This document shows positions 1-46,286 of a DNA stretch of 46,286 nt, in pieces. Position numbers and translations under genes: made by a program. The notes under the pieces were generated by a model. The model was not told the DNA's origin, searched no databases, and saw only the letters and a list, made by a program, of their open reading frames with translations. This DNA is from a virus, in IMG/VR virus record IMGVR_UViG_3300032284_000725, positions 1 through 46,286 of that record; one strand, written 5' to 3'. How positions within the stretch are numbered: position 1 is the first letter of the stretch; every line of letters starts with the position of its first letter.

Positions 1-1
1 G

Positions 2-1081
2 AACAAAGAATACACCGTGTTCCTCGCTAAGATGTATGCCCAAGGTGGATGGGGTGCAAAGATTGAAGATTTAGAAAGCAAAGTTAAACCAGCACTTGAA
101 AAATTCCACACACTTAAACTTAAAAAGAAAATCCCTGCACCACGTAATGACATCATGCGTTATGCTGATCTAGCAGACTTTGTGGCTGTAATGGATGAGT
201 ATGAAGATCCTGGTGAGAAGAAAGCCGTAGAAAAAGGTGATGCTGTTACTGCGTTTGAAAATGATCAAGTGCGTATTGTCATACCTAACGATCAAGCGGC
301 AGCTTGTTACTATGGACAAGGTACACGTTGGTGCACAGCATCAACACAGGGCACTAACTACTTCAATCACTATCACAAAGATGGGCAGATGTATATCCTA
401 CTGCCTAAACAACCTAAACATGCGGGTGAGAAATATCAACTACACTTCCCTAGTGAACAGTTCATGAACGAAGAGGATTATCCAGTTGAAAATATAGTTT
501 ACTTGCTTGAGCATCGTTTTGGTAACTTAATTCCATTCTTTAAGGAAGAAATGCCAGAAGGCTATATCAATGATTGGATCATGTTTGCTAGCAATGAAGA
601 TTTAAAAGAACCATTGATGCAGATTGGTGAAATAGTCATGGAACACGTCTGGGAGATGGTTAACGATTGGGAACACAATGACGACTATTGGTATGAGTGG
701 CTACGCAAAGAAGGTTATGTGTATCCAGAAGGGCATGAAGAAGAGGGCCAGATCGACTGGGACAAAGCCGCAGAAAATGATGTTGATTATATGAATTGGA
801 ATTATGATGTGAATGATTGGTTTTTGGCGGCTAAAGAAGCTGTTGAACTAAGTCCTACCATGGCACGACGTGCTGCAGAAGAAACCTATGAAGAAGAAAA
901 TGAAATACTGACAATAAATGAATTAGAATTAATACCGGCCTACAATATCCGACAAGCATTCCTACGTAGCAGAGACGGCGATGGCGGATTAGAAGAATGG
1001 ACATATAAACATATAGAAATGAAAAAAATAAATGGCAAATGGGAAGCCAAATATTTTAATCCCAAAAAACCAACACAATAG
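2..1081 (+). CDS. conserved phage protein, 5' end outside window
   Basis: The frame is open to the left edge (codons for N-K-E-Y-T precede the first possible GTG start at 17), so the true start lies upstream and about 359 residues are visible. A compact core near bases 310-460 reads GQGTRWCTAST, then an aromatic-rich stretch and a YILLPKQ strand. It looks like a small globular domain, but I cannot assign it to a family. The C-terminal half is very rich in Asp, Glu, Trp and Tyr. It lies 10 bases before the nucleotidyltransferase-like gene, so the two are probably cotranscribed. Its N-terminus is missing, so the capsid-targeting-like leader of its neighbours cannot be tested. Function unknown. 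Confidence 0.75.
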   Translation, partial: NKEYTVFLAKMYAQGGWGAKIEDLESKVKPALEKFHTLKLKKKIPAPRNDIMRYADLADFVAVMDEYEDPGEKKAVEKGDAVTAFENDQVRIVIPNDQAAACYYGQGTRWCTASTQGTNYFNHYHKDGQMYILLPKQPKHAGEKYQLHFPSEQFMNEEDYPVENIVYLLEHRFGNLIPFFKEEMPEGYINDWIMFASNEDLKEPLMQIGEIVMEHVWEMVNDWEHNDDYWYEWLRKEGYVYPEGHEEEGQIDWDKAAENDVDYMNWNYDVNDWFLAAKEAVELSPTMARRAAEETYEEENEILTINELELIPAYNIRQAFLRSRDGDGGLEEWTYKHIEMKKINGKWEAKYFNPKKPTQ

Positions 1082-1091
1082 GAAATAGTAA

Positions 1092-1790
1092 ATGAAAGCC
1101 AAAGATTTTGTAAAACAAAATGTAGAATATCATAACAGCCTAAACATGTATGTATGGCGTGGTGATGAAATGCGTGTAGAGGTACGATATAAACTGTTGG
1201 AAATTGCCAAACGTTTTATAGAATATCTAGACATGCCAAGTTTTAAACTTATTGATGTTGTTATGCGCGGTAGTTTAACTAACTATAATTATACAGAGTA
1301 TTCAGATATTGATCTACATCTAGTAACACGATACAGTGATCTAGAATGCAAAGATATTGCATCAGCATTTTACAAGGCTAAAAAACAGATATGGAATGAT
1401 GAACATGACATATTAATACATGATCATGAAGTAGAGTTATATGTAGAAGATGAAGGCGAACACAATGCTAGTCAAGGTGCATACAGTGTGCTGTATGGCA
1501 AATGGTTAAAAGTACCGACATACGATCCACCTGAACTAAACGATCGTGCTATTAATGCTAAAGTTGCTGGTTTAGTAAGACAGATAGATCAGGACATAGT
1601 AGACGGCAGTGTTGAAGAACTACAACATCTAAAAGACAGGCTAGTAAAAATGCGTAAAGCTGGCCTAGCAGATGGCGGAGAATACAGTACAGAAAATCTA
1701 GCATTTAAGATATTACGTAATCAAGGCTATATTGACAGACTACATAAAGCCTATGTAGAAAAAACCGACAAAGAATTAGGTGTAGATTAA
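1092..1790 (+). CDS. nucleotidyltransferase-fold protein
   Basis: This 232-residue protein carries the nucleotidyltransferase signature: Gly60-Ser61, then after a short loop Ser71-Asp72-Ile73-Asp74, the GS...DxD pair that binds metal and nucleotide in the polymerase beta / MNT superfamily. A possible third acid is in the strand near Glu113-Glu115. The enzyme class would transfer a nucleotide to a protein, RNA or small molecule; the target is unknown. The N-terminus MKAKDFVKQN resembles those of the next genes and, loosely, the T4 capsid-targeting sequence. The C-terminal 80 residues are helical and charged. No antitoxin-like partner is adjacent, which argues against a simple MNT/HEPN pair. 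Confidence 0.7.
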   Translation: MKAKDFVKQNVEYHNSLNMYVWRGDEMRVEVRYKLLEIAKRFIEYLDMPSFKLIDVVMRGSLTNYNYTEYSDIDLHLVTRYSDLECKDIASAFYKAKKQIWNDEHDILIHDHEVELYVEDEGEHNASQGAYSVLYGKWLKVPTYDPPELNDRAINAKVAGLVRQIDQDIVDGSVEELQHLKDRLVKMRKAGLADGGEYSTENLAFKILRNQGYIDRLHKAYVEKTDKELGVD

Positions 1791-1870
1791 TACAACATAA
1801 CCCAGGACCGTTTGGTGTTATGAGGCGGCTGCTGCCTTGGAGGGATGCCTAGAGTGAGCAGAGAAAAATT

Positions 1871-2869
1871 ATGAGAGCGAAAGAATTTCTAAAAGAAGAT
1901 GTAGAAACATATAGCGTAAAGACTGACGCAGGTCTAGAGTTTCCATGTAATGATTTAGATCATGCTAGAAACAAAGCCCGTAGTTTATTAAGCTATAAGA
2001 AAGCTGATAAAGTTTATATTCTTAAAAATGGCAAGGCTGTATACAGTTGGCAATTAAACATTCCACTAGAACCCTTAGATGAAAGCAAAAGATTAAATGA
2101 ATCAGCAGATGAAGAAGCATGGGAATTAGTAGGTCAACCCGTACCGGAAATACAACAATTTGTTAAAGAATTAGGTTTTAGTAAAGATAAAAAAAGTGTT
2201 GCAAAAATAGCACCAATGATTGATGCTACTCCAGACACACAAATACCTGCCGCAAGTATTCCTAAATTAAAAAATCTTGCCAATAAAGGAAATGATGTTC
2301 AAACATTAAAAGCAATACAACAGATTAGTGGTGGCCCTGATGCAGCACAGCAATATGCTAAACTAATGCAGGCACGCGATGCTGGAGAAGGCAGGAAACG
2401 TGATTATGATGTAAGTAAACTTATTGATATAGTTAAATCTGGAAATTATCCATCACCGGTATTATTAAAATTAGCTACCGGAATTTATGTAATTGGTGGT
2501 AGAACAAGATTGTATGCTGCATTGGCTTTAGGTGTCCCTGCCAAAGTAAAAGTTATTAGCAGTGCTACGTTTGCCAAACAATCTGTACAGGAAAGCGAAG
2601 CAAGATTAGAGCCTGAGGTAGAAGAATTTCTACACGGACTTACTCCAGATGATGTTGGCCATGATACTGTAGGTAATTACATCATTCACTACGAAGGTTT
2701 TACTGACCAATGCCAAGACACAAAAGAATACCAGGAAAATCCAGAGGCAGTGTTTGATGAGGTGTGGAGTGATTTTAGAAAGCGTATGGGTGGACAGAAG
2801 CCTGTCAACTATGGCGTAGTAGGCGAGCATGACTATCCTATAGTCTATAGTGTATTCCGTAGAAATTAA
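1871..2869 (+). CDS. ParB/sulfiredoxin-like domain protein
   Basis: This 332-residue protein has a central segment (about residues 180-230) ending in YVIGGRTRLYAAL, with Gly209-Gly210-Arg211-Thr212-Arg213. This matches the GxR motif of the ParB-like nuclease/sulfiredoxin fold, preceded by a typical PSPVLLKL strand. Known members bind or hydrolyse nucleotides or cut DNA; which applies here cannot be told. Residues 1-70 form a separate small domain opening with MRAKEFLKE, which resembles the leaders of the flanking genes. A C-terminal acidic/aromatic region (residues 240-332) may be a further domain. The start at 1871 follows an 80-base gap with a weak GAG-type ribosome site. Confidence 0.6.
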   Translation: MRAKEFLKEDVETYSVKTDAGLEFPCNDLDHARNKARSLLSYKKADKVYILKNGKAVYSWQLNIPLEPLDESKRLNESADEEAWELVGQPVPEIQQFVKELGFSKDKKSVAKIAPMIDATPDTQIPAASIPKLKNLANKGNDVQTLKAIQQISGGPDAAQQYAKLMQARDAGEGRKRDYDVSKLIDIVKSGNYPSPVLLKLATGIYVIGGRTRLYAALALGVPAKVKVISSATFAKQSVQESEARLEPEVEEFLHGLTPDDVGHDTVGNYIIHYEGFTDQCQDTKEYQENPEAVFDEVWSDFRKRMGGQKPVNYGVVGEHDYPIVYSVFRRN

Positions 2870-2872
2870 ATA

Positions 2873-2881
2873 GAATAAATA
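2873..2881 (+). promoter_or_regulatory. candidate T4-late-type promoter motif GAATAAATA
   Basis: The octamer AATAAATA (T4 late promoters: TATAAATA; marine relatives: NATAAATA) lies 5 bases before the 2887 start codon. A transcript from it would begin at or beside the ATG. No Shine-Dalgarno is visible before this gene. In AT-rich DNA the motif can occur by chance. Confidence 0.3.
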
Positions 2882-2886
2882 CAGTT

Positions 2887-5850
2887 ATGAGATATAAACA
2901 GTTTAAAGTTAACCTAGCCGAGGCACTTCTAAGCGAAGTTGAAATGTCACCTCGTGCATTCCAAGACTTCCTAAACAGTGACCTATCTAAGGGTATGCTA
3001 ATGGGATTTGAACTAGAAGCCTGTATCCACAATGTCCGTAACTACGATGAGGGTGAATCTGAGCCTGACATGGACTATGATGAGCGTGTATACGACATTG
3101 AAAATATCATATCTTTCTTTGGCCGTGGTGACGATCCTAATGGCGACGAAACGCTTAAAAAATTACAAAACAACATATACGATGATTTTATGTCTTGGCA
3201 GGATGCTGAGTTTGATGAATACTTACAAACTGAAGAGGCGCAAGTTACACTTAAAGAATTTATTCGCGATTATCTAGAAGACAAAGACTACAACGAACGC
3301 CAGATGAAACTGGCTTTTAATGCTGCAGAAGAAGGCAAACCCAGCGATGTATATGCTGAAGCTGAAATGTCAGCACAAGAAAAATTACGTGATGAATGGC
3401 AAGACGAGGGCAACAGTGACTTCGACAAATATTCCGATGTAATGGATATGCGTTACATGAGTGACGTATATTACAAATATGATAACTTCCTATATTGGCC
3501 CTATACTGGATATAGTGACGGACAGGACTATATAAACGTAGATTATGTAGCAGATGAATTTACTCTTAAGACAGGATTAAAAGCAGAAGGATACCAAGAC
3601 TATCACAGTGGCAGTAGACGTTCTGCGCAAGCGGAAGAGCGTTGGATTATTGAACCAGACAGCAGCATTGATTGTGATGGTAGTGAGGATGGTGGCTTAG
3701 AGTTTATTAGTCCTGCATTGCCTATAGAACGTGCAATAACAGAAATGAAAGCGGCTTTTAATTTTATTCAAGACTATGGATACACAAATAGTTCTACAGG
3801 CCTACATGTTAATATCTCAGTGCCTGGGCTAACTAATGATAATCTAGACTACGTTAAACTAGCATTGTTCTTGGGTGATAAACATATTCTACGTGAATTT
3901 GACCGATTAACTAACCGTTTCTGTGAAAGTGCCTACAACAAGGTAGCCTATAAGGTAGGTCAACTTAAACCTGAAGAGATTAAAGTAGTAATGGACAAGA
4001 TGCGAGAAGGTCTAAACCTGGCCGCAAGTAAACTTATACATTCAGGTATTACAAACAAATATACTTCAATCAACACCAAAGATGGCTATGTAGAATTCCG
4101 TGGTCCAGGCGGTGATTATCTAAGCAAGGATCCATTTGGCATAGGTAATACAGCATTACGTATGGCCTTGTGTTTACGTATAGCTTCAGATGAAAAATTA
4201 TACCAAAAAGAATACGCAAGTCGTTTAACTAAATTACTTAATGATGTAGGTGAGAAAGACGACTTAACTAAATTTAAAGATTATATAAGCCAATACCAAG
4301 CTGCATCACCTGAACGTCGTAAATATGTTCTGCAGACTATTAAGGCTGAACAACAAGGCAGAGCAGAACGCAAAAACAAAAAACCAGGTGATCGTAATCC
4401 ACAATGGATGGTTGTGCGCCGAGACAGTACTACGGGTGGCGGAATGGCAGTACATGCGCCAACAGCTATCGATGCTGTTAAGGATGTGGCCAAGGGCTGG
4501 GATATGAATCCAGTAGACCTAGAGGCAATACATTGGGACAAATGGATTGAGATAAGAAATGCAGAGATGGCTAAAGAAAATCTACCTGAATGGGTACTTA
4601 CTATAGATCCTGCAAAATGGCGCACTATGATGGTAGGAGATCCACCACCGCCACGCACAGTAAGAGCTGACAATGAGGCAAATGCCATTGACCGTGCAAA
4701 AGAAATGTTCGGGGATGAATTTAAAGTACCACATGATTGGATTAGTGTTATACCCAATCACGAAGTGGGCGAAAGGTTTATTTTTACAATATATGACGCA
4801 TTAGGACAGGTAGTAAATACAGTTCGCGGCACGTCAGCTGAAGACGCTGTAAAACAGTATGGCACAGACTATGGTGTAGATACAACCGGTTATTCAGCTA
4901 AACTTACCAGCGCACCTAGAGACGATCATATTGGAAAAAATGCCTATCTAGTACAACTGCCTAACAGTTACAAATATTGGATTAAAGCAGATTCAGCCGC
5001 TGAAGCTAGAACAAAAGCGGGTAGGATATACAAAGTAGATCCACTGGATACTACAGTTGTAACTATACAGACTAGCGGTGGCATGGAACACAGCATGACA
5101 GGTAGTACAGAAATGGGCCAAGAAGAAAGAGGATGGATTATAAAAGATCCAGTGAGAGATGGACTAGCAGTGGCCACTGTACAGGCAAGAACCAGTGATG
5201 AGGCATTACGCATATATTACAGTACTCATGATATAAGCACAAGCAATAACTATGTAGCGGTGCCTGAACAAGAACCCACAGCTAGAAACTTCCAAATAAC
5301 CAACAGTAATAGATCTTTTGAACGAGTGTTGAATAACGTTGACTTAGAGGATGCTACAGAACAAGCACGTAAATGGGAACGTGAAGAGGGCTTAACACCA
5401 AATTCATTGACAGTACGCCCAATTCCAGAAAGAGGTGAATACAGCAACTATGAAGATGCATTACGTGCGGCACAGGCTATCAATCAGCAAAATGATCCCG
5501 ACGCACCCGAACTGCCACAGGCGCACAAGTCTTGGATAAGAGAGATAAGATACAAAACTGATACACAACTATTAAATGTATATCAAAATCTTGCAGTAAC
5601 AGATAGATTAAATGAACAACAAGTAGCCTATATGCGAGGCAAGATAAAAGAAGAACTAACACGTAGAGGCATTGATGCTAATGCGCAACAAAATAAGAAA
5701 AAATGGCGTGTAGACTTAAAAGTACCCGACAGTAACTATACACGTACTACAGAAGTTTTTGCCAATAATGAGCAAGAAGCAAAACAACTAGCTAGTGAAG
5801 AATTTGGCAGCGTTGATCATAGCTATTTAACCGCAACACAGAAAAGCTAA
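2887..5850 (+). CDS. amidoligase-like protein with C-terminal repeat modules
   Basis: This is a 987-residue two-part protein. Residues about 37-470 match the pattern of the COOH-NH2 ligase (Amidoligase_2) family: GFELE at 40-44, a W253-containing WIIEPDSS strand, GLEFISPALP, STGLHVNIS around His307, and EFRGPGGDY near 403-411. Family members resemble glutamine synthetase/GCS and form amide bonds on peptides or cell-wall material. The rest is a series of about seven divergent 50-65-residue modules beginning near residues 506, 568, 630, 685, 748, 799 and 939. Each has an aromatic/hydrophobic strand, then a V-x-A-x-(S/N)-x-(E/D)-A-x-x-x-A helix. The N-terminus MRYKQFKVNLAEALLSEVE looks like a cleavable T4-type capsid-targeting leader. 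Target unknown. Confidence 0.6.
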   Translation: MRYKQFKVNLAEALLSEVEMSPRAFQDFLNSDLSKGMLMGFELEACIHNVRNYDEGESEPDMDYDERVYDIENIISFFGRGDDPNGDETLKKLQNNIYDDFMSWQDAEFDEYLQTEEAQVTLKEFIRDYLEDKDYNERQMKLAFNAAEEGKPSDVYAEAEMSAQEKLRDEWQDEGNSDFDKYSDVMDMRYMSDVYYKYDNFLYWPYTGYSDGQDYINVDYVADEFTLKTGLKAEGYQDYHSGSRRSAQAEERWIIEPDSSIDCDGSEDGGLEFISPALPIERAITEMKAAFNFIQDYGYTNSSTGLHVNISVPGLTNDNLDYVKLALFLGDKHILREFDRLTNRFCESAYNKVAYKVGQLKPEEIKVVMDKMREGLNLAASKLIHSGITNKYTSINTKDGYVEFRGPGGDYLSKDPFGIGNTALRMALCLRIASDEKLYQKEYASRLTKLLNDVGEKDDLTKFKDYISQYQAASPERRKYVLQTIKAEQQGRAERKNKKPGDRNPQWMVVRRDSTTGGGMAVHAPTAIDAVKDVAKGWDMNPVDLEAIHWDKWIEIRNAEMAKENLPEWVLTIDPAKWRTMMVGDPPPPRTVRADNEANAIDRAKEMFGDEFKVPHDWISVIPNHEVGERFIFTIYDALGQVVNTVRGTSAEDAVKQYGTDYGVDTTGYSAKLTSAPRDDHIGKNAYLVQLPNSYKYWIKADSAAEARTKAGRIYKVDPLDTTVVTIQTSGGMEHSMTGSTEMGQEERGWIIKDPVRDGLAVATVQARTSDEALRIYYSTHDISTSNNYVAVPEQEPTARNFQITNSNRSFERVLNNVDLEDATEQARKWEREEGLTPNSLTVRPIPERGEYSNYEDALRAAQAINQQNDPDAPELPQAHKSWIREIRYKTDTQLLNVYQNLAVTDRLNEQQVAYMRGKIKEELTRRGIDANAQQNKKKWRVDLKVPDSNYTRTTEVFANNEQEAKQLASEEFGSVDHSYLTATQKS

Positions 5851-5860
5851 AGGCAAATCC

Positions 5861-6934
5861 ATGCTTACTATAGAACTATTTGAGCAACAGCAAGAGCCGG
5901 TGGTTATTAAAGCCTTTCGTGCATTTTTGCCTATTGCTATTAAGCATCTTAGATTAAAATCTATTCCAAAAATTAAATTAGTAAAAGAACTACATGATAC
6001 ACATATACCTACATTTGGTCGTTACAGTAATGAGGATAAGACAGTATATGTAGTCGTAGCAAACCGCAATCCCACAGATATCATTAGAACTCTAGCACAT
6101 GAATTAGTACACTTTAAACAAGGGGAAGGACATGAACTTGACGATAAAAGCTGGCATACAGGCAGTACAGTAGAAAACGAAGCCAATGCAGATGCAGGCA
6201 TAATGATGCGCGAGTTTGACGACACATATCCAGAGTTTTTAAAAAGCCAACCTGTTGAGTTACCTGGATCAGCAGGCACAAACGAAAGCACAGAAACAAC
6301 ACACATAAATTTAGACAGAGAACAACTAGACACTATACTGGTAAAACTCTGCGCACTATTAATAAAACAAAATAAAAACGATACAGAAGATTACTATGGC
6401 ATGGTAGCTGCTGCTGTATTAGATCCAGAAGGCAACAGTGTGCTACGTGTAAATCACGCTGATGTTGACGGAGAACGCATACATGCTGAACGTGTTGCTA
6501 TAGATGCCTATGAACAGCAGTATGGCAAGGTACCACAAGACAGTATTATTATCACAACATTAAGTCCTTGTAATCAACCTAATATGCCTGAAAGACATGG
6601 CAGTAGTTGTACAGATTATATTAACAGCACAGGTATTAAACAGGTATACTGTGGTTATACAGATCCAACCCAGCACGACACCCACAAAGCACAGTTTGTT
6701 GTTACATGCACAGACAACTCAAAAATACAGGCGTTATGTAAAGACTTTGCAGACACATTTTTAGCAGAAAACTATAAGGATGGCAAAAAGCCTGGTCGTA
6801 AGGGACTTGCTAAACGTATGGGTGTAGATTGTAGTAAGAGTGTAACAGCATTAAGAAAGATAGCCAAGAACTCAAGTGGTGAAAAACAACGTATGGCACA
6901 TTGGTGTGCTAACATGAAGGCAGGTAAAAAATGA
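5861..6934 (+). CDS. zincin metallopeptidase-deaminase fusion
   Basis: This 357-residue fusion has three parts. Residues about 20-130 hold a zinc peptidase core with HELVH at 80-84, followed by a WHTGS loop and a Glu-Asn-Glu-Ala-Asn-Ala-Asp stretch that could give the third ligand. Residues about 150-300 hold a cytidine-deaminase-like zinc site: His208-Ala-Glu210, then Pro236-Cys237 and Cys250, a spacing (PC-x12-C) longer than the usual PCxxC and closer in style to RibD deaminases. Residues about 308-357 are a basic tail, GKKPGRKGLAKRMG to the Cys-Ala-Asn-Met-Lys motif, a type of tail I recall from other T4-like phage proteins. Substrates are unknown. It sits 10 bases after the amidoligase gene and overlaps the next start. 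Confidence 0.65.
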   Translation: MLTIELFEQQQEPVVIKAFRAFLPIAIKHLRLKSIPKIKLVKELHDTHIPTFGRYSNEDKTVYVVVANRNPTDIIRTLAHELVHFKQGEGHELDDKSWHTGSTVENEANADAGIMMREFDDTYPEFLKSQPVELPGSAGTNESTETTHINLDREQLDTILVKLCALLIKQNKNDTEDYYGMVAAAVLDPEGNSVLRVNHADVDGERIHAERVAIDAYEQQYGKVPQDSIIITTLSPCNQPNMPERHGSSCTDYINSTGIKQVYCGYTDPTQHDTHKAQFVVTCTDNSKIQALCKDFADTFLAENYKDGKKPGRKGLAKRMGVDCSKSVTALRKIAKNSSGEKQRMAHWCANMKAGKK

Positions 6935-7218
6935 AAATCAGTGAAATATTAAAAGAAGGCACAGAAACTTTTGATCACGTATCTAATAAACGTCTAAGAC
7001 GCATACTAGTATCTGGCGCCAAAGATCCCTCAGAAGTAGAGTGGGCTATGGATTTTACTTATGATGCTCTAATGGCAGACTATAACGACGAGGTAATTCC
7101 CAGCAGAGTCTATGATGCTAGAGCTAACGCTTACGATTCTGCAGAAAAAAGTTTTGATGAAGGCCAAGGTGATCTAGCTGCAACAATGATGCATCTAAAA
7201 CAATTTTGGAGTGTGTAG
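6931..7218 (+). CDS. small protein with MKISEILKE leader
   Basis: This 95-residue protein starts on an ATGA overlap with the stop of the fusion gene, so its translation is probably coupled. MKISEILKEGTE at the N-terminus again resembles the short Lys/Glu leaders of this block. The rest is predicted helical and acidic (many Asp, Glu, Ala), with no recognised domain. It could be a small internal head protein or a partner of the fusion protein; this is inferred only from position and leader. Confidence 0.6.
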   Translation: MKISEILKEGTETFDHVSNKRLRRILVSGAKDPSEVEWAMDFTYDALMADYNDEVIPSRVYDARANAYDSAEKSFDEGQGDLAATMMHLKQFWSV

Positions 7219-7221
7219 CAC

Positions 7222-7641
7222 ATGACCAATTGGGAAGCCTATGTTAAGGAATCCTTTGATATAGTTCGCAGAGCAGAATGCGAACTTACCGTTAATTTGA
7301 ATGAAAATCTAGAAGCATATCTTGTCCACTTGTTTGCATATTACATGGACAAACCCAAGGTTAATACAGTACCAATAGCAGTAAAAATGCTGGGCAGTGT
7401 TAATCTACCCATAGAAGCAAAAAAACAGGCACTTAAATCAGTTGGTGATGAGTGTTTACTTATTAACAGTATGGAATGGGGTAAACGTCGTTGGCCTAGC
7501 GACAACTATTATGCTGACATGGGGCAAATGGCATATATTACACGTGCCTACGCAGTTAGACCACCAGAAAATCTATATGATGATCTTGCAATACAATTCC
7601 AAACCGCAACAAAAATCCTACGCAAGTGCAGGACTGCGTAA
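7222..7641 (+). CDS. hypothetical helical protein
   Basis: 139 residues, starting 3 bases after the previous stop. It is soluble, mixed charge, mostly helical, with no motif I recognise. It is the last gene of the leftmost plus-strand run; a strong promoter for the next gene follows within 20 bases. The stop comes after RKCRTA; a basic C-terminus could bind nucleic acid, but nothing more can be said. Confidence 0.6.
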   Translation: MTNWEAYVKESFDIVRRAECELTVNLNENLEAYLVHLFAYYMDKPKVNTVPIAVKMLGSVNLPIEAKKQALKSVGDECLLINSMEWGKRRWPSDNYYADMGQMAYITRAYAVRPPENLYDDLAIQFQTATKILRKCRTA

Positions 7642-7657
7642 AAATATTAAAAATAAT

Positions 7658-7686
7658 TTGACATCTGTCAAACATCTATATATAAT
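7658..7686 (+). promoter_or_regulatory. consensus sigma70-type promoter with operator-like palindrome
   Basis: TTGACA (7658-7663), 17-base spacer, TATAAT (7681-7686): a perfect match to the host vegetative consensus. The -35 box is the left arm of the inverted repeat TTGACA-TC-TGTCAA (7658-7671), which could bind a dimeric repressor. The predicted start near 7693 gives a 26-base leader with AAAGGAGAG before the ATG at 7719. Confidence 0.85.
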
Positions 7687-7718
7687 TAATGTGTTGTTTA
7701 ATTTAAAGGAGAGCCACA

Positions 7719-7979
7719 ATGGCCGCAAAAATGTATTCAGCTGAACAAAAAGCTAAACTAACTCAATTAGTTAACGAGGGAATTGCTGTATTAAGTGAGG
7801 TAGAAGATCTTACTTCTGGTCTTAATGATACGGTTAAAGCGATTGCAGAAGAATTAGAAATTAAACCAAGTTTGCTTAAAAAAGCAATCAAGATTGCACA
7901 AAAAGCCAAATTCGGTGAAACTAATCAAGATCACGAAACAGTACAGGACATCTTAGAAACAGTTGGTCGTACAGTTTGA
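7719..7979 (+). CDS. DsbA-like double-stranded DNA-binding protein (tentative)
   Basis: 86 residues, close to T4 DsbA (89), which binds double-stranded DNA at late promoters. The layout matches that family as I recall it: a helical N-terminus, a central ...AKAIAEELEIKPSLLKKAIKIA helix pair, then a short acidic C-terminal helix (DHETVQDILETVG). Identity is too low to judge by eye, so this is a fold-level guess; any small helix-turn-helix protein could look alike. It has the best promoter in the window and a strong ribosome site, so it is probably abundant. Confidence 0.45.
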   Translation: MAAKMYSAEQKAKLTQLVNEGIAVLSEVEDLTSGLNDTVKAIAEELEIKPSLLKKAIKIAQKAKFGETNQDHETVQDILETVGRTV

Positions 7980-8266
7980 GATTTGATTGGCACGAGACCG
8001 TTCAGTTTATTAAAAACGACTGGGCAAGTAATAGACTAAGATTAATATTAGAAACTGTAAATTGGCTGCTAAATCTATCAGTGGCTGTGATCTTTACACT
8101 AACCGTACCTACACCACCGTTGTTAATAGTATATCCTATATTTTTAACCGGTTTAGTAATTGGCATTTGGTCAGCAGTAAGTAGAGGCAGTTTTGGTATG
8201 TTAATGACCAGTTTAACCATATTAGTTATTGACATCATTGGCTACATTAAGTTATTATATAGTTAA
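7976..8266 (+). CDS. three-helix membrane protein, TTG start
   Basis: A 96-residue frame, open from a TTG that overlaps the stop of the previous gene (TTGA). No ATG or GTG lies near the N-terminus, so translation probably reinitiates there after termination. Hydrophobic segments at about residues 27-45, 48-66 and 72-92 predict three membrane helices. No catalytic motif is seen. Position between the DsbA-like gene and the polymerase suggests cotranscription, not function. Confidence 0.6.
   Translation: MRFDWHETVQFIKNDWASNRLRLILETVNWLLNLSVAVIFTLTVPTPPLLIVYPIFLTGLVIGIWSAVSRGSFGMLMTSLTILVIDIIGYIKLLYS
8229..8258 (+). promoter_or_regulatory. weak candidate promoter for DNA polymerase
   Basis: TTGACA (8229-8234) and TATTAT (8253-8258) with an 18-base spacer, inside the end of the membrane-protein gene. 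The start would fall near 8265 and give a leader that contains the two hairpins before the polymerase gene. It is poorer than the other promoters here. Confidence 0.3.
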
Positions 8267-8274
8267 TAGGGTTC

Positions 8275-8330
8275 GCACACCCATTGTGCATGAAGAAAAG
8301 TATTTGCCAGCTATAAGTGGCATGAGGAAA
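8275..8330 (+). promoter_or_regulatory. hairpin pair before polymerase, candidate translational operator
   Basis: Two inverted repeats lie in the 68-base leader. GCACA (8275-8279)/TGTGC (8285-8289) has a 5-base loop; TGCCA (8305-8309)/TGGCA (8318-8322) has an 8-base loop. The second ends one base before the Shine-Dalgarno GAGGAAA (8324-8330); the ATG is at 8335. T4 gp43 represses its own mRNA by binding a hairpin of 5 base pairs and an 8-base loop at this position, so autoregulation is plausible here. Binding itself is inferred. Confidence 0.5.
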
Positions 8331-8334
8331 GTAG

Positions 8335-10998
8335 ATGAGTTATATAGATGCATTATACGATCGCACTAAAGATCGTATCCATGTGGTAGAGCGTGTTAAT
8401 GGACAACGTGAATACCGCGAATATCCAGCAAATTATGTTTTTTATTACGACGACCCACGTGGTAAATTCCGTACTATCTTTGATACGCCTGTCAGTAGAT
8501 TTAGTACACGCATAGGCAAAGAATTCCATAAAGAGATACGAATACACAGCGGCAAGCGAGTGTGGGAAAGTGATATAAATCCAGTATTCCGTTGCTTAGA
8601 AGAAAACTATCTAGGTGTGCAATCCCCTAAACTACAGACAGCGTTTTTTGATATTGAGGTAGATTTTGATCCTGCACGAGGTTTTAGTAAGCCCGAGGAT
8701 CCTTTTAATCCTATTACTGCTATCAGTGTATATTTAGATTGGATGGACAAACTTGTAACACTGGTAATACCGCCCAAGAGCTATAGTTGGGAAACAGCAC
8801 AGGAAGTAGCTAACAACTATGACAACTGCTTTTTGTTTGAACGTGAGGAAGATCTGCTAGATACTTTTTTAAATCTAATAGATGATGCAGATATCTTAAG
8901 CGGATGGAATTCAGAAGGCTATGATATACCTTATACTATTGGACGTGTAACAAGGGTGTTAAGCAAGGACGACACTAGACGTTTTTGTTTATGGAGCCAA
9001 TTTCCTAAAGTACGTGAGTACGAACGTTTTGGTGCTAATAATGTAACGTTTGATCTTATTGGTCGTGTACACATGGACTATATGCAACTGTATCGTAAGT
9101 ACACATATGAAGAACGTCATAGTTATAGTTTAGATGCTATTGCAGAGTATGAATTAGATGAACGTAAAACACAGTATGAAGGCACATTAGATCAACTGTA
9201 TAACAAAGACTTTCCTAAGTTTATTGAATACAACAGACAAGATACAATGCTGTTAGGTAAACTAGACAAGAAACTAAGATTCCTAGATCTCGCTAATGAA
9301 TTGGCACATGATAACACTGTGTTGTTACAGACAACAATGGGTGCTGTGGCAGTTACAGAACAGGCTATTATAAACCAGGCACATCAACAAGGTATGGTTG
9401 TACCTAATAGAAAAGGCTACGGTGATGAAGAACAAACGCAGGCGGCAGGTGCGTATGTAGCAACTCCTAAAGCAGGCATGCATGATTATATAGGCGCAGT
9501 TGACATTAACTCACTGTATCCGTCAGCTATTCGTGCATTAAACATGGGACCAGAAACTATTGTAGGACAGTTAAGACCTATAATGACAGACAACTATATT
9601 AAAAATAAGATAAACGCAGGCAGTGGCTTTGCAGACGCATGGGAAGGTTTGTTTGGCACACTAGAATACACCGCTGTTATGAATGCAGAAGTAGGCACAG
9701 AGATTACTATTGACTGGGAAACTACTGGCGAAAGCAGTGTACACAGTGCTGCAGATGTATGGAGATTAATATTTGACAGCAACCAACCTTGGATATTAAG
9801 TGCTAATGGTACTATATTCAGCTACGAGAAAGAAGCTATTGTGCCTAGTTTACTAAAACGCTGGTATGCTGAACGTAAAGAGCTACAGGCTAAAAAGAAA
9901 GAAGCAGTCGAAGAAGAAGACAAGGCGTTTTGGGACAAACGACAGTTGGTAAAGAAAATTAACTTAAACAGTTTGTATGGTGCATTGTTAAATCCCGGCT
10001 GTAGATTCTTTGATAAACGTATTGGGCAATCGACAACACTGACAGGCAGAACTATTGCTAGACATATGGATGCATTTATTAACGAATGCATAACTGGCAA
10101 GTATGATCACATGGGTGATGCTATTATATATGGTGACACTGACTCGTGTTACTTTAGTGCGTATGCCGCAGTTAAGGCAGATGTTGAATCCGGTAAGATG
10201 GAATGGAATAGAGACATTGCTATACAACTGTATGACACCATTGCAGATCAGGTTAATGCCAGCTTTCCTGCTATGATGGAAAGATCGCATCATTGTCCTA
10301 GGGATCTAGGCGAAACGATTAAGGCAGGCAGAGAACTTGTAGCAAGTAAAGGTTTGTTTATTAAGAAGAAACGTTATGCTGTATTGATATATGATATGGA
10401 AGGCAAGCGTTTGGATAGTCACAACAGTCCTGGCAAAGTAAAAGCCATGGGCTTAGATCTAAAACGCAGTGATACTCCTAAAGTAGTACAGGACTTCTTA
10501 AGCGACATATTATTACTGGCATTAACAGGCACAGATAAAGATATCATTGTGGCCAAGATCCGTGAATTTAAACTGTTATTCCAAGACAGACCAGCCTGGG
10601 AAAAAGGCACACCTAAGCGTGTAAACAATCTAACCAAGTTTACTAAAGAAGAAGAACGGTTAGGCAAAGCCAACATGCCTGGACATGTACGTGCTGCAAT
10701 GAATTGGAATAACCTAAAACGTATGCATAACGACAACTACAGCATGACCATAGTTGACGGCATGAAGACCATCGTGTGTAAATTAAAAGATAATCCATTG
10801 GGATATACCAGTGTGGGTTATCCAACAGATGAAACACATTTGCCACCTTGGTTTAAAGAACTACCATTTGATGACAGTGGCATGGAAAGTGTTATCGTTG
10901 ATCAGAAGGTAGAGAACTTACTGGGGGTGCTGGAATGGAATCTTGCTGAAAGCACTGATATTAAAACAACATTTGACAATCTTTTTAGTTTCAATTAA
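8335..10998 (+). CDS. 43: family B DNA polymerase (T4 gp43-like)
   Basis: This replicative polymerase has 3'-5' proofreading; 887 residues against 898 in T4. Exonuclease motifs: FFDIEVDF with Asp106/Glu108, SGWNSEGYDIP, and YNRQDTMLL. Polymerase motifs: A, DINSLYPSAI; B, KKINLNSLYG; C, YGDTDS with Asp601 and Asp603. All catalytic acids are present in one uninterrupted frame, without the split or intein insertions seen in some relatives. It would work with the clamp gene 68 bases downstream. If the phage makes dPreQ0 DNA by DpdA exchange, this enzyme copies ordinary dG and must also read the modified template. The ATG at 8335 follows a good ribosome site and a candidate regulatory hairpin. Confidence 0.97.
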   Translation: MSYIDALYDRTKDRIHVVERVNGQREYREYPANYVFYYDDPRGKFRTIFDTPVSRFSTRIGKEFHKEIRIHSGKRVWESDINPVFRCLEENYLGVQSPKLQTAFFDIEVDFDPARGFSKPEDPFNPITAISVYLDWMDKLVTLVIPPKSYSWETAQEVANNYDNCFLFEREEDLLDTFLNLIDDADILSGWNSEGYDIPYTIGRVTRVLSKDDTRRFCLWSQFPKVREYERFGANNVTFDLIGRVHMDYMQLYRKYTYEERHSYSLDAIAEYELDERKTQYEGTLDQLYNKDFPKFIEYNRQDTMLLGKLDKKLRFLDLANELAHDNTVLLQTTMGAVAVTEQAIINQAHQQGMVVPNRKGYGDEEQTQAAGAYVATPKAGMHDYIGAVDINSLYPSAIRALNMGPETIVGQLRPIMTDNYIKNKINAGSGFADAWEGLFGTLEYTAVMNAEVGTEITIDWETTGESSVHSAADVWRLIFDSNQPWILSANGTIFSYEKEAIVPSLLKRWYAERKELQAKKKEAVEEEDKAFWDKRQLVKKINLNSLYGALLNPGCRFFDKRIGQSTTLTGRTIARHMDAFINECITGKYDHMGDAIIYGDTDSCYFSAYAAVKADVESGKMEWNRDIAIQLYDTIADQVNASFPAMMERSHHCPRDLGETIKAGRELVASKGLFIKKKRYAVLIYDMEGKRLDSHNSPGKVKAMGLDLKRSDTPKVVQDFLSDILLLALTGTDKDIIVAKIREFKLLFQDRPAWEKGTPKRVNNLTKFTKEEERLGKANMPGHVRAAMNWNNLKRMHNDNYSMTIVDGMKTIVCKLKDNPLGYTSVGYPTDETHLPPWFKELPFDDSGMESVIVDQKVENLLGVLEWNLAESTDIKTTFDNLFSFN

Positions 10999-11001
10999 AA
11001 T
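10973..11001 (+). promoter_or_regulatory. sigma70-type promoter for sliding clamp
   Basis: TTGACA (10973-10978), 17-base spacer, TAAAAT (10996-11001). It overlaps the 3' end of the polymerase gene. The start near 11008 would give a leader of about 58 bases with TTAGGAGAA just before the ATG at 11066. CTAAATATA at 11026-11034 also occurs in the 20755 promoter. Confidence 0.7.
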
Positions 11002-11065
11002 ATTTTACCAAACCTATTGAATTTTCTAAATATAACATATACACTAACCTTATTAGGAGAAATTT

Positions 11066-11797
11066 ATGCGTGATTACTTATTAGATATCGTAACAAACAC
11101 TTATGGCCTAGGCAGTATTGACCTAGTAAAAATAACAGGCACAGATACAGAAACAACGATTGACGCTATTGCAGAGGATCGTAGTGTTATTGTACAGGCC
11201 AAAACAAATACACCAGTGCCAGAGTTTGTTGGTACGTTTGGTATGCCTAACTTAGGCAAGCTCAGTACTATTTTAGGTATTCCAGAATACAAGGAAGACG
11301 CTAAGATTAGTTTAACTAAACAGGATCGCAACGGTGAAAGCGTAGCAGTAGGTTTACACTTTGAAAACAAAGCTGGCGATTTTAAGAATGATTATAGATT
11401 TATGAGCAGTGAGATCGTTAACGACAAACTTAAAACAGTTAAATTCCGTGGTGTTAATTGGAATGTTGAATTCCAACCATCTGTTGCTAACATACAGAGA
11501 TTAAAATTCCAGGCACAGGCAAATAGTGAAGAAACCACGTTTACTGCTAAAACAGAAGGCACTGATTTAAAATTGTTCTTTGGTGACCATAGCAGTCACG
11601 CAGGCAATTTTGTATTCCAGGCAGGTGTTACAGGCACCTTAAGTAAAGGCTGGAGTTGGCCAATCACAGCAGTTACTGGCATTTTAAGTCTGCCAGGCGA
11701 TAAAATGTTTTATATCAGCGATGAAGGTGCTGCACAGATTACGGTTAACAGTGGTTTAGCAACTTATAACTTTATCTTACCTGCACAAAGCAAATAA
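11066..11797 (+). CDS. 45: DNA polymerase sliding clamp (gp45-like)
   Basis: 243 residues, close to T4 gp45 (228), the trimeric ring that tethers the polymerase and, in T4, activates late transcription. The fold signature is weak by eye, but a phage-clamp-type segment is present: FVGTFGMPNLGKLSTILGIP, corresponding to the T4 FLGILSL strand. The C-terminal half has alternating strands ending in a short tail, YNFILPAQSK. It lies directly after the polymerase gene with its own promoter, as expected for a protein needed in excess. A role in late transcription is plausible because NATAAATA motifs occur in the window, but no gp33- or gp55-like gene was recognised here. Confidence 0.75.
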   Translation: MRDYLLDIVTNTYGLGSIDLVKITGTDTETTIDAIAEDRSVIVQAKTNTPVPEFVGTFGMPNLGKLSTILGIPEYKEDAKISLTKQDRNGESVAVGLHFENKAGDFKNDYRFMSSEIVNDKLKTVKFRGVNWNVEFQPSVANIQRLKFQAQANSEETTFTAKTEGTDLKLFFGDHSSHAGNFVFQAGVTGTLSKGWSWPITAVTGILSLPGDKMFYISDEGAAQITVNSGLATYNFILPAQSK

Positions 11798-11800
11798 TCT

Positions 11801-12037
11801 ATGACAATGGGCAAACAGATCTATTATCATAAACTACGCAATGATGATCCAGATACTATTAGATCCCATATATCTTATCTTGAACAGCAACATAAGAGTC
11901 TAGATGAACAGATTAAGAGAGGCCACACTAACTATCTAGACGATGAACATCTAGGCAAGATGAAGCATGAAAAGCTAGGTATCAAGCGAAAGATTGTGGA
12001 ATTTAAACAAAAACTAGAACAGGTAACTAATGGATAA
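11801..12037 (+). CDS. YdcH/DUF465-like coiled-coil protein
   Basis: 78 residues, 3 bases after the clamp. Residues about 22-70 give a helical hairpin of DUF465 type: HISYLEQQHKSLDEQIKR, a short acidic turn containing LDDEHL, then KHEKLGIKRKIVEFKQKL. Members are short coiled-coil proteins of unknown role. Its end overlaps the start of the transglycosylase gene by 8 bases, which suggests coupled translation with dpdA. Confidence 0.55.
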   Translation: MTMGKQIYYHKLRNDDPDTIRSHISYLEQQHKSLDEQIKRGHTNYLDDEHLGKMKHEKLGIKRKIVEFKQKLEQVTNG

Positions 12038-13586
12038 AGTAATAGACAATCTAACCAGCAAGCAGAAGGATTATGCTATATTCCTACCAGCACTTAGTGG
12101 CTTCTATGCTAACTATATTGGTAGACAACGGCACGATCCTAACTATGTAGAACCCACACGTGTGCCAGCAGACTTTGAAAATGGCATTGAAGGTATGAAT
12201 TATCTTAATCCAGAAAAGGCATACTTTCCATATCGTTGGAGCCTATACAGTGCTGGACACGCAGAGTTAGACACAAATAAGACAGCACCAGCTGAGGACA
12301 TGGTACGTAATCGTGATCGTGCTAACAGTTGGGTATTGGGTGACTCTGGTGGTTTCCAAATTGCTAAAGGTGTATGGGAGGCTGATTGGAAAGATCCTAA
12401 CTGTCCTAAGGCACAGAAAAAACGCGAGCTAGTGTTAAAGTGGATGGACAGCTACATGGACTATGGCATGGTATTGGATATTCCGGTATGGGCAACATCT
12501 GATCCTGCTGTACGTGCAAAAACTGGCATCAGCAACTTTCAAGAAGCCGTATATGGCACAGACATCAACAATCAATACTTTATGAAGAATCGTACGGGTG
12601 CATGTAAGTTCTTAAATGTATTACAGGGCGGCGACCACGCAGAAGCAGATCGTTGGTATGACATAATGAAACACTACTGTGACCCAACTAAACATGATCA
12701 ACCGTTTGAAGGTTGGTCAATGGGTGGACAAAACAAGTGCGACATACATCTTGCATTACGCAGACTAGTTACATTAAGATTTGATGGATTACTTGAAAAA
12801 GGCAAACAAGACTGGATGCACTTCTTGGGCACAAGTAAACTTGAATGGGCATTACTGTTAACAGATGTACAACGTGCGGTACGTAAATATCACAATGAGA
12901 ATTTTACAGTTAGCTTTGATTGTGCAAGTCCGTTTTTGGCAACTGCCAATGGTGCTATATATACCAACACAGAAACAGAAGATCGTAAAAAATGGGTATA
13001 CAGGACAGTGGCCAGCGTAGATGATAAAAAATATGCATTAGATACCCGTGGTTTTGGTGATGCAGTAAGAGCAGATGGCATATTTCCTAACTTTACTGAC
13101 AGCCCAATGTCTAGTCGTATGAAAATAAATGATGTGTGTTATTATAAACCGGGCGATCTTAATAAGATAGGAAAAGAAGGCAAGACTAGCTGGGATAGTT
13201 TTAGTTATGCATTACAGATGGGACATAATATCTGGAGTCATATCACTGCTGTGCAACAGGCAAATAGACAGTATGATGCAGGTAGTGTACCTAGAATGTT
13301 AGTACAGGAAAAGCATGAACGTATATTTTTTAAACAGATAGTAGATGAGATTTTTGCTACCAGCGACCGTGACAAAGCAATGGCATTAATTGAATACCAC
13401 GAAAAATATTGGATGGCTATACCTGGCACAGGCAATGCAACTGGTAAGAAAACCAAGAACGCACACACACAGTTTAAGGCATTGTTTGAAGAAGTTGGTG
13501 CAGAAACGGAAACTATTGAATCCGCAGACGATGACCAAGAGTTTGATGAAGGCAATCTGGATAAGTTGGAAATGGATATAGTATAA
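12030..13586 (+). CDS. dpdA: DpdA-type DNA 7-deazaguanine transglycosylase
   Basis: 518 residues of the tRNA-guanine transglycosylase superfamily. GDSGGFQ places Asp105 where bacterial TGT has its general-base Asp102. LQGG near residue 203 and FEGWSMGG near 232 correspond to the base-recognition loops. SFDCASP places Asp297 where TGT has its nucleophile Asp280. The bacterial C-terminal CxCxxC...H zinc site is not there: only one Cys (DVCYY) precedes the MGHNIWSHITAVQQANR helix. The full preQ0 pathway elsewhere in the window, and the phage context, point to the DpdA branch, which exchanges guanine in DNA for preQ0 or a derivative, rather than to tRNA modification. An acidic tail follows residue 480. 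Confidence 0.85.
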   Translation: MDKVIDNLTSKQKDYAIFLPALSGFYANYIGRQRHDPNYVEPTRVPADFENGIEGMNYLNPEKAYFPYRWSLYSAGHAELDTNKTAPAEDMVRNRDRANSWVLGDSGGFQIAKGVWEADWKDPNCPKAQKKRELVLKWMDSYMDYGMVLDIPVWATSDPAVRAKTGISNFQEAVYGTDINNQYFMKNRTGACKFLNVLQGGDHAEADRWYDIMKHYCDPTKHDQPFEGWSMGGQNKCDIHLALRRLVTLRFDGLLEKGKQDWMHFLGTSKLEWALLLTDVQRAVRKYHNENFTVSFDCASPFLATANGAIYTNTETEDRKKWVYRTVASVDDKKYALDTRGFGDAVRADGIFPNFTDSPMSSRMKINDVCYYKPGDLNKIGKEGKTSWDSFSYALQMGHNIWSHITAVQQANRQYDAGSVPRMLVQEKHERIFFKQIVDEIFATSDRDKAMALIEYHEKYWMAIPGTGNATGKKTKNAHTQFKALFEEVGAETETIESADDDQEFDEGNLDKLEMDIV

Positions 13587-13951
13587 TGGAAAGATTGGAC
13601 AACGTGGTAGATATATCACAGATGCACAGTCGTGCTGTTAGGGAACAGACACAACGTCGTGGTCAATGGGCTAAAAGAATGGCCATATTCCTAACAGACA
13701 AGCTGGGCTATGAGCTAAAAATATATCTAGAGTGGGACAACATATTAAATACAAATGAAGTACAACAGTGGCTCAATAATGCAGACTTGTTAATTAATAT
13801 GCACATTGATGCTATTGTAGATGATCTGTATACACAGATTGCCGAAAAATACCCAAATAGGGATATCTGGATAGAAGCCAGCAAATTTCTAGAAGTGGGT
13901 CTATTTGTTGAGTACAACTGTACTCGTCCTTTAAACTCTGTCACTAATTAA
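13586..13951 (+). CDS. hypothetical protein downstream of dpdA
   Basis: 121 residues; the ATG overlaps the dpdA stop by one base (TAATG). It has a basic N-terminal helix (HSRAVREQTQRRGQWAKRM) and an acidic remainder, with no family recognised. The tight coupling makes it a candidate accessory protein of the transglycosylase, but that is inference from position only. Confidence 0.6.
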   Translation: MERLDNVVDISQMHSRAVREQTQRRGQWAKRMAIFLTDKLGYELKIYLEWDNILNTNEVQQWLNNADLLINMHIDAIVDDLYTQIAEKYPNRDIWIEASKFLEVGLFVEYNCTRPLNSVTN

Positions 13952-13963
13952 GGAGAATTAATC

Positions 13964-14197
13964 GTGGCAAACCAACCAGTGTGGCTTAAGAAATATCTAA
14001 GAATGAGCCCAGAAGTAAGACAAGTATACAACGATCTAGATGCATGGTTAAACTATTGCAGGTTTCATATGATCAAGTATGATGAAGCAGATCTTTATAA
14101 ATCAAGTGTTTATAAAGAATGGCAGGAAAGACGTAAGCGCAGAGAACAATGGCGCCAACGTAATGGTGGTTCTAGTGGTTATAATAACCGAAGATAA
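13964..14197 (+). CDS. small basic conserved phage protein
   Basis: 77 residues from a GTG start, chosen because AAGGAGAA lies 8 bases upstream. PVWLKKYLRMSPEVRQVYNDLDAW and a DEADLY segment resemble a small protein I recall as widespread in marine T4-like phages. The C-terminus is strongly basic and Gly/Asn/Arg-rich (QRNGGSSGYNNRR), as in nucleic-acid-binding tails. Two TAACCGAA motifs overlap its end. Confidence 0.65.
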   Translation: MANQPVWLKKYLRMSPEVRQVYNDLDAWLNYCRFHMIKYDEADLYKSSVYKEWQERRKRREQWRQRNGGSSGYNNRR

Positions 14198-14202
14198 CCG
14201 AA
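14185..14202 (+). promoter_or_regulatory. tandem TAACCGAA elements, one helical turn apart
   Basis: TAACCGAA occurs at 14185-14192 and 14195-14202, ten bases apart, so both copies face the same side of the helix. The same word lies in or beside several promoters in this window (20734, 23681, 28293, and reversed at 30399). It is probably a protein-binding site; the protein is unknown. Confidence 0.4.
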
Positions 14203-14204
14203 AT

Positions 14205-14237
14205 AAATCTGGTCAGGTATTGTGCTTGACCAGATTT
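14205..14237 (+). terminator. 11-bp stem-loop before folE leader
   Basis: AAATCTGGTCA (14205-14215) pairs perfectly with TGACCAGATTT (14227-14237) around an 11-base loop. Only a short TTT follows, so it is a weak terminator or an mRNA-end/processing structure after the 13964 gene. It could also be bidirectional. Confidence 0.5.
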
Positions 14238-14269
14238 CATGTTAATATAAGTGTATTATGTCAATATCT

Positions 14270-14277
14270 GATAAATA
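14270..14277 (+). promoter_or_regulatory. candidate late-type promoter GATAAATA
   Basis: GATAAATA fits the NATAAATA late motif. A start about 6 bases downstream would put the 5' end at the base of the first leader hairpin (14281). A classical alternative using TTGACC at 14226 has no good -10 box. Confidence 0.4.
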
Positions 14278-14280
14278 CAT

Positions 14281-14347
14281 TTGCTACACAACGGTAGCAA
14301 AGTAGTTTTAGAAACTACGTTAAGCGTAAACGTTAGACGCTATTTTT
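14281..14347 (+). promoter_or_regulatory. structured folE leader with attenuator-like end
   Basis: Three adjacent stem-loops: TTGCTAC/GTAGCAA (14281-14300, 6-base loop), GTAGTTT/AAACTAC (14302-14318, 3-base loop) and AGCGT/ACGCT (14323-14341, 9-base loop), the last followed by ATTTTT like an intrinsic terminator. An alternative stem ACGTT (14317-14321)/AACGT (14329-14333) interleaves with the third as a pseudoknot or a competing fold. The Shine-Dalgarno AGAGGAAAA follows at 14351. It may be an attenuator or ligand-binding RNA; it does not match the preQ1-I consensus that I know. Confidence 0.5.
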
Positions 14348-14363
14348 CATAGAGGAAAACAAA

Positions 14364-15044
14364 ATGTCTTTTAACAAAACAAAATGTGACCCTGCTCTAG
14401 GGTTAGAAATCCACAAACACTTAGTATCCAAAGGCGTAGAAACGCCAATCAAAGATAACGGTTTAGACAGGACTGCTAAAATCGATATTATTGAAACCAA
14501 GGTCCGCGATATAATGGAAACTCTTGGTTTAGACTTATCCGATGACAGTTTAGAAGAAACGCCTAAACGTGTGGCCAAGATGTACGTAGGTGAGATATTT
14601 TGGGGGCTTGACTTTGAAGCATTTCCAAAATGCACAACCGTATCTAACAAAATGGCCTATGATGAAATGGTTATTGAGCGCAACGTAAATGTACAGAGTA
14701 ACTGTGAACACCATTTGGTAGTTATTGATGGGGTAGCAACAGTAGCGTACATTCCACAAGGCAAGGTACTTGGATTAAGTAAGATTAATCGTATTGTAGA
14801 ATACTTTGCTAAACGTCCACAGATACAAGAACGTTTAACAGAACAGGTATATTACGCATTACAGTATATCTTAGGCACTGACGACATTGGTGTAGTAATT
14901 GATGCACAGCACTATTGTGTTAAGAGTCGTGGTGTAGAAGATGTAGGTAGTTCTACAGTAACCAGTAAATTAGGTGGTTGCTTTAGAAAAGATCCTGCTG
15001 TACGTCAGGAATTTATGAACCTTGTTAATGCTTGCAAACGCTAG
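14364..15044 (+). CDS. folE: GTP cyclohydrolase I (FolE)
   Basis: 226 residues (E. coli FolE 222). It opens the GTP imidazole ring and rearranges it to 7,8-dihydroneopterin triphosphate, the first step of both folate and 7-deazaguanine synthesis. The zinc ligands are visible: Cys114 in SNCEHH with His116/His117, and Cys185 in HYCVKSRGV; the SRGVED segment is also canonical. With queD, queE and queC in this window it should feed preQ0 for DpdA; it could also support the folate needs of the DHFR/thymidylate synthase pair. The ATG at 14364 has a good ribosome site after a structured leader. Confidence 0.95.
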   Translation: MSFNKTKCDPALGLEIHKHLVSKGVETPIKDNGLDRTAKIDIIETKVRDIMETLGLDLSDDSLEETPKRVAKMYVGEIFWGLDFEAFPKCTTVSNKMAYDEMVIERNVNVQSNCEHHLVVIDGVATVAYIPQGKVLGLSKINRIVEYFAKRPQIQERLTEQVYYALQYILGTDDIGVVIDAQHYCVKSRGVEDVGSSTVTSKLGGCFRKDPAVRQEFMNLVNACKR

Positions 15045-15054
15045 GATTTAATCC

Positions 15055-15291
15055 GTGCTAGGCAGCGATATTGTTTGGTTTTTTGTAGGTATGTCTATAG
15101 GTGCATTAGGGGGCCTTAATATCAGCGAATTCCTATCACAAAAACGTAAACAACAAACGTTCGAACAAGTAGATGAGCAGGTCCGTAAGGATCTCGCTCA
15201 CTATCGCAATCTAAATGAAAGTCTTTTAGATGATGTTAAATTTTGGCGCAGTCGTGCGCAGACATTAGGAAAAATTAAAAATGGATCTTAA
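15055..15291 (+). CDS. small membrane-anchored coiled-coil protein
   Basis: 78 residues from a GTG start 10 bases after folE, with AGGA upstream. One N-terminal membrane helix (about residues 5-25, IVWFFVGMSIGALGGL) is followed by a charged helix of about 50 residues. This is the layout of an inner-membrane spanin or a small anchor, but no partner o-spanin is adjacent. The end overlaps the next gene by 11 bases. Confidence 0.6.
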   Translation: MLGSDIVWFFVGMSIGALGGLNISEFLSQKRKQQTFEQVDEQVRKDLAHYRNLNESLLDDVKFWRSRAQTLGKIKNGS

Positions 15292-15610
15292 AGAACCAGC
15301 AAGAAGATATTTCGAAGCCTTTAGTAAAAAAGACATTGATGCAGTAGCAAAAATGTTTGATGAAAAAGTAATACTAAAAGATTGGGAAATATCTGCCACT
15401 GGCAAAACAGATGTTGTTGCCGCTAATAAAAAAATATTTGACAGTGTAGACACTATCAGTGTTGTGCCTATCCACATCTACCAAGAAAACAGACATATAG
15501 TAGCAGAACTAGATATATTAGTCAATGACACAGAGAGATTGAGTGTAGTAGATGTAATTACATTTACACATGATAGATTTATTGGTAGTATAAGAGCATA
15601 CAAAGGATAA
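15281..15610 (+). CDS. NTF2/SnoaL-like fold protein
   Basis: 109 residues. The opening helix LKEPARRYFEAFSKKDIDAVAKMFDEKVILKD followed by a TGKTDV turn and alternating strands to FTHDRFIGSIRAY fits the NTF2-like (SnoaL-type) cone fold, which houses small-molecule enzymes or dimerisation domains. No catalytic residues can be assigned. It sits in a run of short, overlapping genes after folE. Confidence 0.6.
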   Translation: MDLKEPARRYFEAFSKKDIDAVAKMFDEKVILKDWEISATGKTDVVAANKKIFDSVDTISVVPIHIYQENRHIVAELDILVNDTERLSVVDVITFTHDRFIGSIRAYKG

Positions 15611-15612
15611 TC

Positions 15613-15921
15613 ATGCGTTGGCTTAAAAAGAAAATCTGTAGATGGTTAGGTGTAGAAAGATTTGACGATTGGGGCGTTGTTGAAGATGATAGAGATACTG
15701 TGTTAATTGGTCGAAGTAGGAATGACGCACCTGCATTTTTTGAGCGTAATCCTGAAACTAATTTCCGTATATATAATGCAAATGGTGGTATTATACTTGA
15801 AGTAGGACGTTGGGATAAAATACGCGGTGAGTGGACTACTAATATGCATATAATACACGAAGATGAAGAGCATGCTATAGATAGTATTGCTAGGATTATG
15901 ACAATGGAGTTATTAAAATGA
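15613..15921 (+). CDS. hypothetical protein, basic N-terminus
   Basis: 102 residues beginning with the basic segment MRWLKKKICRWLG, then an acidic region and a RIYNANGGIILEVGRW strand pair. No family recognised. Its end overlaps the start of the phosphoribosyltransferase gene (ATGA), so the two are probably translated together. Confidence 0.6.
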   Translation: MRWLKKKICRWLGVERFDDWGVVEDDRDTVLIGRSRNDAPAFFERNPETNFRIYNANGGIILEVGRWDKIRGEWTTNMHIIHEDEEHAIDSIARIMTMELLK

Positions 15922-16445
15922 AAAAAGTATATTATAGCCATAAGGATATAGAAAAATTAACGCAAAAAATTGCTTATAATATGAGCAAGGATAATTGGCG
16001 GCCAGATTATATTGTTGGATTAACTCGAGGTGGATTGGTTCCTGCTGTTTATCTAAGTCATTGGTTAGATATTCCTATGTGGACATTAAAAGTAAGTCTA
16101 CGTGACCATGCAGACACAGAAATGAATGCATGGATGTCAGTGGATGCGTTTGGTTATGTGCATGGCGATGGTACTAAAACAGATCCGGCACTGCGTAAAA
16201 ATATCCTAATCGTAGATGACATAAATGATACTGGTGCTACATTAGATTGGATCATTAAAGATTGGCAGGCAAGTTGTTTACCCGACAACACTGCTTGGTC
16301 TGCTGTTTGGGGGCATAATGTTAAGTTTGCAGTCCTAATTGACAATCTCAGCAGCAAGTTTAGTCGCTGTGTTGATTATCACGGTAAAACTATTAACAAA
16401 GCAGAAGAAGATGTGTGGATCGTTTATCCTTGGGAATTAGATTAA
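15918..16445 (+). CDS. purine-type phosphoribosyltransferase
   Basis: 175 residues of the type I PRTase fold. The PRPP-binding signature ILIVDDINDTGATL spans residues 96-109 (acids at 100-101, loop DTGAT at 104-108); a VGLTRGGLVPAVYLSHWL segment near residues 34-51 is the PPi loop. The closest functional match by eye is hypoxanthine/xanthine or guanine salvage. In this neighbourhood (FolE, QueE) it could recycle bases released by DpdA, since base exchange frees guanine; this is inference. A predicted Trp-rich C-terminus (VWIVYPWELD) is typical of Gpt-like enzymes. Confidence 0.8.
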   Translation: MKKVYYSHKDIEKLTQKIAYNMSKDNWRPDYIVGLTRGGLVPAVYLSHWLDIPMWTLKVSLRDHADTEMNAWMSVDAFGYVHGDGTKTDPALRKNILIVDDINDTGATLDWIIKDWQASCLPDNTAWSAVWGHNVKFAVLIDNLSSKFSRCVDYHGKTINKAEEDVWIVYPWELD

Positions 16446-16825
16446 TGGATAAGATTAACAACCAACCTGAGCTACTTGCCAACAGTGATGCACCATGGCA
16501 GGACCAAGTTGTTGATTATCCTGATGTTGCCGCTTACCTAGACAAGTATCCGGTAGTACCCGGACACATGCTGTTTGTGCCAAAAGACAATAGTATGTCA
16601 AGTCTAACTATTGCGTTTGAAAATGCTGTTAGATATGGCAAGGCAAGAGTAAACTCCAACCAATGGGATGGCTTTAATGTGGGATTTAACTATGGTCAAG
16701 CGGCAGGACAGACTGTGGAATGGGCACACATACATCTAATACCAAGACATGTGGGTGATGTTGAGGATCCAGTGGGTGGTGTGCGCAATACTATTCCAGG
16801 CAAAGGTAACTATAAAAAATGGTAA
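16445..16825 (+). CDS. HIT-like protein with altered histidine triad
   Basis: 126 residues from the ATG at 16445, which shares a base with the previous stop. It is a HIT-fold nucleotide-binding protein: GFNVGFNYGQAAGQTV then Trp93-Ala-His95-Ile-His97 and LIPRH. In HIT enzymes this is HxHxH; the first His is Trp here, while the middle (nucleophile) His and the last are kept. PVVPGHMLFVPK near residues 36-47 matches the family's N-terminal strand. It probably hydrolyses or binds a nucleoside phosphate. Confidence 0.75.
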   Translation: MDKINNQPELLANSDAPWQDQVVDYPDVAAYLDKYPVVPGHMLFVPKDNSMSSLTIAFENAVRYGKARVNSNQWDGFNVGFNYGQAAGQTVEWAHIHLIPRHVGDVEDPVGGVRNTIPGKGNYKKW

Positions 16826-17049
16826 CAAGACACCTAAAACCCTATGAATTCTTTATAAAATGGTCATGTACTGCTCTCGTGATTGCAGGCGCATATTGCA
16901 CGGCACTTGACATTGTACCCCTAAATAAAGTATTATTATTAATAAGCAGCTTTGGTTGGACAGCAATCGGTTTTTTATGGCGTCAACCAAGCCTATGGGT
17001 GTTAAATTTATATCTAATCATTGTTTATGGATGGGGAGTATTAAGATGA
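16819..17049 (+). CDS. small membrane protein
   Basis: 76 residues overlapping the HIT gene's end by 7 bases. Hydrophobic segments at about residues 13-31, 36-53 and 57-74 predict two or three membrane helices, with a basic N-terminus (MVTRHLKPYE) on the cytoplasmic side. No motif is recognised. Confidence 0.6.
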   Translation: MVTRHLKPYEFFIKWSCTALVIAGAYCTALDIVPLNKVLLLISSFGWTAIGFLWRQPSLWVLNLYLIIVYGWGVLR

Positions 17050-17225
17050 TCGTCAGCACTTATGAAGAAGGTACTAGGACAGCAAACGTATGTAAACATA
17101 CACACGATTGGGTCGTTATGGTATACGACAATAACGAATATTTAAAAACAATACTAGCAAGAAACGAAGATGAAGCTGAGATTATTGCGGAAGACTGGGT
17201 GTTAAATGAAATTAAAAGTATCTGA
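17046..17225 (+). CDS. small stand-alone repeat-module protein
   Basis: 59 residues; the ATG at 17046 overlaps the previous stop (ATGA) and is preferred over a longer frame that would run inside the membrane-protein gene. The sequence is one module of DWVVMVYDNNEYLKTILARN then EDEAEIIAEDW, the same strand-then-EA-helix pattern as the C-terminal repeats of the 987-residue protein at 2887 and the 49-residue protein at 31747. Its end overlaps queE by 20 bases. Confidence 0.6.
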   Translation: MIVSTYEEGTRTANVCKHTHDWVVMVYDNNEYLKTILARNEDEAEIIAEDWVLNEIKSI

Positions 17226-18057
17226 GATATTTTATAGTGCGCAGGGCGAAGGTCGTTTTGTTGGAGTGCCTAGTGTATTCTTAAGAACATTTGGCTGTAA
17301 CTTTACCTGTGGTGGATTTGGTATGAAGGATCGCACACAGATGAGCACAGAACGTGAGTTTATTGATCCTAAACAATATAGAATCTACGAAGAACTACCA
17401 CTGGTTACAACAGGCTGTGACAGTTATGCAAGTTGGGATCCAAGATTTAAGAACTTTAGTCCATTGTTAGAAAACGATGCGGTAGTTAAACGCATGTTGG
17501 ATCTAGTGCCTGGCAATAGCTGGCAACTAAAAAACGGCAATGATGTGCATCTTGTTATTACAGGCGGAGAACCTTTATTGGGTTGGCAACGTAGCTATCC
17601 AGAGTTATTAAGCCATAAGGATATGTACAACCTAAAGAATCTAACATTTGAAACAAATGGCACACAAGAACTGCATGAAGACTTTGCCAAATATCTAAAA
17701 CTATGGAATCGTGGCAGTAGAGAAATTACATTTAGTGTAAGTGCTAAACTAAGTGCAAGTGGCGAGCGTTGGGAAGATGCTGTTAAACCTGATATTGTTA
17801 AGAGTTATGAAAAGGTTGGTACTACATATCTTAAGTTTGTAGTTGAAAAACCACAGGACTTTGATGAAGTAGATCGTGCTGTAGAAGTATACCGTAAGGC
17901 AAAATTTAAGGGTGTTGTATACATTATGCCTGTAGGCGGTGTAGTAAAAGTATACGATGGAAATAAATTTAATGTAGCAGATGAATGTATGCTACGTGGC
18001 TATAATTATAGTCCAAGATTGCATGTTGATTTATGGGGTAATAGTTGGGGCAAGTAG
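17206..18057 (+). CDS. queE: 7-carboxy-7-deazaguanine synthase (QueE)
   Basis: 283 residues, a radical-SAM enzyme that converts carboxy-tetrahydropterin to 7-carboxy-7-deazaguanine. N-terminal FYSAQGEGRFVGVPSVFLR and TGGEPL near residue 122 are typical of QueE. The 4Fe-4S cysteines are Cys31 and Cys35 (GCNFTC) and, after an insertion, Cys71 (TGCDSYASWD), a CX3C-X35-C spacing instead of the usual short motif. All three ligands are present, so activity is expected. FETNGTQ and a C-terminal HVDLWGNSWGK complete the fold. It supplies QueC. Confidence 0.93.
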   Translation: MKLKVSEIFYSAQGEGRFVGVPSVFLRTFGCNFTCGGFGMKDRTQMSTEREFIDPKQYRIYEELPLVTTGCDSYASWDPRFKNFSPLLENDAVVKRMLDLVPGNSWQLKNGNDVHLVITGGEPLLGWQRSYPELLSHKDMYNLKNLTFETNGTQELHEDFAKYLKLWNRGSREITFSVSAKLSASGERWEDAVKPDIVKSYEKVGTTYLKFVVEKPQDFDEVDRAVEVYRKAKFKGVVYIMPVGGVVKVYDGNKFNVADECMLRGYNYSPRLHVDLWGNSWGK

Positions 18058-18058
18058 T

Positions 18059-18229
18059 ATGGAGATAACTACTAATACAATTAAGATTAGTCCATTAGTA
18101 GAACCTAGCGCAAGACAGGCATGTCTACAGGATAGTCAACAGTGCAGATTAGATGGCACAGCAGTAGTATTAATCGTATTGTTTATATTAATAGCTGTAC
18201 TGTATGTATGGTGGGACAACAGGAAATAA
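18059..18229 (+). CDS. single-helix membrane protein
   Basis: 56 residues from the ATG at 18059, one base after the queE stop (TAGTATG); a longer upstream frame would lie inside queE. It has a polar N-terminal half with two Cys (QACLQDSQQC), one membrane helix at about residues 33-50 (AVVLIVLFILIAVLYVWW), and a short basic end. Unknown function; the size and topology fit small phage membrane effectors. Confidence 0.55.
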   Translation: MEITTNTIKISPLVEPSARQACLQDSQQCRLDGTAVVLIVLFILIAVLYVWWDNRK

Positions 18230-18238
18230 GGAAAAGAT

Positions 18239-18601
18239 ATGTTAGATAACATTAAAAAATTGCTGAAAAGCAAACCGAAAAAAGAAACAGTTAAAAAGTC
18301 TGCTAAAGAAGTAGCAACTGAAAAAAGAGAACCATATGTTGAGATTATTAGTATTAACATAGATGGCACAGATCCAGGACAAGGCAGTTTTGAATTGGAT
18401 TGGAATGATATATTTGTTGCTAGATTAGTCAAAGCTGGATATCAAGGCAAGACAGACCAAGACATTGTAGACAATTGGTTTAAAACGGTATGCCGTAATG
18501 TTGCCATTGAAACATATGAACAGGACCAAGCAGACCCAACAAATCGTACCCCCGAAGCTAACCGCCGAGACCTCGGCAATGGAAGGACAGAAGTATCCTA
18601 G
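18239..18601 (+). CDS. conserved phage protein, basic N-terminus
   Basis: 120 residues. The first 30 are Lys-rich (MLDNIKKLLKSKPKKETVKK), then VEIISINIDGTDPGQGSFELDWNDIF and a helix GKTDQDIVDNWFKTVCRNV. I recall similar proteins in marine T4-like phages, always of unknown function. A ribosome site AAGGAAAAG precedes the ATG. It ends 2 bases before the promoter for the exonuclease gene. Confidence 0.65.
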   Translation: MLDNIKKLLKSKPKKETVKKSAKEVATEKREPYVEIISINIDGTDPGQGSFELDWNDIFVARLVKAGYQGKTDQDIVDNWFKTVCRNVAIETYEQDQADPTNRTPEANRRDLGNGRTEVS

Positions 18602-18603
18602 CC

Positions 18604-18632
18604 TTGACATTTTGGATATCTTGTGTTAATAT
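18604..18632 (+). promoter_or_regulatory. promoter giving a leaderless exonuclease mRNA
   Basis: TTGACA (18604-18609), 17-base spacer, TAATAT (18627-18632). The usual start 7 bases beyond the -10 box is 18639, the first base of the ATG, so the mRNA would have no leader. No Shine-Dalgarno is visible before this gene. Confidence 0.7.
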
Positions 18633-18638
18633 AGTTAC

Positions 18639-19649
18639 ATGAGATACTTACTAGTCGATTTAGCGAATTCTTTCTTTAGAGCAAGACATTCTGCACACAG
18701 AGCAAGCGGCCTTGATGAAAAGGTTGCTTTTGCTATTCACTTAACTATAGCTGGCATTAACAAGAGCTGGCGTGATCAGAAAGCAGATCACGTTATATTT
18801 TGTTTAGAAGGTCGTAGCTGGCGTAAAAAATTCTATCCACCCTATAAAGCAAACAGAAGTGTTGCTCGCGCCGCTTTAACAGAAAGCCAGCAGGAAGAAG
18901 AAACGGCATTTTTTGCTGCGTTGGATGACTTGCAGGCATTTGTAAGAGAAAAAACTAACTGTACCGTATTAAGACATGAAGAGCTCGAGGCAGATGACTT
19001 AATTGCAGGTTGGATACAGAGCCATCCAGATGATCAGCATGTTATAGTTAGCAGTGACAGCGATTTCCATCAGCTATTAGCTGATAACGTAAAACAATAC
19101 AATGGCGTAAGTGATGAATTACATACGCTAGAAGGTATATTTGATAAAAAAGGCAAAATGGTTATTGATAAGAAAACCAAAGAACCTAAAAAGATACCTA
19201 ATCCTAAATTTATACTGTTTGAAAAATGTATGCGTGGCGATCCCACTGACAATGTGTTTAGTGCATACCCAGGTGTGCGTACTAAAGGCAGTAAAAATAA
19301 AGTTGGTCTAGAAGAAGCATTTGCAGACAAGGACCGTAAAGGCTATAACTGGAATAACATGATGTTACAGCGTTGGGTAGATCACAATGGTGAAGAACAT
19401 CGGGTATTAGATGACTATGAGCGTAATAGGACTCTTGTTGATCTTACAGCACAACCTGACTATATAAGAGAAAAGATACAGCAGACTATTAAGGAAAATG
19501 TAATTTTAAAGAACAGACCAATGGTTGGTGCACAGTTCTTAAAATTCTGCGGCAAGTACGACCTCGTTAAACTAAGTGAAAATGCAAATACTATAGCAGA
19601 ATGGCTATGCAGTCCATACCCAGAAAGGACATTAGAAAATGTTAATTAA
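18639..19649 (+). CDS. rnh: 5'-3' exonuclease / flap endonuclease (T4 RNase H-like)
   Basis: 336 residues (T4 Rnh 305). The FEN-family core is clear: MRYLLVDLANSFFRAR, an Arg/Lys pair in WRKKFYPPYKANR, the metal-binding ELEADDLI, SSDSDFHQLL, and GDPTDNV. In T4 this enzyme removes RNA primers and flaps on the lagging strand. It probably works with the polymerase and clamp. The ATG at 18639 lies at the predicted transcription start, so it may be translated from a leaderless mRNA. Confidence 0.9.
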   Translation: MRYLLVDLANSFFRARHSAHRASGLDEKVAFAIHLTIAGINKSWRDQKADHVIFCLEGRSWRKKFYPPYKANRSVARAALTESQQEEETAFFAALDDLQAFVREKTNCTVLRHEELEADDLIAGWIQSHPDDQHVIVSSDSDFHQLLADNVKQYNGVSDELHTLEGIFDKKGKMVIDKKTKEPKKIPNPKFILFEKCMRGDPTDNVFSAYPGVRTKGSKNKVGLEEAFADKDRKGYNWNNMMLQRWVDHNGEEHRVLDDYERNRTLVDLTAQPDYIREKIQQTIKENVILKNRPMVGAQFLKFCGKYDLVKLSENANTIAEWLCSPYPERTLENVN

Positions 19650-20235
19650 TAAAAAATATCTTAACAAACTAGCTGTAAAAACTATTGATGTTGCCGAACT
19701 AGACAAAGCCACCGACATTTGTAAGATTATGAAGGCATACGATATTAAAAAATACTGCTATCAGATCATATACAAAGGTATAGTATTAAAATATGGCAAG
19801 AGTGCAGATAAATGTAGAGTACATGGCGAAAGACTTTACAGACAGATAGGTAACTGTAATGGCTGGGATAAAAAACTAACAGGTCCAAGTGGTGAAGAAT
19901 GGCGAGATATTGAAAAACGTTTTAAAAAAATGTATGGCTTTCCTGTAGACAAGGATTATGTAAAAATACGTATATGGAACTTAACAGACTATCCATTTGT
20001 CAGCATAGATACCAATACAGAAATAACCGCTATTGAGGGTTTTTTAATTGAGCAGTATATAAACGCAGTAGGCGAACCGCCAATAGGTAACCTCAGAGAC
20101 GAGCATGTTGCTATACGTAAATCTTTTATACCAGAAAAATTATTTAAAAACCTATTTGAAACTCAGAAAGTAATTAATGATATCAAACCAAAATTATCTC
20201 GCGTTAGATCTAGAATTAAATCAACCAAGCGGTAA
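19639..20235 (+). CDS. GIY-YIG-like nuclease (tentative)
   Basis: 198 residues overlapping the exonuclease end by 11 bases. YQIIYKGIVLKYGKSADK could be the GIY-(x)-YIG strand pair, followed by a basic helix (GERLYRQIGNC), a strand VKIRIWNLT, and EGFLIEQYINAVGEPPIGN, where Glu and Asn fit the GIY-YIG metal and active-site positions. The GIY and YIG motifs themselves are degenerate. If right, it is a DNA endonuclease beside two exonucleases. The end overlaps the next gene by 59 bases. Confidence 0.5.
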   Translation: MLINKKYLNKLAVKTIDVAELDKATDICKIMKAYDIKKYCYQIIYKGIVLKYGKSADKCRVHGERLYRQIGNCNGWDKKLTGPSGEEWRDIEKRFKKMYGFPVDKDYVKIRIWNLTDYPFVSIDTNTEITAIEGFLIEQYINAVGEPPIGNLRDEHVAIRKSFIPEKLFKNLFETQKVINDIKPKLSRVRSRIKSTKR

Positions 20236-20758
20236 AATAATACAGGTAGGTGTTGCCATAGGCAGTATACAGGATAAGTTTGAAGACTATGTTGTGCGCA
20301 AATGGTATATAGATCCTCAAGAACCTATCAGTGAATTTATCAACAACCTAACAGGCATAACAGATGCTGACATACGTGCTGAAAGCTATAGCCATGACCA
20401 TGTGGCTAGAGAGCTAAGTGCTCTTATAAGAGAACACAATACATTCATAAATCCTGTAACATGGGGTGGCGGCGATAGTCGTGAACTACTAGATGAATTC
20501 TGTAAGAATCATGCAGACTTTCCACATTTTGGACGTCGTTGGATCGATGTTAAAACTTGGTACACATATCTAATGTTATCAAAAGGTAAGAATCCTACCG
20601 GTGGACTGTCAAGTGCAATGGGTTACTTTAAACTGCATTTTAAAGGCAAAGCACACAGGGCAGATGTTGATGCGGCCAATACACTAGCACTGTTTTTTAA
20701 ATTATTAGAACGTCAGGCACAGTTAGAAAGTATAACCGAAGCGGCAAAACATGTTTGA
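20177..20758 (+). CDS. DnaQ-like 3'-5' exonuclease
   Basis: 193 residues, DEDDh type. Exo I: LALDLELNQPSG with Asp11 and Glu13. A later LTGITDADIRAESY and WGGGDSRELLDEF give exo II, and KAHRADVDAANTLAL gives the exo III His/Asp. The fold matches epsilon-like or oligoribonuclease-like exonucleases. The ATG at 20177 lies 59 bases inside the previous gene; no later start keeps the exo I motif. Confidence 0.85.
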   Translation: MISNQNYLALDLELNQPSGKIIQVGVAIGSIQDKFEDYVVRKWYIDPQEPISEFINNLTGITDADIRAESYSHDHVARELSALIREHNTFINPVTWGGGDSRELLDEFCKNHADFPHFGRRWIDVKTWYTYLMLSKGKNPTGGLSSAMGYFKLHFKGKAHRADVDAANTLALFFKLLERQAQLESITEAAKHV

Positions 20759-20783
20759 CTTATTGAAAATATCTAAATATAAT
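20734..20783 (+). promoter_or_regulatory. sigma70-type promoter with upstream TAACCGAA
   Basis: TTGACT (20755-20760), 17-base spacer, TATAAT (20778-20783). TAACCGAA at 20734-20741 lies 13 bases upstream of the -35 box. The start near 20790 would give a leader of about 107 bases for the inositol-phosphate synthase gene. Confidence 0.85.
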
Positions 20784-20840
20784 AGTAAGTTAACGAGGTA
20801 TATTTTAATTAATATTAATCATTTAAATAATTTTTTAGCT

Positions 20841-20869
20841 GGGCCTACTCTCGTCCCGAGCCAATGCCC
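20841..20869 (+). promoter_or_regulatory. nested stem-loop in inositol-synthase leader
   Basis: GGGC (20841-20844)/GCCC (20866-20869) encloses CTCG (20850-20853)-TCC-CGAG (20857-20860), with symmetrical 5-base internal sides (CTACT, CCAAT). It is an unusually GC-rich island in this AT-rich gap, preceded by a T-run. The Shine-Dalgarno AAAGGGG follows at about 20885. Possible regulatory RNA or stabiliser. Confidence 0.4.
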
Positions 20870-20896
20870 ATATAAACTGAAATAAAGGGGAAATAC

Positions 20897-22108
20897 ATGT
20901 CTAAAAAAATTAAAGTAGCAGTAGTAGGTGTAGGTAATTGTTTTAGTAGTCTATATCAAGGTTTGGAGTATTACAAAGACCATGATGAAGATGCAGAGGG
21001 CAGTACTATACCTGGTGTAATGTTTAGTAGAATTGGTGGATACCATCCAGCAGATATCCAGATCGTTGCGGCATTTGATGTTGATAGACGTAAAGTGGGT
21101 AGGCCAGTGGGTGAGGCAATATTTGCACATCCTAACTGTGCTAGGGTTTTCTGTAAAGATGTACCTGATGGTCCTATAGTACAGATGGGTCCAGTGCTAG
21201 ATGGTGTCAGTGATTACATGCAGAAACAGCCTGAAAAATATGGTTTCCGTGTTAGCAATGAAGATGTTGCAGATGTTGATGCTGTATTAAAAGCCAGTGG
21301 CGCAGAAATGATCATTAATTACTTGCCTGTGGGTAGCCAAGAAGCTACAGAATGGTGGGCAGATAAATGTATTGAATTGGGCCTGGGCTTTGTAAACTGT
21401 ATTCCTGTATTAACGGTTAATCATCCAGACTGGGAAACTAAATTTATTAAAGCAGGTATACCATATATTGGCAGTGATATGAAAAGCCAGTTTGGTGCAA
21501 GTATCCTTAGTCAGATGTTACAGGAATTGGCATTTGGTCGTGGTATGTTAGTTGATTACCACCAACAGATTAATGTAGGTGGCAACACAGACTTTAACAA
21601 CATGATGGTACAGTCTAGACTTAAACATAAAAAAGTAAGTAAAGAAAATGTTATTCGTGCGCAGAACGACATACGTGGTATACCTGTAGAAGCAGACAGT
21701 TTGTTTGCAGGACCTAGTACGTTTATTCCTTACCTAAAGGATAATAAGATTGCTTATTTTAACTTACACTTACGTGGCTTTGGTGATGCACCAGTTACTG
21801 TGGATGTTAAGTTAAGTGTACAAGACAGTGAAAACTCTAGCGGTGTAGTAATTGATGCTGTTAGATATCTTAGAGTTGCTAAAGAACTAGGTGTTGTAGG
21901 TTGCTTACGTGGTCCTAGTGCGTTTACACAAAAGAGTCCACCTAAACAACTTACATATGATGTAAGCTATGCTGAATGCGAAGCATTAGCAAAACGCGAG
22001 CTAACTGATATTACTAAACGTCAGCTGACTGAACAAGATGCTATTGCGTTTGCATGGGAAGAGTTTAACAGCGGTGGCATGGATTATCTAAGACTTATTA
22101 ATGAATAG
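20897..22108 (+). CDS. ino1: myo-inositol-phosphate synthase-like protein
   Basis: 403 residues of the MIPS family in its shorter archaeal/actinobacterial form. It converts glucose-6-phosphate to inositol 3-phosphate using NAD. The Rossmann start VAVVGVGNCFSSLYQGLEYY, NYLPVGSQEATEWW, FVNCIPV, GSDMKSQFGAS and especially GGNTDFNNM with the following KKVSKENV are family hallmarks. GFGDAPVTVDVKLSVQDSENSSG is the catalytic-domain segment. It has a strong promoter, a structured leader, and overlaps a HAD phosphatase gene by 8 bases, so the pair may make free inositol. This is an uncommon gene for a phage; an auxiliary metabolic role is inferred. Confidence 0.88.
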   Translation: MSKKIKVAVVGVGNCFSSLYQGLEYYKDHDEDAEGSTIPGVMFSRIGGYHPADIQIVAAFDVDRRKVGRPVGEAIFAHPNCARVFCKDVPDGPIVQMGPVLDGVSDYMQKQPEKYGFRVSNEDVADVDAVLKASGAEMIINYLPVGSQEATEWWADKCIELGLGFVNCIPVLTVNHPDWETKFIKAGIPYIGSDMKSQFGASILSQMLQELAFGRGMLVDYHQQINVGGNTDFNNMMVQSRLKHKKVSKENVIRAQNDIRGIPVEADSLFAGPSTFIPYLKDNKIAYFNLHLRGFGDAPVTVDVKLSVQDSENSSGVVIDAVRYLRVAKELGVVGCLRGPSAFTQKSPPKQLTYDVSYAECEALAKRELTDITKRQLTEQDAIAFAWEEFNSGGMDYLRLINE

Positions 22109-22469
22109 TTTTGATATCGATGGGGTAATCTACATGGGCAAAGTTCATACAGGTGTGTGGCCTGGTCCCAATGATGTTATCATAACTGGTCGTAGTTTTG
22201 AAGAAGAATCTGAAACACTTGAGATGTTGCGTGCCCGTGGCATAGACAACAAGGTGTATTTTAATCCCTTGGCATACGAAGAAAAAACTCGGTCAACATC
22301 TGGCTTGCATAAAGCTAAAACTATTGCTAAACTAAATGTAAAGATACATTTTGAAGATGATCCTATACAGGCTAAGGCTATTAGGGATCTATGTCCAGAT
22401 GTTACAGTGGTTATGCTAGAGCATGACTTAATAGAAAAAGAAAACAAGCGACACAAGGATTGGCAATGA
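22101..22469 (+). CDS. HAD-superfamily phosphatase-like protein
   Basis: 122 residues with the core HAD motifs: FDIDGV (Asp5, Asp7), VIITGRS, a Lys in SGLHKAKTI, and HFEDDP. It lacks a cap domain, as small phage and polynucleotide phosphatases do. It overlaps the inositol-phosphate synthase by 8 bases and QueC by 4, so translation is coupled. One reading is that it dephosphorylates inositol phosphate; a nucleotide or DNA-end phosphatase is equally possible from sequence. Confidence 0.75.
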   Translation: MNSFDIDGVIYMGKVHTGVWPGPNDVIITGRSFEEESETLEMLRARGIDNKVYFNPLAYEEKTRSTSGLHKAKTIAKLNVKIHFEDDPIQAKAIRDLCPDVTVVMLEHDLIEKENKRHKDWQ

Positions 22470-23224
22470 AAATAGTAATCTTATACAGTGGTGGATTAGA
22501 CAGTTACCTAATGTTAAAATGGGCTGAGAAGTATCACCCCACAGCAGAAGTAAAATGTCTATACTATGCTCATGGTGCAGAGAGTGAACAGGAAGAAATC
22601 AGTCTACTACCAGACTATGTAGAAGTTAGACAGATGCAGTGGCTAGGTGATACTATTAAACCACAGCCTAAAAAGTCTGATCCATTTGCTGGTGCTATCT
22701 ATATACCTGGACGTAATCTTGCTTTTGTAACATTAGCTGCATGCCAAGAACTACCAGATGAGATATGGTTAGGTGTGTTAGCAGATGAAAACAATGAACA
22801 GGCCACAGATAAGAATGATAAATTCCGTAACCTTGCTATGGAATCTATAAACTATGCATTGAGTCCTTTTGTAGATAAGGTTAACATACGTTTTCCATTT
22901 GCAGAGGCAGACTTTACTAAGTTAGATACTGTACGTTGGGCATTAGACAATGGCGTACCCAAGCAGGAGATAGAAAAGACAGTAAGCTGTTGGCACGCAC
23001 ATGATGGTAAACATTGTGGCAAATGTAAACAATGCGTTAAACGATTCTTGGTGTTTGATGCCGTTGGTCTTAAAACAGATTATGTTGTTGAACCTATGTC
23101 AGTGCCTGCTCAGGTAGAACTATGTGATAGATATGTTGTGCTGGTAGACGGTGGAGGTGGCAACGCAGATGAGATTGCTATGTCTAACATGATTAAAGCA
23201 TATAGATCAAAAGCACATGACTAG
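22466..23224 (+). CDS. queC: 7-cyano-7-deazaguanine synthase (QueC)
   Basis: 252 residues from the ATG at 22466 (ATGA overlap with the previous stop; AAGGA 6 bases upstream); a TTG two codons earlier is less likely. It uses ATP and ammonia to turn carboxy-deazaguanine into preQ0. The ATP-pyrophosphatase P-loop SGGLDS is at residues 9-14, PGRNLAF follows, and a C-terminal zinc site is given by CWHAHDGKHCGKCKQC. No glutamine amidotransferase domain is fused, so this is not the GAT-QueC of archaeosine-type phages and the end product is probably preQ0. Confidence 0.93.
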   Translation: MKIVILYSGGLDSYLMLKWAEKYHPTAEVKCLYYAHGAESEQEEISLLPDYVEVRQMQWLGDTIKPQPKKSDPFAGAIYIPGRNLAFVTLAACQELPDEIWLGVLADENNEQATDKNDKFRNLAMESINYALSPFVDKVNIRFPFAEADFTKLDTVRWALDNGVPKQEIEKTVSCWHAHDGKHCGKCKQCVKRFLVFDAVGLKTDYVVEPMSVPAQVELCDRYVVLVDGGGGNADEIAMSNMIKAYRSKAHD

Positions 23225-23678
23225 GATTAATGCAGATTTAGATCCAAAACGATTAACAGATCAGCATCTTATGGCAGAGTATCAAGAACTTGCAATGGTC
23301 CATGCTAGTCTGCGACGAAGCCTACGCAGTAAACCTGCCCACGAAGTCCTAAAAAAGATACCAGCACAATACATGTTAGGCAAAGGACATGTTACTTTTT
23401 TCTATAACAAATTAACTTTTTTAGAAAAGAGATACCTACAGTTAATAGCTGAATTAAAGGCAAGAAACTATAACCTTAATCCAAACCGCAAGTTTATCCA
23501 TGAAGGTGAGTTTCCTGTAGAATTTTATAATGACTGGCAAGCCAACAATAACGACAGACGTATTATTGCAGAACGGTTAGTGAGTAGGATTAAAGAAAAA
23601 CCGCAGTGGTACAGATACTATAGCAGTAAAATAGATGAAGAGTTCATTGACAGAACATATGGCATATATTTTAGTTGA
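23217..23678 (+). CDS. denV: pyrimidine-dimer DNA glycosylase (endonuclease V, DenV)
   Basis: 153 residues (T4 DenV 138). MTRIN keeps the catalytic Thr2 and Arg3; DQHLMAEYQEL supplies His17 and Glu24, matching T4 His16 and Glu23 with a one-residue insertion. LGKGHVTFFYNKLTFLEKR and the aromatic QWYRYYSSKI end are also conserved. The enzyme cuts the glycosidic bond at UV dimers and then the backbone, which suggests a phage exposed to sunlight. Coupled to queC by an 8-base overlap. Confidence 0.93.
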   Translation: MTRINADLDPKRLTDQHLMAEYQELAMVHASLRRSLRSKPAHEVLKKIPAQYMLGKGHVTFFYNKLTFLEKRYLQLIAELKARNYNLNPNRKFIHEGEFPVEFYNDWQANNNDRRIIAERLVSRIKEKPQWYRYYSSKIDEEFIDRTYGIYFS

Positions 23679-23703
23679 CATTAACCGAAAATACAGATAT
23701 ACT
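23675..23703 (+). promoter_or_regulatory. promoter with TTAACCGAAA spacer element, leaderless
   Basis: TTGACA (23675-23680), 17-base spacer, TATACT (23698-23703). TTAACCGAAA fills 23681-23690, right after the -35 box. The predicted start lies at the ATG (23710), so the transcript would be leaderless. Confidence 0.75.
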
Positions 23704-23709
23704 ATTAAT

Positions 23710-23952
23710 ATGAATAAAGAAATAGAAAAAATAGCAGAGCAAGCAGATATATTAGTAACAGATGAATTAATATACTTCTACAGGCTAGTAGGCGAACGCT
23801 GTGCAGATATGTGCGGTAGCCAGGCAGATCAGAAGAGTATCCGACGTCACTTTGGATTAGACTATAGAGATGGTCCTACTCACTTTCAAGATAACCGGCA
23901 CTTAGAAACACAGTATGACTGGAGTAAACATTACATTGAGGAAAAGAAATAA
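23710..23952 (+). CDS. hypothetical protein from a leaderless mRNA
   Basis: 80 residues. The ATG at 23710 is chosen because it lies 6 bases after a TATACT -10 box; an earlier in-frame start would precede the promoter. It is acidic and helical, with two Cys around residues 31-35 (RCADMCGSQ) and no recognised family. It ends directly before queD, so the promoter would also drive queD. Confidence 0.6.
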   Translation: MNKEIEKIAEQADILVTDELIYFYRLVGERCADMCGSQADQKSIRRHFGLDYRDGPTHFQDNRHLETQYDWSKHYIEEKK

Positions 23953-24501
23953 ATGGCACATATAATTGATAAAACGTTTGAATTCTGTTATGGACACAGA
24001 GTTTGGACACAGAAACTTAATGGTGAATATGCGGCAGACTTAAAGTGTGCTTGCCGTCACCTACATGGACATGAAGGCAAGATGCAGGTTTATCTAAAGA
24101 GCCAATATGGCAATTTAGATGCTACTGGCATGGTAACAGACTTTAGACACTTAGAGTGGCTTAAAAAGTGGATTAACACTTACATTGACCACCAATTTAT
24201 TATTGATAGGAACGATCCTTTATATGACAAAATTATTGGCGAACGTGGGCTTGTGCCTATACTTGTGCCTAACACTGATCATGTTGCTGGTTGGCACCTT
24301 GACCTGGATGGGCTTGATGTTAATACTCCTGAGTATGAGTATTATGAGGGATTTATGGTCGTAGAATTTGTACCAACAAGTGAAAACTTATCTAGTTGGA
24401 TGGCAGACATAGTGGACATTAAAATGAAACCACTTAATGTAACAGTTGACCATATTGATTGGTGGGAAACTCCTAAGAGTCGTAGTGTATTTTACAAGTA
24501 A
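23953..24501 (+). CDS. queD: 6-carboxytetrahydropterin synthase (QueD)
   Basis: 182 residues, longer than E. coli QueD (121). It converts dihydroneopterin triphosphate to 6-carboxytetrahydropterin. Zinc ligands are His15 (CYGHRVW) and His38/His40 in CRHLHGH, with Cys34 as the catalytic nucleophile; MVTDFRHL and PTSENL are the other family motifs. The extra length is an insertion around residues 93-135. It completes the FolE-QueD-QueE-QueC set. It starts immediately after the 23710 gene and shares its end base with the next ATG. Confidence 0.92.
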   Translation: MAHIIDKTFEFCYGHRVWTQKLNGEYAADLKCACRHLHGHEGKMQVYLKSQYGNLDATGMVTDFRHLEWLKKWINTYIDHQFIIDRNDPLYDKIIGERGLVPILVPNTDHVAGWHLDLDGLDVNTPEYEYYEGFMVVEFVPTSENLSSWMADIVDIKMKPLNVTVDHIDWWETPKSRSVFYK

Positions 24502-24599
24502 TGAAAAAACAAGACATAATAGCCACATTAGCATTTGTTATCATGATAGTAATGTCGTTTGTGCTGTATTATATTATTAGAGAGGTTGGAATAAACTAA
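24501..24599 (+). CDS. 32-residue single-helix membrane peptide
   Basis: The ATG shares its A with the queD TAA. The product is MKKQDIIATLAF followed by a hydrophobic stretch (about residues 6-26) and REVGIN, ending at the TAA one base before the next ATG. The tight packing between two genes and clean topology (basic N-terminus, one helix) support it as a real small gene. Function unknown. Confidence 0.5.
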   Translation: MKKQDIIATLAFVIMIVMSFVLYYIIREVGIN

Positions 24600-24968
24600 A
24601 TGACTAATCCATTCCGTGACCAAGAAAAGTTTATGCGGGCATGTGATCAGACCACCGATGATTACAATCACGGGCAGGTCGCACTATACGCAAATCTAAT
24701 AGATGAAGAAGTAGCAGAGTTTAAACAGGCATATAAAGAATATGACCATATAGAAATGCTAGATGCATTGGTAGATATATTAGTAGTGACTATAGGTGCT
24801 ATACATAGTATGGGTGCAGATGCTGAAGGTGCCTGGAAAGAAGTTATGAATACTAACTTTGCAAAGATAGATAAAGAAACTGGCAAAGTACGTAAGCGCG
24901 AGGACGGCAAAGTATTAAAACCGTTAGGCTGGAAGAAACCTGAACTAGGAGCATTCGTTAAAAAATGA
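24600..24968 (+). CDS. MazG-like nucleotide pyrophosphohydrolase
   Basis: 122 residues of the all-alpha NTP pyrophosphatase superfamily. LIDEEVAEFKQAY provides the ExxE metal site and DALVDILVVTIGAIHSMGAD the second acidic helix. The C-terminal KVRKREDGKVLKPLGWKKPEL extension is typical of the marine-phage form. Members hydrolyse dNTPs or ppGpp-like nucleotides; here it may adjust the nucleotide pool or the host stringent response. The exact substrate is unknown. Confidence 0.85.
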   Translation: MTNPFRDQEKFMRACDQTTDDYNHGQVALYANLIDEEVAEFKQAYKEYDHIEMLDALVDILVVTIGAIHSMGADAEGAWKEVMNTNFAKIDKETGKVRKREDGKVLKPLGWKKPELGAFVKK

Positions 24969-25333
24969 CATCAACAGTATTCATATTACTAGCATTATTT
25001 GGTATTAAACATTTTATAGCTGACTTTGTATTACAGTTTCCATATATGACTCGTGAAAAAGGCATATACCTTGCTGAAGGTGGCATACACCATGCGTGGG
25101 TACATTCCGTGTTGACATTTGTAATTTTATTGTTTTTCTGCCATAGTGTGCATGACATGGTGACACTTTCTGCAATAGATTTTCTATTACACTACCATAT
25201 TGATTGGGCAAAACAAAAATTGAATAAAACTAATACCCCTCAAGATAGAGTGTTCTGGCTATGGCTTGGTTTAGATCAAGCCATGCATTATTTAACTTAT
25301 GTAGGAATCATCGCTTATGTCACTATTGGCTAA
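24965..25333 (+). CDS. DUF3307-like membrane protein
   Basis: 122 residues, ATGA overlap with the MazG-like gene. Membrane helices at about residues 4-18, 44-60 and 100-120 carry the pattern KHFIADFVLQ, HHAWVHS, HIDWAKQK and DQAMHYL, His/Asp positions of the DUF3307 family. The conserved polar residues within helices hint at an enzyme or metal site, but the family has no known function. Confidence 0.65.
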   Translation: MTSTVFILLALFGIKHFIADFVLQFPYMTREKGIYLAEGGIHHAWVHSVLTFVILLFFCHSVHDMVTLSAIDFLLHYHIDWAKQKLNKTNTPQDRVFWLWLGLDQAMHYLTYVGIIAYVTIG

Positions 25334-25796
25334 GGCAGTTGTAAAAAATAAATGTTGGATTGTTGAAGACAATGGCAAGAAAGTTGCCGCTATCTTGTCT
25401 GGACCAGCTGGTGTAACATTTGTACATAACCAACGCAGAGAAAAATATGCCAGCTTTAAACTGTTAAAAGACAGATATAACATTATTGTAGACAGTAATA
25501 AACCAACCAAATCACCAGCTAAAGAACATGCTGTATATGGTTATCCAACAGATTTTAAACCCTACAATGAACTATGGGATGTCCAGCATAAGTTGCCTGT
25601 CTGCACTAAACAAAACAAGAGCAAGAGCTATTATTGCGCAGGCTATTATCTAGTTAAACTAGGTAGTCAATGGACAGGTGAGTTCTGCCCAAAATTTATT
25701 ACAGTCAGTAGATATCCGTATCATGGTCCATATAAAACCCAGCAGGAATTGTTAGATAATCTTGCCATTCTAAACAAAGACAAGGGCAATGTGTAA
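25317..25796 (+). CDS. conserved hypothetical protein
   Basis: 159 residues overlapping the membrane-protein gene by 17 bases. The N-terminal strands NKCWIVEDNGKKVAAILSGPAGVTFVHN and a central YGYPTDFKPYNELWDVQHKLP are distinctive; KSYYCAGYYLVKL and GEFCPKFITVSRYPYHGPY follow. I recall similar proteins in marine T4-like phages, without a known function. Three Cys (residues 13, 95, 107) and one more near 119 could bind metal, but spacing gives no clear motif. Confidence 0.65.
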   Translation: MSLLAKAVVKNKCWIVEDNGKKVAAILSGPAGVTFVHNQRREKYASFKLLKDRYNIIVDSNKPTKSPAKEHAVYGYPTDFKPYNELWDVQHKLPVCTKQNKSKSYYCAGYYLVKLGSQWTGEFCPKFITVSRYPYHGPYKTQQELLDNLAILNKDKGNV

Positions 25797-26015
25797 ATGG
25801 AACAACCGATTAGTCTACACCTAAAGGCGTTTAATAACAAGGTAAAAGTAATGAATCAAACCAACGGCAGAGAGTTAACTCTCAGTGCTGTTGAGGCACG
25901 CAATCTACACACGGAAATTTTTGAATTATTAGCACAGATTTCCGAACTATCTAAAATACCCAAAGAACAGATACCCACTGTAACCAACGTAGAATTTGAC
26001 GGCGGCGGTTTCTAG
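25797..26015 (+). CDS. conserved small phage protein
   Basis: 72 residues starting directly after the previous stop. A strand LHLKAFNNKVKVMNQ is followed by ELTLSAVEARNLHTEIFELLAQI, a helix pattern I recall from short marine-phage proteins. The end is acidic with a Gly-rich tip (DGGGF). Function unknown. Confidence 0.6.
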   Translation: MEQPISLHLKAFNNKVKVMNQTNGRELTLSAVEARNLHTEIFELLAQISELSKIPKEQIPTVTNVEFDGGGF

Positions 26016-26040
26016 TAAGCATAATATTAGGTTTTAATTG

Positions 26041-26059
26041 CATAAATACTATTAGTATT
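26041..26059 (+). promoter_or_regulatory. late-type motif CATAAATA fused to a palindrome
   Basis: CATAAATA (26041-26048) fits NATAAATA. It overlaps the inverted repeat AATACTA-T-TAGTATT (26045-26059). A late start would fall within the palindrome, about 20 bases before the ATG at 26076. No good sigma70 promoter is nearby. Confidence 0.45.
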
Positions 26060-26075
26060 GGACAATTAAAAAACA

Positions 26076-26363
26076 ATGAGTAGACCTAAGCCAAATATAT
26101 TATTAGAACACGTAAATAAAACTAACTACAAGAGTGATCAGGTATTAAGCAGTGATGGTATCTGGGCGGTTTTCTACGATAATCAGCCCATTAATCTAAA
26201 GACTCAGAATATCCTAGTAGCCTATCCTGGACCCAAATATAAAAAAGTCAGCTTTAGTAACAGTGGACATGCTATAAACCTATGTAAAAAACTCAATGTG
26301 TTATTTAAAACTGATAAGTTTGCCGTAGTCTTATTAAAGGCCGGCGAACAGATTTATCCCTAA
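26076..26363 (+). CDS. hypothetical protein
   Basis: 95 residues, with a short basic N-terminus and strands (SSDGIWAVFYDNQPINL, ILVAYPGPKYKKVSF) then a helix NSGHAINLCKKLNVLF. No family recognised and no clear ribosome site. It is followed 3 bases later by the next gene, so the two form a pair behind a late-type motif. Confidence 0.6.
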   Translation: MSRPKPNILLEHVNKTNYKSDQVLSSDGIWAVFYDNQPINLKTQNILVAYPGPKYKKVSFSNSGHAINLCKKLNVLFKTDKFAVVLLKAGEQIYP

Positions 26364-26366
26364 ACC

Positions 26367-26759
26367 ATGAGTAAATCAGCCGAATCACCCCAGGCTGTTT
26401 GGCAGACGACGTTTCAAAACTATCCCAATCTAAACCCCTTTATGAATGATGGCACAGGTCTTGGCTACAACGATCTTACAAGTCCTGCTACCTGGTGGCA
26501 TAATCCCTTAAACCATAACAGTCTAAGACTGACTAAAAAAGCCTATAATATGTTAAATGCTGCCAAAATCAAAGATTTTAAGTTTAGGTTGCCTGCTAAG
26601 ATACTGCCTAAGACTCTGCTACAGCTAGAAAAGTACTTCACGGCCCCTTATTTTATACCCAATGTCAATACTATTATATGTTATGGAGAAACTGAGTCTA
26701 TTATGCTGGCTCTGCATACTAATAATCTACAGCAGTACCTAGACAACCAAGAATTGTAA
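26367..26759 (+). CDS. hypothetical protein
   Basis: 130 residues, neutral, with an Asn/Trp-rich start (WQTTFQNYPNLNPFMND, WWHNPLNHNSLRL) and a helical centre. The KAYNMLNAAKIKDFKFRLPAKI segment resembles a late structural or chaperone fragment, but I see no family. Its partner upstream is only 3 bases away. Followed by a promoter region. Confidence 0.55.
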   Translation: MSKSAESPQAVWQTTFQNYPNLNPFMNDGTGLGYNDLTSPATWWHNPLNHNSLRLTKKAYNMLNAAKIKDFKFRLPAKILPKTLLQLEKYFTAPYFIPNVNTIICYGETESIMLALHTNNLQQYLDNQEL

Positions 26760-26775
26760 CAAATTGTAATACCGG

Positions 26776-26815
26776 TTGACTTTTAGATAGAAATAGTGTA
26801 TAGTTACTATAAATA
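26776..26815 (+). promoter_or_regulatory. double promoter: sigma70-type plus TATAAATA
   Basis: TTGACT (26776-26781), 17-base spacer, TATAGT (26799-26804), followed at 26808-26815 by a perfect T4 late motif TATAAATA. The 26852 gene could thus be made both early and late. AAAGGAG precedes its ATG. Confidence 0.7.
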
Positions 26816-26851
26816 CTTGCATAAAGTATCCTAACAACAAAGGAGTAAAAA

Positions 26852-27178
26852 ATGAAAAAATTATTAGTGGGTTTAACATTAGCAATGACGGCAATGACAG
26901 CATCTGCTCATGGTGGTTGGGGTGGCCATGGCGGTTACGGCGGTTATCACGGTGGCTATTACGGTGGTTACCATGGTTATAACAATAATTGGGTAGCACC
27001 AGCACTTATTGGTGGTATAATTGGTTATGAACTATCACAACCACGTTATGTACAACCAACTTACATACAACCAGCACCACCAGTGATCTATCAACAAATG
27101 CCTGGTCAAAGTTGTACTGCATGGGTTGAGTCCATTGACCAGTATGGTAATGTAACAAGAACAAGAAGCTGTTACTAA
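26852..27178 (+). CDS. exported Gly/Tyr/His-rich protein
   Basis: 108 residues. MKKLLVGLTLAMTAMTASA is a classical Sec signal peptide with an A-S-A cleavage site before HGG. The mature start is a low-complexity Gly/His/Tyr run (residues about 20-46), then a helix APALIGGIIGYEL, a Pro/Tyr/Gln-rich linker, and a C-terminal domain with two Cys (SCTAWVES...RSCY). It resembles bacterial surface proteins more than virion proteins, and may have come from a host. It has its own promoter and terminator. A role in the infected cell's envelope is inferred. Confidence 0.75.
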   Translation: MKKLLVGLTLAMTAMTASAHGGWGGHGGYGGYHGGYYGGYHGYNNNWVAPALIGGIIGYELSQPRYVQPTYIQPAPPVIYQQMPGQSCTAWVESIDQYGNVTRTRSCY

Positions 27179-27200
27179 TAACCATCTCTAGTTAGGATAC

Positions 27201-27226
27201 AAGGCTGTCGTCTAGGCGGCCTTTTT
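27201..27226 (+). terminator. rho-independent terminator
   Basis: AAGGCTG (27201-27207) pairs with CGGCCTT (27217-27223, one G-T pair) around a 9-base loop and runs into CTTTTT. It ends the 26852 transcript and abuts the next promoter. Confidence 0.85.
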
Positions 27227-27227
27227 G

Positions 27228-27256
27228 TTGACTTTTTTATCAATATATTGTATAAT
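27228..27256 (+). promoter_or_regulatory. consensus sigma70-type promoter
   Basis: TTGACT (27228-27233), 17-base spacer, TATAAT (27251-27256), right after the terminator. Leader of about 22 bases with AAAAGGAT before the ATG at 27285. Confidence 0.85.
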
Positions 27257-27284
27257 TAATAAAATTAAAAAAAAGGATAAGATT

Positions 27285-27710
27285 ATGAAAAAACTAATGA
27301 TCGCGGCTGTACTATTAGCAAGTACGGGTATTGCATACGCTGAACAAAATGATTATGATAGAGATCGTGACTATGCCCGAGTTATTAGCATACAGCCACA
27401 CTATGTGACAACTAACCAACAAGTATGTCAACAAGGCACAGTGACCCGTAGTAATCAAGGCACTGACACTGCAATAGGCGCAGGTGTAGGTGCTGTTACA
27501 GGGGCAGTAATTGCCGGCAGACACGACAAGTTATTAGGTGGTGTAATTGGTGGGGTTGCAGGTGCGGTGATTGGCAATGAAGTAGGTAAGGATTCAACTA
27601 CAACGACGCCAACTACTGTATGTCATTATGAACCAATGACTGTGCGTAATGGTGACATAGTAACCTTTGAATATCGTGGTGTACGTTTTACACAGATGTT
27701 TGGTCAATAA
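27285..27710 (+). CDS. exported glycine-zipper protein
   Basis: 141 residues from the ATG at 27285; a longer frame would start inside the promoter. Signal peptide MKKLMIAAVLLASTGIAYA, cleaved before EQN. A glycine-zipper 2TM domain of 17-kDa-antigen/SlyB type spans about residues 65-105 (GAGVGAVTGAVIAG then GGVIGGVAGAVIGNEVG). There is no lipobox. Cys46 and Cys114 may pair. In bacteria such proteins insert in the outer membrane and affect its integrity; in a phage this could alter the envelope for exclusion or lysis, which is inference. Confidence 0.8.
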   Translation: MKKLMIAAVLLASTGIAYAEQNDYDRDRDYARVISIQPHYVTTNQQVCQQGTVTRSNQGTDTAIGAGVGAVTGAVIAGRHDKLLGGVIGGVAGAVIGNEVGKDSTTTTPTTVCHYEPMTVRNGDIVTFEYRGVRFTQMFGQ

Positions 27711-27711
27711 C

Positions 27712-27999
27712 ATGCGTAGATTACTAATAATATTAACCATATGCATGCTGGCTGGGTGTGCCAGCTTTGATTTTAAATTTAATGGTAGTAAGATAGGTTT
27801 AGGCTTTGTTAGCACGGCAGTTGCAGCAGAAAACCCAAAACCTATACCTACACCTAAAATGCAGCCAGATCAGACCTGGAATGATAATGAAGCTATAAAA
27901 AAGCGGCTAGAAGAAAAGTTTAAACCCGAGAATAGTGTAGAAAAATATCCTGAGATGTGGGATCCAAATTGGATCCATAAAAACTACAAATACAGTTAA
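27712..27999 (+). CDS. small lipoprotein
   Basis: 95 residues from the ATG at 27712, one base after the previous stop. MRRLLIILTICMLAGC ends in the lipobox LAGC (Cys16), so it should be lipidated. The mature part is Lys/Pro/Glu-rich and probably periplasmic (PKPIPTPKMQPDQTWND). The pairing with the glycine-zipper gene suggests an envelope operon; an o-spanin role is possible but no matching i-spanin is adjacent. Confidence 0.75.
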   Translation: MRRLLIILTICMLAGCASFDFKFNGSKIGLGFVSTAVAAENPKPIPTPKMQPDQTWNDNEAIKKRLEEKFKPENSVEKYPEMWDPNWIHKNYKYS

Positions 28000-28006
28000 A
28001 TTCTGC

Positions 28007-28035
28007 TTGACAAACCGGTTAGTTTCATGTATAAT
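28007..28035 (+). promoter_or_regulatory. consensus promoter with AACCGGTT palindrome
   Basis: TTGACA (28007-28012), 17-base spacer, TATAAT (28030-28035). The spacer begins with the perfect palindrome AACCGGTT (28013-28020), the symmetric form of the ACCG element seen in other promoters here. Confidence 0.9.
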
Positions 28036-28067
28036 CTTATACATACACTAATAAAGGAGCCAAGACA

Positions 28068-28277
28068 ATGTTTGAAACCTGTGCTAAACAACTTGTAACA
28101 CTTACACTTGACAAACCCGTTACGACAGAGTTCTATAACGGTACCTTATTTGTCCGCACTATCACTGAAGATCAAGCACGTTCAGTGTTTCATGCCTTAA
28201 GTAAATCATTGGGACTAGGCAAAGTTCAAGTCCATCCTATTGGCGACACGGGCGAATATGCATATGATTTTGTGTAA
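28068..28277 (+). CDS. hypothetical small protein
   Basis: 69 residues with AAAGGAGCC before the ATG. Strands VTLTLDKPVTTEFYNGTLFVRTI and a helix EDQARSVFHALSKSLG suggest a small alpha/beta fold. No family recognised. It has its own consensus promoter, so it is probably made early and in quantity. Confidence 0.6.
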   Translation: MFETCAKQLVTLTLDKPVTTEFYNGTLFVRTITEDQARSVFHALSKSLGLGKVQVHPIGDTGEYAYDFV

Positions 28278-28284
28278 AAAACGG

Positions 28285-28313
28285 TTGACTTTTTAACCGA
28301 AAGAGTGTATAAT
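28285..28313 (+). promoter_or_regulatory. consensus promoter with TTAACCGAAA spacer element
   Basis: TTGACT (28285-28290), 17-base spacer containing TTAACCGAAA (28293-28302), TATAAT (28308-28313). CGGTT (28282-28286) and AACCG (28295-28299) form a small inverted repeat across the -35 box. Confidence 0.9.
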
Positions 28314-28346
28314 ACTACGTATAGACAATTAAAAAGGAGCATACAA

Positions 28347-28667
28347 ATGGATATTCAAGCAATTCACAACGAAGCTAAAAATGCAGCAATACAGGCAGAA
28401 AACGCCTATCTAGGCCAATACGGTGAACCATTGTACTGTGGTTTTGCCTGGGTAGATGTGTTCGTAGAACGCACTAATAGCAAAGAAGCTAAAGAATTAC
28501 TTAAGATTGGTTTTAAAAAAAGTTGGAGAAGTAAATGCTTAAATCTCTGGAGCCCAGGTGGTTACAATGGCCAAAGCATGGATGTTAAAGAAGCTGGTGC
28601 GCATGCCTATGCAAAAGTCTTAACTATATATGGTTTTAGTGCTTACATGGGTACAAGGGCTGACTAA
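28347..28667 (+). CDS. hypothetical early protein
   Basis: 106 residues from the ATG at 28347, after AAGGAG; a longer frame would start inside the promoter. It has a helical N-terminus, a GFAWVDVFVERTNSKEAKELLK strand-helix, then a Gly/Trp-rich segment and GAHAYAKVLTIYGFSAYMG. Unknown family. Driven by its own strong promoter, with the next small gene 2 bases downstream. Confidence 0.65.
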   Translation: MDIQAIHNEAKNAAIQAENAYLGQYGEPLYCGFAWVDVFVERTNSKEAKELLKIGFKKSWRSKCLNLWSPGGYNGQSMDVKEAGAHAYAKVLTIYGFSAYMGTRAD

Positions 28668-28669
28668 TT

Positions 28670-28846
28670 ATGACATCACAAGAACAAGAGATAGTAGAGG
28701 CTATATGGGGTGATAACTTCACCCCTGAAGAATTGGCTGAAGCTAAACGCATCACTGTTGCCATACAAGACATGGCGGCATTACTAAGGGAACGAGTTGC
28801 CGCCGGAAAAATGGCATATATCCCACCATCCTCCGAACTACATTAA
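28670..28846 (+). CDS. 58-residue hypothetical protein
   Basis: Starts 2 bases after the previous stop and is clearly coding by packing. The product MTSQEQEIVEAIWGDN then a TPEELAEAKRITVAI helix is acidic and helical, ending IPPSSELH. No family recognised; coupled to the gene before it. Confidence 0.5.
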   Translation: MTSQEQEIVEAIWGDNFTPEELAEAKRITVAIQDMAALLRERVAAGKMAYIPPSSELH

Positions 28847-28854
28847 TTCTCTTC

Positions 28855-28883
28855 TTGACAATTGATACCGAATAGTATATAAT
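28855..28883 (+). promoter_or_regulatory. consensus promoter for the AAA+ gene
   Basis: TTGACA (28855-28860), 17-base spacer with TACCGAAT (28866-28873), TATAAT (28878-28883). AAAGAAAGG precedes the ATG at 28917. Confidence 0.9.
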
Positions 28884-28916
28884 TGTTTTGTTACGTTACT
28901 AAAGAAAGGTATTAAA

Positions 28917-30011
28917 ATGGCTGTTACAGAAAATAGAACCGTTACTGCAAACGAAGCAAAAAACGCAATCTTGCGATGCTTTAATAAAAAACGTCCACTG
29001 TTCTTGTGGGGTCCACCTGGAATTGGCAAATCTGAACTTGTTGCGGGTATTGCAAATGACATGGGTGGTTTAATGATTGATTTGCGTTTAGCGCAAATGG
29101 ATCCAACAGATATTCGCGGTATTCCTTATTACAACAAAGACAAAGGTGTTATGGATTGGGCACCGCCTATTGATTTGCCGGATGCAGAAACTGCCGGGCA
29201 ATATCCTGTTGTGGTATTGTTTTTAGATGAGATGAATTCTGCCGCACCTAGTGTTCAGGCAGCTGCTTATCAGCTTGTTTTAAATAGACGCATTGGTAAA
29301 TATGTGTTGCCTGACAACGTAGTAATCGTTGCAGCAGGTAACCGTGAAGGTGACAAGGGTGTTACATATCGTATGCCAGCACCGTTAGCTAATCGTTTCG
29401 TGCATTTAGAAATGCGTGTAGACTTTGACAGCTGGTTACAGTGGGCAGCTAACAACAACATACACAAGGACGTTATTGGTTATGTGAGTTTTAGCAAACA
29501 AGACTTGTATGACTTTGATCCTAAGAGTATTAGCCGCAGTTTTGCTACGCCACGTAGCTGGACTTTTGTTAGTGAATTACTAGATGATGGTCTAGCAGAC
29601 AGCACTACTACTGACATGGTTGCAGGCACTATTGGTGAAGGTACTGCTGTTAAATTTATGGCACACCGTAAGATTGCCAGCAAAATGCCTAATCCAACAG
29701 ACATCCTTAATGGTAAAGTTACTACATTAGATGTTAAAGAAATTTCAGCTATGTACAGTTTAACTATCAGTATGTGTTATGAACTTAAAGATGCATATGG
29801 CAAGTTTGGTAAAGAAGACAATGCTAAATGGCATGGTATGGCAGATAACTTCTTTAAGTTTATGATGGAAAACTTTACTACAGAAGTTACTGTTATGGGT
29901 GCGAGAGTTGCTCTTACTACATATAACTTGCCATTTGTACCAAACAAGTTAAAAAACTTTGACGAATTCCACAAGCGTTTTGGAAAATATGTTGTAGCGG
30001 CTGTAGCGTAA
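28917..30011 (+). CDS. MoxR-like AAA+ ATPase
   Basis: 364 residues. Walker A GPPGIGKS at 32-39, Walker B LFLDEM with Asp104/Glu105, an AAGNREGD sensor 1 region near residue 141, and LANRF before the arginine region are typical MoxR features. Such ATPases act as chaperones with a VWA-domain partner to insert metals or remodel complexes. The partner gene, at 30454, lies one gene away. In a phage the target may be a virion part or a host complex; that is not visible here. A hairpin follows the stop. Confidence 0.88.
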   Translation: MAVTENRTVTANEAKNAILRCFNKKRPLFLWGPPGIGKSELVAGIANDMGGLMIDLRLAQMDPTDIRGIPYYNKDKGVMDWAPPIDLPDAETAGQYPVVVLFLDEMNSAAPSVQAAAYQLVLNRRIGKYVLPDNVVIVAAGNREGDKGVTYRMPAPLANRFVHLEMRVDFDSWLQWAANNNIHKDVIGYVSFSKQDLYDFDPKSISRSFATPRSWTFVSELLDDGLADSTTTDMVAGTIGEGTAVKFMAHRKIASKMPNPTDILNGKVTTLDVKEISAMYSLTISMCYELKDAYGKFGKEDNAKWHGMADNFFKFMMENFTTEVTVMGARVALTTYNLPFVPNKLKNFDEFHKRFGKYVVAAVA

Positions 30012-30021
30012 CACTCAGCCA

Positions 30022-30045
30022 GATAGGGATCGTGAGGTCCCTATC
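30022..30045 (+). terminator. 8-bp hairpin after the AAA+ gene
   Basis: GATAGGGA (30022-30029) pairs perfectly with TCCCTATC (30038-30045) around an 8-base loop, followed by a weak T-run (GTCTTATT). It may reduce readthrough into the 30054 gene. Confidence 0.65.
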
Positions 30046-30053
30046 GTCTTATT

Positions 30054-30392
30054 ATGGATCCTAAACCAATATTCAGAATCAAGAAAACGGACAAGCGTAT
30101 GTCAGCACATCCGTATTTCACCCACTATATACAAGAGAATGTTACCCGTGGATTCGTCCACCCTAGCCAAATTGAACCTATGTTAGAGCGTAATTTCTTT
30201 AGCCTACGTGAGTGGTTCTGGGAGCAGTTTGGGGCCAGCAAAGAGTGGCGATATTGGTACAATCATATGGTCTTGCAGGATAGGGCTAATAGATGCCAAA
30301 ATCCAGTCTGGTGTTGGGACTGTGAGTTTGGAAAACAGCGTATCTACGTTAGAGAACAAGCGATTACAGCATTCGAAATGTTCTATAAGTAG
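30054..30392 (+). CDS. hypothetical Trp-rich protein
   Basis: 112 residues lying between the AAA+ and VWA genes. It is rich in Trp, Tyr and Phe (REWFWEQFG, KEWRYWYNH, NPVWCWDCEFGKQRIYV), with three Cys near the end (CQNPVWCWDC) that might bind metal. No known family. Position suggests a third component or substrate of the MoxR-VWA pair, but the promoter before the VWA gene makes it separable. Confidence 0.55.
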   Translation: MDPKPIFRIKKTDKRMSAHPYFTHYIQENVTRGFVHPSQIEPMLERNFFSLREWFWEQFGASKEWRYWYNHMVLQDRANRCQNPVWCWDCEFGKQRIYVREQAITAFEMFYK

Positions 30393-30393
30393 C

Positions 30394-30422
30394 TTGACTT
30401 TCGGTTAATTTTAGTGTATAAT
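30394..30422 (+). promoter_or_regulatory. consensus promoter with reversed TTAACCGAAA element
   Basis: TTGACT (30394-30399), 17-base spacer, TATAAT (30417-30422). TTTCGGTTAA at 30399-30408 is the exact reverse complement of TTAACCGAAA seen in the 23675 and 28285 promoters. Confidence 0.9.
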
Positions 30423-30453
30423 TATACTATAATTTAGACAATAAGGAAATAGC

Positions 30454-31737
30454 ATGGCTACAACAAGTAATGGAAAAACAAAAACAGTAACTAAAACAGA
30501 TCCTAAAGTTGATGCTGCTGTTAGAGAAAAACTAGTTACAGCACGTATTGCCTTACTACTTAAAGCACCATTTTTTGGTAACCTTGCTACACGTTTAAAA
30601 CTCGTTAATGCAGATGATTGGTGCCCGACTGCCGCTACTGACGGACGTAAGTTTTATTACAACAGTGAATTTATAAACAAACTCCCACAAAAACAATTAG
30701 AATTCTTAGTAGGACACGAAGTATTACATGTTGTCTATGATCACATGGGCCGTTCTGGTAGTAGAGATAAACGATTGTTTAACGTTGCTGCAGACTACTG
30801 TGTAAATGCAGATTTGATAGATCAGCGCATAGGTGAAAAGATTACCGTTGTGCCTATCCTTTACGATAGCAAGTATAATGGCTGGAGTGCAGAAGAAGTA
30901 TATGATGACTTATATGAAAATGCAGAAAAGATTGACATCAGTGATCTTTTGGACCAGATGTTAGATGAACACATAGATGAAGACAAAACACCAGATAACG
31001 GTGATGGCAGTGGTAAGGGCGAAGGTAAAGAAGAAGATGGCAACAAGCCCAGCAAACTCAGTGAAGAAGAAAAAAAAGCACTAAGAGATGAGATTAGAGA
31101 AGCTGTTTTAAATGCCGCACAGGCTGCAGGTGCAGGCAATTTGCCTGCAGGTGTTAAAAGATTAATTAAAGACCTGACTAATCCACAACTTAACTGGCGT
31201 GAACTTATTAGACAACAGATACAGAGTCTAGTTAAAAATGATTACACCTGGATGCGTCCTAGCCGTAGAAGTTGGCACATGGATGCTGTATTTCCAGGCA
31301 CTAATTTTGCAGAAACTATTGACGTGTGTGTTGCTATAGACAGTTCTGGTTCAATGAGTGATGAAATGTTGCGCGATATACTAAGTGAAATTAAAGGTAT
31401 TATGCAGGCATTTGATGACTTTAAACTACAGATATGGAGTTTTGATACGGAAGTATATGGTCATAAATTGTTTACACCAGACAATATAGATGAGATAGAT
31501 GCATACAATGTTGAAGGTGGTGGTGGTACAGACTTTGATGCTAACTGGGAATTTATGAAAAGCAATGACATACAACCTAAATTCTTTGTTATGTTTACAG
31601 ATGGTTATCCTGGTGCTGGTTGGGGTGATGAAAACTACTGTGATACGTTATTTGTAATACACGGCAGCAATAGTATTAAAGCACCGTTTGGCTTAACTGC
31701 ATATTACGAATTAGAAAAAAATAAAAACTACGCTTAG
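30454..31737 (+). CDS. zincin-like / VWA domain protein, partner of MoxR ATPase
   Basis: 427 residues. The N-terminal domain (DUF2201 type) has HEVLH at 88-92 followed by VVYDH, a zincin-like helix, and a DYCVNADLID segment. A low-complexity acidic linker spans about residues 180-215. The C-terminal VWA domain has the MIDAS DSSGS at 296-300, GGGGTDF near 352, and FTDGYPG. MoxR-VWA pairs are found in bacteria and phages as chaperone modules. AAGGAAA precedes the ATG at 30454. The peptidase motif suggests cleavage activity, but DUF2201 is often only metallopeptidase-like. Confidence 0.85.
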   Translation: MATTSNGKTKTVTKTDPKVDAAVREKLVTARIALLLKAPFFGNLATRLKLVNADDWCPTAATDGRKFYYNSEFINKLPQKQLEFLVGHEVLHVVYDHMGRSGSRDKRLFNVAADYCVNADLIDQRIGEKITVVPILYDSKYNGWSAEEVYDDLYENAEKIDISDLLDQMLDEHIDEDKTPDNGDGSGKGEGKEEDGNKPSKLSEEEKKALRDEIREAVLNAAQAAGAGNLPAGVKRLIKDLTNPQLNWRELIRQQIQSLVKNDYTWMRPSRRSWHMDAVFPGTNFAETIDVCVAIDSSGSMSDEMLRDILSEIKGIMQAFDDFKLQIWSFDTEVYGHKLFTPDNIDEIDAYNVEGGGGTDFDANWEFMKSNDIQPKFFVMFTDGYPGAGWGDENYCDTLFVIHGSNSIKAPFGLTAYYELEKNKNYA

Positions 31738-31746
31738 GAGAATAGT

Positions 31747-31896
31747 ATGCCAATGTATGAAACAACAGTAAAAACACCACATGGAGATACAAAAGAACGT
31801 GTGTATGCCAACAATGCCATGGAGGCTAAAAAACTACTTGAGCAAAGATTTGGGCCACGTAACGTGCCGTATATTCCTCACACTATCCCTAGCTAA
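31747..31896 (+). CDS. 49-residue stand-alone repeat-module protein
   Basis: Starts after AGGAGAAT. The product has strand YETTVKTPHGDTKERVYANN then helix AMEAKKLLEQRFG and a short Pro-rich tail. It is strikingly like the last C-terminal module of the 987-residue protein at 2887 (TRTTEVFANN then EQEAKQLASEEFG), and the 59-residue protein at 17046. Its stop overlaps the next ATG (TAATG). Confidence 0.6.
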   Translation: MPMYETTVKTPHGDTKERVYANNAMEAKKLLEQRFGPRNVPYIPHTIPS

Positions 31897-32183
31897 TGCT
31901 AAAGCACGGCGAGATTAATCCTTTAAATGTGCATGGACTTAGACAGCTTCATCACTGCCCACCGCACTTTGAAAAGGTTTTGTTTGACATCAAAACCAGA
32001 GAAAAAGATATTACCGATTGGATCTACGAGAACCTAGAAGGTAGATTCTATATAGGTAACGTAGATGAAAAATTATCTGGTAAAATTCAACGCAAAGCCT
32101 GTGTGGGCTTCGAATCCCCAGGCGAAGCCAGCTATTTCAGTCTATTCCTAGAGCAGATCAATAAGAATGATTGGTTAATATAA
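31896..32183 (+). CDS. hypothetical protein
   Basis: 95 residues sharing a base with the previous stop. An early His cluster (HGLRQLHHCPPHFEKVLF) is followed by a helix TREKDITDWIYENLEG and RFYIGNV. The cluster has the look of a metal site (HHCPPH), but no family is recognised. Moderately acidic and soluble. Confidence 0.6.
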   Translation: MLKHGEINPLNVHGLRQLHHCPPHFEKVLFDIKTREKDITDWIYENLEGRFYIGNVDEKLSGKIQRKACVGFESPGEASYFSLFLEQINKNDWLI

Positions 32184-32189
32184 AATTTT

Positions 32190-32232
32190 TCCTTAGGTCT
32201 CGTTGTTGTTAAATAAATTTGTTCCTAAGGAG
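32190..32232 (+). promoter_or_regulatory. stem-loop that hides the ribosome site of 32240
   Basis: TCCTTAGG (32190-32197) pairs with CCTAAGGA (32224-32231) around a 26-base AT-rich loop. The right arm contains the Shine-Dalgarno AAGGAG (32227-32232), so the folded mRNA cannot be read. A transcript starting inside the loop would escape. Candidate translational switch. Confidence 0.55.
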
Positions 32233-32239
32233 AATTTAA

Positions 32240-32506
32240 ATGGCTAAAAAACCAACACAAGATACAACACCATCAGTTGAAGAACAAGCAGCTGATCAAG
32301 CGCAAACGCCTAGTCTTACACTTCAAGACCTAGTGTTAGTAGCACAAATTATCCAATTAACTAGTCAACGTGGTGCTTTCCGTGCCGAAGAGTTAGCTAA
32401 TGTGGGTAATCTATATAACAAATTAGTTGCATTTTTACAGAGTTCAGGCGCACTAACACCTGCACCAACTGAAGATGCGGCAGCAGCACCAACAGAGGAT
32501 AACTAA
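32240..32506 (+). CDS. conserved small phage protein
   Basis: 88 residues. A central helix pair, LTLQDLVLVAQIIQLTSQRGAFRAEELANVGNLYNKLVAFL, sits between Ala/Thr/Glu-rich, probably disordered ends. The central part strikes me as a conserved short protein of marine T4-like phages with no known role. Translation may be controlled by the stem that overlaps its ribosome site. Confidence 0.65.
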   Translation: MAKKPTQDTTPSVEEQAADQAQTPSLTLQDLVLVAQIIQLTSQRGAFRAEELANVGNLYNKLVAFLQSSGALTPAPTEDAAAAPTEDN

Positions 32507-32507
32507 A

Positions 32508-33173
32508 ATGATTAAACATGTGGGCAAACACAATGGCCGAAAAGTAGCATTGGCCTTTAGAACGGTTCCAGATGAAGAGCATATGGCTCTAGTAATGTAC
32601 ACAGACAGCTTGCCTTCTCTTATTCATGACGAAGCCATGAAAGTACTTGAAAGCGAAATTGGTCAAAATGCCAAAGAACTAGCTGATGCTTTGCACAGAC
32701 ATATTATGCCAGATGGCAATAACTGTCTAACAGCTTTACATAAAGGCGGTTGGTTAAAGAAGGTTCCTTGTAATCAGGTTATCGTAACTCCATCAGCTTC
32801 AAGCACTCTTAGATTAGATCAACTTAATGATCTATTAACAAAGATGGCTGAAGGTGAAGACGCTGTTAAAAAACTTGCAGACATTGATGCAAATCGTGGT
32901 ATTAAAGGTGTATTAAATGAAGGTCGTGATTTAGGTGAACCAGCTAAGACAACGTCATCTAGTGTAAATACAGATGTTGGTGCATTATCAGATGCTGATT
33001 TAGCTGAACAACGTATCAGCCAAGCAACACATATGGAGGCAGAGGCTAAATCATTATTAGCTGAGGCAAAAAGACTAAAAGAAGAGGCAAAGCAATTTGC
33101 TCAAACACCAACTACAAAGAAGACAAATGTCAGAACAACTACCTCCAAATCAGCCAAAAAAGCCACCGCGTAA
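32508..33173 (+). CDS. conserved phage protein with C-terminal coiled coil
   Basis: 221 residues from the ATG at 32508, just after the previous stop (a longer frame would start inside it). The N-terminal half (KVALAFRTVPDEEHMALVMYTDSLP) is a mixed fold; residues about 160-205 form a coiled coil (AEQRISQATHMEAEAKSLLAE); the end is Lys/Thr-rich and basic. Such a layout suits a scaffold, a head-associated or a DNA-linked protein, which cannot be decided here. Overlaps the next gene by 47 bases. Confidence 0.65.
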   Translation: MIKHVGKHNGRKVALAFRTVPDEEHMALVMYTDSLPSLIHDEAMKVLESEIGQNAKELADALHRHIMPDGNNCLTALHKGGWLKKVPCNQVIVTPSASSTLRLDQLNDLLTKMAEGEDAVKKLADIDANRGIKGVLNEGRDLGEPAKTTSSSVNTDVGALSDADLAEQRISQATHMEAEAKSLLAEAKRLKEEAKQFAQTPTTKKTNVRTTTSKSAKKATA

Positions 33174-33486
33174 TAGCAAGGCTAAAAAACTTAATATAAA
33201 TGTTAAGAAAAGATGGCAAGATATTGTCAATAACGTTGAAAAAAAAGAGGTGCCAGTAGAAATACTGCACCAAATTATTGTCATGTTAGTTGATGGTACC
33301 AACATTACTATTAATGTAAGAGATCTTATTGCGGAAGGTAACAGACCAGAAGACATCGAAGCGATGTTGGATGCTAAGTTTGCCGATCTAGATCAATACA
33401 TTAAAAATGTAGATTTTTTTGTAGACATTGATAAAGTAGTTAATACTGTGCAACCCGAAACCAACAAGGTACTAAAAGGCCTATGA
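33127..33486 (+). CDS. conserved small phage protein
   Basis: 119 residues from the ATG at 33127 (MSEQLPPNQPKKPP), overlapping the previous gene by 47 bases; a longer frame would overlap more. The Pro/Lys-rich start is followed by a helical domain with PVEILHQIIVMLVDGTNITINVRDL and an acidic PEDIEAMLDAKFADLDQYI. Conserved-looking but unassigned. Its end overlaps the DHFR start (ATGA). Confidence 0.6.
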   Translation: MSEQLPPNQPKKPPRNSKAKKLNINVKKRWQDIVNNVEKKEVPVEILHQIIVMLVDGTNITINVRDLIAEGNRPEDIEAMLDAKFADLDQYIKNVDFFVDIDKVVNTVQPETNKVLKGL

Positions 33487-33971
33487 TATCAGCAATATTA
33501 GCCAGCACAAGTTCTGGTGGTATTGGTAATCGTGGTACCTTGCCTTGGCCTAATCACAGTGAAGATCTTAAATGGTTTGCTGAACACACTACTGGTAATA
33601 TAGTAGTTATGGGACGCCGAACATGGGATGATCCAAAACTGCCAAAGCCATTGCCTAATAGAGTTAATTGTGTAATCAGCAATACGTTCATCGACAACCC
33701 AGATGTACGTAGACTACATGGTGATATAAAGTCTCAAGTTCTTGAGTTACAGAGTCAGTTTCCTGACAAAAATGTGTTCATTATAGGCGGAAAAACCGTT
33801 TATGATGCATGTGAAGACATTATTAACAAAGTATACCTAACTAGAATGAAAGGTGCTTGGTTTACAGATACACGTATTAATCTTGACAGAATGTTAATGT
33901 GTTTTAGGATTAAAACAGTCCGTCCAGGCAACAACTGCACCTATGAAATCTGGGACAGGGTGTTATTCTAA
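33483..33971 (+). CDS. folA: dihydrofolate reductase
   Basis: 162 residues (E. coli 159), using NADPH to regenerate tetrahydrofolate. Family marks: ISAILASTSSGGIGNRGTLPWPNHSEDLKWF, VVMGRRTWDD, and the NADPH-binding IIGGKTVYD. It recycles the dihydrofolate made by the thymidylate synthase next door, 38 bases downstream. T4 keeps the same pair (frd, td) together. It overlaps the previous gene's stop by 4 bases. Confidence 0.92.
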   Translation: MISAILASTSSGGIGNRGTLPWPNHSEDLKWFAEHTTGNIVVMGRRTWDDPKLPKPLPNRVNCVISNTFIDNPDVRRLHGDIKSQVLELQSQFPDKNVFIIGGKTVYDACEDIINKVYLTRMKGAWFTDTRINLDRMLMCFRIKTVRPGNNCTYEIWDRVLF

Positions 33972-33973
33972 AG

Positions 33974-34002
33974 TTGACTTTAACCCACTAATATAGTATA
34001 AT
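33974..34002 (+). promoter_or_regulatory. promoter giving a leaderless thyA mRNA
   Basis: TTGACT (33974-33979), 17-base spacer, TATAAT (33997-34002). Seven bases separate the -10 box from the ATG at 34010, so transcription should start at about 34009 with no leader or Shine-Dalgarno. Confidence 0.85.
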
Positions 34003-34009
34003 TAATACT

Positions 34010-34843
34010 ATGAAACCTTATCTAGACGCATTACGTTTTGTATTAGAAAATGGTGTAGAGCGTAAGGATCGCACAGGTGTGGGTACTATTGGCGTTTTTG
34101 GCATGCAACAACGCTATAATCTAAACCAGGGCTTTCCTGCTGTTACCACAAAAAAACTTGCTTTCAAGGCATGCCTAAGTGAACTGTTATGGTTCTTAGA
34201 AGGATCCGGCGATGAACGTAGACTATGTGAGATCTTACATGGCACCCGTGATCCTATTAAAAGTACTATCTGGACAGACAATGCCAACAGTGATTACTGG
34301 CTACCAAAAGCTGAATATCCTGGCGATTTAGGCCGTGTCTACGGAGTACAGTGGCGAGACTTTATGGGTAAAGATCAAATCAATGAATTAATTATAGGCA
34401 TTAAAAACGATCCCTATGGTCGACGACATATACTATCCGCATGGAATCCCGCAGAGTTAGAAGAAATGGCATTACCACCATGCCATTGTTTTGCACAGTT
34501 TTACGTTAGTGTTGATGGCAAGGTATCATGTCAAATGTATCAGCGCAGTTGCGATATGTTCTTGGGCGTGCCATTTAATATCGCAAGCTACTCACTACTA
34601 ACACACATAGTAGCCCAAGTGTGTGGCCTTGGGGTAGGCGAGTTTGTTCACGTACTGGGCGATGCACATATATATTTGAATCATATCGAGCAGGTAAAAG
34701 AACAACTTGAACGTGAACCATTACCTGCTCCTCAACTCTGGATCAACCCTGACGTAAATTTAATTGAACGTTTTACTATGGAGGACTTTAGACTAGATGG
34801 CTATGAATCATACGCAAGCATTAAAGCACCAATGGCAGTCTAG
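34010..34843 (+). CDS. thyA: thymidylate synthase (ThyA)
   Basis: 277 residues (E. coli 264). It methylates dUMP to dTMP with methylene-tetrahydrofolate. GRVYGVQWR, the catalytic Cys158 in ALPPCHCFAQFYV, QRSCDMFLGVPFNIASY and the C-terminal IKAPMAV are all canonical; Asn in FNIASY argues for dUMP rather than dCMP as substrate, so it is not a hydroxymethylase. An insert of about 13 residues is near residues 89-101. Paired with DHFR and probably translated from a leaderless mRNA. Confidence 0.96.
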   Translation: MKPYLDALRFVLENGVERKDRTGVGTIGVFGMQQRYNLNQGFPAVTTKKLAFKACLSELLWFLEGSGDERRLCEILHGTRDPIKSTIWTDNANSDYWLPKAEYPGDLGRVYGVQWRDFMGKDQINELIIGIKNDPYGRRHILSAWNPAELEEMALPPCHCFAQFYVSVDGKVSCQMYQRSCDMFLGVPFNIASYSLLTHIVAQVCGLGVGEFVHVLGDAHIYLNHIEQVKEQLEREPLPAPQLWINPDVNLIERFTMEDFRLDGYESYASIKAPMAV

Positions 34844-35123
34844 CATTAAACCTACACATAGGGTACGTTTTTTTACTACACCTATAGACTTTTTAGAAGT
34901 TGCATATATTAGCAAAACCGAAAAGTTTAATCAAGTAGTTGAGTTATTTAAAAAACAGCCACAGTTTAACTGGGTAGCAGAAAATGATGTTAAATTACAT
35001 TGGATGGAAGATGATCAATATGTGGCTTGGCACAAGACAGTAACTATATACGGTGATTTAACTGAATCACAATATGTGGATTATGCACTTAGATTCTTTA
35101 AGCATGGGCGAGATTGGAAATAA
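34797..35123 (+). CDS. hypothetical protein overlapping thyA
   Basis: 108 residues, beginning 47 bases inside thyA in another frame (a start at 34803 is also possible). After a polar N-terminus there are strands HRVRFFTTPIDFLEVAYISK and a pair of Trp-containing strands (FNWVAENDVKLHWMEDDQYVAWHKTVTIYG). Probably an alpha/beta fold, unassigned. The long overlap with thyA may couple the two. Confidence 0.55.
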   Translation: MAMNHTQALKHQWQSSIKPTHRVRFFTTPIDFLEVAYISKTEKFNQVVELFKKQPQFNWVAENDVKLHWMEDDQYVAWHKTVTIYGDLTESQYVDYALRFFKHGRDWK

Positions 35124-35135
35124 AAGGGTAGAACT

Positions 35136-35315
35136 ATGATTGAATATGAACAACAAGATATGGATATGGCTAAACATATCATAGCATTGGGATTTTTAAT
35201 GGACATTAATAAAAACACATTGCAACCAAGTGAAGAAAACATTGTAGATGTTGCTAAAAAATATTATGCTATTAGGATAAAAACATTTGATCCTAAGACT
35301 GGCAGTCATCTATGA
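35136..35315 (+). CDS. 59-residue hypothetical protein
   Basis: The ATG follows AGGGTAGAAC. The product MIEYEQQDMDMAKHIIALGF then a helix PSEENIVDVAKKYYAIRIK is acidic to basic and soluble. No family recognised. Its stop overlaps the next ATG (ATGA), which supports it as a real gene. Confidence 0.5.
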   Translation: MIEYEQQDMDMAKHIIALGFLMDINKNTLQPSEENIVDVAKKYYAIRIKTFDPKTGSHL

Positions 35316-35575
35316 AACTGCTACTAGTTATATTATTAATATTACCGTTAACTGTTGGGGCAATGTGTGGACGTGAAGAAAAACTATATGCTAACAGCAT
35401 TGGTCTTCATGTAAAAGTAAAAGAACTGCATGAAACTAGTAAAAAGCTATTTGAACAAAAACAGTTATCAGCAGAAAAAATGATTGAAAGTTTTAGTTTA
35501 TTAAAAAGAACATTTGATATGGTGCTTAAATCACAGCACCTATATTATGAATGTCAAGCGAGGATAATGGTATGA
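35312..35575 (+). CDS. small exported protein
   Basis: 87 residues with signal peptide MKLLLVILLILPLTVGAMC; Cys19 follows G-A-M, so it may be a lipoprotein (weak lipobox VGAMC) or cleaved at AMC. The mature part is a charged helix (KVKELHETSKKLFEQ) with one more Cys near the end (YYECQARI). Could be a periplasmic inhibitor or spanin component. Overlaps neighbours at both ends. Confidence 0.6.
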   Translation: MKLLLVILLILPLTVGAMCGREEKLYANSIGLHVKVKELHETSKKLFEQKQLSAEKMIESFSLLKRTFDMVLKSQHLYYECQARIMV

Positions 35576-36210
35576 AAGTGTATATAGGCAAATATTTAAA
35601 TTGGTGGGGTCCATATCAAATCATGGACGCTGTATTCTTTTGGCACGAAAAATATCCTAATAAAAAATTAGCACAACGTTGGGACTATAGACTACATGAT
35701 AGTTTAGGTGATTGGTTAGCTGAAACTTGGGTAGCAGATTTGTGTAGTTGGATATACAGTAAACGTCGACGCACAGAAATAATTAAAATTGATCCGTATG
35801 ATGTGTGGGGCATGGACAGTACCTTAAGCCTTATCGTGGTGCCTATGCTAAAGAAACTTAAAGCTGTTAAACACGGTGCACCTAGTGTTGATTTAGCTGA
35901 TGTGCCTAAACACTTACATCCTACTAAGGCACAACAAAAGAAATTTAAAGACAGCGGTGATACTGATCCTTTATTCTTTAAACGCTTTGATTGGATCCTA
36001 GATGAAATGATTTGGGCACACGAACAAATTATCAGTGACGATGGAGACGGACAATTTTATGATCATAGTCTAGCTAACGATCCTAAAGATGACCTTAATA
36101 AACAAATTCGTAAAATTAAAGTAGACCGTAGAGGCTTAGACGCATACCATAAACGTATCGACAATGGCCTACGACTATTTGGCAAATATTATAGGAATTT
36201 GTGGGATTGA
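35572..36210 (+). CDS. conserved phage protein
   Basis: 212 residues from the ATG at 35572 (ATGA overlap with the previous stop). MKVYIGKYLNWWGPYQIMDAVFFW is a distinctive start that I recall from marine T4-like phages. A central helix LGDWLAETWVADLCSWIYSKRRR and an acidic DPYDVWGMDSTLSLIVVPML segment follow, then DDGDGQFYDHSLANDPKDDL. Function unknown; the conserved acids could coordinate metal. Confidence 0.65.
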   Translation: MKVYIGKYLNWWGPYQIMDAVFFWHEKYPNKKLAQRWDYRLHDSLGDWLAETWVADLCSWIYSKRRRTEIIKIDPYDVWGMDSTLSLIVVPMLKKLKAVKHGAPSVDLADVPKHLHPTKAQQKKFKDSGDTDPLFFKRFDWILDEMIWAHEQIISDDGDGQFYDHSLANDPKDDLNKQIRKIKVDRRGLDAYHKRIDNGLRLFGKYYRNLWD

Positions 36211-36443
36211 TAACTGTAGTCCATAAGATCGCAATAGGTGATGTAGACGATGTAGAATTTTATTCTGCAATGCCATTAAAAGAATTTAAAAGCACCGAAA
36301 AATGCCAATGGTTAGAAAAGCATAGCCTAACAGAATTAGAATACCGTATAGGTAGAGGTGATGTTGAACATGGTTATGTTATAGTAATATTTGCTAACCT
36401 TAACATAGATGATTTAAATTTTTTTAAATCTAAGTGGAATTAA
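36201..36443 (+). CDS. paralogue 1 of a tandem pair
   Basis: 80 residues from a GTG start (TTG two codons later is an alternative), overlapping the previous gene by 10 bases. VVHKIAIGDVDDVEFYSAMPLKEF then KCQWLEKHS and a strand YVIVIFANLNIDDLNFFKSKW matches the next gene along its whole length, including GDV(D/E)D and the aromatic C-terminus. Unknown function. Confidence 0.6.
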   Translation: MGLITVVHKIAIGDVDDVEFYSAMPLKEFKSTEKCQWLEKHSLTELEYRIGRGDVEHGYVIVIFANLNIDDLNFFKSKWN

Positions 36444-36450
36444 TGATACA

Positions 36451-36690
36451 ATGAAATATCTTGTCCATACTATAGAGATGGGTGACGTTGAAGATCCAGA
36501 AATATATGCGGCAGAACCTATTATTAGATTCGAAGAATCAGATAAGGGTCGTTGGCTAGTGGCTAATAGTTATAAGCAATTAGAATTTACAATACGCCCC
36601 AATGAAAGAACTTATGGTTGGAAAGTATGTATATGGAGTTATCTAAACGAACAAGATTTAACTTTTTACAGTTTAAAATGGGGAGAGTAA
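36451..36690 (+). CDS. paralogue 2 of a tandem pair
   Basis: 79 residues. VHTIEMGDVEDPEIYAAEPIIRFEE then RWLVANS and WKVCIWSYLNEQDLTFYSLKW parallels the 36201 protein, so the two arose by tandem duplication. No domain family recognised. Only 7 bases separate the genes. Confidence 0.6.
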   Translation: MKYLVHTIEMGDVEDPEIYAAEPIIRFEESDKGRWLVANSYKQLEFTIRPNERTYGWKVCIWSYLNEQDLTFYSLKWGE

Positions 36691-36691
36691 T

Positions 36692-36853
36692 ATGCCATCA
36701 ATGAAAGAACTAGTTAAAGCCGCACTAGAAAAGAAAAAAGCGGCTAATGCGCCTGCACAAAAAGGCAGTAAGGTTGACAGTAAAGGGACACCAGTAAAAG
36801 ATCAAGTCTCAAGCCATAAACCTGCTAAGAAATCTGCTGGACGTGGTAGATAA
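36692..36853 (+). CDS. 53-residue Lys/Ala-rich basic protein
   Basis: The ATG lies one base after the previous stop, behind GGGAGAG. MPSMKELVKAALEKKKAANA continues as a disordered, Lys/Ser/Gly-rich tail ending AGRGR. Very basic; it may bind nucleic acid. It is the last plus-strand gene before the minus-strand structural block. Confidence 0.5.
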   Translation: MPSMKELVKAALEKKKAANAPAQKGSKVDSKGTPVKDQVSSHKPAKKSAGRGR

Positions 36854-36861
36854 AAAACTGG

Positions 36862-36884
36862 TTAAGAATTAGTTAGTATCTTAA
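36862..36884. terminator. weak inverted repeat at the convergent junction
   Basis: TTAAGA (36862-36867)/TCTTAA (36879-36884) around an 11-base loop lies where plus- and minus-strand genes meet. On the minus strand CAGTTTTTTATC follows shortly after. Possibly a bidirectional terminator, but AT-rich and weak. Confidence 0.3.
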
Positions 36885-39800
36885 ACAAATAAGCCAACAT
36901 TACTGCTGCTTAGTCTGGTTACCTTATACCAACTACCACGCAATGGTGTTACAGTACCTGCGCTTGAGGTAATCTGCAATCTAAAGTTAGTAGCACTGGC
37001 ATTTTCCAACATTACCTTAATCCTTGCATGATGTACTACCGCTGTAGTTAATGTCTGTGTTACAGGCATAGCTACTGCTGCCGCAGTATTATTTGTAACA
37101 GCACCTTCAGTTGTACCTAAACCTGAACTAATGCCAGCAATATTACTTTGATAGTAATAGGCATTTAGATTTGTTACAACAGCCTGGCTAGTCAATGTGT
37201 ATGTTACTGTACCGGCTGTATTTTTTAAGTAATAGATATCAAATTCTATATCATATACACCACTAGCAACTAGGGGTATTGAACTAGTACTGCCAAAGTA
37301 ATCTGCTATGCTACTGCCAATTGGTGATGCATTAGCAGTTAATCTAAAATATTGTTCATTAGGTATAGCACCTCTACCGTTGGTTAGGTTGCTGGTTGCA
37401 TACCAAATTGAGCCATCGTATTCGACTGTTCCTGCTACTGTGCTAGATAATAAAGTGCCACCTGCAACTTTTAATGGTGCAACACTGGTTGTTTGTTGTA
37501 AAGATAAATTACCACTGATGCCAACACCACCTGCAACCACTACTGCACCTGAGCTAATGCCCGTTGAAATAGTTGATGCGTTTGCGTAAACCTGACCTGT
37601 TACCACTAATGATGTTTGATCACCTAGTCTAGTTACATTTGTTTGGCTTGCTGTCTGTAATGTCCCTGTTAATGTTGTGCTGCTGCTAGCACCAATGCTT
37701 GTGACGCCACCCAATGTAGTAATATTAGGTTGACTTGCTGTTTGTGTAAGACCATATATGTTTGTTGCATTTAGATTATTAACAAAAGCATTACTCCAGA
37801 ATAAACTAGTACTGCCTATGTTTGCACTTAGATTTGCACTTGGTGTTATTGCACCATATGCTGTAAGAGCACCGGTAACTATAGGATCGTATATAACATT
37901 TGGATCTGTTACTGCTACCTGACCTGCTTGTGGTTCTGCAATATTACTGAATAGATACCATTTTCCATCAGAATCGTTGCGAACAAATCCTGTATGGGCA
38001 TAAGCATTAGCTGGTCCACCAACAAAATGACTGTAAAAGCCAATATCATAGTTATAAGGATATACGTTACCAGTAGCAAGATATAATAAAGGATCTTGCA
38101 CAGTTAAAATTGTAGAAGTTGTGCCTATTAGATTTGCTACATATAGATTGCCACCAATTCTTACGTCACCTGCAATACCAACACCACCTGCAACAACCAA
38201 TGCGCCAGTAGTACTGCTAGTAGATACGGTAGTAGCATTAGCAAAAATTGTATTAGTAACACTTAGCTGTGTTAATGTGCCTAAGCTAGTAACATTAGGC
38301 TGACTTGATGTTTGTAAAGTACCATACTGATTTGTAGCATATAAATTAGTTGTATATACAGTATTCCACCATTGACTAGAAACACCACCTAAGTTAACAC
38401 TAGAATTACTGCTAGGTACAAGTGCTGATCCTAAACTAATTGATGTATTATTTAATGTGTACAATAAACTCTGTGGTGTAACTGCTATGTTGCTTAAAGT
38501 ACCTGTTTGTGTCTGTGCATTGCTGGCTAACTGTACAATACCAGATGTTGTAGTGGTAGCAATTTTTTGGCTTAATGTGTATGGTGTAACTGCTTTATAT
38601 AATGTTGGGCTTGGACTTGCAGTAGTAGTTTCAGCAGCACTTGCTGTTTGTATAATACCAATCTGTGTTTCTGTTGCAATTCTGCTACTTAGACCTGCAG
38701 GTGTAATTGCTGTAGTTAAATCTGTGCCTGTAATTGTTTCAGCTACTGTTGCTAATCTAACTATACCACCAGTTGTAGAGCTAGCTGTTCTACTGTTAAG
38801 ACCTGCTGGTGTAATTGCAATATTTCCTAATGTACCTGCTTGAGTTTCTGAGCTAGTAGCAAGTCTTACTATACCCGCTGCTGATGTAGTTGCAGAAATA
38901 ATATCTAAACCAGAAGATAATACATAGCTTAATGCTGCAGGTGTAATTGCTTTGGTATTGTCTGTACCTACACCAGCTTCATAACTAGTTGCGATCTGTA
39001 TCTTTCCGGGAGTTGACACTGAAGATTGTACAACAGTCCATATACTACCGTCTGCACTAACAGTTACATCACCTTTACTACCAGTACTTGCGGTTGCTAT
39101 TGCACTTAATCCCAAGTTACTTCTTGCAGCTGATGCCGTAGTTGCGCCTGTACCACCACTAGCTACAGCTAACGGTGTTGTTAAAATTATACTAGCAGAT
39201 GCCGCATCAACAGTTAAAACTTTAGTCTGTGTGCCTGCGGTGTTCACCCAAAATTCTGTTGTGCCATTTAGGTCGGAATTTGTTATCTTAGCAACAGGTG
39301 AGGCTGTTGTTAATTTTAGTGTAGAATTAACATCAAACTCATTGGCTTGAAACGTATAATTTAATACTGTGCTTTGATCGTTTCTTAAAAATACGCTAGA
39401 ACTTAAACCATTTAATGACGCCGCACTGGCTGCATTGCCTGTTATCTGTGCATTAGGTACAACATTAGTACTTACTAGATTTATACCAGGCTGAATTACT
39501 GAGAATCCTGATATTGTTGTTGCAGGTGTAAATGTAACATCTGATATAATAGCTACTACTGTATCGTTGGCATAGAATTTTACAAGGTCGTGGTTAACCC
39601 CAACTGTATCTAATACAGTTTCTACTATTGCACCAGTAGTGCCATTAGCACTGCCATAAGTAGGTCCTATAGTTACCCAACCTGCTGTAGATGCGCTATA
39701 TACTTTTAACTGTAGATTAGTTGTATCAAACCATAAATCACCATTATTAGGATTAGTTGGGCTTGAATTAGCTGCGGTACTGCTTGCTATGTGTTTCCAT

Positions 39801-40048
39801 GCACTATTTACATAGACATTTAATACACTATTGAAACTATCGTACCATAGTTGACCTTCGAGCGGTTTAAGGGGTGCGGTTGGATTACTAAAATTTTCTA
39901 GTAGTGTTACGAAATTTTCATTTAGAAAATTGCCATAACCAGCATAGTTTTTGCCTATTAAGGCAAGACTAGTTGATTGTGTATCTATTGTTCCATCTGT
40001 TACTATTGCTACCTGCGTACCAGAAGTATTGTTAATTTGATATGGCAT
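36881..40048 (-). CDS. tail fibre protein, paralogue A
   Basis: 1055 residues. The N-terminal ~190 (VAIVTDGTIDTQSTSLALIG, GNFLNENFVTLLENF, EGQLWYD, GDLWFDT, VKFYANDTVVAIIS) is shared with the genes at 40071 and 41868, so it is probably the virion-attachment part. The middle is a run of ~35-residue repeats (about residues 340-530) of the form SGIVRLAT...ETQTGT...AITPAGLSSR, as in side-tail-fibre proteins. Later repeats (TTLGTLTQLSVTN, VVAGGVGI(S/A)G) and a non-repetitive C-terminal domain (about residues 880-1055) follow; the latter is likely the receptor-binding or trimerisation tip. Translation start has GGTAGATCAA upstream, a weak ribosome site. Confidence 0.85.
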   Translation of the reverse strand: MPYQINNTSGTQVAIVTDGTIDTQSTSLALIGKNYAGYGNFLNENFVTLLENFSNPTAPLKPLEGQLWYDSFNSVLNVYVNSAWKHIASSTAANSSPTNPNNGDLWFDTTNLQLKVYSASTAGWVTIGPTYGSANGTTGAIVETVLDTVGVNHDLVKFYANDTVVAIISDVTFTPATTISGFSVIQPGINLVSTNVVPNAQITGNAASAASLNGLSSSVFLRNDQSTVLNYTFQANEFDVNSTLKLTTASPVAKITNSDLNGTTEFWVNTAGTQTKVLTVDAASASIILTTPLAVASGGTGATTASAARSNLGLSAIATASTGSKGDVTVSADGSIWTVVQSSVSTPGKIQIATSYEAGVGTDNTKAITPAALSYVLSSGLDIISATTSAAGIVRLATSSETQAGTLGNIAITPAGLNSRTASSTTGGIVRLATVAETITGTDLTTAITPAGLSSRIATETQIGIIQTASAAETTTASPSPTLYKAVTPYTLSQKIATTTTSGIVQLASNAQTQTGTLSNIAVTPQSLLYTLNNTSISLGSALVPSSNSSVNLGGVSSQWWNTVYTTNLYATNQYGTLQTSSQPNVTSLGTLTQLSVTNTIFANATTVSTSSTTGALVVAGGVGIAGDVRIGGNLYVANLIGTTSTILTVQDPLLYLATGNVYPYNYDIGFYSHFVGGPANAYAHTGFVRNDSDGKWYLFSNIAEPQAGQVAVTDPNVIYDPIVTGALTAYGAITPSANLSANIGSTSLFWSNAFVNNLNATNIYGLTQTASQPNITTLGGVTSIGASSSTTLTGTLQTASQTNVTRLGDQTSLVVTGQVYANASTISTGISSGAVVVAGGVGISGNLSLQQTTSVAPLKVAGGTLLSSTVAGTVEYDGSIWYATSNLTNGRGAIPNEQYFRLTANASPIGSSIADYFGSTSSIPLVASGVYDIEFDIYYLKNTAGTVTYTLTSQAVVTNLNAYYYQSNIAGISSGLGTTEGAVTNNTAAAVAMPVTQTLTTAVVHHARIKVMLENASATNFRLQITSSAGTVTPLRGSWYKVTRLSSSNVGLFV

Positions 40049-40070
40049 TTGATCTACCTAATAAGTACTT

Positions 40071-41840
40071 TTATTTTAATTCGTTCCAAGATTTAATAAT
40101 ACAGTTAGTGCCTGTTACTGCTACTCCTGAACTATTTCTTGGTATAATTTGATAGTATTGTCCCACTGGTACAACAAAACTAACAGCAACTTCAATAGAA
40201 GTAGCATTTGCACTACCGTTATCACGAGAAAATGCTACCTCGGTAGTAGGTGGATTAGTTATACCCACATAGCCTGATAAATTCGATCCATAAGCTGAGG
40301 CACTAAACGCAACATGTACATATACGGTTATAGGCAAAGTACCTGAATTTGTATAAACAGTACTATGGTTTCTTGATGCTTGTACGTTTGCCCATGTCTG
40401 TGTTGCTAAATTAGGATTACCAAACTGGATAATAGCACTTCTTACGAAACTTGTTGTTGCTACTTGAGTATTACTTGTATTAACATTAGCTGTTGGCGCA
40501 ATTGGTGCACCTACTACTGTGCTAACACCTGTAATCATTGACAAGCTGTTTGCGTTTTGTAAACCAATATCACCTAAACCTAGATTGTTTCTAGCTGCTG
40601 TTGATGTTACGGCACCTGTACCACCTTGTACAATGGTTAATGCAGTAGTTAAGCCAGTAATCTGTGTAATGTCATTGTTAATACCTGATCCTGCTGCACC
40701 TAAATTATTTCTTGCTGAAATTGGATCTGCGCCACCAGTACCGCCATATGCTACCGCTAAAGATTGGATACCTGATATAATACCACCTTGGATATTTGCA
40801 TAGGCAATGTTTGCCACTTTTATTGTTGCAATACCAACAATACTTAGATTATCAGAATTTATTAATGCAAGATTACCTAAACCTAGATTAGTAACTGCCT
40901 GAGCTGCCGTTGTTGCACCAGTACCACCGCTTGTAATACCTAATGGTACCGCAAAACTGACGTTACCCGATGTACCACTTAGACTTAATGCTTTAGTGGT
41001 TCCACCAACTGGCAGTTTTACTAAGAAGTCTAGGTTATTACCAGTTGTTGTGCCTGTAAATTGTGTTGCCGCACCACTTGTAGCCACGGTTAAATCATTA
41101 TTAATTTTTAATTGATTAACTGTCACTGTATGTGTAGATGTTGCATCTGCGTCGCTTCTTAAGAAATTACTCTGTGTAAATCCATTTAGCGTTAGTGCTA
41201 CGTTTGAATCACCTGTATACCTTGCACCAGTAATACCACCCGCACCACTGCTTATTAAGTTAAGTCCAGGTGTAATTTTACTAAAACCACTGATAGTGTA
41301 GCTAGAACCTGGTGTAAATACAGCATCTTTGCTTATAATAGCAATAACTGTACTACCCACATAGAATTTAATTACATCGTGAGCGGTGCCGTTTGTATCT
41401 ACAATACTTTCAACGGCTGGACCGGTAGTACCACTAGTAGATGAAGTTTTAACTGGGCCTACTACTACCCAACCATTTGTTGGGCCACTATATACTTTTA
41501 ATTGTCCTACATTTAAATCCCACCAAACGTCACCTATTTGTGGATTTGCTGGTGTACTTGCTGTACTATTACTACCACTTACTGGTTTCCAGGATGTACC
41601 ATTATAAATTTTTAAAGATTGGTTTTTAGTATCATACCATAATTGCCCAGTAACTGGTGCTGATGGTGAGCTACCATTGCTAAAGTTCTCTAATAGCTTA
41701 ACATAGTTTTCATTTAGAAAAATACCATAGCCTGTATAGTTTTTTCCTATTAGTGTTAAACTAGTTGCAGAACTATTAACGGTACCATCTGCTATAGTGG
41801 CTAATGTTGATCCTGCTGTTGTAGTTACTGTATATGACAT
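40071..41840 (-). CDS. tail fibre protein, paralogue B
   Basis: 589 residues. It shares the N-terminal ~190-residue domain (TLATIADGTVNSSATSLTLIGKNY, GIFLNENYVKLLENF, TGQLWYDT, GDVWWD, VGPV, VIAIISKDAVFTPG) with paralogues A and C. Gly/Thr-rich (TSGGTGATTA, GGTGGADPISARNNLGA) repeats form the shaft; residues about 455-589 are a compact strand-rich tip (VYVHVAFSASAYGSNLSG and SWNELK). The upstream base sequence AACAGGTAATAGAC is a weak ribosome site. Follows paralogue C by 27 bases, so the set is probably one late operon. Confidence 0.85.
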   Translation of the reverse strand: MSYTVTTTAGSTLATIADGTVNSSATSLTLIGKNYTGYGIFLNENYVKLLENFSNGSSPSAPVTGQLWYDTKNQSLKIYNGTSWKPVSGSNSTASTPANPQIGDVWWDLNVGQLKVYSGPTNGWVVVGPVKTSSTSGTTGPAVESIVDTNGTAHDVIKFYVGSTVIAIISKDAVFTPGSSYTISGFSKITPGLNLISSGAGGITGARYTGDSNVALTLNGFTQSNFLRSDADATSTHTVTVNQLKINNDLTVATSGAATQFTGTTTGNNLDFLVKLPVGGTTKALSLSGTSGNVSFAVPLGITSGGTGATTAAQAVTNLGLGNLALINSDNLSIVGIATIKVANIAYANIQGGIISGIQSLAVAYGGTGGADPISARNNLGAAGSGINNDITQITGLTTALTIVQGGTGAVTSTAARNNLGLGDIGLQNANSLSMITGVSTVVGAPIAPTANVNTSNTQVATTSFVRSAIIQFGNPNLATQTWANVQASRNHSTVYTNSGTLPITVYVHVAFSASAYGSNLSGYVGITNPPTTEVAFSRDNGSANATSIEVAVSFVVPVGQYYQIIPRNSSGVAVTGTNCIIKSWNELK

Positions 41841-41867
41841 GTCTATTACCTGTTAAAATTTATATTA

Positions 41868-43865
41868 TTATGCTTCGCGTTGGAACCAAAAGTCTCCATC
41901 TATAGATCCAACATCATTAATGCCTGGATTAGGTGCATCTGTGCTTACAAATTTAGCACTACCATCCCAACGTTTTGCGGCTAATCTAACATAAGCTGTT
42001 GTAGCTACTGATGTGCTGTTGTCCGTTTGTAATTGTGTTACAGCAGTAGCACCATTTCTTAATATTACGCCACTACTAGTTGCTGTCAATACATTTATAC
42101 CATCTATAGCTAGGTTAGCAGAGCCAGAACCACTATCTAATATTTCCATCTTACTATTACCCTGTTGGATAATATTTGTAGTAAACGCATTTAGGTTTGC
42201 AACAACCTCATTTACTGCATTTTGTACAAACTGTGTAGTAGCAATAGAAGTATTGGCTGTTGTTAAAGGCATCGTAATAGATTGAGGGACGCCAGTTAAT
42301 GATGGACTAGCAATGTTTGCTTTTAAATTAAGACCGTCAAGTAAACTACCAGTGATACCATCTACATAACCCTTCATTGTTAAATTAGCAGAACTAACAA
42401 ACGCTGTCGTTGCTAATTGTGTTGAGTTTGTTCCAGCTGGTGCTGTTGGTGCAACTGGTGTACCTGTTAAAGCTGCGTTGTTAATTGGTGCATATTTGCC
42501 ATCTACATAGCTGGCCAATGTTACATTAGCAGTGGCTACAAAAGCTGTTGTAGCAATACTTGTATCATTATCACCGGCATCTGGTGTAGGTGCTGTAGGT
42601 GTACCTGTAAGAGCTGGACTTGCTAATGGTGCCTTTAATGCGCTTACGCTGTCTACATAAGCCTTCATTCCAACATTTGCTGTTGTAACAAATGCTGTAG
42701 TAGCAATACTTGTATCATTATCACCGGCAGCTGGTGTAGGTGCTGTAGGTGTACCTGTAAGAGCTGGACTTGCTAATGGTGCCTTTAGTGCTATCTGGCC
42801 ATCTACATAAGATTTTAAAGTTACGTTAGCAGTATATACAAATGCCGTTGTTGCTAGCTGTGTTGTATTTGTGCCCGGCGCGGCTGTTGTTGCTGTTGGT
42901 ACGCCTAATAAATTAGTGTTAGTAAACTTGTTGTCAACATAGTTTTTAGTAGCAACACCTTGTAGGGTTGAAGGATCATTTGATACTTCAATAGCACCAG
43001 TTGATCCATTAATCGTTATGTATTTGCTATTAACATACATACCAATTATCTGTGAATTATTATTATTTGTAATATATGCGTTATGGCTTGCGTCAACACT
43101 AAGTGTTAAATCACCACTTGTACCAATGGCAATACCATTATTATTAACGATACTTAATGTGCCAGTGCCACTGTTATTGCCAGTAGTTTTAAAGAATTGA
43201 CTGCTGCTATAACCATTTAGGTAACTAGCATTGTTTGCTGTTGCCCATAGTGTGCCATTACCTACACTTGTATTGGCATTTAATCCTGGACTAACGATTG
43301 AAAAACCAGTTAATGTTGGTAGTGGAGTAAATGCAGTGTCTTTGCTAATTATTTCAATTCTTACATTGTCTAAATATAAAGAAACAACATCATGACTGTT
43401 GCTTAGTGTATCTGTAATCTGTTCATAGATTGCACCACTCTTCTTACCTTTAGGACTTCCTGGACCAATTAGTATCCAAGTTGATCCGTTGCCGGCATAT
43501 AACTGTTCGTTAATGGTATCCCACCATAGATCACCAGGTACCTGACTGCTAGGAGCAGTACTTTGTGCTGTTGCACCATTAACTGGTTTCCATGTGTTAG
43601 CATCTGCACGTACTAATAATTTTTTATTTGTTAGATCAAAATATAATTGACCTGGAATAGGATTGACAGGAGGCCCATCTGTGCCTGGTGTTGTGTTGGT
43701 ATTAGCAAAATTCTCTAATAGATGTACCAAATTATCGGTCATTACTTGACCATAATTAGGATAATTACGTCCAACTAGACTTAGGCTAGTAGCCGATGTA
43801 TTAAGTGTACCGTCTGCTATCGTTCCTAGTAAGACGCCTGCGGTTGTTGTTATATTATAAGCCAT
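41868..43865 (-). CDS. tail fibre protein, paralogue C
   Basis: 665 residues. It shares the N-terminal domain with A and B (LLGTIADGTLNTSATSLSLVGRNY, VHLLENFAN, GQLYFDLT, GDLWWDT, VEIISKDTAFTP forms). The shaft has about four ~50-residue repeats of the form LKAPLASPALTGTPTAPTP then AGDNDTSIATTAFV and a YVD turn, typical of side-tail-fibre shafts. Two of the repeats are nearly identical at DNA level. The tip is short (DAPNPGINDVGSIDGDFWFQREA), a Trp/Phe ending common in fibre collars. The start has AGGAGCAGAA upstream, the strongest ribosome site of the three. Confidence 0.85.
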   Translation of the reverse strand: MAYNITTTAGVLLGTIADGTLNTSATSLSLVGRNYPNYGQVMTDNLVHLLENFANTNTTPGTDGPPVNPIPGQLYFDLTNKKLLVRADANTWKPVNGATAQSTAPSSQVPGDLWWDTINEQLYAGNGSTWILIGPGSPKGKKSGAIYEQITDTLSNSHDVVSLYLDNVRIEIISKDTAFTPLPTLTGFSIVSPGLNANTSVGNGTLWATANNASYLNGYSSSQFFKTTGNNSGTGTLSIVNNNGIAIGTSGDLTLSVDASHNAYITNNNNSQIIGMYVNSKYITINGSTGAIEVSNDPSTLQGVATKNYVDNKFTNTNLLGVPTATTAAPGTNTTQLATTAFVYTANVTLKSYVDGQIALKAPLASPALTGTPTAPTPAAGDNDTSIATTAFVTTANVGMKAYVDSVSALKAPLASPALTGTPTAPTPDAGDNDTSIATTAFVATANVTLASYVDGKYAPINNAALTGTPVAPTAPAGTNSTQLATTAFVSSANLTMKGYVDGITGSLLDGLNLKANIASPSLTGVPQSITMPLTTANTSIATTQFVQNAVNEVVANLNAFTTNIIQQGNSKMEILDSGSGSANLAIDGINVLTATSSGVILRNGATAVTQLQTDNSTSVATTAYVRLAAKRWDGSAKFVSTDAPNPGINDVGSIDGDFWFQREA
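42550..42787 (-). repeat. 150-bp-spaced direct repeat in fibre shaft
   Basis: Bases 42550-42637 recur at 42700-42787, with one mismatch I could find (GGCAT/GGCAG). The period of 150 bases equals 50 residues, the shaft repeat. It indicates a recent in-frame duplication; copy number could change by slippage or recombination. Confidence 0.8.
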
Positions 43866-43886
43866 TTCTGCTCCTAGTTCCTATTT

Positions 43887-44498
43887 TTATGACACACTAG
43901 ACAATGAAGTTAATGTCTGTATGCGCACCGTATAATCTATCTGTATTAACCTATTCAATGATTTTTGCACGGGACTAAAAATCACGTGGGTTAAAAGTTT
44001 TCCTTGTCCTAACCCTGCTGCTGTATAACCCTTAAGACCAAGTTCGTCAAACACGAACTGACCATTAAGGTCTTGACTATTATCGAAAGCCGCTTGTCCT
44101 TGTGGCTCGCCGTAATCTAACAGGCAACTTACAAGTATATCGCTATAAACTTGACCGGGCACATGGCCAACCGTCATTTTGTTACGTAAAGGATCTGTAT
44201 TTGCTGCATTAGTATCATCAACAATTTTGTAATATTGCGGACTGTACAAGTCAGCATTCTGTACATTGGTATTGGTTGGTAGGTATGTAATAACACCTGT
44301 TGGATCAACTGTAGTACCGCCGTTACCAAAGTGCATCTCTGATATAAAGTTTGTGCTCTTATTGCACAAACTATAGGCAATAGCTTCACTAAGATTTTCA
44401 TAGTGAATGGCATTGCTTTTATCTACAAAAACCTCTTGGGTTTCTGGATCGTAAATTTTAAGAAATCCTGTTATCTTAAGATTAGACATTGTTATCAT
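43887..44498 (-). CDS. tail/baseplate-associated protein
   Basis: 203 residues from an ATG (MITMSNLK) at 44498, chosen because AGAGGG lies 6 bases upstream; a longer frame has no such site. LKITGFLKIYDPETQEVFVDKSNAIHYENLSEAIAYSLCNKS is a distinctive start, and NFISEMHFGNGGTTVDPTG follows. The C-terminal part (FVFDELGLKGYTAAGLGQGKLLTHVIFSP) is strand-rich. It lies between the fibres and a coiled-coil protein, so a structural role at the baseplate is likely. Its N-terminus is paralogous with the small upstream gene. Confidence 0.7.
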   Translation of the reverse strand: MITMSNLKITGFLKIYDPETQEVFVDKSNAIHYENLSEAIAYSLCNKSTNFISEMHFGNGGTTVDPTGVITYLPTNTNVQNADLYSPQYYKIVDDTNAANTDPLRNKMTVGHVPGQVYSDILVSCLLDYGEPQGQAAFDNSQDLNGQFVFDELGLKGYTAAGLGQGKLLTHVIFSPVQKSLNRLIQIDYTVRIQTLTSLSSVS

Positions 44499-44499
44499 A

Positions 44500-44643
44500 T
44501 TATGCCCTCTCCTGAACAAACACCTGTGTAGTTTCAGGATCAAATATCTTAAGATGGCCTTCTACTAAAATACCCCCATATTCATTGGGATTCTTTTTAG
44601 GTGCCGTTTCCTGACTGTTGATTTCTTCCATTTTTTTGTCCAT
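44500..44643 (-). CDS. 47-residue paralogue of the next protein's N-terminus
   Basis: A short gene ending one base before the next start. The product MDKKMEEINSQETAPKKNPN ends with a segment GILVEGHLKIFDPETTQVFVQERA that matches ITGFLKIYDPETQEVFVDKS of the 43887 gene. It could be a duplicated fragment or a truncated domain kept for assembly. A late-type motif lies 5 bases upstream of the ATG. Confidence 0.6.
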   Translation of the reverse strand: MDKKMEEINSQETAPKKNPNEYGGILVEGHLKIFDPETTQVFVQERA

Positions 44644-44648
44644 ATCTT

Positions 44649-44656
44649 TATTTATT
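44649..44656 (-). promoter_or_regulatory. candidate late-type promoter AATAAATA
   Basis: On the minus strand the bases read AATAAATA, matching NATAAATA. It would drive the 44500 gene and perhaps the fibre genes. Its distance to the ATG (5 bases) would make the message nearly leaderless. Confidence 0.4.
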
Positions 44657-44681
44657 CGATTAATCAATTGTAATTATGCCC

Positions 44682-45452
44682 TTATGTCCAGGTTTTATCA
44701 CGTGCCACCCTTATCCAACTGTTGGTAGCCACGCATATATAGACCCAATCTGTATCATATCTTATATCATAAGTATTGCCTGCATCTGTTGGATGTGCGG
44801 GCAACGAGCCGTTAGCAAATGTTGGAAATTGACCAGCTAAAATGCCCACAGACGTTTGTAAACTTGATATATAACTTTGATTAGTAGCTATATTTGCTTC
44901 ATCACTGGCTAAAGATGCCTGTAAAACTGCTATGTTCCCGGTATTATCTGCAACAGATGATTGTAGTGCTTGTATATTAGCCTCGATAGCAACAGTATCC
45001 ATGCTTAGACTACCTTGTAATATAGCTATATTTGCTTCATCACTGGCTAAAGATGCCTGTAAAATGGCTATATTTGCTTCATCCGCTATTTGCTTGCCTG
45101 TTACTGTACCTAGATTTGTAATAGTATTGTTGAGTGTATTACTTAGGCTTGAAAGTTGCCCAGATTGGGTTGCGGCATTGCTGTATAAGGATGCTATATC
45201 TATCTGTGCCTGTGCAACGTTTACCTGTGTTATTGATAAATCGCTTTGTAGAGTAGAGACATTGGACTGTAAACTTAAAACATCAGACTTTGTACTAGAT
45301 ATGTCTGATAGAGTAGTTCCCAATACATAAGATTTAAGTATTGCTGCGTTAGCTCGTTTAGTTGCATAGGTAGAGCTGGTATCTACTACAGGTATAATAG
45401 TACCATCTGTAAACGCTGTTAAATTGCCCAATTGACTTATTTTAATTGTCAT
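44682..45452 (-). CDS. coiled-coil tail or fibre-associated protein
   Basis: 256 residues. The start (ISQLGNLTAFTDGTIIPVVDTSSTYATKRA) is a short strand domain, then residues about 50-210 form a long heptad coiled coil with internal repeats of ANIAILQASLASDE form, and a C-terminal Trp-containing domain (YDIRYDTDWVYICVATNSWIRVARDKTWT). This is the plan of a trimeric fibre segment or whisker. GAGGAATAGC precedes the ATG. It is 2 bases from the 45455 gene. Confidence 0.7.
   Translation of the reverse strand: MTIKISQLGNLTAFTDGTIIPVVDTSSTYATKRANAAILKSYVLGTTLSDISSTKSDVLSLQSNVSTLQSDLSITQVNVAQAQIDIASLYSNAATQSGQLSSLSNTLNNTITNLGTVTGKQIADEANIAILQASLASDEANIAILQGSLSMDTVAIEANIQALQSSVADNTGNIAVLQASLASDEANIATNQSYISSLQTSVGILAGQFPTFANGSLPAHPTDAGNTYDIRYDTDWVYICVATNSWIRVARDKTWT
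44887..45064 (-). repeat. 138-bp-spaced 40-base direct repeat in coiled coil
   Basis: The 40-base segments at 44887-44926 and 45025-45064 appear identical; a shorter third copy starts near 45067. The spacing of 138 bases (46 codons) keeps frame and gives the ANIAILQASLASDE repeats. Confidence 0.75.
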
Positions 45453-45454
45453 TG

Positions 45455-46286
45455 CTATTCCTCTATAATTACTACATTATCTTCAGTTATTAGTATATTT
45501 ACCGCCGGCAAGACTAATTCCTGCCAATCTTCTGTTTTTAATCCTACGTTGTACATGGCCACTTGTTGTTTTAGATATGTTACTGGGACACTTGTAGAGC
45601 CATTAAATCCTGTGCCATCAGTGGCAACATTAGCACCTAAATTATACCAGGTTTCAGTGGTTGCAAGAGTGGTATTAGCCGCAATAGTAATATTACCTGC
45701 AGAGTCCGTACTGCCTGTTAATTTTACAGCGACTGGGTATACGCTATGAGTATAAGAACCATTAATAGCCAGGTTACTATATCCATTGCTGTTTAATACT
45801 ACCAATTGTGGGTAGATACCAGTGTCTACACCATTTAGACTTACGTTGCCGACACCTATATCTAATCCTGTAACTGTGTTATACCTAAATGTCACGTTTG
45901 CGTTGTTGTCAACTTCGTATATAACTGTTAGGTTTGCGCCACTGCTAGGTTGTGTGATTATGTCACCTGGCACAGTGTTGATAGGTCCACTTAACTGTAC
46001 AATATAATTAGTGAATTGGAATTGGTTAGGATAAAAATAGTTAATTAGTACATATCCAGTGTCTGGATTATCTATTCCAATAACAGTTACAGTAGCCCCT
46101 GAAGTAGTCTGTGTTATAGTATCACCTACATTAACAGATATATTAGAGCTCAACTTAACATAGTATGCTGGTGTATCTGTTACTTTGTAGGTTGTGTCTG
46201 TAAGGCGGTTTGTAGTACCAGACTTAACACCAGGCACAACTTGATCTAGACTTGCATCTACGACGATATCATATTGTTTATGTGTA
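45455..46286 (-). CDS. structural protein, 5' end outside window
   Basis: The frame stays open to the right edge (upstream codons read T-H-K-Q-Y-D-I-V-V-D), so the GTG at 46237 is not the start and about 277 residues are visible. It has two similar segments (VNVGDTITQTTSGATVTVIGI and VPGDIITQPSSGANLTVIYEV), each of a beta-strand module type, and a later Thr/Asn-rich part. No family recognised; the position next to fibre and coiled-coil genes suggests a baseplate or tail protein. Confidence 0.65.
   Translation of the reverse strand, partial: THKQYDIVVDASLDQVVPGVKSGTTNRLTDTTYKVTDTPAYYVKLSSNISVNVGDTITQTTSGATVTVIGIDNPDTGYVLINYFYPNQFQFTNYIVQLSGPINTVPGDIITQPSSGANLTVIYEVDNNANVTFRYNTVTGLDIGVGNVSLNGVDTGIYPQLVVLNSNGYSNLAINGSYTHSVYPVAVKLTGSTDSAGNITIAANTTLATTETWYNLGANVATDGTGFNGSTSVPVTYLKQQVAMYNVGLKTEDWQELVLPAVNILITEDNVVIIEE

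Follow-up and report, generated by a model that had tools for sequence, protein, structure and literature searches.

The genes upstream of the DNA polymerase in a fragment of a giant myovirus genome probably form a cargo cassette of the T4 type, expressed late and targeted to the capsid. Because the leaders of the encoded proteins resemble the tag by which T4 loads its head, the enzymes are probably packed in the particle and released at infection. The leaders are not due to chance. We strongly infer that the block proteins are packaged in this phage; their cleavage, ejection and enzymatic roles are putative.

Source phage and its relatives

The window (the whole stretch of DNA analysed, 46,286 nt) comes from a T4-superfamily myovirus, of which it represents a 46-kb fragment; the phage belongs to a giant, uncultured and abundant freshwater lineage. 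Its DNA polymerase is 77–84% identical to those of many freshwater IMG/VR contigs, and its nearest isolates are Phosso and Atu_ph07 (47–49%). In relatives of the phage, an island of varied enzymes and domains with a common short leader lies 5′ of the DNA polymerase, and the gene content of the island varies among close relatives.

Genes for GTP cyclohydrolase I, a radical-SAM QueE-like protein, QueC and a QueD-like protein (14364–15044, 17206–18057, 22460–23224 and 23953–24501 of the window) make 7-deazaguanine DNA modification probable, and a 518-aa protein without a Pfam match (12030–13586) may be a DpdA/TGT-like base exchanger. The phage also carries a myo-inositol-1-phosphate synthase gene (PF01658; 20897–22108) and, on the minus strand at 36881–43865, three successive tail-fibre-like proteins (1055, 589 and 665 aa), the common N-terminal domain of which is repeated in relatives and in Atu_ph07 too. 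A Dps-like ferritin gene (PF00210; L352:11139–11612) recurs in the leader islands of G001, G002 and G004–G008, and is absent from the window.

Genes and domains of the block

The five N-termini singled out in the preliminary description, which had been made from the sequence alone, are all present, and a sixth leader gene at 7222, missed there, adjoins them (Table 1). The block may begin with the gene at 17, whose own start may precede the window, which would make its leader unreadable.

Table 1. Features of the block upstream of the DNA polymerase (window coordinates)
Feature	Position	Strand	Leader, motif or remark
Upstream protein	17..1081	+	possibly first block member
Nucleotidyltransferase-fold enzyme	1092..1790	+	MKAKDFVKQ (1092–1118); GS...SDIDL motif; phrog_36119
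332-aa protein, called "ParB-like" earlier (unconfirmed)	1871..2869	+	MRAKEFLKE, L-K-E site (1871–1897)
Late-promoter-like box	2874..2881	+	AATAAATA; starts 13 nt before the start at 2887
Amidoligase-domain protein, 987 aa	2887..5850	+	start MRYKQFKVN; leader MRYKQFKVNLAE followed by A (2887–2922); PF12224
Zincin (HELVH), cytidine-deaminase fold and C-terminal KPGRKGLAKR domain	5861..6934	+	start MLTIELFEQ; leader MLTIELFE (5861–5884)
95-aa protein	6931..7218	+	MKISEILKE (6931–6957)
139-aa conserved protein	7222..7641	+	start MTNWEAYVKES; leader MTNWEAYVKE (7222–7251)

Three of the domain assignments made earlier stand. The amidoligase is recognised by Amidoligase_2 (E=4.5e-8, 33.7 bits against a curated Pfam cut-off of 22) and the cytidine deaminase fold by PF00383 (E=8e-10, 38.9 bits against a cut-off of 25), the latter with a HAE...PC...C zinc motif read in the sequence and the zincin motif N-terminal to it; the nucleotidyltransferase is weak in Pfam and is identified by its clear sequence motif and a PHROG match of 4e-47. 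The fourth assignment, a ParB-like nuclease domain in the 332-aa protein, found no match in Pfam, PHROG, NCBIfam or PDB, and the label is an unconfirmed reading of a motif-like stretch. A single-sequence structure model of this protein (pLDDT 46) was too poor for use, and a PDB search with its core returned designed armadillo repeats only.

Used alone as a query, the amidoligase found no relative among viral contigs. A homolog in G035 starts MKITEF and likewise has a late box at −13, and the homolog in Atu_ph07 (gp196, AUZ94978) lies inside a cluster of virion-protein genes spanning CDS 170–215 by our own count. Scans of the block with PADLOC and NCBIfam gave no useful match, Rfam placed no family within the window, and the intergenic stretch at 1791–1870 folds no better than its shuffles (z −1.4). 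Adjoining the block is an 86-aa gene (7719–7979) that matches the phage transcriptional regulator family phrog_639 and, weakly, T4 DsbA, and that is kept before the polymerase in most relatives.

A leader shared by unrelated proteins

Ten N-terminal residues are enough for targeting in T4 IPIII, and mutation has shown that residues 4 and 7 weigh most for targeting and residues 8 and 10 for processing, while T4 gp21 cleaves after L/I-x-E (PMC9026906). By these rules the block leaders present hydrophobic targeting positions followed by a cleavage-like L/I-x-E; the leader of the nucleotidyltransferase keeps the hydrophobic pair, and Gln replaces Glu so that it ends VKQ and not VKE. In the 139-aa protein the leader is hydrophobic at positions 4, 7 and 8 and has Glu as residue 10; its codons are no more conserved than the remaining protein, so that conservation at this gene is neutral for the reading.

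With a score that takes Glu at residue 8–13 plus hydrophobic residues at −2, −3 and −6 from it, 5 of the 6 block genes reach 2 or more, against 3 of the 63 other genes of the window (hypergeometric 2.9e-5), a comparison that is post hoc because the block had been picked by the earlier reader. An independent test therefore drew on relatives. The pattern used was taken from the N-termini of T4 head proteins (IPI, Alt, gp24 and gp22). It was found at 36 of 1784 non-redundant gene starts from the window plus relatives, compared with 23 of 7418 internal Met sites (p=2e-12), and shuffles gave a mean of 6.3 and a maximum of 16. A looser form of the leader is concentrated in the 10 kb upstream of the polymerase (43/389 genes vs 33/1372 elsewhere, p=2e-11).

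The proteins that carry the leader are diverse: 46 with the strict form fall into 21 body families (single linkage, G035 included). The zincin, deaminase and KPGRKGLAKR domain that are fused in the window are separate genes in relatives, each with a leader of its own (MRLREFAEPE, MIINEILTAQ and MKINEVITEN; MRASDFLIEG is a further leader among the separate zincin and deaminase homologs). Other leader proteins of the lineage include a cytidylyltransferase-like enzyme (MFIADLFETYVAEA...PGRFQPFHKGH), a GP88-domain protein and an amidoligase. Judged by these genes, the leader acts as a module common to unrelated mature domains, which supports the capsid-targeting character first proposed for it, as does the enrichment of late boxes at leader genes described below.

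Head machinery of the lineage

The window, being a fragment, holds no head genes, and the head machinery was read from contigs of the lineage, which encodes a gp21 protease, gp22 scaffold, gp23 capsid protein and gp55. The check for a prohead protease that had been proposed is answered indirectly: a gp21-type S77 protease occurs in 16 of 20 head-region contigs, among them G033, G035 and G043, where it shares a contig with a polymerase 76–81% identical to that of the window. Head genes in the lineage run in the order portal, small core protein, core protein, gp21, gp22, capsid protein. The capsid protein has a conserved LxE directly before (N/S/T)A(S/T)AGAT (e.g. NASAGAT), and the small core protein after the portal has a leader of the type seen in MLTIELFE of the window, with MNIFELFD or MIVTELFD as its start. 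A search of head-gene contigs from cousin phages did not find the nucleotidyltransferase.

The leader of the core protein, together with the influence of T4 IPIII on head assembly (PMC9026906), speaks for a reading in which the leaders place scaffold or core components that build a very large head, the enzymes acting in assembly and not being injected (the zincin might be a second protease of the head, for example, or the amidoligase a cross-linker). We regard this as unlikely, since the content of the island varies among close relatives, which suits cargo in an arms race better than conserved assembly factors.

Late-promoter-like boxes

Across the lineage, a TAAATA-type box within 60 nt upstream precedes 20 of 35 leader genes and 239 of 1693 others (p=6.5e-9; p=0.058 for G035 by itself). 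The box is also found upstream of baseplate genes, including a gp25-like gene in G001 with the same box and spacing as the amidoligase gene, and a homolog of gp55, the late sigma factor, is encoded in 7/7 lineage contigs. Among the block genes in the window, the amidoligase gene alone has a late box of its own. From these sequences we propose that the block would be expressed late, with gp55 reading a promoter of the TATAAATA type.

The distance from box to start is bimodal, at 11–13 and 25–31 nt (G001–G005 and G035; loci L083–L114 and L346–L363), and the short class would yield nearly leaderless late mRNAs. In the window as a whole ATAAATA is strongly depleted (5 occurrences, where shuffles predict about 24), as though late boxes were avoided outside promoters.

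Homologs in purified virions of S-CREM2

Homologs of the window nucleotidyltransferase occur in cyanophages, and in one of these, S-CREM2, the homolog (gp156; 37% identity over 97%) was detected by mass spectrometry in CsCl-purified virions with 6 peptides and 15.2% coverage (PMC10665884 Table 3), a signal that may reflect adhering contamination because the peptide coverage is only 15%. Its neighbours gp154 and gp155 were likewise detected (PMC10665884), and gp154 has the leader MKNFSSFLTEA. The check by virion proteomics suggested in the preliminary description is thereby answered indirectly for the nucleotidyltransferase, through a homolog in another phage. A search found no relative of the window amidoligase in S-CREM2.

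A leader form modelled on IPIII occurs in 5 of 28 non-structural proteins detected in S-CREM2 virions and in 1 of 167 undetected proteins (p=2.4e-4), a value that was not fully pre-specified and needs correction for the forms tried, as this form alone worked; the first strict pattern gave no separation (0/52 detected vs 2/167 undetected). The five leaders are MKDFDSFLEE, MKDLHSFLTE, MKRFDAFLTE, MQTFSMFFSE and MKNFSSFLTE. A late box precedes 17 of the 28 detected non-structural genes and 25 of the 167 undetected ones (p=9e-7). The S-CREM2 virion proteins gp6, gp13, gp14, gp136 and gp154 (L131, L133) bear T4-like leaders; a SAM hydrolase and a kinase are among the leader-bearing virion proteins, and the leaders go unmentioned in PMC10665884.

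The position of the block counts against the cargo reading, as it runs co-directionally into the DNA polymerase, usually an early gene, and ends within 0.7 kb of it. Its products could then be ordinary cytoplasmic enzymes of the early or middle phase, their N-terminal likeness being the common start of a Met-Lys amphipathic helix, and the missing cleavage Glu of the nucleotidyltransferase and the scarcity of late boxes within the block would fit. Such an explanation appears quite improbable to us in view of the excess of leaders at N-termini over internal Met, their clustering, the late boxes in the lineage and the presence of gp156 in virions. That the leader addresses some other intracellular site, such as a replication factory, or another partner, such as a chaperone encoded by the phage, is very improbable even with replication genes adjoining the block, as the leader matches the T4 capsid-targeting sequence most closely and as leader form and late box follow virion presence in S-CREM2.

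Proposed mechanism and implications

For the capsid-targeted cargo cassette that we favour, each product would start with a capsid-targeting leader of 8–12 residues, with the hydrophobic spacing of IPIII and then an L/I-x-E-like site. The leader would bind a gp22-type scaffold core during head assembly, so that the prohead incorporates the enzyme, and a gp21-type S77 protease would cut after Glu (LKE, LAE or LFE), leaving the mature enzyme free in the head. At infection the freed enzyme would exit with the DNA and act on the host ahead of phage gene expression. It would probably target host proteins, nucleotides or nucleotide signals, either to take over the cell or to counter its defences; judging by their domains, the nucleotidyltransferase, the deaminase and the amidoligase could modify one or another of these.

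That tags allow varied proteins to be loaded in T4-like phages has been suggested earlier (PMC9026906), and what is new here lies in the lineage, in its cargo and in the tie to published virion proteomics. It is about an even chance that this abundant lineage of giant freshwater phages keeps a fast-changing island of injected effectors, in which a swappable tag of 8–12 residues and a late box make any domain into head cargo, so that tag plus box could reveal new anti-defence or takeover enzymes from sequence, including amidoligases and deaminases, which are not known as injected effectors. If the cargo reading is right, many unannotated proteins of common freshwater phages would be candidates for enzymes that reach the host as infection begins, the stage at which anti-defence proteins act. 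The T4 capsid-targeting rule would then reach giant phages and large enzymes, and tag plus box would be a simple, readable signature that can be tested at once in cultured relatives.

Comparison with known systems

The closest likeness is to the T4 internal proteins IPI–IPIII and Alt (PMC9026906, PMC3012670), which share with the block a short N-terminal leader of hydrophobic residues followed by L/I-x-E, a gp21-type S77 protease, late-promoter-like boxes and variable cargo on a common leader. The T4 cargo is packaged and is made up of small proteins that counter restriction or of an ADP-ribosyltransferase, whereas here it is predicted from genes and its enzymes are large and in many cases multidomain (amidoligase, zincin-deaminase, nucleotidyltransferase); the T4 leaders have 10 residues, while those of the window lineage often have 8–9. 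S-CREM2 (PMC10665884) shares the nucleotidyltransferase homolog, in virions with gp154 and gp155, and several of its other virion enzymes start MK.F..FL.E, but it infects Synechococcus, and the set it packages comprises a SAM hydrolase, a kinase, a Cas9-annotated protein and a cytidylyltransferase.

Phages and conjugative elements also encode polyvalent proteins, presumed to pass into the cell along with the DNA, which similarly mix and match effector domains such as zincins and nucleotide enzymes (PMC5512222); they fuse these domains in one giant protein, whereas here the domains are mostly separate genes with a common short leader. The ejection proteins of phiKZ and SPN3US are likewise head proteins of giant phages that are cleaved after x-x-E and ejected, but their propeptides are mostly longer than 100 residues and they are cut at S/A-x-E by distant, S80-type relatives of the protease (PMC5694885).
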